A DNA stretch of 37,219 nucleotides, taken from Chitinophagales bacterium (lineage in GTDB: Bacteria; Bacteroidota; Bacteroidia; Chitinophagales; Chitinophagaceae). The DNA is taken from assembly GCA_021323755.1 (NCBI GenBank), contig JAJPKJ010000028.1, positions 1-37,219 of the forward strand. The letters are read 5' to 3'. This document shows, piece by piece, positions 1 through 37,219 of this stretch. The notes below the pieces were generated by a model. That model worked only from the letters and a program-made list of their open reading frames with translations. It was not told the origin of the DNA and ran no database searches. Numbering within the stretch: position 1 is the first letter of the stretch; the number at the start of each line of letters is the position of its first letter. Made by a program: the position numbers and the translations under genes.

Positions 1-285
1 ATCAACATTTTCTTTCCAGTAGGCGCTGCTGTATTTTAAATGTTTACCGAGACAATATTGATAGAATAACGTCGGTACTTCATAATGTTGATCGTTGGCT
101 TCGACCGTATTTATGGCGATGGGGGAATTTTTAAGTTCTTCGATCAATTGCATCAAATGTTGTTGCTGAAGTTCCGTGTTGCCTTTCTTTTCATCAAGCA
201 AACGTTGTTTCAATAATTTCCTGATTCCGATTCGAATTAGTACATCGGGAATCTTATTTTTTTCGAGCAAAGAATTATACCACAT
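1..285 (-). CDS. CFA-synthase-like SAM methyltransferase, N-terminal part only
   Basis: Only the first 95 codons are in the window; the gene continues past the left edge. The start is the ATG whose complement is at 283-285, and the frame is open to base 1. The protein begins MWYNSLLEKNKIP and carries NDQHYEVPTLFYQ at about residues 64-76 and LGKHLKYSSAYW at about 79-90. This is the N-terminal signature of the cyclopropane-fatty-acyl-phospholipid synthase family (COG2230), in the branch that also resembles plant coclaurine N-methyltransferase. Family members methylate unsaturated acyl chains or small substrates with SAM, but the SAM-binding core lies outside the window, so substrate and activity cannot be judged. 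It is 40 bp downstream of the DUF1295 gene on the same strand and probably co-transcribed with it. Confidence 0.8.
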   Translation of the reverse strand, partial: MWYNSLLEKNKIPDVLIRIGIRKLLKQRLLDEKKGNTELQQQHLMQLIEELKNSPIAINTVEANDQHYEVPTLFYQYCLGKHLKYSSAYWKENVD

Positions 286-325
286 ATTATTTTCTGGAAA
301 CTAATATACGTGAAAGGCAGATGAC

Positions 326-1114
326 TTAGTTTTTTTTAAACCATGGAATGAAAACACTCGTGGTTCTTTGATAATCTTTGTACAATTCGCCTTTGCTGCG
401 AATGGATTGTTCTTCCGTCATCGGTATGCCGGTAACTTTAAAGATCAAATAGCCAATTGATAAGGGGCAAATAATAGCGACCCATCCATAAGGACTTGGC
501 AATGCAAAAATAAACACACTGACCCATATCATCAGTTGAAAAAAATAGTTTGGATGGCGCGAATAATTCCAAAGACCAGCCGAGCAAACTTTACCTTTAT
601 TGGAAGGGTCTTTTTTGAATTGTTTCAATTGCCAATCGGAAAGACCTTCGCCAATTATCGATATCAACCACAGCCCTGCGCCAATATATTCGATAATGGA
701 AATTTCCGGGTTTTTATTTGTAGCAATGATAAAATAGGGCAGTGACAGCAAGACATTACTGATTGCCTGTGACTGAAAAAAGAAAAAGAATTTGAGATCC
801 AGATTGTCGCTCCATTCCTTTCGCAATTGTTTGTACCTGCCTTCTTCCACATCTAAGTGAGAGAAAACTCTTGACGTTAGATAGAACCCCAAGCGGAAAC
901 TCCAGAATAGCGCCAATGCACATACGACAATTTTTCTCGTATCATTCCCATCTGCCAGGAAATAGATGATCATGGCGATCACGGCAAAATTGAAAGCCCA
1001 AAACACATCTACCACGCTGTAGTTATGTATGCGAGTAGCCCAGAGCCAGACAAAAAACATGATGCTGCAAATGACAGCGAGTGAAACGACCAAAGGTTGA
1101 ATTAGATCATGCAT
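326..1114 (-). CDS. DUF1295 family membrane protein (steroid 5-alpha-reductase-like)
   Basis: A 262-residue polytopic membrane protein with about six to seven hydrophobic segments. The C-terminal third carries the family hallmark GLWNYSRHPNYFFQL (about residues 182-196) and a basic tail ending YKDYQRTTSVFIPWF. These features match DUF1295 (PF06966), related to the steroid 5-alpha-reductase/ICMT superfamily of NAD(P)H- or SAM-using membrane enzymes. The true reaction of DUF1295 proteins is mostly unknown. The gene lies between a fatty-acid desaturase (130 bp upstream) and a CFA-like methyltransferase (40 bp downstream), so a role in modifying acyl chains, for example reducing a methylene intermediate, is a reasonable inference. 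Start is the ATG at 1114; no better internal start was seen. Confidence 0.85.
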   Translation of the reverse strand: MHDLIQPLVVSLAVICSIMFFVWLWATRIHNYSVVDVFWAFNFAVIAMIIYFLADGNDTRKIVVCALALFWSFRLGFYLTSRVFSHLDVEEGRYKQLRKEWSDNLDLKFFFFFQSQAISNVLLSLPYFIIATNKNPEISIIEYIGAGLWLISIIGEGLSDWQLKQFKKDPSNKGKVCSAGLWNYSRHPNYFFQLMIWVSVFIFALPSPYGWVAIICPLSIGYLIFKVTGIPMTEEQSIRSKGELYKDYQRTTSVFIPWFKKN

Positions 1115-1244
1115 GCTATAATTTACGCAAAAGATTTGATTTTTGATTTTGGGATGGCAAAATCTTACCCTGGGAATGCTACGTCATTAGTAGCTAAAAA
1201 TGTATCATTTCTTTCCGGATTACGGACTTCTTACTCCCTAAAAA

Positions 1245-1979
1245 CTATTCCCAGGTTTTCTTTAATTTAATGATGCGCAGTTTGTGAAGCAATAAAATCA
1301 CCGGATAGGTTGGATCAAACTCAAACCATTTTTTTGCGAAGTTGATACTGTTTGGGCTTTTATGGTGATTGTTCTGCATCAATTCTCCCATCAAAAAAAT
1401 GTCAAAGGGAATCGTGTTCTTGCTATGGTCGTCATTTTCATAACTTGAGTATCCATATTTATGTCCGCACCAATTTACCAATGCGCCATGTATCGGTCCC
1501 ATAAAAAAATGAATCGGTAATAATAAATACATCCACCAATGTGTTGCAAAAAATGCGTAGAAGACAATATATCCGACTCCAAAAATTATGCGCACTGTCC
1601 AGGAATTACTTATTTTGTCCATGACTGCCCACTCCGGATAATTACCGCGAAAAGCTTTTTCAGGTTCCGTTTTAAATTTTGCATAATCGAGATAAATCTC
1701 TTTGGTATGCATCGTCATGTGCCAAACGTCCTTAAAAAAATGTGGTGAGTGCGGATCTTTTTCCGTGTCGCTGTATGCATGGTGCATACGGTGCATGATG
1801 GCATAAGCCCTTGGATTGAGGAATGAGGAGCCTTGCGCGAAAATGGTGAACCCGTAAAAAAAGCGTTCCCAAAAAGTATTCATAGTAAACATTTTATGCG
1901 ATGAGTAACGATGGAGAAAAAAAGTTTGGCAGAAAAGAGATAGAAACCAATGCGCCAAAAAAAAGATGAGAATTGCCAT
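1245..1979 (-). CDS. Membrane fatty-acid (acyl-CoA type) desaturase
   Basis: A 244-residue protein with the three histidine clusters of the di-iron membrane desaturases (PF00487): HRYSSHK near residue 23, HRMHHAYSDTEKDPHSP near residue 63, and NNHHKSPNS near residue 204. Hydrophobic stretches at the N-terminus and around residues 130-165 fit the usual membrane hairpins. The HRMHH...DPHSP form is typical of delta-9 acyl-CoA/acyl-lipid desaturases, so the likely reaction is insertion of a cis double bond into a saturated acyl chain, using O2 and external electrons. It is somewhat short, lacking the extended N-terminus of some homologues, but all visible metal-binding motifs are intact. It is the first gene of the minus-strand lipid operon and diverges from the MerC-like gene. 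Confidence 0.9.
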   Translation of the reverse strand: MAILIFFLAHWFLSLFCQTFFLHRYSSHKMFTMNTFWERFFYGFTIFAQGSSFLNPRAYAIMHRMHHAYSDTEKDPHSPHFFKDVWHMTMHTKEIYLDYAKFKTEPEKAFRGNYPEWAVMDKISNSWTVRIIFGVGYIVFYAFFATHWWMYLLLPIHFFMGPIHGALVNWCGHKYGYSSYENDDHSKNTIPFDIFLMGELMQNNHHKSPNSINFAKKWFEFDPTYPVILLLHKLRIIKLKKTWE

Positions 1980-2144
1980 ATATGATGTCTTTCAATTTTA
2001 ATAGATACGGAAACTAAATTCGTTCAGATCAAAAAGCACGCGAAGTTAATCGGTTAACAGCACATTCAAGGCAATTAATTGGAAATAATAATCAAGGAAT
2101 TGTGAAATTTCAAATATCCTAAATGCAACATCGTTTCATTTGTG

Positions 2145-2152
2145 TATTTTTG
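2145..2152 (+). promoter_or_regulatory. Possible Bacteroidota -7 element for the MerC-like gene
   Basis: The sequence TATTTTTG exactly fits the Bacteroidota -7 consensus TAnnTTTG and ends 25 bp before the ATG at 2178. No TTTG/TTG -33 element is present 19-21 bp upstream, so support is weak in such an AT-rich stretch. Confidence 0.25.
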
Positions 2153-2177
2153 ATTTTTTGGAAGAACTCTGCAAAAA

Positions 2178-2582
2178 ATGAAATTGATTCACCATTCAAA
2201 ATGGGATGCGATCGGCATTAGCGCCTCATTGATTTGCGCCGTGCATTGCGTGGCATTGCCTTTGATATTTGCGAGCCTTTCTTTTTTGGGAATTGAGATC
2301 TTAAACAACTTTATCATTGAGAGCCTAATCATAACCATATCGCTCTTGGTTGGTAGCTGGGCATTATATACCGGTTTTCAAAAACATCGCCATTTCTTTT
2401 TGTTGGTCATTTTTATTGTAGGGATGATGATATTATTTTCTTCACAGTTTTTCGCCGGTCACCCACGAATTGAAATTATTTGCAAAGCAGTTGCTGCAAG
2501 CTGCATCATTACTGCCCACATTTTAAATTGGAAATATTCGAAGCAATTTGATGTTGTAAACAAAACATTTGCTCAGCAATAA
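2178..2582 (+). CDS. MerC-domain membrane protein
   Basis: A 134-residue protein with four predicted membrane helices. The N-terminal stretch WDAIGISASLICAVHC with the following VALPLIF matches the MerC domain (PF03203), including the Cys pair around residues 20 and 25 that in MerC proteins lies in the first helix. Classic MerC takes up Hg(II), but most Bacteroidota MerC-domain proteins stand alone, without merA or merR, and their substrate is unknown. No mer gene is present here. It sits 44 bp upstream of the flippase gene on the same strand and might share a transcript, but a functional link to polysaccharide synthesis is not evident. Confidence 0.8.
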   Translation: MKLIHHSKWDAIGISASLICAVHCVALPLIFASLSFLGIEILNNFIIESLIITISLLVGSWALYTGFQKHRHFFLLVIFIVGMMILFSSQFFAGHPRIEIICKAVAASCIITAHILNWKYSKQFDVVNKTFAQQ

Positions 2583-2626
2583 ATATTTTCAATACTCTTT
2601 AAATTACAGTAGCATTGTGTTGAATA

Positions 2627-4057
2627 ATGATGAAGCAAAAAATCATTCGTGGATTATCTGCCAGCACGCTGCAATTAATAATAAACCAATTGCTGGGGTT
2701 TGTTATTTTTTATATTTTATCGCGCAGTTTAAGTAAGAATAATTTTGGAGAATTAAACTGGACACTTGCCGTCTTGCTTACTGCATTCAGTTTGCTTTCA
2801 TTTGGTATTGATCAAATGCTCGTAAAAAAAATTGCCGCCGGAGATAATCCTTCGTCATTGCTTTCTTTATTCATAATTCATACAATTATTTCGGGGTTTT
2901 TATTTTATGGATTGATTTTTCTCGCCTCCATCATTTTTCCGGGTTTTTTTATCAGTCATCATTTGTTATTATTCATCGGTATCGGAAAATTGCTCATCTT
3001 CTTTTCAACACCGTTCAAGCAACTTGCTGCCGGATTGCAACAATTTAATTTGCTTTTAATCATGTCTGTCGGCTCAAATGTTCTAAGAGGATCAGCATTA
3101 TTGTTTTTTTCAGTAAGCGGTGATATCAGCATGCAACAAGTGGTCATCATTTTTATTTGTGGCGACGCAATTGAACTGATCATTTCTTTTCTTGTCGGAA
3201 AGAAAATGATTAATGCCGAAAAGTTTTTGAAATGGAACAAGCAGCATTATTTATCACTATTGAAAGAATCGTTACCGCAGGTTGGCGTGGTTATTTTTAC
3301 TTCTGCCATTGCGAGATTTGATTGGATTTTCATCGGGTTATTTGTTTCAGACGTGAAACTAGCCGAATACAGTTTTGCTTATAAAATATTTGAAATAGCA
3401 ACGTTTCCTTTATTAGCCATTGCGCCGTTGTTGGTTCCTCTTTTCACCATTTTTTTTCAACAAAAAAAAGAAGAAAACCCAGCATCAGTGAGAAATTTGC
3501 AATTCTTATTAAGGATGGAGATGGTGATTGCATCACTAACGGCTTTATTATTGAATTTGTTTTGGATACCAATTATTGATCCGCTTACCGACGGCAAGTA
3601 TGGAGGAGTAAATATTCACACCGTTTTTATATTATCGCTATCCATCCCGGCACTATATCTAAATAACTTTTTGTGGAGCATAAATTTTGCTTTGGGGAAA
3701 CTGAAAATGATATTTTTTATTTTTGCCGTTACTTTTTCAATTAATATTTTAGGAGATCTCACCTTAATCCCTTTTTTAAAAAATGAAGGAGCAGCCATTG
3801 CTTTTATTGCCGCAATCTTTATTCAGTCTTTCCTTTACATAAAAAAAACGGCGCTGCCCTGGTTGAAAAGATCAATTTCTTCATTGGTGATATGTTTTGG
3901 TTGTGCGTTAGTAAGCGGATTTATCATTCGCTATATTTTTTTAAGCGGTTGGCTCATCATTGGTTTTGCCGTTATTGTTTATTTTTTACTTCTTGCTGCA
4001 ACCCTTCAACTGCGCTGGGGTGATATAAAGGAAATAAATCGTTTTTTTAAGAAATAG
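2627..4057 (+). CDS. Wzx-like polysaccharide flippase (MOP superfamily)
   Basis: A 476-residue, almost entirely hydrophobic protein with roughly 12-14 membrane segments. The start (MKQKIIRGLSASTLQLIIN) and the following segment FYILSRSLSKNNFGELNW are typical of the polysaccharide biosynthesis/oligosaccharide flippase family (PF01943/PF13440), where an F-G-x-(L/Y) motif follows the first helix. These proteins move undecaprenyl-diphosphate-linked oligosaccharide units from the cytoplasmic to the periplasmic face of the inner membrane. Two adjacent ATGs (2627 and 2630) can start it. It heads the plus-strand polysaccharide block, and a polymerase-like gene follows after 131 bp, which fits a Wzx/Wzy pathway. 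The class is clear; the transported glycan is not. Confidence 0.88.
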   Translation: MMKQKIIRGLSASTLQLIINQLLGFVIFYILSRSLSKNNFGELNWTLAVLLTAFSLLSFGIDQMLVKKIAAGDNPSSLLSLFIIHTIISGFLFYGLIFLASIIFPGFFISHHLLLFIGIGKLLIFFSTPFKQLAAGLQQFNLLLIMSVGSNVLRGSALLFFSVSGDISMQQVVIIFICGDAIELIISFLVGKKMINAEKFLKWNKQHYLSLLKESLPQVGVVIFTSAIARFDWIFIGLFVSDVKLAEYSFAYKIFEIATFPLLAIAPLLVPLFTIFFQQKKEENPASVRNLQFLLRMEMVIASLTALLLNLFWIPIIDPLTDGKYGGVNIHTVFILSLSIPALYLNNFLWSINFALGKLKMIFFIFAVTFSINILGDLTLIPFLKNEGAAIAFIAAIFIQSFLYIKKTALPWLKRSISSLVICFGCALVSGFIIRYIFLSGWLIIGFAVIVYFLLLAATLQLRWGDIKEINRFFKK

Positions 4058-4188
4058 AATTTGGATTTCTTATTGATTATCAGGCAACCTTAGCGGTTTT
4101 GAAGCGTATCTAATAAGTGGAAGTTTTTTGTTACGAATAGCTGCAATTTCTGCATTCTCCCACAACAGTTTATTCATAAAAAAAGAAG

Positions 4189-5838
4189 ATGGGCAGCAAA
4201 ACAGGTTTTCCTGTTATTAAATCTTTATTCAAAAAGATGGATTGGCAACTATTGCTTTTTCTATTGCTGGTTTTGAATGTGAAATTAGCAGTGAAAGTTG
4301 CAGCGGTTATTATGATCTACCTGTTGAACTGGAATTTTAGTTTCGGGTTCAATATAAAAAAATCACGGCTTCCACTCTTTTATTTAATGGCTATTATCAT
4401 TTCATTTATTAACCTGATTGTGTTCCGCCGGTTTTTAAATATCAATTATGATGTTGCTTTTATTTCCGGAATAGGGTTTTGGATTTTATCTGTTCTTATC
4501 ATTCATCAAATAAAATTGTTTGCAGAAAAAAATGATATGGAAACAATTCATCAGACCTTGATCATTTTTTTTATTATCAATGCATTCGTTTCGCTAATAA
4601 ATCTTGGAGCGATAGTTCTTGAAACAGGCGCGATTAACCCTTATCTCTACCAGGGACAATTTCAAAAATATTTTATCAGCACGGGTGATTACATCAAAGG
4701 AATAAGTTTCGATACTTCCACGACAAATGCATTGATCAATGCTTTTGGGGTTGTTTATTTTCTTACAAAAAGGAATATGCAGATGGTCTTGCTTTGTATG
4801 ATCATCCTGATTCTTACCGCAAGCAATTTTACGAGTTTGATATTGATGGTTGTCTTTGCATTGCTTTTTGTTTTTCGTTCAGATGCTGTTCAGAAAAGCA
4901 TGATGGTAATTTGTACGTCCTTACTTATTATTTTTCTTGCTAAAATTTCCCCGCAAAATCATAATTATGTTGCTGATGTATTTGGAAAGGTTTTCCACGA
5001 AAAAAAACCTGAGCTCCAAACAAGTCATTCAACTCCTCCAAAAGGAGATACCCAGGTAGTGAAAATAATTCCGGCCCTTCAATATGTTAATTCTGTTCAT
5101 GCCAATATTGTTAATAAAGAAATGAGACTGGCTGCGGTAATTAAACAGCCCGAGATTATATCCTCACTTAAAGCCCGCACCAGGCCTGAAATTCCGGAGC
5201 CGAATATAAATCGCCCTTTTTTCCAACAAAAAAACGATACAAGCGCAGCGCAATACAGTCTTTTGGGATTTATTAATGCCAATAAGAGGAATTTGCCGTT
5301 GTGCGGGGAAAAGGATTATGAACTTTCAACTGCCGGTAAATTAATTGCATTCAGGCAAACGGTTCAGTTTTTTCAACAGCATCCGGAAAAAATATTTTTT
5401 GGAGATGGCCTTGGGAATTTCTCATCAAAGCTTGCATATCGCATAACCGGATTAAAAATGGAAGGCGGATACCCTGCAAGATTTAGCTATATCAGTCCTG
5501 ATTTTTTGCGTAATCATCTTGATGTGTATCTTTTCGTATTTAGTAACAAAAAAGGATTGCATTCTATTATTAATACTCCTGATTCTGTTTTTGATCAATT
5601 GCTTGCTGAATACGGTATTGCCGGAACTGTAGCTTTTTTTATATTTTATCTTGGCTTCTTTTTTAAAGAAACGAGTAAACGGACTTATTCATTGCCCCTA
5701 GGAGTTTTATTGTTTGGAGCTTTTGCCATCGGATATTGGTTTGAACAATTATCTGTGGTCATTCTTTTTGAATTATTGATGTTTATGGATTTTAAAGGAT
5801 CTACAAAAAAGAATATTGCTGTTAATGAAGCAAGATGA
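4189..5838 (+). CDS. O-antigen polymerase/ligase-like membrane protein with enlarged soluble loop
   Basis: A 549-residue protein. About eight hydrophobic segments fill residues 1-255, a soluble region of roughly 230 residues follows (about 258-485), and two to three more helices close the protein. Near the end of the loop are FFGDGLGNF and IINTPDSVFDQLLAEYGIAG, which resemble the G-x-G and N(T/S)H-E motifs in the large periplasmic loop of Wzy/WaaL-type enzymes (PF04932). Likely role: joining undecaprenyl-linked repeat units, or transferring a glycan to an acceptor, in the periplasm. The loop is much larger than in the second Wzy-like protein of this locus (9114-10367). The downstream GT2 gene overlaps its 3' end. 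Assignment to the superfamily is fairly secure; polymerase versus ligase is open. Confidence 0.7.
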   Translation: MGSKTGFPVIKSLFKKMDWQLLLFLLLVLNVKLAVKVAAVIMIYLLNWNFSFGFNIKKSRLPLFYLMAIIISFINLIVFRRFLNINYDVAFISGIGFWILSVLIIHQIKLFAEKNDMETIHQTLIIFFIINAFVSLINLGAIVLETGAINPYLYQGQFQKYFISTGDYIKGISFDTSTTNALINAFGVVYFLTKRNMQMVLLCMIILILTASNFTSLILMVVFALLFVFRSDAVQKSMMVICTSLLIIFLAKISPQNHNYVADVFGKVFHEKKPELQTSHSTPPKGDTQVVKIIPALQYVNSVHANIVNKEMRLAAVIKQPEIISSLKARTRPEIPEPNINRPFFQQKNDTSAAQYSLLGFINANKRNLPLCGEKDYELSTAGKLIAFRQTVQFFQQHPEKIFFGDGLGNFSSKLAYRITGLKMEGGYPARFSYISPDFLRNHLDVYLFVFSNKKGLHSIINTPDSVFDQLLAEYGIAGTVAFFIFYLGFFFKETSKRTYSLPLGVLLFGAFAIGYWFEQLSVVILFELLMFMDFKGSTKKNIAVNEAR

Positions 5839-6853
5839 TATTAAAATAACGGTGTTAATGCCTGCATATAATGCAGCAAGGTATATTGGCCAGGCCATTG
5901 AATCTGTGTTGCGGCAAACATTTTCTGCTTTTGAATTACTGGTCATTGATGATGGTTCAACGGATGACACTGCTTTAATAGTAAAGTCTTTTGATGACCC
6001 GAGAATTGTACTTGTTGAACAAAGAAATCTTGGTATTGCTGTTGCCCTGAACAACGGGTTGATGCATTCGCGTGCCGATTATATAGCAAGATTCGATGCA
6101 GATGATATCTGTAATGAAAAGAGGCTGCAGTTGCAATATGATTTTATGATGAAAAATCCGCAATGTATTGTTCTTGGGTCTGCTGCAGATTATGTCGATG
6201 TAAAGGGCAATTTTGTTTTTTCTTATCAGCCACCTGCTTTTGCAGATCAGAGAATAAAACAATTGCCTTTTTCAATTTGCCCTTTTATTCATTCGGGAGT
6301 TTTGTATAAAAAGCAAATTGTGCTGGCAGCCGACGGATACAATATACATGCCCACAGTTTTGAAGATCACTTTTTGTGGTTGCAAATAATGGAATCAGGA
6401 GAGTTTTATAACCTTCCCGATTCATTGATACGGGTCCGGTTGAATCCGGATTCATTGACGATTGATGAAAAATGGAGAACAAAAGAATTTGTCTCTATAA
6501 AATACAAAGCGTTGAAAGAAAGGAAAATCAGCGAACAAGATGGAGAAAGGTTAGTCCGGATCTTGCAAAAGCAAAATAGACCAAAAATAAAAAATGGGTC
6601 GTATTATGCCCTGCTTTCAAAAAAATATCTCTGGAATAATTATCAGCCAAAAATGGCGCGATTCAATGCAGCCAATGCTTTGAGGCAGGATATTTTTGAC
6701 TGGCGAAGCTATTCGATCGCGTTATTGTCTTTTTTACCGCGTGTCTTTGTATTTAGAATGTACATTTTAATGAAAAGGGAAAATGCCCACATAGAAAACA
6801 AAGAAATTATTTCAGAAAAGCCTCTTGTTGAGATGGAGATTCGGGAATATTGA
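5825..6853 (+). CDS. Glycosyltransferase family 2
   Basis: A 342-residue GT-A fold glycosyltransferase. The N-terminus has the nucleotide-binding core ITVLMPAYNAARYIGQAI, then LLVIDDGSTDDT (about residues 39-50), and the metal-binding DxD-like motif ARFDADD (about 88-94). It would transfer a sugar from a nucleotide-sugar donor to a lipid-linked acceptor at the cytoplasmic membrane face. The frame is open upstream to a TTG at 5816, but the ATG at 5825 is the better start. Either start overlaps the 3' end of the polymerase-like gene, suggesting translational coupling. A C-terminal stretch of about 100 residues beyond the catalytic domain is basic and may sit on the membrane. Sugar specificity cannot be read from sequence. 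Confidence 0.88.
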   Translation: MKQDDIKITVLMPAYNAARYIGQAIESVLRQTFSAFELLVIDDGSTDDTALIVKSFDDPRIVLVEQRNLGIAVALNNGLMHSRADYIARFDADDICNEKRLQLQYDFMMKNPQCIVLGSAADYVDVKGNFVFSYQPPAFADQRIKQLPFSICPFIHSGVLYKKQIVLAADGYNIHAHSFEDHFLWLQIMESGEFYNLPDSLIRVRLNPDSLTIDEKWRTKEFVSIKYKALKERKISEQDGERLVRILQKQNRPKIKNGSYYALLSKKYLWNNYQPKMARFNAANALRQDIFDWRSYSIALLSFLPRVFVFRMYILMKRENAHIENKEIISEKPLVEMEIREY

Positions 6854-6865
6854 AAACGGTGGTTT

Positions 6866-8008
6866 ATGGAAGAAAGGAAAATAAAATTATTTGTTGATGC
6901 ACATGCACTTGATAAAGAATTTCAGGGCACACAGACTTTCATTTGTGGGTTGTATAACGCATTAATAAAAAAATATTCAGACGTACTTGATATCTATTTT
7001 GGTGCAAATGATTTAAGAAAAGTTGCTTCTGTGTTTCCTGATGTCGATGCTTCCCATATATTACCATACAAAAAAAGCAAATCAAAATTTTTAAGATTAT
7101 TTACAGATATACCGCATTATGTAAAAAAATTCCAGTTCGATTTTGCGCATTTTCAAAACATATCATTGCAGCAACAAGTGATTGCGAAAAATATCGTAAC
7201 GCTTCATGATATCATTTTTGATGATTTCCCGAAGGAATTCCCGGCTGGTTACAGGCAAAGCAGAAATTTCTTATTCAAAAGGAGTTTGCGGCAGGCAACG
7301 GTAAAGACATCTGTTTCCAATTATTCGCGAGAAAGGATCTCACAGCGATATAAAATTACTGCTGAAGAAATTAATGTAATTCCAAATGGCGCCGACGATC
7401 TTTTAACGAGTTGTAATCTATCAAGGGCAGAAGCAACGATAAGTATTAAACAAAAATTTGGATTTGAAAATTTCATCTTATCTGTTGGCAGAATTGAGCC
7501 ACGCAAAAATCATCTCCTATTGTTAGATAAATATTTGCAATTGGATCAATTAAAAAGAGATATACCATTGGTTTTTGTTGGAAGAAAATCAATTGATGTT
7601 CCTGAACTGCAAAATAGAATAAGCTCGTTGGGAAACGAGCAACGGAAAATGTTTTTCTGGATCGAGCAGGTTGACCGGCAAGATCTGATCATGTTATACA
7701 AAGCCTGCAGATTTTTTGTATATCCTTCAAAAGCAGAAGGGTTTGGTATTCCGCCGTTGGAAGCCGCTGTTTGTAAAACACCGGTATTATGTTCAAATGC
7801 GACAGCAATGAAAGATTTCGCATTTTTTTCACCTTATGTTTTTGATCCGAATAATGAAAAAGAATTTGAGCAGAAATTATTGCTTATGATCAATACGCCG
7901 CCCAATGAAACCTTTATGAATCAAGTATCTGCAGAAATTTTAAATAAGTATTCATGGGAAAGAAGCGCAGATATTTTTTACGAGCTGTTAATCAAGAATA
8001 AAAAATGA
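6866..8008 (+). CDS. Glycosyltransferase family 4 (GT-B)
   Basis: A 380-residue GT-B fold enzyme. The N-terminal acceptor domain includes IVTLHDIIFDDFP near residue 112. The C-terminal donor domain has FILSVGRIEPRKNH (about 199-212), FVGRK, and the family EX7E motif in KAEGFGIPPLEA (about 291-302). These are features of retaining GT4 enzymes (PF00534/PF13439), which use nucleotide sugars such as GDP-mannose or UDP-sugars. The gene starts 12 bp after the GT2 gene and its last 4 bp overlap the start of the DUF1972 glycosyltransferase (ATGA), so the three are almost certainly one operon building the same glycan. Confidence 0.9.
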   Translation: MEERKIKLFVDAHALDKEFQGTQTFICGLYNALIKKYSDVLDIYFGANDLRKVASVFPDVDASHILPYKKSKSKFLRLFTDIPHYVKKFQFDFAHFQNISLQQQVIAKNIVTLHDIIFDDFPKEFPAGYRQSRNFLFKRSLRQATVKTSVSNYSRERISQRYKITAEEINVIPNGADDLLTSCNLSRAEATISIKQKFGFENFILSVGRIEPRKNHLLLLDKYLQLDQLKRDIPLVFVGRKSIDVPELQNRISSLGNEQRKMFFWIEQVDRQDLIMLYKACRFFVYPSKAEGFGIPPLEAAVCKTPVLCSNATAMKDFAFFSPYVFDPNNEKEFEQKLLLMINTPPNETFMNQVSAEILNKYSWERSADIFYELLIKNKK

Positions 8009-9117
8009 AATCGCTAAAGATTGCCATATTGGGAACACGAGGGATCCCCAACAATTATGGCGGCTTTGAATATGCAGCAGAAAGACTTTCCACGGCATTG
8101 GCTTTTCGTGGACATGATATCACGGTGTATAATTCGCATAATCATTTATACAAAAGGGATATTTACGATGGTGTTCATATTATCCATTGCTACGATCCGG
8201 AATCTAAAATTGGAACAGCAGGCCAATTTGTTTATGACTTGAATTGTTTGCTTGATGCACGAAAAAGAAATTTTGATATCATTCTGATGTTCGGTTATAC
8301 CAGCAATGCCATTTGGGGGAGACTGTATCCGCCAAAGAGTATTATCATCACTAACATGGATGGCTTGGAATGGAAAAGGGAAAAGTATTCGAGACCCATT
8401 CGGGTTTACCTGAAACATGCAGAAAAATTAGCAGTGAGGTTTAGCGATTTTCATATCGCAGATTCCCTGGCGATTCAGAAATATCTTGCTGCGAAATATA
8501 ATATTGAACCTGCTTATATTCCTTATGGCGCGGATCTGTATGGACACGATGAAAAGATATCAGGGGGCGAATATCCAAGAAATAATGGAAACGGATTTTT
8601 ATTAATGGCGCGCATGGAACCTGAAAATAATGTAGAAACGATCCTTACCGGGTTTCATCAGAGTTATTCAAGGAAGAAATTTACAGTGATCGGTGATATT
8701 CAAAATCGGTTTGGAAAATACCTTACCAATAAATTCAAAAATGATTTGCGCATTGAATTCTCTGGAGCAGTTTTCGATAAGCAAAAAGTAAATAATTATC
8801 TGGCGCAGGCATATATTTATTTTCATGGGCACAGCGTAGGCGGAACAAATCCCTCATTGCTTCAAGCGATGGCAAACAAGACTTTGATCGCTTCGCACAG
8901 TAACCCTTTTAATGCTGCCATTCTTGAAAATGATGCGTTATATTTTTCGAACGCGAATGATGTACAATTTATTATCGACAATACGCAGATAGGCGAGAAA
9001 GAAGAAACAATGATCAGGAATAATCTAAAAAAAATTCAGCATGAATTCAACTGGAATGCCATTGCTGATCGTTATGAAGGTTTTATTATGGAATGCTATA
9101 ATAAGATGAAATTATGA
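8005..9117 (+). CDS. DUF1972-type glycosyltransferase
   Basis: A 370-residue protein starting KIAILGTRGIPNNYGGFEY, the hallmark of the DUF1972 N-terminal domain (PF09314) found in bacterial rhamnosyl- and other GT4-like transferases. The second half resembles a GT-B donor domain: LLMARMEPENNVETIL near residue 195 and GHSVGGTNPSLLQAM near 275, where the usual EX7E is altered to a form without the first Glu, as is common in DUF1972 proteins. It overlaps the upstream GT4 and the downstream polymerase-like gene by 4 bp each (ATGA), showing tight translational coupling. Likely role: adding one sugar to the polysaccharide repeat unit in the cytoplasm. The donor is unknown. Confidence 0.85.
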   Translation: MKSLKIAILGTRGIPNNYGGFEYAAERLSTALAFRGHDITVYNSHNHLYKRDIYDGVHIIHCYDPESKIGTAGQFVYDLNCLLDARKRNFDIILMFGYTSNAIWGRLYPPKSIIITNMDGLEWKREKYSRPIRVYLKHAEKLAVRFSDFHIADSLAIQKYLAAKYNIEPAYIPYGADLYGHDEKISGGEYPRNNGNGFLLMARMEPENNVETILTGFHQSYSRKKFTVIGDIQNRFGKYLTNKFKNDLRIEFSGAVFDKQKVNNYLAQAYIYFHGHSVGGTNPSLLQAMANKTLIASHSNPFNAAILENDALYFSNANDVQFIIDNTQIGEKEETMIRNNLKKIQHEFNWNAIADRYEGFIMECYNKMKL

Positions 9118-10367
9118 AGCGCATTTTTTTCATAGAAGATGAGTTGCCCAATAAAATAACTTATTACCATTTACTTGCATTTGTTATCAGTCTTCCCTTT
9201 GACCTTTTTTATAGTGAAGTGATATTGATAAGTCTTGGGATCCATACTGCAATTAATTTTCGAAAGGATGATTTTAAAAGATTAAAGAATAGAAATTTGT
9301 TTATTCTCACATCTTTATATTTTCTGTCCCTGGTATGTTCACTCTATACAACCAATAAGGACGAAGCATTATTCGATCTGACAAAAGAACTTGGACTTTT
9401 CATCTTTCCTTTAATATTTTGTTTGACCAGACTCAATATTTCGAAATACAAGGATCGATTGCTTCTTGCTTTTGCGATGACCTGTGTGTGTGCTATTTTG
9501 TATTTATTTATAGACTCAATTCGGGTGATTTTCTATTATCAGCTTCCTATCTCATTTCTATTTTCCGATAGTTTTTTAAATCAACGTTTTTCGGAACCCC
9601 TTGAAATCCACGCCACTTATCTTTCGATGTATGTTGCATTATCACTTGTCTTTTTGTTGTATTGTTTTACGAATAGTGCAGCGATGCAAAAAAAAGTATT
9701 AACCGGCCTCGGCTGTTTTATTCTTTTAATCGGATTGCTACAACTCGCTTCCCGAGCGGTTTTTATGGCCGAATCGATTATTGTCATTATTATTTTTCCT
9801 TTTTTTATTTCTCAAAAAAGGATTAGAATAAGATTCCTCTCTACTTCAATGCTGATCTTACTTGTAGCTTTAATTTTATTGCTGAAAAATGAGTCTTTCA
9901 AAGAAAGGTATGTTGAGGATTTGAAAGACGATTTCGTTTCAAATTTTTCAAGCGAAGGGAGAGTAATACGTTGGAAAACGATTGGGGAACTGATCTTGCA
10001 AAGACCTATAATTGGCTACGGAACAGGATCGGAAACGAAAATATTAAGAGCCAAATACCTGGAGCGGAAGTTATACAATTCCTATAATTACGGATTGAAT
10101 ACACACAGCGAGTATTTAGGCTATTTGCTTCGTGCGGGCATAATTGGATTATTTATTTTTCTTTTTGTCATTTCCTTTGGATTTTTTTGCGCATTAAAAA
10201 ATCGTGATATCGTTTTCCTTGCATTTATGACCATTATTACCATCGTTTCTTTTTCAGAAAATATTCTTGATGTAAATAAGGGGATATTTTTTTTCGGTTT
10301 CTTTTTTTCATTTTTTACGTTTTCAGAAGGATTGCCTGATAACGGAAGACGGGCTTCAACAGTCTGA
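9114..10367 (+). CDS. O-antigen ligase/polymerase family membrane protein (Wzy_C)
   Basis: A 417-residue protein with about ten to eleven hydrophobic helices and one moderate loop at about residues 265-345. The loop holds GRVIRWKTIGELI, PIIGYGTGSE and YGLNTHSEYLGYLLRAG, the canonical Wzy_C/O-antigen ligase signature (PF04932): an Arg near the loop start, then G-x-G, then the catalytic-type His in NTHSEYL. Family members polymerise undecaprenyl-diphosphate-linked repeats or transfer glycan to lipid A core or protein. It follows the DUF1972 gene with a 4-bp overlap and ends the first operon segment; a promoter-like element follows at once. It is the second such protein in the locus and the more canonical of the two. 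Confidence 0.85.
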   Translation: MKRIFFIEDELPNKITYYHLLAFVISLPFDLFYSEVILISLGIHTAINFRKDDFKRLKNRNLFILTSLYFLSLVCSLYTTNKDEALFDLTKELGLFIFPLIFCLTRLNISKYKDRLLLAFAMTCVCAILYLFIDSIRVIFYYQLPISFLFSDSFLNQRFSEPLEIHATYLSMYVALSLVFLLYCFTNSAAMQKKVLTGLGCFILLIGLLQLASRAVFMAESIIVIIIFPFFISQKRIRIRFLSTSMLILLVALILLLKNESFKERYVEDLKDDFVSNFSSEGRVIRWKTIGELILQRPIIGYGTGSETKILRAKYLERKLYNSYNYGLNTHSEYLGYLLRAGIIGLFIFLFVISFGFFCALKNRDIVFLAFMTIITIVSFSENILDVNKGIFFFGFFFSFFTFSEGLPDNGRRASTV

Positions 10368-10374
10368 CTCCTTG

Positions 10375-10405
10375 TTTGGTTTTAGGCAACCATTCAATAC
10401 TTTTT
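10375..10405 (+). promoter_or_regulatory. Candidate Bacteroidota promoter for the nucleotidyltransferase gene
   Basis: TTTG at 10375-10378 is followed after exactly 19 bases by TACTTTTT at 10398-10405, a seven-of-eight match to TAnnTTTG. This is the spacing known for primary sigma promoters of Bacteroidota. A purine-rich AGGAGAAAAGG lies at about 10421-10431. It would allow expression of the genes from 10460 onward independently of the upstream operon. Confidence 0.4.
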
Positions 10406-10459
10406 TCGTTTTTACTTAGTAGGAGAAAAGGAAAATAAAATTTGAGTTTAGTGAATAAA

Positions 10460-11386
10460 ATGCAGCATACGAAATCGGATATATTGTCAACACTTGCTTA
10501 CTTTGATATCTTTAACCATCCGCTTACAAAAAAAGAAATCTGGTTATTTCTACCTGCCTATCGTGAGCAAGCAGAGTTGGATGATTCATTGCAAGCATTA
10601 GTGAACGATGCTGTTATTTTTAAGTTTGGAGAAATGTACAGCTTAAGCAATGATCCGGAAATTATTGAAGTCAGAAAAGAGAATAACAGAAATGCGGCAA
10701 CACTGATCATCACTGCAAAAAAGGTGGCAAGCTTCCTGGTCAAATTTCCATTTGTACGCGGACTCGGTGTTTCCGGCTCGCTTTCAAAAAATGTGGCCAA
10801 CAAATCATCTGATATAGATTTCTTTATTGTTACAGCTCCGAACAGACTGTGGATCGCGCGCAGTTTTATGCATTGTTTTAAGAAGTTCACTTTCCTGTTT
10901 AATAAGCAACATTTGTTTTGCATGAATTATTTTATTGATGAGGCGGAAATGGAGATTGAAGAAAAAAACATCTATACTGCGACTGAAATTGTAACATTAT
11001 TGCCGTTGCAGGGTGCGATGACGCTGGAAAGATTCTATAATGCAAACACCTGGAGCAAACATTATCTTCCAAATCAATTCATGCGTGTATCCATTGCTGA
11101 AAATGCAAAGCATTTTTTCCCAAAATACCTCATAGAGAAAGTATTCGATAATGGATTCGGCAATTGGCTTGATGATTTGTTAATGAATGTAACTTCAAAA
11201 AGATGGCAGAGGAAAACTATAGTAAACAAAAAAAATAGTCGTGGAATAACGATGAGCATGATCGCCGGAAAACACGTTGCCAAACCTGACCCAGTTTTTT
11301 TTCAAAGCGGTCTTTTGGATAAACATTGTAAAAAAGTTGAGCAATTGATCAAACAAGTCGAACCAGGTTACGCATTGGTGAAATAA
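10460..11386 (+). CDS. Nucleotidyltransferase-fold protein in a polysaccharide locus
   Basis: A 308-residue protein from the ATG at 10460. The frame is open to a TTG at 10442 that is better spaced from AGGAGAAAAGG (about 10421), so that start is possible. The N-terminus (ILSTLAYFDIFNHPLTKKEI) looks like a small winged-helix-like domain. The middle carries the Pol-beta-type signature GVSGSLSKNVANKSSDIDFF (about residues 103-122) with GS and DxD, the metal-binding core of minimal nucleotidyltransferases. The family could transfer NMP to protein, RNA or small molecules; the target is unknown. No antitoxin-like partner is adjacent. It sits between a polymerase-like gene and a GT2 gene, 21 bp before the latter. 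Confidence 0.7.
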   Translation: MQHTKSDILSTLAYFDIFNHPLTKKEIWLFLPAYREQAELDDSLQALVNDAVIFKFGEMYSLSNDPEIIEVRKENNRNAATLIITAKKVASFLVKFPFVRGLGVSGSLSKNVANKSSDIDFFIVTAPNRLWIARSFMHCFKKFTFLFNKQHLFCMNYFIDEAEMEIEEKNIYTATEIVTLLPLQGAMTLERFYNANTWSKHYLPNQFMRVSIAENAKHFFPKYLIEKVFDNGFGNWLDDLLMNVTSKRWQRKTIVNKKNSRGITMSMIAGKHVAKPDPVFFQSGLLDKHCKKVEQLIKQVEPGYALVK

Positions 11387-11407
11387 AAGTGTTTGTAAAA
11401 AATACCT

Positions 11408-12151
11408 ATGGAAGTTTCAGTTGTCATCATTACCAAGAACGAAGCGGAAAATATTTCGTGCTGTATTAAAGGTGCGCAGCGCGTAAGTAAAGATATTATT
11501 GTTGTTGACTCCGGCAGCACAGATGATACCATAAAACTTGCAAGGGAAAACGGAGCAAGGGTTTTAGCCATTGACTGGACCAGTTTTGGTGATGCGCGTA
11601 ATGCAGGTGCGGCAATTGCAAATAACGATTGGATATTGGCGCTTGACGCGGACGAGAGAATCACAGAAGAACTCGTTATCTCAATCAATAATCTGGAACA
11701 AAATAATGCTGCAGCTATTTACGGTTTCAGAAGACAAGCATACCTGATCGATAAAAAAATCCGGTTTGGAGATTGGGGGCGAGATAAGGTTTTTCGGATT
11801 TATCATCGAAAAGCTACAGCATGGAATTTATTTCCTGTTCATGAGGCATTGATAACCCATGGTGTTCGAAAAAAATTGATCAAAGGAAATCTTGAGCATC
11901 TTGTTTCAAAAAGCATCGATAAGAATAAAGAAAAACTGATGCGATACGCGAAACTTTGCGCCAACAAGTATTGTTTGCTGGGTAGGAAGGCAAGCGTTGT
12001 CAATATAATATTCTCACCGGCATTTTGTTTTTTTAACGGGTATTTTTTTCGCCTGGGATTTCTTGATGGAAAAGAAGGCTTTAATATTGCAAAAGTAAAC
12101 GCATATTATACCTGGCTTAAATATTACTATCTCTATCGGCTCACGAAATAG
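11408..12151 (+). CDS. Glycosyltransferase family 2, WaaE/KdtX-like
   Basis: A 247-residue enzyme beginning MEVSVVIITKNEAENISCCI, with VVDSGSTDDT at about residues 32-41, DARNAGAA at about 62-69 and the metal-binding LALDADERIT at about 78-87. This compact pattern matches the WaaE/KdtX-type GT2 family, which includes beta-1,4-glucosyltransferases of the lipopolysaccharide core. The C-terminal half (GFRRQAYLIDKKIRFGDWG and YAKLCANKYCLLGRKA) also fits that family. The substrate in this organism cannot be deduced. The gene ends tail-to-tail with the minus-strand methyltransferase; the two coding regions overlap by 11 bp. Confidence 0.88.
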   Translation: MEVSVVIITKNEAENISCCIKGAQRVSKDIIVVDSGSTDDTIKLARENGARVLAIDWTSFGDARNAGAAIANNDWILALDADERITEELVISINNLEQNNAAAIYGFRRQAYLIDKKIRFGDWGRDKVFRIYHRKATAWNLFPVHEALITHGVRKKLIKGNLEHLVSKSIDKNKEKLMRYAKLCANKYCLLGRKASVVNIIFSPAFCFFNGYFFRLGFLDGKEGFNIAKVNAYYTWLKYYYLYRLTK

Positions 12152-12977
12152 CGCCATTTTTTTTCTTTAAAGAAACAATATAATAGTCGCCAATAGATCT
12201 CCACGGCCATTTTGATTTGTTTCTTTCTTCTTTTTCTTTTAGATATTTCCAGATGCGCGAGTATTTCTCTGCAAAATGTTCTATATAAGATGGTGGTACG
12301 ATGGTGCACAACCCTTCCAGGCATATTAGATCAAAGTCGCTCTTTACTTTTTTTATTATCTCCGAAGGATCATGATACCAGCACGTGAAGGGAACACCCT
12401 CAACATGAGCCTTTCTACCCTTACTGCTGAACCATCTTCTTGTTGCAGTTTTGAATTTTCCTTTTGCCAATAATAATGTTTCCCAAAAACAAAATCTTGG
12501 CAACATCACCAATGTTACTATTCCGCCAGGCTTTAATAAGGCATGAAAAGATGACAAGACATGATCTAATTCATCAGTACAGTTCAATCCTGCAAAATTT
12601 GAAAATATCAGATCATACGGACCTTTATTTTGCAAATTATTCAGATCGGTGAATGAACGTAACTCAGCGCTAACAAGAGTTTCAAGATTACTACTCTTAA
12701 TTTTTTGCTTTAGCACATCTTGCATTTCTGCAGAAATATCAGTTGCATGGATATTATGACCAAGCTCAGCAAAGAAAATGGCATCTTCTCCGGTGCCACT
12801 GTTCAATTCAAGAATATTACTTTTCACGGGCAAATATCCCAGCACATGATTTCTCACTCTTTCTCTTTTATATCGTATGATGGTATTGTTGGAATAAAGC
12901 TCATCAAATACAAAAGCTTGTTTTGAAAACGCAGTTGCCGCCAATTGTTCGTTAATATGTGAGTTGATCATTTTCAT
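12141..12977 (-). CDS. Class I SAM-dependent methyltransferase
   Basis: A 278-residue protein. SAM-binding motif I is ILELNSGTGEDAIFFAELG (about residues 55-73), with the acidic end of strand 2 in HATDIS just after, and a motif-II-like YDLIFSNFAGLNC near residue 120. This is a Methyltransf_11/25-type fold. The C-terminal part is basic and aromatic, as in methyltransferases acting at the membrane or on large substrates. It is the last gene of the seven-gene minus operon, 4 bp after a B12-type radical SAM gene. It may O-, N- or C-methylate the same product; the acceptor is unknown. Start is the first of two in-frame ATGs (MKM). Confidence 0.85.
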   Translation of the reverse strand: MKMINSHINEQLAATAFSKQAFVFDELYSNNTIIRYKRERVRNHVLGYLPVKSNILELNSGTGEDAIFFAELGHNIHATDISAEMQDVLKQKIKSSNLETLVSAELRSFTDLNNLQNKGPYDLIFSNFAGLNCTDELDHVLSSFHALLKPGGIVTLVMLPRFCFWETLLLAKGKFKTATRRWFSSKGRKAHVEGVPFTCWYHDPSEIIKKVKSDFDLICLEGLCTIVPPSYIEHFAEKYSRIWKYLKEKEERNKSKWPWRSIGDYYIVSLKKKNGAIS

Positions 12978-12981
12978 TCCC

Positions 12982-14439
12982 TCATTTTCCCAATTGTTGT
13001 AATTTTAATTTATCAAAATATGCTGCGGGCAAATAATATATCGCTGAAGATATTTTTTTAAGTGTTTTTAGATTTGTTTTCAGCGGATGAGAAAATAAAT
13101 TGAGCAAGTTGGCAAGGGCAAGATGTGTTCGATAACTTTTATGAACATAACGATGCAGTTGCCTGTAGAATGCAGGCTGGTAGGTGTTTTTGAACATTAG
13201 CGCCAATTCATCGGAATCCGTCCAGTTTGATTTTTGTATCAAGTCCTGTTTCACTTTTTCATAAAAGACAGTTCCTGGTAACGGATAAGAAACGGAGATA
13301 CCGATTTCGTGGGGCAACAATTCGTTGATCATGCGGATTGTCTTTTCGATATCTTCTTTTGTTTCTCCCAAATATCCAAATTGAATAAAGAATGATGGTT
13401 TGATATGATGTTTCTTAAGAAGATTGGTAGCTGAATAAATTTGCCCAACAGTCGTTCCCTTGTCCATTGCATCTAATATTTTTTGAGAACCGCTTTCTGC
13501 GCCCATCCAGATATTATCACAACCTGCACGTGCAAGGTCTTTGATGTAATTCTCCTGCAAAAGCAGGTCAGCCCGGCATTGAATTTTGAATTTGAATACT
13601 ATTTCCTCCTTTTCAACAAGATCGGCAAAAGCATTGACCCAACCGGGTTTCAGTCCAAAAATATCATCACAAAACCAGATGTGATCAATATCGAATTTCT
13701 CTTTTAATAATTTTATTTCTTTTATTACATTTTCCGGTGAACGCGAGTTGTAACGGTTTCCATAGATCGGTTTGGCGCACCAATTGCATTTAAATGGGCA
13801 ACCGCGCGTTGTTGCCATATTCATGGAGAAATACCCTGCATTCTTTTTCCAGGATTCTTTGTAGAGGTCAATATTAACCAAATCCCATGCAGGTAAAGGC
13901 AATGCATCGAGATCCTTTAAAACATTTCTTCTCTTCGTCTTCATGATGCTCCCATGTTGCGAAAAAGCAATGCCATCAATTGGTGAAAAGTCGTTTTCTT
14001 TTTTATTTATTGATTGGATCAATTCAAGCAATGCTATTTCTGCTTCTCCAAGTAAAATGAAATCGGCTCCTTGTTCTAAATATTCTTTGTAATGATCTGT
14101 TGAATCAGAACTGGATATGATCACAATACATCCGCGTTCTTTTGCACGATGGATCATCTTAAATGCGGCTTCACGCATATTCGTGAGACACATTTTGGTC
14201 AAATAATTAAATCCATCATCATAGAGCACAAAAAAGTCGGCGCCGGTATTTTCAAGCGGTTCAATGATTTCATCAGCAGACTTCGCGAACATCGAGTCGA
14301 ATAAATTCACCTGGTAACCATTGTCCCTTAATAATGCGGCGGCATATAAAGTTCCAAGAGGCGCATACGGCAATCCTATCTTCCATTGTTTTGGATCAAA
14401 ACGAAGAAAATAAGAATGAGAAAAAAGGATTTTGTTCAT
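12982..14439 (-). CDS. B12-binding-type (class B-like) radical SAM protein
   Basis: A 485-residue protein. Residues about 1-140 form a Rossmann-like cobalamin-binding-type domain (PYAPLGTLYAAALLRDNGY; ADFILLGEAE near 125-134). No DxHxxG motif is evident, so B12 would be bound base-off without a His ligand, if at all. The radical SAM core begins at about 207 with ATTRGCPFKCNWCAKP, giving the [4Fe-4S] cysteines C214, C218 and C221, then CDDIFGLKPGW and GAESGSQKILDAM. The C-terminal 100 residues are basic and aromatic. Family members include C- and P-methyltransferases and ring-forming enzymes of lipid, cofactor and antibiotic pathways. Its start overlaps the upstream gene's stop by one base (TAATG). 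Confidence 0.88.
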   Translation of the reverse strand: MNKILFSHSYFLRFDPKQWKIGLPYAPLGTLYAAALLRDNGYQVNLFDSMFAKSADEIIEPLENTGADFFVLYDDGFNYLTKMCLTNMREAAFKMIHRAKERGCIVIISSSDSTDHYKEYLEQGADFILLGEAEIALLELIQSINKKENDFSPIDGIAFSQHGSIMKTKRRNVLKDLDALPLPAWDLVNIDLYKESWKKNAGYFSMNMATTRGCPFKCNWCAKPIYGNRYNSRSPENVIKEIKLLKEKFDIDHIWFCDDIFGLKPGWVNAFADLVEKEEIVFKFKIQCRADLLLQENYIKDLARAGCDNIWMGAESGSQKILDAMDKGTTVGQIYSATNLLKKHHIKPSFFIQFGYLGETKEDIEKTIRMINELLPHEIGISVSYPLPGTVFYEKVKQDLIQKSNWTDSDELALMFKNTYQPAFYRQLHRYVHKSYRTHLALANLLNLFSHPLKTNLKTLKKISSAIYYLPAAYFDKLKLQQLGK

Positions 14440-15587
14440 TAAAAAAGTTTAATCTTTTTTGTTATTAATGCCGGTTCTTGATGAGACTTTAACCCGTTTT
14501 TTTTAATTACCAGTATCAGGATACTTATATAATACGCAATATATAGCCGATCGGAAATGATTGGCTGTAAAATAAATCGAAAAAAGATCGTTGAAATGAT
14601 GGTGATGAATAAAAGCTGATCAAAACTTAAGTTTTTTACCTGAAAAGACTTCTGATCAGCAAACAACAAAAGACCTAAAAGTACGAATAGCCCTACATCT
14701 GAATAAAACATGCCGGTCATTATCTGGGAATGTGCAACCGAAATATAATTTGCGATAGAAAATGACAAATGATTATCGTAATTCGGATTTAAGCGCATTA
14801 TAAATGAAGGATAATATAACAGACTCCATCCATATTTTCTAGCATTCCAGGAGACGAGAAAATAGCAGCCACACATTAATAATATGATCAGTAAATATTT
14901 TTTAAATGAGACCTTTTCCTTCCACTTATCGGTAAAGGCTAATAAGAAAGTGACAGATAGCGCTGGGATAATATTATCAAGTCTTGTAAAAATCGACAAT
15001 GCGAGAAATAAAGAAATGCCAGCCAGAGATTTTGTTTCTATCAAAAAATAAAAAGCGATAAGAAGAATTAATGATGACAAGCAATCCGGCGTGGATATTT
15101 GGGCTACTGATAATAATGGAGCGCTGAGCATAAGAAGGAGGCACGAAAAAAGGGCTATAAAAAAATTCAGGTATTTTTTTGACCAAAAAAAAATTAAAAC
15201 CCCAATAAAAAAATAGCTTATTACCGATGGAAAAACGACTGCCTTGGAGAGCGGAATCCCCGCTTTATAAAAGTAATATGCTGATCTTGTGTAAAGTGGT
15301 TTTACATCATAAAAAGGCAATTGTTGCGCAAAATAATTTGCATTTGCCGCAGCTTGTTTTCTCATTGGAATATTGCCATCGGTCAATAATTTATAATCCG
15401 CAGGAGGGGCTTGCTCTTTGATAATAGTGTATACCTGATCATGCACAAAATTCAAATTGCTGTCATCAGCAGATAAAACGATAGCCATATAGGGCAAAAT
15501 ATCCCAGTTATATTCCTGTTTTTTCAGACCCCGATATGCAAAAAGAGCAATACAGGAGAGATAAATAGAAATAAAAAGAATCTTCAT
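14439..15587 (-). CDS. Polytopic membrane protein, possibly GT-C-like
   Basis: A 382-residue protein that I cannot place in a named family. One N-terminal helix is followed by a hydrophilic stretch of about 75 residues (about 22-97) opening with YNWDILPYMA, then eight to ten hydrophobic segments. An acidic first loop after helix 1 and many later helices is the topology of GT-C glycosyltransferases, which use polyprenyl-phosphate sugars in the periplasm, and the Asp in NWDILPY could be catalytic; this is only suggestive. It overlaps the upstream GT39-like gene by 4 bp (ATGA) and the downstream radical SAM gene by one base, so it surely belongs to this operon. Confidence 0.65.
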   Translation of the reverse strand: MKILFISIYLSCIALFAYRGLKKQEYNWDILPYMAIVLSADDSNLNFVHDQVYTIIKEQAPPADYKLLTDGNIPMRKQAAANANYFAQQLPFYDVKPLYTRSAYYFYKAGIPLSKAVVFPSVISYFFIGVLIFFWSKKYLNFFIALFSCLLLMLSAPLLSVAQISTPDCLSSLILLIAFYFLIETKSLAGISLFLALSIFTRLDNIIPALSVTFLLAFTDKWKEKVSFKKYLLIILLMCGCYFLVSWNARKYGWSLLYYPSFIMRLNPNYDNHLSFSIANYISVAHSQIMTGMFYSDVGLFVLLGLLLFADQKSFQVKNLSFDQLLFITIISTIFFRFILQPIISDRLYIAYYISILILVIKKNGLKSHQEPALITKKIKLF

Positions 15588-17116
15588 GGAGTTTTTTCTT
15601 TTTGCATCATTACCTTATAAACATAATAATCGGGTTTTATGATGTTATTATCAAAAACGGCTAATCGTTGAAATTGAAACTTAGATTTTGAAGAATGGAT
15701 TTCATTTGATGTTACTTGGCGAACAGACACCAATACAAAGTCACTATGTGTATTAATATAGGCGGATTCATCTAAGAGTTCGGCCAATGGTTTTTGCGGC
15801 ACTTCGAAATAAGATTTTTTCCAGTAGCAGTAACTCCCGGGTTTATCAATATTTAAGTAGAAAACCTTCGTTCCAAGATAAGCGCTCAATGCCGGACCGC
15901 CTCCATACCCGTCAACAACAATCATATTACTGTCGAGATGATTTGTTTTGATGAATGCAATTGTATTTTTCGCCCCGCTAAAAGGCCTGGCAACATCACT
16001 TGCATAAGCATATATACCTGAGAAAAGATGACAGGTCAATATAAAATATGAAAAATAGAATAAGAATTTCTTTCCTTTTAGTCGGTTAACAGAAACGGAA
16101 AAAATATTTTCTTTTTCATATCCATCGAGCCAGAGTGCGGCAAGAAAAAATATAAAGAATATGCCAAAATAGCGACTAGCGCGCATTTGTGAAACGTACA
16201 AAAATATCATCAACATCAATGTAGAGGAGAGATAGAATAACAATACCGGTTTGTTTTTGTAAAACAATGCAACGGTATATACAAGAATAAAAGCAGCGAT
16301 TATAAGTTTGATAAAAGTGGGTAATAAATCGTATAAATAATGATTCCAAAAATCCCCGTTTTTTGAGAATGGTATAGGAAGAAATCCTTTTGACAATCCA
16401 TAGAATGCTGAAAAGAAATTTCCCGTGGAATTCCATGCTGTTTTTTCGGGATGAAAATATGTATTGTCGGGAGGAATATTGATCTGGGCGATCACACTGA
16501 AAATTCCAATGGCAAATAATGACAGAAAAATAAAGAAACGCAGATCAATTTGTTTTGCGTGAAAAGTTCTTAAAAAAACGTAAAAAGCGATCGACGTTGC
16601 TGCGAACAGAAAAAACAAATGCACATTGCACATTAAGATAAGTAAAACAGCGATCCATAGAATATTTTTACGCAGATCGGCGAGTAATACGCAGCATGCA
16701 AACAATAATAGAATTCCGGGGGTATAATTTCTGCTGATGACATCGTATTCGTATAAGAAAAAATAACCGCCGATAATTAATAATTTAGTTAACAAACGAA
16801 AAGGTGCATAACGCAAAAAAATAAACACTGTGGAATTAATGAGAAGCAAGTGGAAAACTTGCATGGATAAAGGATTTGATGAGATGTAATGAGTAATGAA
16901 AAACAACATGAAATTCCATAGTCTCACATGCCCGTCGTACTGCATGTTGTAATAGACCTCCTTTAGAGAATCACTGTCTCTGGCGATTAAAAAATGTTGC
17001 GCTTCGTCAAGCCACAATTCATGATTAAAGATTCCGACCGCGCTGAAAAATAAAAAAATCAGCGAGATCGGCAGTATTTGTTTTAAGGCAACAGGAATTG
17101 TTTTTTGATTCAGCAT
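15584..17116 (-). CDS. GT-C membrane glycosyltransferase (GT39/ArnT-like)
   Basis: A 510-residue protein with about ten to twelve helices. After the first helix it has NHELWLDEAQHFLIARD (about residues 29-45), the D-E motif in the first periplasmic loop typical of GT39/ArnT/PMT-type enzymes, and a loop with YNMQYDGHVRLWNFM near 55-69. The C-terminal 110 residues are soluble (GPALSAYLGTKVFYLNI), also common in this group. Such enzymes transfer a sugar from a polyprenyl monophosphate donor to lipid, glycan or protein on the periplasmic side. It lies 28 bp after the SPASM-type radical SAM gene and overlaps the next gene by 4 bp. It may add the sugar made or modified by its neighbours. Confidence 0.8.
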   Translation of the reverse strand: MLNQKTIPVALKQILPISLIFLFFSAVGIFNHELWLDEAQHFLIARDSDSLKEVYYNMQYDGHVRLWNFMLFFITHYISSNPLSMQVFHLLLINSTVFIFLRYAPFRLLTKLLIIGGYFFLYEYDVISRNYTPGILLLFACCVLLADLRKNILWIAVLLILMCNVHLFFLFAATSIAFYVFLRTFHAKQIDLRFFIFLSLFAIGIFSVIAQINIPPDNTYFHPEKTAWNSTGNFFSAFYGLSKGFLPIPFSKNGDFWNHYLYDLLPTFIKLIIAAFILVYTVALFYKNKPVLLFYLSSTLMLMIFLYVSQMRASRYFGIFFIFFLAALWLDGYEKENIFSVSVNRLKGKKFLFYFSYFILTCHLFSGIYAYASDVARPFSGAKNTIAFIKTNHLDSNMIVVDGYGGGPALSAYLGTKVFYLNIDKPGSYCYWKKSYFEVPQKPLAELLDESAYINTHSDFVLVSVRQVTSNEIHSSKSKFQFQRLAVFDNNIIKPDYYVYKVMMQKEKTP

Positions 17117-17144
17117 TATCCGTTAATTATCCCCAGGCATTTTA

Positions 17145-18179
17145 TTATATTGGCAAGTTCAGGTAGCAAACACATTTTTTACAAATGCTGTTTGTATCCA
17201 TATCAAGATTTTTTCTGAAGCTCATTCCTTTTTCACCATTCAATATCTGATCTAAATTGGTTTCATGAATATTTCCGATGGCTTCATGAAAGAAACACGG
17301 ACGAACGGTTCCATCAGCCTCAACAACTGTCGAAACCCATGGGGCGTTACATTTTTTGTAGGGGAAAGGATTTAGCTTGTAGAATGCAGCATAATATTCA
17401 TAAATCTTTCTCAGTTTTTCCGGAGATTCTGCGACAAAATGATTTTGAAATTCTGCACTATGATTTTCAATAATGAAATCGAGTAATGTATTTAGCTCGG
17501 AGAGTTCATCTTCGGGTAAAAGAATTTCGTGTTGTTTCGCCGGGCTCCACAATATTTCGCGATTAAATGCATGACTGCTCACGTCGGCCGGTAAAAAACT
17601 AATTTGATTCAACTGCAGTTCTTTTGCACATTCAATAATGGCTGGCCATGCTTTATAATTCAATTTATGTATAACGGTCCGGGCAGTTATTTGAAAATTT
17701 GGATTGATTGACCTGATGAATGCTACGCCTTCTTTTATTTTATTAAATGCGCCGGGAATATTTCTTATTTGATCATGCAAAGTTTCGGGGCCATCAATGG
17801 AGATGATAATATCGTTAACCCATCTTAGCAATTGTTCGGTATTTTTTTTGATCGTTAAGCCAGTTGATAATAATGAAATGTTTATCCCTTCCCGCTGAAG
17901 CATTTCACAAAGGCGAAAGAAATTTTGATTTAATAATGCTTCGCCACCGGACATTACCACCTGTTGTGTTCCGAATTTTTTTAATGATGATAATAACCCT
18001 TGTACATCTTGTGCTGTGAGCTGTTTTAAATTTTTATTGTCCTTCCAGATGTCGCACATTACGCAGCGGCAATTGCAAGCACTGTGCGGCATTAAAATAA
18101 CAATAGGAAGCGCAGAAATTTTATGCGTTTGTAAAGTTCTGTATCGTTGATAACTATGATATAGCGATTTTACTTGCAA
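17145..18179 (-). CDS. Radical SAM protein with SPASM/twitch-like C-terminus
   Basis: A 344-residue enzyme. The [4Fe-4S]/SAM motif is CX3CX2C at C35, C39 and C42 within SACNCRCVMCDIWK. The next conserved part, QQVVMSGGEALLN (about residues 73-85), is the GGE motif that contacts SAM. The C-terminus has extra cysteines at 277, 295, 333, 336 and 338 (KKCNAPW, RPCFFHEA, CKKCVC), consistent with a SPASM or twitch domain binding auxiliary Fe-S clusters. Enzymes of this kind modify peptides, sugars (including dehydrogenation or epimerisation of aminoglycosides) and other small molecules. No precursor-peptide gene was seen nearby, which favours a sugar or lipid substrate. Gap of 1 bp to the upstream methyltransferase. 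Confidence 0.88.
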   Translation of the reverse strand: MQVKSLYHSYQRYRTLQTHKISALPIVILMPHSACNCRCVMCDIWKDNKNLKQLTAQDVQGLLSSLKKFGTQQVVMSGGEALLNQNFFRLCEMLQREGINISLLSTGLTIKKNTEQLLRWVNDIIISIDGPETLHDQIRNIPGAFNKIKEGVAFIRSINPNFQITARTVIHKLNYKAWPAIIECAKELQLNQISFLPADVSSHAFNREILWSPAKQHEILLPEDELSELNTLLDFIIENHSAEFQNHFVAESPEKLRKIYEYYAAFYKLNPFPYKKCNAPWVSTVVEADGTVRPCFFHEAIGNIHETNLDQILNGEKGMSFRKNLDMDTNSICKKCVCYLNLPI

Positions 18180-18180
18180 A

Positions 18181-18915
18181 TTAATATTGTTTGATGATGA
18201 TGTAGTAAAAGGGCTGATGATTTTTCTTCAATTTATTTACGATGTTATTCGGGTTGTAAATGATTTTATGTTTGAACGCATTAAGATCGTCAAGGCAATG
18301 ATGAAAATAAAAATCACTCATTTCTTCAAAACCAATGGAAGTATAATAATGTTTAGTTCGCTGAAATGCATTTTCCTTCTCGTCTTTCTTATAAAATGGT
18401 GTGTCGATGATATGAATTTCACCAGTTGATACCAGCAATGATAACGCTGTATTGATTATATCCGTGAAGGAACTGAAATACTGTATTGACGCAGCAAACA
18501 CGATGATATCGAATGCATGTTGTTTTAAAGATGCTGATCTGATATCTCCATAAATAAAATGGAGATTGTCTTTTTTTTCAAATACCGTAACCGCCTGCAT
18601 CAGCTCGATCCGGTTAATGTCCATGCCGGTTATCTTGGAGTTTTGTATTGCGGATAATCTTGAACAAAGCCAGCCATTGCCGCAACCGACTTCCAGAATA
18701 TTTAATGTGGTTTTCTTTTTTTTGAGTAATTCAATTAATTGTTCTGACGATCTTTTCCTGACGATCCATTCATTGGCATGCGGATGGCCTGGCTCAATTT
18801 CTGGTAATTTGGCAATTTGTTGATTGGAGTATATCCTTTGCTCGCTGACACGTACATTGTGATAATGCTTTTCAAAAGAATCCTGATATTTTTGTATTGA
18901 TACGTTTTGTTTCAT
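18181..18915 (-). CDS. Class I SAM-dependent methyltransferase
   Basis: A 244-residue protein. SAM motif I is LNILEVGCGNGWLCSRLS (about residues 70-87), followed by ITGMDINRIELMQA at the second strand, HFIYGDIRS, and the motif-II-like FDIIVFAASIQYFSSF near 135-150. This is a Methyltransf_11/12/25-type fold. The N-terminal 65 residues contain a charged helix (ERKRSSEQ-like: VRKRSSEQLIELLKKK) that may help recognise the substrate. It lies 1 bp from both neighbours, a B12-type radical SAM gene upstream and the SPASM-type radical SAM gene downstream. It is one of two methyltransferases in this operon; the acceptor is unknown. Confidence 0.88.
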   Translation of the reverse strand: MKQNVSIQKYQDSFEKHYHNVRVSEQRIYSNQQIAKLPEIEPGHPHANEWIVRKRSSEQLIELLKKKKTTLNILEVGCGNGWLCSRLSAIQNSKITGMDINRIELMQAVTVFEKKDNLHFIYGDIRSASLKQHAFDIIVFAASIQYFSSFTDIINTALSLLVSTGEIHIIDTPFYKKDEKENAFQRTKHYYTSIGFEEMSDFYFHHCLDDLNAFKHKIIYNPNNIVNKLKKNHQPFYYIIIKQY

Positions 18916-18916
18916 T

Positions 18917-20416
18917 TTAAAATCCCTGAATTTCCGGTTGACGATATCTCCATAATCGCTGCAATAGCTTTATTTCATAAGGATGTTTATAAAAATTAAT
19001 CTTGTAGCGCATGCCAGCGGTCAGGCGCATGATCTTTCGCTTGATGCTGTTTAAGCGTATATCCGACACTGTTGGATAATATCCGTTTAACACTGTTTCA
19101 AAATTTCTGATCTTGTCTATCATTTCCGCTGTAAGCCATGGTGTCAGCGGGTTTTTGCGCATATCAAAATTTTCCCATTCCGGATTTATCCAGTCTTCTA
19201 ATTTTTTTGGAAATGTAAATCCTTTCTGCAGCACTTCATTATACAACTCGGAGCCTTCAGTTGGAACGGGACTATACGTGTATAAAACGATTTCCGTTTT
19301 TGGGTTCGCCTCCTTTATTCTTTTAATGAAATTGATGTCGAAATCAATTTGCTGCATTACTTCTTCAGGAGTTGGCGCAGGCGTTCCGAGCACAAATGAG
19401 TATTCTGGTATAATGTCAAATTGTTTTAATCGCGAAGCAAATTCTTCAATTTGTTCGCCGGTTTGTGTTCCGCCTTTGTCCAATTGTTTCAATACTTTTT
19501 CGTTCCCGCTTTCTGCTCCAAAAAAAATGATTTTGCAACCGGCTTCACGGATCAGCGACAAGGATTCATCTTTGAATTTGTGCATGGTGTCAATTCTGGC
19601 CATTCCCCACCAACTCATTTTTTCTGGCTTTATCAGTTTTGAAAACTCAACACTTCTTTTTTCAGAAACAAAAAAATTGTTGTCATGAAATTCAATGGCA
19701 TCGGCACCCCACTTATCTTTTATGTACTTGATATCCTTATAAACGGTTTGTGCTGATTTTGCTTTCCATCTCGCTTCATAAATGGGGACTACTGCGCAAA
19801 ACGAACAAGTGAATGGACAACCTATGCTTGAATGATAGGCGAGTGTTTTATCGCCAAGATAAGTTCTACCAAGATATTTTTCTATCGGGTAAAATGTATC
19901 CAGTTTATGGTAAGGCAAAGGTTTCAAACTTTCCTGGTCGATCAAATCCTCTTTTGTGGTTTTTATTATGGTTGTATCAGATTTGTACGCAATATTTTTT
20001 ATGAACTCGTATGGGGTATTATTTTCTAATGCATCAATCAATTGGGGAAAGGCATTATCACCCGGTCCGTTAATAACAAAATCAACATAACCCGAATTCA
20101 GCACTACTTTATAATGATTGGTGGGGAAATATCCGCCCCAGATTATTATTGTGGAAGGAAATAATTCTTTTATCTTTTTTGCAAGCGGGATGGATTGCTT
20201 CATTTGAGGTCCTGGCATCACGGTAAAGCCAATATATCTATACTCGCCTGTATTTAGGTAACCCGCAATTCTTTCAAAGGAATCATTTTCGCGATTTCCA
20301 TCAACAATTGCCCAATCATATTTGCCCTCGACCGAAGCTGCAATATTTAAAATAGAATTGGGGATTCTGTATTTAGCAACGGCACTCCGAGGATTGAATA
20401 ATATTATCTTATGCAT
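18917..20416 (-). CDS. B12-binding-type radical SAM protein, first gene of the operon
   Basis: A 499-residue protein from the ATG at 20416 (MHKIILFNPRS); the frame is open to 20446, but the extra ten residues do not fit the family start. Residues about 1-135 are the cobalamin-binding-type domain: IIIWGGYFPTNHYKVVL (about 90-106) and VDFVINGPGDNAFPQLI (about 111-127). The radical SAM core has HSSIGCPFTCSFCAVVP with cysteines C200, C204 and C207, then FHDNNFFVSEKR and FFGAESGNEKVLKQLDKGG, and PEYSFVLGTPAPTPEEV. This is the layout of the class B radical SAM/BchE-like superfamily. It is a different subgroup from the enzyme at 12982-14439. The operon promoter should lie in 20417-20623, which is shared with the divergent methyltransferase. 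Confidence 0.88.
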   Translation of the reverse strand: MHKIILFNPRSAVAKYRIPNSILNIAASVEGKYDWAIVDGNRENDSFERIAGYLNTGEYRYIGFTVMPGPQMKQSIPLAKKIKELFPSTIIIWGGYFPTNHYKVVLNSGYVDFVINGPGDNAFPQLIDALENNTPYEFIKNIAYKSDTTIIKTTKEDLIDQESLKPLPYHKLDTFYPIEKYLGRTYLGDKTLAYHSSIGCPFTCSFCAVVPIYEARWKAKSAQTVYKDIKYIKDKWGADAIEFHDNNFFVSEKRSVEFSKLIKPEKMSWWGMARIDTMHKFKDESLSLIREAGCKIIFFGAESGNEKVLKQLDKGGTQTGEQIEEFASRLKQFDIIPEYSFVLGTPAPTPEEVMQQIDFDINFIKRIKEANPKTEIVLYTYSPVPTEGSELYNEVLQKGFTFPKKLEDWINPEWENFDMRKNPLTPWLTAEMIDKIRNFETVLNGYYPTVSDIRLNSIKRKIMRLTAGMRYKINFYKHPYEIKLLQRLWRYRQPEIQGF

Positions 20417-20623
20417 ACTCAGAAATTCAGTGGTTCTGTGATGCAATTATCATACGTTTTTTTTGCCCAAAAGTTGCCCGAATTATAAATAAACGCCTTG
20501 AAAAGCAACTGTTTCCAGCGCAATTCGTATTTATTACAGAAGCATTTCATAAAACGCAACTCACTCCCCAATATTCTCATCTAATTTTAGTCATTATCAT
20601 GAATTGAATACCATTTCAGGAAT
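20417..20623. promoter_or_regulatory. Divergent control region between two operons
   Basis: This 207-bp gap separates the seven-gene minus operon from the plus-strand methyltransferase-amidohydrolase-GT9 operon, so promoters for both must lie here or within the flanks. The plus strand has TAATTTTA at about 20582-20589, one mismatch to TAnnTTTG, without a correctly spaced TTTG. No convincing minus-strand match, operator or hairpin was seen. Confidence 0.4.
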
Positions 20624-21367
20624 ATGCTGGGAACTGTAAAAAAATATTTTAGAAATAGAAACAAAATGGTCGTTGAAAAAACTGCCGAAGATGCTTATGA
20701 TCTATGGGCGGAAACTTACGACAATCAGCCCGGAAACCTGATGATTGACTTGGATGAGGTCATTTTCTCGACATTATTATCAGAAGTAAGTGTTTCAGGA
20801 AAAAAAGTCGCGGATATTGGTTGCGGGACGGGAAGACATTGGGAAAAAATATTTTTGCAGCAGCCTGCCTTATTAAAAGGTTTTGATGTTTCTGAGGGGA
20901 TGCTAAAGAAATTGAAAAGAAAATTTTCGGGTTCTTCAGTTAAAAAGGTCACAGATAATCAATTTGTGGATGAAGCGGATGAATATTTTGATATTATCGT
21001 CTCTACACTTACTATCGCGCATATAGAAAATATGGGAGAAGCGGTTTGTTCATGGTCGCGGATGTTAAAGAATGGAGGAGAAATGATCATCACCGATTAT
21101 CATCCTGCACTTTTGAATGATGGCGGGAAAAGAACGTTCAGGCACGATCAGCAATCTTTGGCGATAAAGAATTTTGTTCATTCCTTGGAATATCTTGAAA
21201 AAATGTTTCACCAAAATGATCTTGTATTGATCAGTAAGATTGAAAAAAGAATTGACGATTCAATGAAACATTATTACGTTCGGCAAAATGCATTGCCAAC
21301 TTTTGAAAAATTCAAAGGCAAACCTGTAGTGTATGGTATGCATCTGAAAAAAAATGATACTCAATAA
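20624..21367 (+). CDS. Class I SAM-dependent methyltransferase (UbiE/Methyltransf_11-like)
   Basis: A 247-residue protein. AYDLWAETYDNQPGN (about residues 24-38) precedes SAM motif I KVADIGCGTGRHWEKI (about 61-76); the next elements are FDVSEGML, DIIVSTLTIAHIENM and a post-motif segment GEMIITDYHPALLN. This is a typical cytoplasmic Methyltransf_11-type enzyme resembling those that act on quinones, sugars or lipids. Its 3' end overlaps the amidohydrolase start by 14 bp, so the two are likely translationally coupled and act on the same substrate. It is the third SAM methyltransferase fold in this part of the locus. Confidence 0.87.
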   Translation: MLGTVKKYFRNRNKMVVEKTAEDAYDLWAETYDNQPGNLMIDLDEVIFSTLLSEVSVSGKKVADIGCGTGRHWEKIFLQQPALLKGFDVSEGMLKKLKRKFSGSSVKKVTDNQFVDEADEYFDIIVSTLTIAHIENMGEAVCSWSRMLKNGGEMIITDYHPALLNDGGKRTFRHDQQSLAIKNFVHSLEYLEKMFHQNDLVLISKIEKRIDDSMKHYYVRQNALPTFEKFKGKPVVYGMHLKKNDTQ

Positions 21368-22520
21368 CGTAAAACTTTACGGCGGGAATAGACCTGTAAA
21401 TATTATTGTTGATGGAGATCGCATCGCAGATGTGCCAGGCAACAATGATAATATTTCTTCGGATGACCCGTTGCAATTACATTTCAATAACGTTGTTGCT
21501 TTTCCGGGATTTATAAATTCTCACGATCATATCGATTTTAATCTCTTCCCTCAAATGGGAGATCGGTTGTTTGATAATTATAACGATTGGGGAAAATACA
21601 CATTAAAAAAATATAGAGAAGACATTGATAGGGTATTAAAAATTCCTTTACAGTTGCGTGTTTTGTGGGGCATATATAAAAATTTGTTGTGCGGGATAAC
21701 AACTGTTATTAATCATGGGCAAAGGATCGACATTGATGAACCTGTGATAAATGTTTTTCAAAATTGTCATTGCCTGCATTCGGTTGAATTTGAGAAAAAC
21801 TGGAAATACAAACTGAATGGGAGCTCTTCAGAGAAATTATTTGTAATTCATATTGGCGAAGGGAAAGATGCATATTCAAAAAAGGAGATTGACAAACTAA
21901 TCCGGTGGAATTTGTTTCGAAAGAATATTATTGGCGTTCACGGTATTGCGATGACAGAAAAACAAGCTGAATCATTCAAAGCTTTGGTTTGGTGCCCTGC
22001 ATCAAATTATTTTATGTTCAATGAAACTGCACGAGTTGATATTTTAAAAGAAAACACATCAGTTATTTTTGGAACAGATTCAACATTGACGGCAGGTTGG
22101 AACTTGTGGGATCATTTGCGGCAGGCAAAAGAAGCATCATTGGTTAACGACGAAGAGCTGTTTTCCATGCTTACACTGAAACCTGCTACGGTATGGGGTT
22201 TTGGGAATTTGGGAGCGATTGAAAAAAATAAGGCTGCCGATATTGTAATTGCTAAGTCAAAAAGTGCCAATAACAGTAGCGAGCATTTTTTTAAGACCAA
22301 CCCGGAGGATATCCTATTGATCGTGCATAATGGTTCAATAAAACTATTTGATTCGGTATTGCTGGAACAACTACAAAAAGATGAGATTTCAAAAATGAGT
22401 TTCAGCAAGATAATTGTTAATGGTTCTGAGAAATATGTTTATGGTGATTTGCCGGCATTGATCAAAGAAGTAAAGAAATATTATCCTGAAGTCATTTTCC
22501 CAATTGTTTCAACTGAATAA
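21354..22520 (+). CDS. Amidohydrolase/deaminase-like metal-dependent hydrolase
   Basis: A 388-residue amidohydrolase-superfamily protein (PF01979) with all expected metal ligands: HxH at H57/H59 in INSHDHID, H166 in VIHIGEG, H196 in GVHGIAM and D242 in IFGTDSTL. WCPASNYFMFNE (about 213-224) resembles the CPxSN motif of SAH/MTA and guanine-deaminase-type members, and there is no obvious carboxylated Lys, which suggests a mononuclear deaminase-like site. The C-terminus returns to the composite beta-domain (GNLGAIEKNKAADIVIAK). Possible reactions are hydrolytic deamination or amide hydrolysis of a sugar or nucleoside intermediate. It overlaps the methyltransferase by 14 bp and is followed after 5 bp by a GT9 gene. 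Confidence 0.82.
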   Translation: MILNNVKLYGGNRPVNIIVDGDRIADVPGNNDNISSDDPLQLHFNNVVAFPGFINSHDHIDFNLFPQMGDRLFDNYNDWGKYTLKKYREDIDRVLKIPLQLRVLWGIYKNLLCGITTVINHGQRIDIDEPVINVFQNCHCLHSVEFEKNWKYKLNGSSSEKLFVIHIGEGKDAYSKKEIDKLIRWNLFRKNIIGVHGIAMTEKQAESFKALVWCPASNYFMFNETARVDILKENTSVIFGTDSTLTAGWNLWDHLRQAKEASLVNDEELFSMLTLKPATVWGFGNLGAIEKNKAADIVIAKSKSANNSSEHFFKTNPEDILLIVHNGSIKLFDSVLLEQLQKDEISKMSFSKIIVNGSEKYVYGDLPALIKEVKKYYPEVIFPIVSTE

Positions 22521-22525
22521 ATGTC

Positions 22526-23536
22526 ATGGATATCGTTGCTAAAGCATGGAAGAAAAAAAAGCTGCCAAAAAAGATATTGGCAATTCGGCTGCATGCAATG
22601 GGCGACGTTATTATTACCCTGCCTTATTTACAATATTTGCGAAATAATTTACCATCTTCAATACGTATTGATTATCTAACGCTTGAAGAATCGGCGGCAA
22701 TTCCTAAAAACATTTTCTTGTTCAATAAAGTTTTTAAAATTCGGGGAGGGCGAAATTTTTATAAACAATTATTTTTTGCATGTTTGCTTTTGCCCAAATT
22801 ATTTTTTTATCGCTACGATATGGTTTTGGATCTGCAAGATGCATTCATCAGCAGATTGGTAAGAAAAGTACTTTTGCCAAACGCCTGGACAACATTCGAT
22901 CGTTTTTCCCCGATTCCTGCGGGTGAACGAACGCGATTAACAATGGAAGCAATCGGGCTGGGTAAAATAAATGCATTTACTCATTTTACTTTAAAAAATG
23001 AACTTGGTATTGAAGGCTTGCTACAAACCAATGGCTGGCAGAATAATAATGAGTTGATCATTTTAAACCCGGCTGGTGCTTTTCCAACTCGTAATTGGCC
23101 AATGGAAAATTATATTTCATTTGCGAAATTATGGGCGCAGGAATTTCCGCAAACTCAATTTCTCGTTCTTGGGATTAATACAGTTGCGGAAAAAGCAGAT
23201 TATTTTAAATCTCAATTGGGGGAACGTCTCATTAATCTTGTAAATAAAACAACTCCGGCGCAAGCTTTCGCAATTATACAGCGGATAAAATTGGTATTGA
23301 CCGAAGACTCCGGATTGATGCACATGGCCTGGGTTTCGGGTGTTTCCACCCTTGCGATATTTGGCTCTACACGTGGCTTTCATGCTCGGCCACTTGGTGA
23401 AAAATCATTTTTATTTGACTCATCTGATCTTCTTTGTGGAAATTGTATGTTGGAAATTTGCAAATTCGGCGACAATCACTGTCTTACTCGTTACACCCCG
23501 GAAATGATTTTTAAAAGGGCGCTTGAATTAGTGTGA
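22526..23536 (+). CDS. Glycosyltransferase family 9 (heptosyltransferase-like)
   Basis: A 336-residue GT-B enzyme of the heptosyltransferase family (PF01075). The N-terminus has KKILAIRLHAMGDVIITLP (about residues 16-34), where the Asp after MG corresponds to the catalytic-type Asp of WaaC/WaaF. The donor domain has ILNPAGAFPTRNWP near 178-191 and LTEDSGLMHMAWVSGVSTL near 257-275. Such enzymes add ADP-heptose or related sugars to the LPS core, but Bacteroidota GT9 proteins also serve other glycans. It ends 6 bp from the end of the convergent GT4 gene, and no terminator fits in that space. Confidence 0.88.
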   Translation: MDIVAKAWKKKKLPKKILAIRLHAMGDVIITLPYLQYLRNNLPSSIRIDYLTLEESAAIPKNIFLFNKVFKIRGGRNFYKQLFFACLLLPKLFFYRYDMVLDLQDAFISRLVRKVLLPNAWTTFDRFSPIPAGERTRLTMEAIGLGKINAFTHFTLKNELGIEGLLQTNGWQNNNELIILNPAGAFPTRNWPMENYISFAKLWAQEFPQTQFLVLGINTVAEKADYFKSQLGERLINLVNKTTPAQAFAIIQRIKLVLTEDSGLMHMAWVSGVSTLAIFGSTRGFHARPLGEKSFLFDSSDLLCGNCMLEICKFGDNHCLTRYTPEMIFKRALELV

Positions 23537-23542
23537 TATCAA

Positions 23543-24598
23543 TTATAAGAATAAATTCATCATTGCTTTTGCTGTATCATCAATTAGAAATGGAGCTACA
23601 GAAGTGAATTCGGTTTCATTATTGTTCAATAGTTGAACTGCTTTGCCGATCATTTCTTTTTTAGTTTCCACAATATGCCAGTGATTGATTTTTCGCTTCA
23701 TCGGTTCGCAAAAGCTGATAACGTGACCGCCGGCACATAGTGCTTCCAGACAGGCACTGCTAAAGCCTTCATATGAAGATGTGTGTAAGAATAATTTACT
23801 TCTTTGCATTATTTTCATTACTTCAGCATGAGATATTTCTCCGGTCAATGTGATATTATTTTCCAGGTTCGATTTTTTTATTAATGTGTTCAAATTATCT
23901 TCTTCTTCACCTCCTCCGCATAATATTACTTTTAGTGTTGGAAAGTTTCTGGTCATTTCTTTTATTACCTCAATAAAGATATCATAGCGTTTTAAAAAGA
24001 TTAGAGAACCGGATGCACAAACATCAATATCTTTTTCAGTGATATTTTGAAAAAATAAGCTCGTATCGATTCCATTTGGAATGATATGTTCAGGATGAAT
24101 TTTATAATTCAAAAAAAACTCGATGGACAATGAATCGGAGAGGGCAATTAATTGATGGGAATCAGGACGAATATATTTTATCATTTTATTGCCTTTGCGC
24201 GCATCCTGCCCTAATATCCAGCAATAATGTCTGAGTTTATTTTTTTTAGCAAACCATTTGCCAATAAGTGCAGTTTCTGTGCACCAAAGACTCAGTAGAC
24301 CAATAATATTTTCTTCCTTATCGATCATTTTTAATTTTCTCCAAACCATTTGCCAGAGCCGTAAGCGAAAAAAATGTCCTTTATTTCGACCTGAAAATGA
24401 AATCACTTCGTTTGCATTCCAGTGATAGGTTGACTTTTTGAATGGATATTCAAAAGCGAGAACGATTATTTTAAGTCGGGGAAAATGTTTGTTTAGAGAT
24501 CGCACAAAGGACTGTTGCGCCGGAAGGCAAGTCGTATCCTTTTCATTTTCAGGAAAACCTGGTGAAAGTATGATCAACGTTTTGTTTTTCTCATTCAT
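23543..24598 (-). CDS. Glycosyltransferase family 4 (GT-B)
   Basis: A 351-residue GT4-like enzyme. The donor-binding half has IIPNGIDTSLFF (about residues 171-182), VILCGGGEEEDNL (about 219-231), NITLTGEISHAEVMKIM and the EX7E motif in YEGFSSACLEALCAGGHVIS (about 278-297). The N-terminal half (LIILSPGFPENEKDTTCLPA) matches acceptor domains of capsule and EPS transferases. It is the last gene of the long minus-strand unit led by the ECF sigma gene, and its start overlaps the ABC transporter stop by 8 bp. It probably acts on the glycan begun by the sugar transferase two genes upstream. The sugar is unknown. Confidence 0.88.
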   Translation of the reverse strand: MNEKNKTLIILSPGFPENEKDTTCLPAQQSFVRSLNKHFPRLKIIVLAFEYPFKKSTYHWNANEVISFSGRNKGHFFRLRLWQMVWRKLKMIDKEENIIGLLSLWCTETALIGKWFAKKNKLRHYCWILGQDARKGNKMIKYIRPDSHQLIALSDSLSIEFFLNYKIHPEHIIPNGIDTSLFFQNITEKDIDVCASGSLIFLKRYDIFIEVIKEMTRNFPTLKVILCGGGEEEDNLNTLIKKSNLENNITLTGEISHAEVMKIMQRSKLFLHTSSYEGFSSACLEALCAGGHVISFCEPMKRKINHWHIVETKKEMIGKAVQLLNNNETEFTSVAPFLIDDTAKAMMNLFL

Positions 24599-26270
24599 TT
24601 AGAGAAATGATTTTATTGCAATAAGAGAAACTGTTTTTATTATGCGTGATGAGGATTATTATTTTGCCTTGTAAAGCTAATGATTGCAGTAGTTTGAGCA
24701 TATTCATTTCAGAAGCTTCATCCATTTCCGTAAATGCTTCGTCCAGAATAATAACATCAGCTAATTTATATAATGCCCTTGCAAAAGTGATCCTTTGTCT
24801 TTCGCCTCCGCTAATGTTTTTGCCATTTTCATCAATGATATAATCCAGATTTTCCCGAGATGTTTTTAGCATCTTGGTAATGCCCGTCACCTGAATGATC
24901 TGCTCTAATTTTTCTCTATCATGTATATCATTATCCAACAATATATTTTTTAAAATGGTATCATGGATAAAAAACGGCTGTTGTTTGGTATAGGATATTC
25001 TTTTTAAAAATGAATGCCGTTCAATATTATTTGTTTTCTGATCGTTTATCTTAATTGATCCGGATTTGGGTTCCAGAAACCCCAGCAATAAATTGATTAT
25101 AGTTGTTTTTCCTTTTCCTGAAACGCCGCAAATGCCTACAAAATCGCTGCTATGGATTTTAAAATTCAGGTCATTGATGATTCTTTTGTCATTGTAATAG
25201 AATGATACGTTTTCAAATTCGATGGATGAAATTTTACTAACATTGTTTTTCTGAATTTCTAAGGGAGAATAATCATTTGTGAGTATATCAGCAACCGTAA
25301 AATTATATGCTTTTATTTGCCCAAGGCTGTTCAATATTTTTACAATGCCGGGAATTATTTTGTAAGCAGCTCCCATAAAAGCGCCGATCAATAGTATTGA
25401 AATACCAGTGCGATTATATTCCTTACTTAGAATTATTAAAACGACCAAACCAAGAATGGCAAATATTTCGATAATGCGTGAAGGCAGTCCCTGGATCGTT
25501 TGCTGGTCCGCGATATGCAGGTTCAGTTTTTTTTGAAATTCTTTAAACCTATTTAAAAAAAAAAGGTTCTTGTCGTAAACATTGCTTTCCACAAAACCAG
25601 TCAGGGCTTCCTGCAAATATTGAATGCTTTTTTCACTGTTTTGTTTTGCCTGGTATCTCAATGATTGTAATTTTTTCTTCATCAGCCATGCGGCTAAAAC
25701 AACAGGGGGAATTATGACGCATAAAAGCAACAGAAATAATTTGGCATTTAAAATCAAAATGGAGACAATGGTTATAAGTATTAGTACTGATTGGCTGATC
25801 ACCTGTTGTAAACTTAATAGAACATATTGCCCGAATTGAATTGCCTGCTGACTTATTTTGCGAATATGTACGGATGAATCTGTGTGTGCATAATTGCTAT
25901 AATCTGAGGAAAGATAGTTTGTCAGGCTCTTTTCCGATATCCTTAACGATACCTTGTAAACGAATTGAAATTGCTTTCTCAAAATAAAGAATCCAATTAA
26001 ATTCTTTAGTGTAAATAAGAAAAAGAAAATAATGATTGTGGAATATGAATGTTTGGTTAGGAGATCAGCTAAAAATGTAAACCTGAAATGGGCATTATCA
26101 GGTTGCGTGTAGAAATTAATGATCAGGATAAGCGCACCGAGAAAAAGAATATCAAGAATATTTATGAGAATATCCAGGGTTGTGACAAAAAACAATTTTC
26201 GGTTTTCTCTACCTGTTAATATTGATAAGATATTTTTTGCAACTTGTTTCAAATTGGGTTGCTTTTGCAA
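24591..26270 (-). CDS. ABC exporter, fused membrane and ATPase domains (lipid/glycan flippase-like)
   Basis: About 559 residues from a TTG at 26270. The frame is open to an ATG at 26351, but that would overlap the sugar transferase gene by 76 bp, and the extra 27 residues look like out-of-frame translation. The TTG lies just past the upstream stop with AGAAGG before it. Residues 1-310 form a six-helix exporter domain (PF00664). The ATPase domain has Walker A GVSGKGKTT near 378, Q-loop KQQPFF, signature ISGGERQR near 485, Walker B VIILDEAF near 508, D-loop EMDE and H-loop ITHN near 543. Only one half-transporter is present, so a homodimer is expected. It resembles PglK/MsbA-type flippases and may move a lipid-linked glycan. 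Confidence 0.85.
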   Translation of the reverse strand: MQKQPNLKQVAKNILSILTGRENRKLFFVTTLDILINILDILFLGALILIINFYTQPDNAHFRFTFLADLLTKHSYSTIIIFFFLFTLKNLIGFFILRKQFQFVYKVSLRISEKSLTNYLSSDYSNYAHTDSSVHIRKISQQAIQFGQYVLLSLQQVISQSVLILITIVSILILNAKLFLLLLCVIIPPVVLAAWLMKKKLQSLRYQAKQNSEKSIQYLQEALTGFVESNVYDKNLFFLNRFKEFQKKLNLHIADQQTIQGLPSRIIEIFAILGLVVLIILSKEYNRTGISILLIGAFMGAAYKIIPGIVKILNSLGQIKAYNFTVADILTNDYSPLEIQKNNVSKISSIEFENVSFYYNDKRIINDLNFKIHSSDFVGICGVSGKGKTTIINLLLGFLEPKSGSIKINDQKTNNIERHSFLKRISYTKQQPFFIHDTILKNILLDNDIHDREKLEQIIQVTGITKMLKTSRENLDYIIDENGKNISGGERQRITFARALYKLADVIILDEAFTEMDEASEMNMLKLLQSLALQGKIIILITHNKNSFSYCNKIISLNE

Positions 26271-26275
26271 TGATT

Positions 26276-27049
26276 TTATGCCTTCTTTTTTGCGTGTATG
26301 AAGGTGCGTAAAGTTCTCAATATAATCTGTAACTCCATTTTCACAGACCATTGTTTGATATAGAGCAGGTCGAAAAGTAAACGTTCTTCGATTTTTTCTG
26401 GATCATTTGTAGAACCGAAACTCCCCAGAGACTGTGACAAACCGGTTATTCCAGGACTTACTTCGTTTCTGTATGGATATTCTTTGATCATTTGTTGGTA
26501 TAAAATATTTTCACTGAGCATGTGCGGCCTGGGACCGATAAGTGACATATCACCGGTAAGAACATTGATGAGTTGGGGGATTTCATCTAAATGATAATGT
26601 CTTAAAAACCTACCTACAGTAGTTATTCTTTCATCATTTTCATAAGTTGAACGAATATCGGCTTCATCATTCATGACCATAGTTCGGAACTTAATGCAAG
26701 TGAACACCGCGCCATTTTGTTTATTTCTCTTCTGTAAAAAGAAAACAGGTCCTTTTGAGTTTATTTTTATGAATAATGCAAGAAGCGGAACCAGCCAGGG
26801 CATTATTAAAATAATGCAAAATGTTGAAAATGCTATATCGACTGTGCGCTTAAAGTAACGATTCCTGTTTTTTTTGAGCGGAGAATCTAGATCAATTAAT
26901 TTGGAGAGTAAGTTTGATGTGTAATCATTTTTTTTGGCAGGATATATATTTAATATAGGAAGTTCATTTCTATTTAAGGCAATAACCTTCTTATGAATAG
27001 GTAAATTATTTTTAAGTTCTGAGATTACTATAATGTTTTCATTCTTCAT
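26276..27049 (-). CDS. Initiating sugar transferase (undecaprenyl-phosphate, PF02397)
   Basis: A 257-residue phosphoglycosyltransferase. A hydrophobic segment at about residues 70-95 follows YFKRTVDIAF; next are KGPVFFLQKRNKQNG (about 99-113), CIKFRTMVMND, the catalytic Asp-Glu in HLDEIPQLINVLTGDMSLIG (D155/E156) and PRP at 173-175. This is the monotopic catalytic domain of the WcaJ/WbaP/PglC superfamily, which transfers a sugar-1-phosphate to undecaprenyl phosphate and so starts repeat-unit synthesis. The N-terminal 65 residues are soluble and lack the four extra helices of full-length WcaJ. It is the only recognisable initiating enzyme here, although it sits in the sigma-led minus unit and not beside Wzx. 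Confidence 0.92.
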   Translation of the reverse strand: MKNENIIVISELKNNLPIHKKVIALNRNELPILNIYPAKKNDYTSNLLSKLIDLDSPLKKNRNRYFKRTVDIAFSTFCIILIMPWLVPLLALFIKINSKGPVFFLQKRNKQNGAVFTCIKFRTMVMNDEADIRSTYENDERITTVGRFLRHYHLDEIPQLINVLTGDMSLIGPRPHMLSENILYQQMIKEYPYRNEVSPGITGLSQSLGSFGSTNDPEKIEERLLFDLLYIKQWSVKMELQIILRTLRTFIHAKKKA

Positions 27050-27061
27050 AAATGAATGCTG

Positions 27062-27952
27062 TTATTTTTTGAAATTGAAAACCCTTGAGATATTGAACCC
27101 GAAATAAATCCCTCCTTTCCCCCAGCTATCCGTGGTTTTGGCCAAGTAATATGGTTCTATCATTCCTTGTGAATTCGAAAATACCAGTTGGAAAACGTGG
27201 CCGCCGGTTTCAAAATCAACTCCCATTGAAAAGGAATTATAAACTTTCATTGACTGGACCTGGTTGGGCAACAAATAATTGTATTCAGCATTAATGCTCA
27301 TTCTATTGGTGAGTTTAATCCTTCCGCCAAGTCCCAAAGCAAATACATCATTCTTATCTTCTGTAGTCGGTGTAAGGTTAAAATGGATCCATGTTGGCGT
27401 AAGTTGAAGCGATAGATTTTTGCTGATCCTTCTTGCGATCAATAATTGGTTTGTATATATCATCCTGTATTGGTCGGTGAGATAAGGTTTGTCAGTATAT
27501 CTTAATGTAACATAGGCAAGACTGGAGTAAATGTTTACTGAAACCGGCATACTATTATCACCATCTGTTTGACGAAGTAATTTATATTTAATTGATCCAT
27601 CCAATACCTTGTCCAATGAGCTTCTGCCGATGCCGATCGATAATCTGTCAGATAATCCGTAATTTAATCCAAGACGCAATGATGCATAATCAAGTCCAAA
27701 AAAATTATAGGCGCCTTGATTTAGCTGCCCGAAGCGATGCATAATATCGAACTCAAGAACTTTTGCTCCGGGTTGCTCGACAGTTTGAGTATTGATAATG
27801 TGGGTGGCTTTAAATGTCCCACGCACAAAGGTTTTGTGATGATCTGCATTAAGAGAATCATCAAGCATTTTTAATAGATTGTTGTCTTGTGCAAACGCAT
27901 TAATGCAAATGTTGGACAGCATGATAATGAAGAAAACTCTTTTCGGTCTCAT
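27062..27952 (-). CDS. DUF5777-type outer-membrane beta-barrel protein
   Basis: A 296-residue exported protein: the N-terminus has a hydrophobic stretch (VFFIIMLSNICINAFAQ) ending in an AxAQ signal-peptidase-I-like site. The rest alternates polar and hydrophobic residues with many aromatic strand ends (LEFDIMHRFGQLNQGAYNFFGLDYAS-like region near 65-90; TDSWGKGGIYFGFNISRVF near the end), typical of a small barrel. Short phrases such as HRFGQLNQGA and GRSSLDKVLDG fit my memory of the DUF5777 family; I could not search. It follows YceI with a 3-bp gap and is 12 bp before the sugar transferase gene. Likely location is the outer membrane; function is unknown. Confidence 0.72.
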   Translation of the reverse strand: MRPKRVFFIIMLSNICINAFAQDNNLLKMLDDSLNADHHKTFVRGTFKATHIINTQTVEQPGAKVLEFDIMHRFGQLNQGAYNFFGLDYASLRLGLNYGLSDRLSIGIGRSSLDKVLDGSIKYKLLRQTDGDNSMPVSVNIYSSLAYVTLRYTDKPYLTDQYRMIYTNQLLIARRISKNLSLQLTPTWIHFNLTPTTEDKNDVFALGLGGRIKLTNRMSINAEYNYLLPNQVQSMKVYNSFSMGVDFETGGHVFQLVFSNSQGMIEPYYLAKTTDSWGKGGIYFGFNISRVFNFKK

Positions 27953-27955
27953 TGA

Positions 27956-28498
27956 TTAATTTTTGATCTGGTCAGCAATAAATTTTACTTCGACAGTCAT
28001 TTGTGAGGCGATTTTATCCCTCACTAATGATGGGATTGAAATATTAAAATCTTCTGGTTTAAGGGTAAATGTTGCGTGCCCGGAAAGTTTTCCGTCAATA
28101 AATTGTAATGTCGCAGGCACATCAATATTTTTTTTAACTCCATGAAGTGTTAAGCTTCCTGAAACCTGAACATTGCTTGCTTCTCCATTTTTATTTATCT
28201 CGCCTGTGTAGGAGCCGGAAAAGTTTGCTTTTGGATATTTATCACTTTCCACATAATTTTCATTGAAATGGGTTTGCATCAATTCTTTCTTAAATTCAAA
28301 ACCTTTCATCAGTACGGCAAAAGCCATTTGTTTTTTTGTAATGTCAACTACCGCATTCGCCTGCTGATTCTCTGCTTTAATATCTTCTAATGGTGTTTTG
28401 GAATAAAACCCGATGAAGCCCGAACGTGTGATGTAGGTCTGACAATTGCTATGTACGGTTAGAAAAAATAAGACGGACAGGATGAATATTTTTTTCAC
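27956..28498 (-). CDS. YceI family periplasmic protein
   Basis: A 180-residue protein with a signal peptide (about residues 1-19) and the YceI lipocalin-like domain (PF04264). Visible features: YITRSGFIGFYSKTPLEDI (about 22-40), NYVESDKYPKANFSGSYTG (about 81-99), VSGSLTLHGVKKNIDVPATL (about 110-129) and a closing FKPEDF-like KPEDFNISIPSLVRDKIAS. YceI-fold proteins bind amphiphilic molecules, for example polyisoprenoids, in a hydrophobic barrel. It is 11 bp after the monoheme lipoprotein gene and 3 bp before the DUF5777 gene, so it probably works in the same envelope module. Confidence 0.9.
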   Translation of the reverse strand: MKKIFILSVLFFLTVHSNCQTYITRSGFIGFYSKTPLEDIKAENQQANAVVDITKKQMAFAVLMKGFEFKKELMQTHFNENYVESDKYPKANFSGSYTGEINKNGEASNVQVSGSLTLHGVKKNIDVPATLQFIDGKLSGHATFTLKPEDFNISIPSLVRDKIASQMTVEVKFIADQIKN

Positions 28499-28509
28499 GA
28501 TTTAATATT

Positions 28510-28902
28510 TTAATTATTTGGCGCGCCCCGATTTACCCACGCTACTATTTTATTAATGGTACATGATGCAAGTTGCGGAAGCCCTTGGGGCATTTGTGGG
28601 TATCCCGGATTATGTTCAATCACATTTACAAGATTTCCATTATTAACCTCTGTCATTACATCATTATAATCTGTTAATATGACACCCAGGTTTGAGTTGG
28701 TCGGATTGTGACAACTCACACAATTATATTCTAATATGGGAACGATATCATTTGCATAGGACATGTTGGTAGTATCGCAAGGAGTAACTCCAGTTTGTTG
28801 TATTAGTGTTTCTTCATTTTGTTTTGTACAGGAATTCAGGAAAAAAAGTATCAATAAAACTCCGCTTACTATGATGTATAAATATTTTTTTGTCATGTTC
28901 AT
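28510..28902 (-). CDS. Small monoheme cytochrome c-like lipoprotein
   Basis: A 130-residue lipoprotein. The lipobox is FLNSC with Cys25 as the lipidation site. A single heme-binding motif CVSCH (C61, C64, H65) follows NDIVPILEYN, as in Bacteroidota cytochrome-domain proteins (PSD1/DUF1549-like cytochrome family). A likely distal ligand is Met104 in YPQMPQGLP. The end (CTINKIVAWVNRGAPNN) resembles the last helix of cytochrome c. So it probably is a membrane-anchored periplasmic electron carrier or redox sensor. It is 22 bp after the OB-fold gene. No oxidase or cytochrome-maturation gene is nearby. Start may be either of two ATGs, codon 1 or 3. Confidence 0.8.
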   Translation of the reverse strand: MNMTKKYLYIIVSGVLLILFFLNSCTKQNEETLIQQTGVTPCDTTNMSYANDIVPILEYNCVSCHNPTNSNLGVILTDYNDVMTEVNNGNLVNVIEHNPGYPQMPQGLPQLASCTINKIVAWVNRGAPNN

Positions 28903-28924
28903 CCAATAAGTGATTTCAAAAACG

Positions 28925-29341
28925 TTAATTATTTTTTATTACACAATCGACAAGATTCACGTCTGATAGGAATCCTGAGCATTTGCCTTTTATCGTTATT
29001 TGTTGTCCTTTTTGTACTGTGCTATTTTTTGCATCAAACATCTTACAACTTATTCCACCCATCATTTGATCGGCGCTTAATAATATCAATGTTGCTCCGT
29101 TCGCATTCTCCGTGTGATCAACAGCGCCCGTCACCTCAATTATCTTGTCCAAATATTTTGCATTCGCTGCCGCCTCGTCTGAATTAAAATCTTTGTATAG
29201 GTCAACCGCTTTAATAAAAATTGCAGTTGTTTTATCTGCGACATCTGTATGTGGTTTTCTGTATTCATACACAAACCAGATCAAAAGACACAATAAGAGT
29301 AACACTGGTATTGCAACCAGAGCGCGTCTGCCGTAACTCAT
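28925..29341 (-). CDS. Membrane-anchored OB-fold (tRNA_anti-like) protein
   Basis: A 138-residue protein. One N-terminal membrane helix (about residues 8-26, ALVAIPVLLLLCLLIWFVY) follows a short basic stretch, leaving a soluble domain in the periplasm. The domain pattern DEAAANAKYLDKIIEVTGAV (about 54-73), ISCKMFDAKN and GQQITIKGKCSGF matches the tRNA_anti-like OB-fold family (PF12869), which despite its name occurs mostly in exported proteins of unknown role. Two cysteines (about 102 and 123) and a third near the end might form a disulfide. It lies 8 bp after the anti-sigma gene and 22 bp before the cytochrome-like gene. Confidence 0.75.
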   Translation of the reverse strand: MSYGRRALVAIPVLLLLCLLIWFVYEYRKPHTDVADKTTAIFIKAVDLYKDFNSDEAAANAKYLDKIIEVTGAVDHTENANGATLILLSADQMMGGISCKMFDAKNSTVQKGQQITIKGKCSGFLSDVNLVDCVIKNN

Positions 29342-29349
29342 AAAAAATT

Positions 29350-30828
29350 TTACTTACTAAAGATTGTTTTGATAAAACTTACATATACCCCGGTACTCCA
29401 GATTGAGAGGCTTCCGATTCCTAATCCTTGCACCGGAATTTTTACATATGGCTCGACCCGAATGATACCTGCTTTTCCAAGTGTATGCATATAGCCGGCA
29501 CTGAGATTAATAACACCAAACCAATTGGTAGGAGAATTGTCATAAGATTTGGAATAGTTCATTGGCCAACTGCTTCCTGTATATTCATATGCGTAATTAT
29601 AATTTTCTTTTTTCATGAAATACGTGGATAAACCCAATGTCGAGAACCAATTGCTTTTTGCTGTTGTCGACCAATTGTATTTTACATTGATCGGTAGTTC
29701 GAACATGTAGCAATTGCCATTCATATTCAGGATATTTACATTAGGGGGCACGTAAATATTTTTCATGTCAAAATATTTTGCGTCGGTATAATAAAATTTC
29801 TTATCATAAAGGAATCCTGTTTCAACACTTAATCTCTTGTTCAATTGATAGCCCAATAGAATTCCCGCTGAAAACCCCGTATTTTTTACAGATTGAAATT
29901 TTACCGTGCTTACGTCAAAACCGCCAACAATACCACCGTACAAAGAATGATTTTTATTTTTTTCGGGCTGATCATGTTTTTGTTTTGATAATGATTGACC
30001 TGTTTTGTTTTGAATTGAATCATTTTTATTTATTGCTTTTTCTGCGCTTATAACAGATGGTGTTGTTTTTTGCTGATCGTTATTTTGCATATTCCCGTTG
30101 TTGCTCTCATGGTTCATTGGTGCATCGGTTGATTGATCGACATTGTTTTTTTCAACTGCATCCTTATTTTTTTCACTGGCATTGCTGTTATTTGCTACTG
30201 GATTTATCGGTTCCTTTTTATTATGGATTGAGAAATCATTTTCCTCTTTTTCATTCTTATTCATTTTGGGTGATATAGAAAATCCATTCTTCATATTATT
30301 CTTATTAATGGCCTTTGTTGATCTTTTTGATTGATCCGGTAATGCTGTTGAATTATTATTTGGCTTTACCAGAGACAATAGAATTTTATCATGATTGATT
30401 GCAACTTTTCTTTTTATGGTATTATCCGATGCAAGTGGCTGAACATTTTTTTGCAATTTTATTTTTTCTTCGTTCAAAGAGCTCTTTGCAACCTTTGTGG
30501 TTTCGTCTTTTTTACTATCCGCATTTTTTGTTGCCGATGAAGTTTTAGGGTTTAGTGGTTTTTTAAGAGCAATGTTATCGTCGCTAAATTTTGAATCGTT
30601 CATAAAATACTTTCCGTTGCAAATCCAGACAAAGGGCAACAGTAAGAGAAGCCAGAGCAATTTGCGATAGCTGGTTTTCTTTTTTGCATCATCAGCTTCC
30701 TTTGCTGCGTCTTCCGTTTGCAATGCATGCGAAACCTTATCCCAATCCGGCTTATTGGTTTTTAGGGGGTAATCGTCTGCTGCTCTTCGAAACAGCTCAT
30801 CCATGTTATCGTCGCTCAAATATTGCAT
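29350..30828 (-). CDS. Anti-sigma-like protein fused to an outer-membrane beta-barrel domain
   Basis: A 492-residue protein with an unusual three-part layout. Residues 1-55 are charged and look cytoplasmic, like Bacteroidota anti-sigma N-termini (MDELFRRAADDYP, KPDWDKVSHAL). A membrane helix follows at about 57-70 (LLWLLLLLPFVWIC). Residues about 76-295 are a low-complexity linker rich in Lys, Asn, Ser, Asp and Gln. Residues about 296-492 are a PorT/OMP_b-brl-type barrel (PF13568): SLYGGIVGGFDVSTVKF, LLGYQLNKRLSVETGF, YMFELPINVKYNW, and aromatic-ended strands to the C-terminus. It overlaps the ECF sigma gene by 13 bp. Known cases of sigma-adjacent barrel proteins support a regulatory role; the direct sigma binding is inference. 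Confidence 0.75.
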   Translation of the reverse strand: MQYLSDDNMDELFRRAADDYPLKTNKPDWDKVSHALQTEDAAKEADDAKKKTSYRKLLWLLLLLPFVWICNGKYFMNDSKFSDDNIALKKPLNPKTSSATKNADSKKDETTKVAKSSLNEEKIKLQKNVQPLASDNTIKRKVAINHDKILLSLVKPNNNSTALPDQSKRSTKAINKNNMKNGFSISPKMNKNEKEENDFSIHNKKEPINPVANNSNASEKNKDAVEKNNVDQSTDAPMNHESNNGNMQNNDQQKTTPSVISAEKAINKNDSIQNKTGQSLSKQKHDQPEKNKNHSLYGGIVGGFDVSTVKFQSVKNTGFSAGILLGYQLNKRLSVETGFLYDKKFYYTDAKYFDMKNIYVPPNVNILNMNGNCYMFELPINVKYNWSTTAKSNWFSTLGLSTYFMKKENYNYAYEYTGSSWPMNYSKSYDNSPTNWFGVINLSAGYMHTLGKAGIIRVEPYVKIPVQGLGIGSLSIWSTGVYVSFIKTIFSK

Positions 30829-31391
30829 ATGTCTAATTGCTTGCTGCTATCGTTTATTTTTTTTTGCAACAATGCTCTTGCTTTTGATAAATTTGACTTA
30901 GATGCGCCAACCGAAATGCCCAATTTGTTGGCAATTTCCTGGTGCGTGAACCCGTCTATCACGTACATGTTAAAAACTGCACGATAAGATGGAGGAAGTT
31001 TTTTTACTTCCTGTATCAGTTCTTTATAAAGCAGGTTCTGGTCGGCTCCATGCGATCTGTCTTCCTGCTGCCATACATTATCATCCAGGGCGCCAATTTC
31101 AGGAAGCAGGCTATCTTTTCTTAATGCATCTATTGCCGTATTGACCATAATGGTGCGCATCCACCCCAATAATATTCTTTCCAGATTTTCCGGATTTTCG
31201 TAATGAAAACGCGTGAAGTTTCTGAAGACTTTTACGAACCCGTCGTTTACAATATCAATGGCCCGATCATACCTGTATATATATCTGAACACAATTTTCA
31301 GGCAATAACCAAAGTATCTCTCGTAAAAGATTTTTTGATTCTTATGGTTGTTATCCAAGCATGATGCTATGATATCCTGTAAATTTTCCAA
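30816..31391 (-). CDS. ECF RNA polymerase sigma factor
   Basis: A 191-residue sigma-70 family protein. Region 2 spans about residues 20-90 (YERYFGYCLKIVFRYIYRYD; DIVNDGFVKVFRNFTRF), and region 4 spans about 130-185 (LPPSYRAVFNMYVIDGFTHQEIANKLGISVGASKSNLSKAR-type sequence, with helix-turn-helix around HQEIANKLGISVGASKSN). No region 1 or 3 is present, so it belongs to the extracytoplasmic function group common in Bacteroidota. Its stop overlaps the start of the anti-sigma-like gene by 13 bp. It is the first gene of an uninterrupted nine-gene minus-strand run that includes envelope proteins and glycan export genes, which are its plausible targets. Confidence 0.92.
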   Translation of the reverse strand: MENLQDIIASCLDNNHKNQKIFYERYFGYCLKIVFRYIYRYDRAIDIVNDGFVKVFRNFTRFHYENPENLERILLGWMRTIMVNTAIDALRKDSLLPEIGALDDNVWQQEDRSHGADQNLLYKELIQEVKKLPPSYRAVFNMYVIDGFTHQEIANKLGISVGASKSNLSKARALLQKKINDSSKQLDICNI

Positions 31392-31526
31392 TCTCTGTCC
31401 GGTGGTTTTGCATATAATACGATTTTTTTTGCATTTGGTTGCAATAATTCATCAAAGCAGGCTAAAATTATCTCCGCTTATTGCTTAATGTTATATATAG
31501 GATAAGGCAAAATCAAACCAGAATGC

Positions 31527-31730
31527 TTAAACGCGTGTTTTTAATCTTAGTTCTGCAACGATGTTTGAATAAAGGATATCGCCGTTTTGGCTGAAAAGCA
31601 CCATTTCAATAAAAAGTGCAATTATTTTATCTTCTTGAGCTCCTAAAATATTTTCAGCATCTTTTTCATTTCTTTTTAGTGTCCTGGTCACGCAATTAAT
31701 TTTAGGCATTTCGACACTGATTTTGATCAT
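31527..31730 (-). CDS. Possible small hypothetical protein, 67 residues
   Basis: A short frame between the sigma gene and the T9SS protein gene. It starts MIKISVEMPKINCVTRTLKR and ends IVAELRLKTRV, with no membrane helix, signal peptide or family I recognise. In its favour, an AGGAGG lies directly against the first ATG (zero spacing) and 21 bases before the second ATG, and the gap has no other gene. Against it, spacing to either start is wrong for ribosome binding, and a frame this short can arise by chance in AT-rich DNA. Confidence 0.25.
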   Translation of the reverse strand: MIKISVEMPKINCVTRTLKRNEKDAENILGAQEDKIIALFIEMVLFSQNGDILYSNIVAELRLKTRV

Positions 31731-31752
31731 CCTCCTAAAAATGAATTGATTA

Positions 31753-31783
31753 TTTCATATCTGCCGGAAATGTATTATTTTGG
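31753..31783 (+). promoter_or_regulatory. Weak candidate promoter for the T9SS propeller protein
   Basis: TTTC at 31753-31756 is followed after 19 bases by TATTTTGG at 31776-31783. Each part has one mismatch to the Bacteroidota TTTG and TAnnTTTG elements, but the spacing is right and the ATG follows about 35 bp later (31819). Confidence 0.3.
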
Positions 31784-31818
31784 TTGATTATTACTCTATT
31801 AAAATCCTTTTTCCTGCC

Positions 31819-34605
31819 ATGAAATTTACAGCTTCTTTACTGATCGCAATTTCGATCTTATTGGGCGTACAACCGGGCTCTGCACAAACAAATGTGCTGA
31901 TGCAGCATAATAATTTAAAAAGAACCGGTTGGAATGCAAATGAAACTCAGCTAACGCAAGCCAATGTAAGTGGTGGAAATTTTGGCTTGATATTTTCCCG
32001 GCAGCTGGATGATCAGGTTTATGCCCAGCCATTAATAATCAGCAATCTTTCTATTGGCGGAGGAACACATAATGTGGTAATTGTTGCAACAGTCAACAAC
32101 AGTGTTTATGCTTTTGATGCGGATGATTCAAGCAAAACCAATCCATACTGGCAGGTTAATCTTACCTATACACCGGGAACTTACCGGGCCATTCGGAATT
32201 CGGATATGACGGGCGCATGCGGGGGAAACTATAAAGATTTTAGCGGGAATATGGGCATTGTTGGAACCCCGGTCATTGACAGCACGACCAATACCATCTA
32301 TGTTGTCGCCAGAAGTGTAACCCAGGATGGACAAACATTTGTGCAATACCTGCATGCGTTGGATATTAAGACAGGTGCAGAAAAATCCGGAAGTCCTGTT
32401 TATATCACGGCAACTTATCCGGGGAATGGGGAAGGTGGAAATGGTTCAACCGTAACGTTTGATGAACAACATGAGAACCCGCGGCCAGGATTATTGCTCT
32501 ACAATGGCGTGGTTTATATCTCCTGGGCATCGCATTGTGATTGGGAACCCTATCATGGATGGATTATTGGGTACGATGCAAGTTCTCTGCAACAAAAATA
32601 TGTTTATAATGATTCTCCTAATGGGGGATTAGCTGGTATTTGGATGAGCGGACAAGCGCCAGCAGTTGATGATAATGGATTTATTTATGTGAGCACCGGC
32701 AACGGGACTACGGGGAATAATGGAAATGCAAACGATACCACCAATCGCGCAGAAAGCCTCTTGAAATTGTCAACTTCTTCAGGGCAATTGAAAGTAGCTG
32801 ACTTTTTTACGCCTAATGATTATGATTATCTCAATCAGCAGGATTTAGATTATGGAGTGGATGGGGTGATGTTAATTCCAAACTCTAATCTTTCTTTATC
32901 TGGCAGCAAAGAAAGTTATCTCTATCTTATTGATGACACCAAAATGGGCGGAACAACGAGTAATAATTCAAATGTTTTGCAGCAGCTCAATGTCAATGCC
33001 TCGAGTATGGATTATGATAAACATATTCATGGGTCACCGGTCTATTATAAAGACAATAACGGTAATGAGTATGTGTATGCCTGGGCCGAAGGAGGTTTAT
33101 TGAAACAATTTCCTTTTTTGCGCACCACCATGATCTTTGACACGCTGAATAAAAAGGTTGGCAACACAACTTTGCCTTATGGAATGCCGGGTGCCATGCT
33201 ATCACTTTCCTCAAACGGTTCGGAGCAAAGCACCGGAATTTTATGGGCATCTCATCCGTTGAATGGAGACGCGAATCAGGCAGTAGTTCCAGGAATTTTA
33301 CAAGCCTTCGACGCAACTGATGTGACGCATGAATTATGGAACAGCAATATGAGCGGCAACAGGGATTCCATTGGCATGTTCGCAAAATTTGTTACGCCAA
33401 CGGTCGCTAACGGTAAGGTATACATGGCAACATTCTCAAGCAAGCTTAATGTTTATGGATTAAATCCCCGTTCTGCTTCAGCTTGCGCCAATCAACTGCC
33501 TTCCCCCTGGCAAAGCGCAGATGTTGGATACGTTGGTTTTCCCGGTGATGTTTGTTACAATAATGGAACATTCACCATTACTGCATCCGGCGATGATATT
33601 TGGAATAATGCAGATGCTTTTCACAGCGTGTTTCAACCGGCGCCCGGTGGTAATGTTGAAGTTATTGCGCGTGTCGTTTCTATTCAAAACACAGATCCCT
33701 GGGCAAAATGCGGTGTCATGATCCGCTCCAATCTTGATAAAGGGGCTGCAAATGCTTTTATGGCTGTATCATCTGGGAACGGCCTGGCATTTCAAAATCG
33801 CCAAACACAAAATGCAATTACAACAAGTACTGATAGAGGGGGAACAAATGCGCCCTACTGGGTTAGAATTTTGCAATTCGGTAATCAATACACCGGGTAC
33901 AGTTCTGCTGATGGGGTTAACTGGACGGCCTTCGATTCCACCATTGTGGCTATGGGTTCTCATCCATATATTGATCTTGCATATTCAACACATAATAATG
34001 CAGAACTCGGAACTGCTGTGGTTGATAACGTCTCCATCATCATCCATAATCCAACCTCGCCGGAGATCGTTAACTTCTCTGCAAAGAATATCAATAACCA
34101 ATATGCATTATTGGATTGGACCACGTCGAGTGAAACGAACAGTTCTTATTTTGATATTGAAAGAAGTACAGACACAACCAATTTTCAGTCAATCGGAAAA
34201 GTGACAGCACTCGGAGCCTCTGCTTATGCACATGAATATGTATTTAATGATATGAGGCCGTTTGGGGGAATAAATTATTACCGCTTGAAACAAGTTAACC
34301 AGGACAGCAGTTTTGTATATTCCAAAATTGTTTCTGCAACATTTAATTTTTCAAATATCATCATCTTCCCAAATCCTGCATCAAGTCAAATTTATATTCA
34401 AAACAATTTCAACTTTAGTAAAGGAGATCCGCTAAGCATAGAAATAATCAATAGTCTTGGACAGGTATTATTGCGGCAAACGGGCGCCACAGGCGATATC
34501 ATCACACTTAGTCTTGCTCCCAATATTAAGAATGATGTATATATAGTAAAAGTCATCAACTCATCAGGAAGCGTTCAGGCAAAAAAGATCTTTGTAAGAA
34601 GATAA
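31819..34605 (+). CDS. T9SS-secreted PQQ-type beta-propeller protein with lectin-like domain
   Basis: A 928-residue exported protein. The ATG at 31819 gives a clean signal peptide (MKFTASLLIAISILLG...GSAQ); an upstream in-frame TTG at 31780 would spoil it. Residues about 25-550 have propeller strands such as VVIVATVNNSVYAFDADDSS, GIVGTPVIDSTTNTIYVVAR and APAVDDNGFIYVSTGNG, like PQQ-type/quinoprotein propellers. Residues about 555-745 form a DUF1349/LamG-like jelly roll (GTFTITASGDDIWNNADAFH; WAKCGVMIRSNLD; WTAFDST). A fibronectin III-like segment follows (ALLDWTTSSETNSSYFDIER). Residues 846-928 are a T9SS type A sorting domain (IIIFPNPASSQIYI; LGQVLLRQ; YIVKVINSSG). Probably cell-surface or secreted; the enzymatic role, if any, is unknown. 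Confidence 0.87.
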   Translation: MKFTASLLIAISILLGVQPGSAQTNVLMQHNNLKRTGWNANETQLTQANVSGGNFGLIFSRQLDDQVYAQPLIISNLSIGGGTHNVVIVATVNNSVYAFDADDSSKTNPYWQVNLTYTPGTYRAIRNSDMTGACGGNYKDFSGNMGIVGTPVIDSTTNTIYVVARSVTQDGQTFVQYLHALDIKTGAEKSGSPVYITATYPGNGEGGNGSTVTFDEQHENPRPGLLLYNGVVYISWASHCDWEPYHGWIIGYDASSLQQKYVYNDSPNGGLAGIWMSGQAPAVDDNGFIYVSTGNGTTGNNGNANDTTNRAESLLKLSTSSGQLKVADFFTPNDYDYLNQQDLDYGVDGVMLIPNSNLSLSGSKESYLYLIDDTKMGGTTSNNSNVLQQLNVNASSMDYDKHIHGSPVYYKDNNGNEYVYAWAEGGLLKQFPFLRTTMIFDTLNKKVGNTTLPYGMPGAMLSLSSNGSEQSTGILWASHPLNGDANQAVVPGILQAFDATDVTHELWNSNMSGNRDSIGMFAKFVTPTVANGKVYMATFSSKLNVYGLNPRSASACANQLPSPWQSADVGYVGFPGDVCYNNGTFTITASGDDIWNNADAFHSVFQPAPGGNVEVIARVVSIQNTDPWAKCGVMIRSNLDKGAANAFMAVSSGNGLAFQNRQTQNAITTSTDRGGTNAPYWVRILQFGNQYTGYSSADGVNWTAFDSTIVAMGSHPYIDLAYSTHNNAELGTAVVDNVSIIIHNPTSPEIVNFSAKNINNQYALLDWTTSSETNSSYFDIERSTDTTNFQSIGKVTALGASAYAHEYVFNDMRPFGGINYYRLKQVNQDSSFVYSKIVSATFNFSNIIIFPNPASSQIYIQNNFNFSKGDPLSIEIINSLGQVLLRQTGATGDIITLSLAPNIKNDVYIVKVINSSGSVQAKKIFVRR

Positions 34606-34664
34606 TGTCGCGGCTCTTCAGAAATATTTCTTTTCAGATTTGAATGAGCTTTGTTTTATTTATT

Positions 34665-35660
34665 TTAGTTATTGAATTTCACCACTTCAAGTTCCGTGGC
34701 TTTTATTGTCTTTAATTGTTGCAGTTCATCATTGTCCCACCTGTCATCAGCCGCTCCGCTGATGTAAAGATTGCTCCCGATATCCGCCAGGATCAATCCA
34801 TATTTTTTCAGTGCGGTGAGGATCACCTGAACATGCTGCGGAAATCCACTGATATCATAATTACTTTTTAATCGCAGTTTTGCGCCAAATGGTAACCCGT
34901 ATTTTCCGCCGGAGCTGTTTACTTTATGCGTTGCGGGTGAAATATAAGCAGGCTGAACATTTGGGCTGCTTAGGGTAAATCGCAATGCATGGTCGATCGT
35001 ACCTTTCAATACTTCATCATATCTTGCTAATCCCGGAAAGATGGGTAACCCTGCAGCATCTGCAGAAGTCCAGCCATCTGGTCTCAATGCATCAGATTTT
35101 AAGTTAAAAACTGCACCGGATGATGCTTCCCAATGATCACCATTAACACTGGCATTGTACAATTCATACAATATATCATTGTCTTTATCAACAGCAATCA
35201 CATGCGAGTCGCCTTGTCCGTTTCCTTCTATGGGCGCATTTAATGGAATGGGGTAAGGCCCAGGGTCGCTCTCATCACCATAATTACCATCATAATTATT
35301 TGCACGAAAAACAATTTGCTTCTTTGGCTGATTACCACAAACCACAACAAAGGGAATTCCGATCGGCGCATTATCCCAAAGCCCGCTTCCAAAATCGGCT
35401 TTTAGTGTCGATGATGAAAAATGCGCGATAATCGAATCGCTATATGGATCTGCGGGTTGTGTCGAAATATCCAGGTTCCAGGCATTATCTGCCGGAAAAA
35501 CCTCCATGTTTTCTGCATCTGCTAATGTCGCTGAACAAGAATCGTTTGTTGATTGCGGACCAGTCGATGAGGTCTTCGCAGTTGCCTCTTTCTTACAACT
35601 GAAAGTCAACATTCCTAAAATCAAAAAAATCCATTTACAGGAAAGAAATGCGGTTTTCAT
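34665..35660 (-). CDS. Secreted lipoprotein of an unnamed family
   Basis: A 331-residue lipoprotein; the lipobox is LTFSC with Cys22 lipidated, followed by KKEAT. The mature part starts with a Ser/Thr-rich spacer, then VFPADNAWNLDIS (about residues 54-66). Later parts include NYGDESDPGPYPIPLNAPIE (about 125-144), DSHVIAVDKDNDILYELYNA, IDHALRFTL near 222, PFGAKLRLKSNYDISGFP near 255 and YGLILADIGSNLYISGAADD near 290. I remember similar uncharacterised secreted proteins from soil bacteria (HALRFT / GARxRLK / DNGSNxYISG blocks) but know no named domain or activity. The tightly conserved-looking His, Asp and Arg residues could suggest a hydrolase or ligand-binding fold. It is convergent with the T9SS gene (59-bp gap) and divergent from the next gene. 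Confidence 0.75.
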   Translation of the reverse strand: MKTAFLSCKWIFLILGMLTFSCKKEATAKTSSTGPQSTNDSCSATLADAENMEVFPADNAWNLDISTQPADPYSDSIIAHFSSSTLKADFGSGLWDNAPIGIPFVVVCGNQPKKQIVFRANNYDGNYGDESDPGPYPIPLNAPIEGNGQGDSHVIAVDKDNDILYELYNASVNGDHWEASSGAVFNLKSDALRPDGWTSADAAGLPIFPGLARYDEVLKGTIDHALRFTLSSPNVQPAYISPATHKVNSSGGKYGLPFGAKLRLKSNYDISGFPQHVQVILTALKKYGLILADIGSNLYISGAADDRWDNDELQQLKTIKATELEVVKFNN

Positions 35661-35747
35661 TGATACGAATTTGATTATTTGTATGCGAAAGAATTGTGCC
35701 AGAAATCGGAAAAAAAATATTATTTATATTTAGTAAAACTTGCATGT

Positions 35748-37219
35748 ATGAAAAATCTGATTATCGCCAATATCCTTCTTTTATTTTCTCCATTTGCCTT
35801 TTCGCAAAGCCAAATGCCTTCATTATTCAGCGCGGATAATGATATTGGCAATGTAAAACAAAAAGGCTCATTGCAATACAATGAGCAATCGCAGCAATTT
35901 ACCATTACTGGAAGCGGACAAAATATCTGGGGCAATCACGATGATTTTCATTTTGGCTGGAAAAAAATGAAAGGCAATTTTATTTTGGATGCGCAGGTAA
36001 AGTTTATTGGGGATGGCAAAAATGCGCATCGGAAAATTGGCTGGATGGTTCGTCATAGTCTTGAACCGAACACGCCCTATGCAGACGCAGCGATACATGG
36101 GGATGGATTAACTTCTCTTCAATTTCGTCGGGCAATTGACTCGACTACCGAAGAAATAAAAACAGAGATCAAATCCCCCGATATAATCCGGTTTGAAAGA
36201 AAAGGAAATACCTATATTTTTTCAGCTGCAAAATTTGGCGATCCGATAAAAGAAATTGCAAGGCTGGATTTGAATATAGGCGATGAAGTGTATGCAGGGA
36301 TTTTTATTTGTTCACACGAAGAAGACATAGCTGAACAGGCAATATTCTCCAACGTCCGCATCACCGTTCCGGCAAAAGACAATTTTGTACCGTATAAGGA
36401 CTATCCCGGCAGTCGGTTGGAGGTGATGGATGTGGAGACTGGATTGCGAAAAATCTTATTTACTTCAAAAGAGACTTTTGAAGCGCCTAACTGGCTCAAA
36501 GATGGATCAGCGCTGGTTTTCAATTGGAACGGATTATTGAATCGTTTTCCTTTTGACACAAAAATGCCGGTAGTAATCAACACTGACTTTGCAAAACATT
36601 GCAATAATGATCACATCCTTTCTCCCGACAATAAAATGATCGGCATCAGCAATAATGGAACAAAAGAAAAAGATGGCGGTGGTTCAGTGATTCATATTGT
36701 TTCGCTGAGTGGCGGAGTCCCGGTTCGAGTCACAGAAAACAGTCCTTCCTATCTGCATGGATGGAGTCCCGATGGAAAGACATTGGTATTTTGCGGACAA
36801 CGCGATAAAAACTTTGATGTATATTCTATTCCCGCAAAAGGGGGGAAAGAGAAGAGATTAACAACTGCAGAAGGATTAGATGACGGCCCGGAATATTCTC
36901 CGGATGGAAAATATATTTATTTTAATTCGGTAAGAAGCGGTAGTATGCAGATCTGGCGTATGAAACCCGATGGAAGTCACCAGGAACAACTGACCAATGA
37001 TGATTACAATAATTGGTTTGCGCATATTTCTCCAGACAATCAATGGATGGTATTCATTTCTTTTTCCAAGGATGTTGCAGCAGGGGATCATCCTCCGTGC
37101 AAAAGAGTGATGATAAGATTGTTGCCATCTAACGGTAAAGGACAGCCGAAAACGATCGCTTATCTATATGGTGGACAAGGAACAATCAATGTGCCTTCCT
37201 GGTCACCCGACGGGAAACA
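35748..37219 (+). CDS. TolB-like (PD40) propeller protein with lectin-like N-domain, 3' end missing
   Basis: An open frame from the ATG at 35748 runs off the right end of the window; about 490 codons are visible. A signal peptide (MKNLIIANILLLFSPFAFSQ) leads to a jelly-roll-like domain at about residues 25-205 (QQFTITGSGQNIWGNHDDFH, KIGWMVRHSLEPNTPY). From about 220 come PD40/WD40-like propeller repeats: LEVMDVETGLRKILFT, HGWSPDGKTLVF, DDGPEYSPDGKYIYFN and HISPDNQWMVFIS. The SPDGK blades are typical of TolB/DPP4-like propellers (PF07676). Probably periplasmic or outer-membrane associated; such proteins bind glycans or peptides. Whether a C-terminal enzymatic or sorting domain follows cannot be seen. 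Confidence 0.87.
   Translation, partial: MKNLIIANILLLFSPFAFSQSQMPSLFSADNDIGNVKQKGSLQYNEQSQQFTITGSGQNIWGNHDDFHFGWKKMKGNFILDAQVKFIGDGKNAHRKIGWMVRHSLEPNTPYADAAIHGDGLTSLQFRRAIDSTTEEIKTEIKSPDIIRFERKGNTYIFSAAKFGDPIKEIARLDLNIGDEVYAGIFICSHEEDIAEQAIFSNVRITVPAKDNFVPYKDYPGSRLEVMDVETGLRKILFTSKETFEAPNWLKDGSALVFNWNGLLNRFPFDTKMPVVINTDFAKHCNNDHILSPDNKMIGISNNGTKEKDGGGSVIHIVSLSGGVPVRVTENSPSYLHGWSPDGKTLVFCGQRDKNFDVYSIPAKGGKEKRLTTAEGLDDGPEYSPDGKYIYFNSVRSGSMQIWRMKPDGSHQEQLTNDDYNNWFAHISPDNQWMVFISFSKDVAAGDHPPCKRVMIRLLPSNGKGQPKTIAYLYGGQGTINVPSWSPDGK

Follow-up and report, generated by a model that had tools for sequence, protein, structure and literature searches.

The window analysed here is a stretch of 37,219 nucleotides from a Chitinophagales bacterium of the family Chitinophagaceae (contig JAJPKJ010000028.1, positions 1 to 37,219). 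It contains seven consecutive minus-strand genes, and the ORF coordinates bear out this run as an earlier sequence-only reading had described it, with junctions from MT1 to RS2, in ascending coordinates, of +4, -1, -4, +28, +1 and +1 bp. The RS2 start at 20416 taken in that reading is an inner ATG, while an upstream TTG moves the start to 20446. The features are the following:

2627-10367, plus strand: further genes of the polysaccharide cluster, for a Wzx-type flippase, a Wzy_C protein and GT2/GT4 glycosyltransferases
10442-11386, plus strand: NTase, minimal nucleotidyltransferase (PF01909, 24.3 bits; cut-off 21), convergent partner of the core
12141-12977, minus strand: MT1, class I methyltransferase (Pfam), 278 aa; core
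12982-14439, minus strand: RS1, putative cobalamin-type radical SAM enzyme, 485 aa; core
14439-15587, minus strand: TM382, polytopic membrane protein, 382 aa; variable passenger
15584-17116, minus strand: TM510, polytopic membrane protein, 510 aa; variable passenger
17145-18179, minus strand: SPASM, radical SAM/SPASM enzyme, 344 aa, TTG start; accompanies RS2
18181-18915, minus strand: MT2, class I methyltransferase (Pfam), 244 aa; usual, not constant
18917-20416 (ATG) or 18917-20446 (TTG), minus strand: RS2, second putative cobalamin-type radical SAM enzyme, 509 aa from TTG
20447-20623, no strand: divergent RS2/MT3 intergenic region, with frames of 25-53 aa only
20624-21367, plus strand: MT3, class I methyltransferase that diverges from its partner RS2 and is linked with AmdH
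21354-22520, plus strand: AmdH, amidohydrolase with a predicted adenosine/MTA/SAH-deaminase-like fold and conserved active-site residues
23543-24598, minus strand: GT4c, glycosyltransferase (Glycos_transf_1) of the host cluster; in 69 of 83 RS2 loci
24591-26351, minus strand: ABC exporter with membrane and ATPase domains, part of the host cluster; in 56 of 83 RS2 loci
26276-27049, minus strand: WcaJ-type sugar-phosphate transferase; in 26 of 83 RS2 loci, within the fetched flanks

The surroundings agree with the surface-glycan context proposed before. A flippase (Polysacc_synt, 72 bits), a Wzy_C protein (72.5 bits), the WcaJ-type sugar-phosphate transferase (Bac_transf, 198.6 bits), several glycosyltransferases and an ABC exporter lie around the module, which is the composition of a Wzx/Wzy-type locus. 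A Pfam search with the 549-aa protein encoded at 4189-5838 gave no match. Co-localisation in a glycan cluster makes the glycan a candidate substrate of the module, though it is no proof of this.

The radical SAM proteins carry intact cluster-binding motifs
As had been noted from the sequence, each of the three radical SAM proteins has an intact CX3CX2C motif. It begins at C214 in RS1, C210 in RS2 and C35 in SPASM; C214, C218 and C221 are invariant across 29 RS1 sequences, and C210, C214 and C217 across 17 RS2 sequences. The SPASM protein contains both a radical SAM core (53.7 bits) and a SPASM domain (45.7 bits), so its assignment to this type holds, and its cysteines 277, 295, 333, 336 and 338 are invariant in 22 sequences. 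In RS1 the Radical_SAM domain scores 86.6 bits, and the B12-binding domain 30.2 bits alone or 32.3 bits with its neighbours in the frame (Pfam cut-off 32.1). Its predicted structure is the cobalamin-radical-SAM fold, a B12-like domain joined to a radical SAM barrel; pLDDT falls below 50 in two stretches, the loop that binds the cluster (214-227) and residues 315-326. This architecture is shared with OxsB, TsrM, TokK, CysS, MgmA and AprD4, the top solved relatives of RS1 by profile and fold. RS2 shares both Pfam domains of this group above the cut-off (Radical_SAM 46.4 bits; B12-binding 45.6 bits). RS1 and RS2 look like cobalamin-dependent radical SAM enzymes, in which cobalamin binding is a predicted property and methyl transfer a candidate reaction.

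The proposal of C-methylation in particular finds no specific support. By profile, the best two solved relatives of RS1 are the methylase MgmA and the sugar dehydratase AprD4, equally near and titled 1,2-diol dehydratase in the PDB, and AprD4 is the sole solved relative of RS2 at E≤1e-5; the fold alone therefore does not imply methylation. The module enzymes also differ from the cobalamin-dependent radical SAM families curated in NCBIfam. Neither RS1 nor RS2 reached a cut-off there (BchE, HpnJ, HpnR, PhpK, MgmA/MJ_0865), the best scores being with BchE (RS1 144.8 bits, cut-off 481.35; RS2 113.8 bits), and no MiaB, HpnJ or HpnR cut-off was reached that would place them in a well-known family of independent function.

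TM382 and TM510 are a variable local insertion
Both membrane proteins had been taken for GT-C-like, and one of them for GT39-like, a view that our searches do not support. TM382, with seven hydrophobic segments in a simple scan, scores 17.9 bits against PMT_2, under the cut-off of 26.1, and TM510 has no GT39 support: Pfam and NCBIfam gave nothing at E≤0.01, and the PDB, searched with a six-row profile, nothing at E≤0.1. When aligned by hhalign with the PMT_2-positive family found in the same slot, TM382 and TM510 gave probabilities of 0.5% and 4.3%. TM382 occurs in three and TM510 in one of the 83 RS2 loci, and the slot that they fill is usually closed (RS1-SPASM gap ≤200 bp in 73/94 loci). 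They are a variable insertion between RS1 and SPASM and stand outside the mechanism proposed below.

A common core and an RS2 add-on recur across genomes
RS1 is present in 77, MT1 in 78 and the NTase, which carries the motif GSLSKNVANKSSDID, in 67 of the 83 RS2 loci. Among the 17 loci with RS1 only (L067-L083), the NTase is found in all 17 and MT1 in 16. NTase, MT1 and RS1 are thus the core of RS1 loci, with or without RS2. The SPASM gene, by contrast, occurs in 72/83 RS2 loci and in 0/17 RS1-only loci, and MT2 in 48/83 and 5/17, respectively; RS2 is an add-on, mostly accompanied by SPASM and often by MT2.

Five of the seven genes recur jointly in RS2 loci, in part also in other classes of the phylum, while TM382 and TM510 fail this comparison. 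Because of this wide co-localisation most of the genes can be regarded as a functional group, as first suggested. However, the natural unit is not these seven: two of them are variable passengers, and MT3, AmdH and the NTase had been omitted. In the literature searched we found no described system of this kind.

AmdH and c13 are mutually exclusive
The MT3-AmdH pair upstream of RS2, absent from the operon described earlier, belongs to the system. MT3 occurs in 64 of the 83 RS2 loci, every time with AmdH, which is present in 65. In other genomes the pair is replaced by c13, an NPPY-type methyltransferase, and the two alternatives exclude each other: the RS2 genomes of the family sample (n=36) contain AmdH in 17 cases, c13 in 18, neither in one and both in none. 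A strict recount of 78 loci gave 61 with AmdH, 14 with c13, three with neither and none with both, and the full set of 128 RS2 loci, to which short loci were admitted, gave 93, 22, 13 and none. Three of the 18 c13 loci in the 83-locus set are weak; in L220 and L221 the assignment rests on distant matches (31-32% identity) 4-11 kb off, and in L043 c13 lies 9.9 kb off. AmdH was also found in four RS1 genomes without RS2, and c13 in one (G060), on a separate contig; for both, then, the tie to RS2 is not strict. Both are missing from 14 of 54 module genomes.

AmdH has the predicted amidohydrolase fold of the MTA/SAH/adenosine deaminase group together with its active-site residues, whose roles we presume. 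Its best profile match is TM0936 (E 3.5e-10) and its best fold matches are adenosine and MTA/SAH deaminases. With these enzymes (TM0936 and the 4gbd group, which we take to be subtype III amidohydrolases) it shares only 16-19% identity in fold alignments, and it lies under every family cut-off: against NCBIfam its best score was 41.1 bits (chlorohydrolase, cut-off 294), and the 5'-deoxyadenosine deaminase model gave 34 bits (cut-off 522).

A predicted two-layer sugar-tailoring module
From the genes, motifs, predicted RS1 and AmdH folds, co-localisation, exclusivity and setting observed here, we infer a substrate, a product, reaction types, an order of steps and a role for the NTase. We consider the chances about even that the module makes or decorates an unusual surface-glycan sugar by B12-type radical chemistry and one of two interchangeable enzymes acting on planar C-N groups. 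It would tailor sugars in two layers, within a Wzx/Wzy-type surface-polysaccharide locus (EPS or LPS O-chain) of this member of the Chitinophagaceae. The first layer, the common core, would comprise the NTase, which presumably activates the building block, RS1, which may act by radical C-methylation or 1,2-diol dehydration/deoxygenation on a repeat-unit sugar in the form of a nucleotide- or lipid-linked precursor, and MT1, which would methylate the product. In a subset, RS2 with SPASM, often with MT2, would form the second layer and make a second radical change. A finishing step, nearly always encoded beside RS2, would be carried out by MT3 and AmdH or else by c13. Since amidohydrolases and NPPY-type methyltransferases both act on planar C-N groups, the shared target of AmdH and c13 would likely be a carboxamide, an amidine or an amino-heterocycle nitrogen. 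Polymerisation and export of the modified unit would then fall to the machinery that the cluster itself encodes.

Alternative substrates
A small molecule or non-sugar aglycone, for example adenosyl-derived or an amino-heterocycle, could instead be made first and then hung on the glycan, with AmdH as a nucleoside-type deaminase, c13 as an amino-heterocycle N-methyltransferase and a radical SAM enzyme that adds a 5'-deoxyadenosyl group in the manner of MqnE (aminofutalosine). We regard this as unlikely, as AmdH lies under every nucleoside-deaminase cut-off, and adenine is not singled out as the target of c13, whose HemK-type relatives methylate a glutamine amide; nor was a nucleosidase noticed in passing among the cluster genes. 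About as unlikely is the view that AmdH is a house-cleaner which deaminates SAH, MTA or 5'-deoxyadenosine, by-products of the SAM enzymes, and leaves the glycan untouched. Its top profile and fold matches and a locus crowded with SAM enzymes fit such a role; however, AmdH is replaced elsewhere by c13, which produces SAH rather than removes it, and the c13 loci have similar SAM enzymes yet lack AmdH.

The matches of RS1 to BchE- and HpnJ-like profiles make a non-sugar substrate possible. Hopanoid- or ladderane-like modification of membrane lipids or of the polyprenyl carrier, to which the HpnJ and ladderane-type B12 family matches of RS1 would point, we hold improbable: these matches (132.3 and 107.3 bits) fall far short of the NCBIfam cut-offs (577.6 and 360 bits), the neighbouring genes are glycan genes, and PF13243, the C-terminal domain of squalene-hopene cyclase, had no match in the genome, a search that was positive in 2 of 14 controls and that speaks to hopanoids, not to the polyprenyl carrier. 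A RiPP-type peptide product is very improbable, for although SPASM enzymes are often peptide maturases and matches to RiPP maturase profiles exist far under cut-off, no precursor gene was seen within the operon or beside RS2, where the junctions of -4 to +28 bp are too short for one, the frames in the divergent region span no more than 25-53 aa and the RS1-SPASM gap is usually closed.

Relation to known systems and distribution
Most known cases in which radical SAM enzymes tailor sugars come from antibiotics. In aminoglycosides, cobalamin-type radical SAM enzymes are likewise described as acting on sugars (C-methylation by GenK, dehydration by AprD4). These belong to secreted actinomycete antibiotics, whereas our module goes with surface-polysaccharide genes of Bacteroidota, and such tailoring has the look here of a widespread, exchanged means of altering surface glycans.

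A surface-polysaccharide sugar with a carboxamide is described in Porphyromonas gingivalis, namely SAGA, the T9SS linking sugar of the Wbp/Vim pathway, which is altered by the putative CE4-type deacetylase VimE and the N-acyltransferase VimA (PMC7468200, PMC13086638). Of the 83 RS2 loci, 22 have both a CE4-type deacetylase and a GNAT acyltransferase, and the two genes lie ≤100 bp apart in 27/27 RS2 loci with this pair; the likeness to VimE/VimA is at the level of enzyme families only. The window encodes a protein with a T9SS sorting domain, a further shared trait, but no CE4-GNAT pair was seen among its scanned ORFs, no Wbp genes were identified in it, and the term 'radical SAM' does not occur in the main text of PMC7468200 and PMC13086638. 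It is a long shot that the product is an undescribed, phylum-wide, radical-made, uronamide- or amidine-like surface-glycan sugar, built with up to three radical SAM enzymes and finished at a planar C-N group by c13 N-methylation or by AmdH hydrolysis and MT3 methylation, which in soil and freshwater Bacteroidota could play the role of SAGA in Porphyromonas (covalent attachment of type IX cargo). If the unit did anchor secreted proteins, this would bear on type IX cargo attachment beyond oral pathogens.

RS2 was found in 17 of 395 evenly drawn Bacteroidota genomes, 11 of them outside the class of the window. A sample of the order gave RS1 in 43 of 298 genomes. Distribution is patchy, as a congener (G127) has neither gene. 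This radical and methyl-transfer unit, which recurs in many Bacteroidota, probably makes an unusual sugar decoration, and the exclusivity of AmdH and c13 offers a clean, testable prediction on one chemical group. The glycan is accessible, since named isolates carry the module (strains of Mucilaginibacter, Pinibacter and Dyadobacter frigoris).

The seven-gene run lies in a surface polysaccharide locus

The run of seven consecutive minus-strand genes described by the sequence-only reading was borne out by our analysis. The operon itself had been seen correctly, whereas its borders had been misplaced and its membrane genes over-read. The features of the window discussed here are:

12141-20446, minus strand: seven-gene run, from low to high coordinate MT1, RS1, TM382, TM510, SPASM, MT2 and RS2
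27062-31391: sigma factor, outer-membrane barrel protein and small exported proteins, including a DUF5777 barrel
31780-34605: large protein with a C-terminal type IX sorting domain

From the low-coordinate end, the junctions between the seven genes measure +4, -1, -4, +28, +1 and +1 bp, and the CX3CX2C motif is indeed intact in all three radical SAM proteins. In RS1 and RS2 alike, a B12-binding domain (borderline in RS1) accompanies the radical SAM domain; the SPASM protein carries radical SAM and SPASM domains, and by domain content MT1 and MT2 belong to the class I methyltransferases. A third B12-type radical SAM gene is present elsewhere in the same genome (G000:C62:70761-72143; 29% identity to RS2). 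Riboswitch control of the run was rejected or at least weakened, as no Rfam match at gathering score was found anywhere in the window. A RiPP reading and a link to hopanoids were also rejected or weakened.

The genome assembly comprises 75 contigs totalling 4.08 Mb, among which the window is C48. The run is flanked by genes for a Wzx-type flippase, GT2 and GT4 glycosyltransferases, a Wzy_C protein, a GT9 protein, an ABC exporter and a WcaJ-type sugar transferase. Given the flippase, glycosyltransferases, Wzy_C protein, exporter and WcaJ-type transferase, we conclude that this is a surface polysaccharide locus. Several family loci (L043, L045, L055 and L076) carry parts of the 27062-31391 set next to the polysaccharide cluster; the labels OB-like, cytochrome-like and YceI-like for its small exported proteins come from reading alone.

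The two membrane genes are passengers

TM382 and TM510 are polytopic, with seven hydrophobic segments each in a simple scan. A GT39 label has little backing for TM382 and none for TM510. As core members both were rejected, being present in 3 and 1, respectively, of 83 deduplicated RS2 loci. When the distance between RS1 and SPASM was counted over 94 loci (copies of one contig left in), it was at most 200 bp in 73. Another 7 loci had 200-1000 bp between the two genes, 13 had 1-3 kb, and a single locus had 6 kb. The slot was filled by another membrane family, d21, in 9 of the 94 (PMT_2, 40.4 bits, in the member from L085), by TM510 in two (the same contig twice) and by TM382 in one. Since they are rare in RS2 loci and the gap is mostly this short, the two membrane genes are passengers outside the unit. 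A remnant-like frame was seen in the same slot of a same-genus genome:

L046:9356-9682, identical with L162:13245-13571 (same contig): 108-aa frame, 65% identity to TM510 over 75 residues

The conserved unit consists of a core and an add-on

We compared regions of at most 20 kb surrounding RS1 or RS2 in family genomes, together with 80 named loci, the 80 most RS2-like of the 545 relatives listed. RS2 loci numbered 128, 119 of them distinct and 83 with 5.5 kb on both sides. RS2 was found in 36 and RS1 in 52 of 195 genomes of the family, taken to be Chitinophagaceae, and 34 of the 36 RS2 genomes also carry RS1; the congener G127 has neither.

Among the best 80 of 545, the side downstream of RS2 (66 loci with at least five ORFs) held RS1 and MT1 in all 66, SPASM in 65 and MT2 in 46. 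The upstream side (73 loci with at least three ORFs) held the methyltransferase MT3 with the amidohydrolase AmdH in 67, AmdH alone in one and neither in five; these named loci lean to the AmdH type because they were picked by similarity to RS2. In the 83 deduplicated loci, where ORFs were called mechanically and some methyltransferase and nucleotidyltransferase labels rest on 26-40% identity, we counted RS1 in 77, MT1 in 78, the minimal nucleotidyltransferase (NTase) in 67, SPASM in 72, MT2 in 48, MT3 in 64 and AmdH in 65. The glycosyltransferase GT4c and the exporter ABC of the host cluster were present in 69 and 56. By their recurrence, NTase, MT3 and AmdH are thus members of the unit.

Seventeen RS1 loci lack RS2 (L067-L083). 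All 17 contained NTase, and MT1 was recognised in 16 at the identity limit applied; MT2 was present in 5, AmdH in 4 and SPASM in none. It can therefore be concluded that a core of NTase, MT1 and RS1 stands apart from an add-on of RS2, SPASM and often MT2. The module is real, widely shared and functionally coherent, and it sits in a known kind of locus, that of surface polysaccharides.

AmdH and c13 replace each other

RS2 loci are of two types. In one, RS2 is accompanied by MT3 and AmdH, which mostly lie on the divergent strand; in the other, by the NPPY-type methyltransferase c13, which shares the strand of RS2. At most 500 bp separate MT3 from RS2 in 90 of 94 cases, and c13 is no more than 153 bp away in 22 of 25. 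The two types were never found together.

Occurrence of AmdH and c13 (AmdH; c13; both; neither)
83 deduplicated RS2 loci: 65; 18; 0; 0
78 loci, strict count (c13 must adjoin RS2): 61; 14; 0; 3
All 128 RS2 loci, any flank size: 93; 22; 0; 13
36 RS2 genomes: 17; 18; 0; 1

The strict count and the RS2 tree omit L132, L135, L160, L212 and L215 (four AmdH, one c13), in which a stop lies within the aligned stretch. At the limits used, neither AmdH nor c13 was detected in 141 sampled genomes lacking RS1 and RS2. Fisher values take no account of relatedness. On the 79-row RS2 tree the label changes at least five times, four of these forced by starred branches; the c13 labels behind this count are the laxer ones, with L220 and L221 as weak cases, and a warning by the tree program concerns long branches among the deepest rows. 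The pattern is therefore not one inherited event and reflects a few independent ones.

The flavin-reductase-like family d15 accompanied AmdH in 22 of 22 loci, a link that we do not press since a separate family of this kind occurs in several c13 loci. The two families, found near RS2 or AmdH, have about 305-325 aa and weak, below-cut-off Flavin_Reduct similarity:

L051, L052, L053, L056, L061 and L066: separate family, c13 loci
AmdH loci: family d15

Putative chemistry of the module

The AmdH model is confident (pLDDT 93.1), its active-site residues are kept, and its closest relatives are adenosine and MTA/SAH deaminases. As a single sequence AmdH gave no match in the PDB, while its profile gave weak ones. 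In c13 the NPPY motif is kept, with N6AMT1/HemK2 and HemK closest. Enzymes of both families target planar C-N groups, be it an amide, an amidine or an amino-heterocycle. Their mutual replacement suggests that AmdH and c13 finish one and the same nitrogen-bearing group; we keep as a rival the reading of AmdH as a cleaner of by-products.

The RS1 model shows the cobalamin radical SAM fold, with low certainty at the cluster-binding loop. By profile, RS1 comes closest to MgmA, AprD4, OxsB and CysS. For RS2, a profile search at E<=1e-5 gave a single solved relative, AprD4, whose substrate is the aminosugar paromamine. With such relatives the reaction may be a methylation or a dehydration, and a sugar would suit the setting as substrate. 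In the cobalamin radical SAM family uncharacterised members far outnumber characterised ones, according to PMC8992657.

Comparison with known systems

A CE4-type deacetylase and a GNAT acyltransferase (d17, d18) occur jointly in 22 of the 83 RS2 loci, spaced by at most 100 bp in all 27 loci with both:

L129:5873-6823 and neighbours: example of the deacetylase/GNAT pair

The pair resembles VimE/VimA of P. gingivalis in kind only. According to PMC7468200 and PMC13086638, the putative CE4 deacetylase VimE and the N-acetyltransferase-like VimA probably exchange acetyl for an amino acid on the glucuronamide that anchors type IX cargo; the linking sugar of P. intermedia differs from that of P. gingivalis (PMC11969387). 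Literature searches of open-licence texts brought up no title or abstract opening that describes a cluster joining radical SAM/B12 enzymes with polysaccharide, which is weak evidence of absence.

Spread of the module and probable transfer between families

A phylum-wide draw of 395 genomes contained 17 with RS2, of which 11 belong to classes other than that of the window; RS1 was present in 43 of 298 genomes drawn from the order. Fourteen loci from outside the order, with gene order often disrupted, had RS1 in 10 (49-66% identity), MT1-like genes in 13 (29-65%) and NTase-like genes in 10 (26-49%); the lowest-identity matches may be other family members. On the RS2 tree, the protein of Dyadobacter frigoris (L110; Spirosomataceae) pairs with that of Mucilaginibacter pankratovii (support 87), within a 20-row starred set whose other members are from Mucilaginibacter and Bacteroidetes bins. 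This placement points to a probable transfer of the cluster between families.
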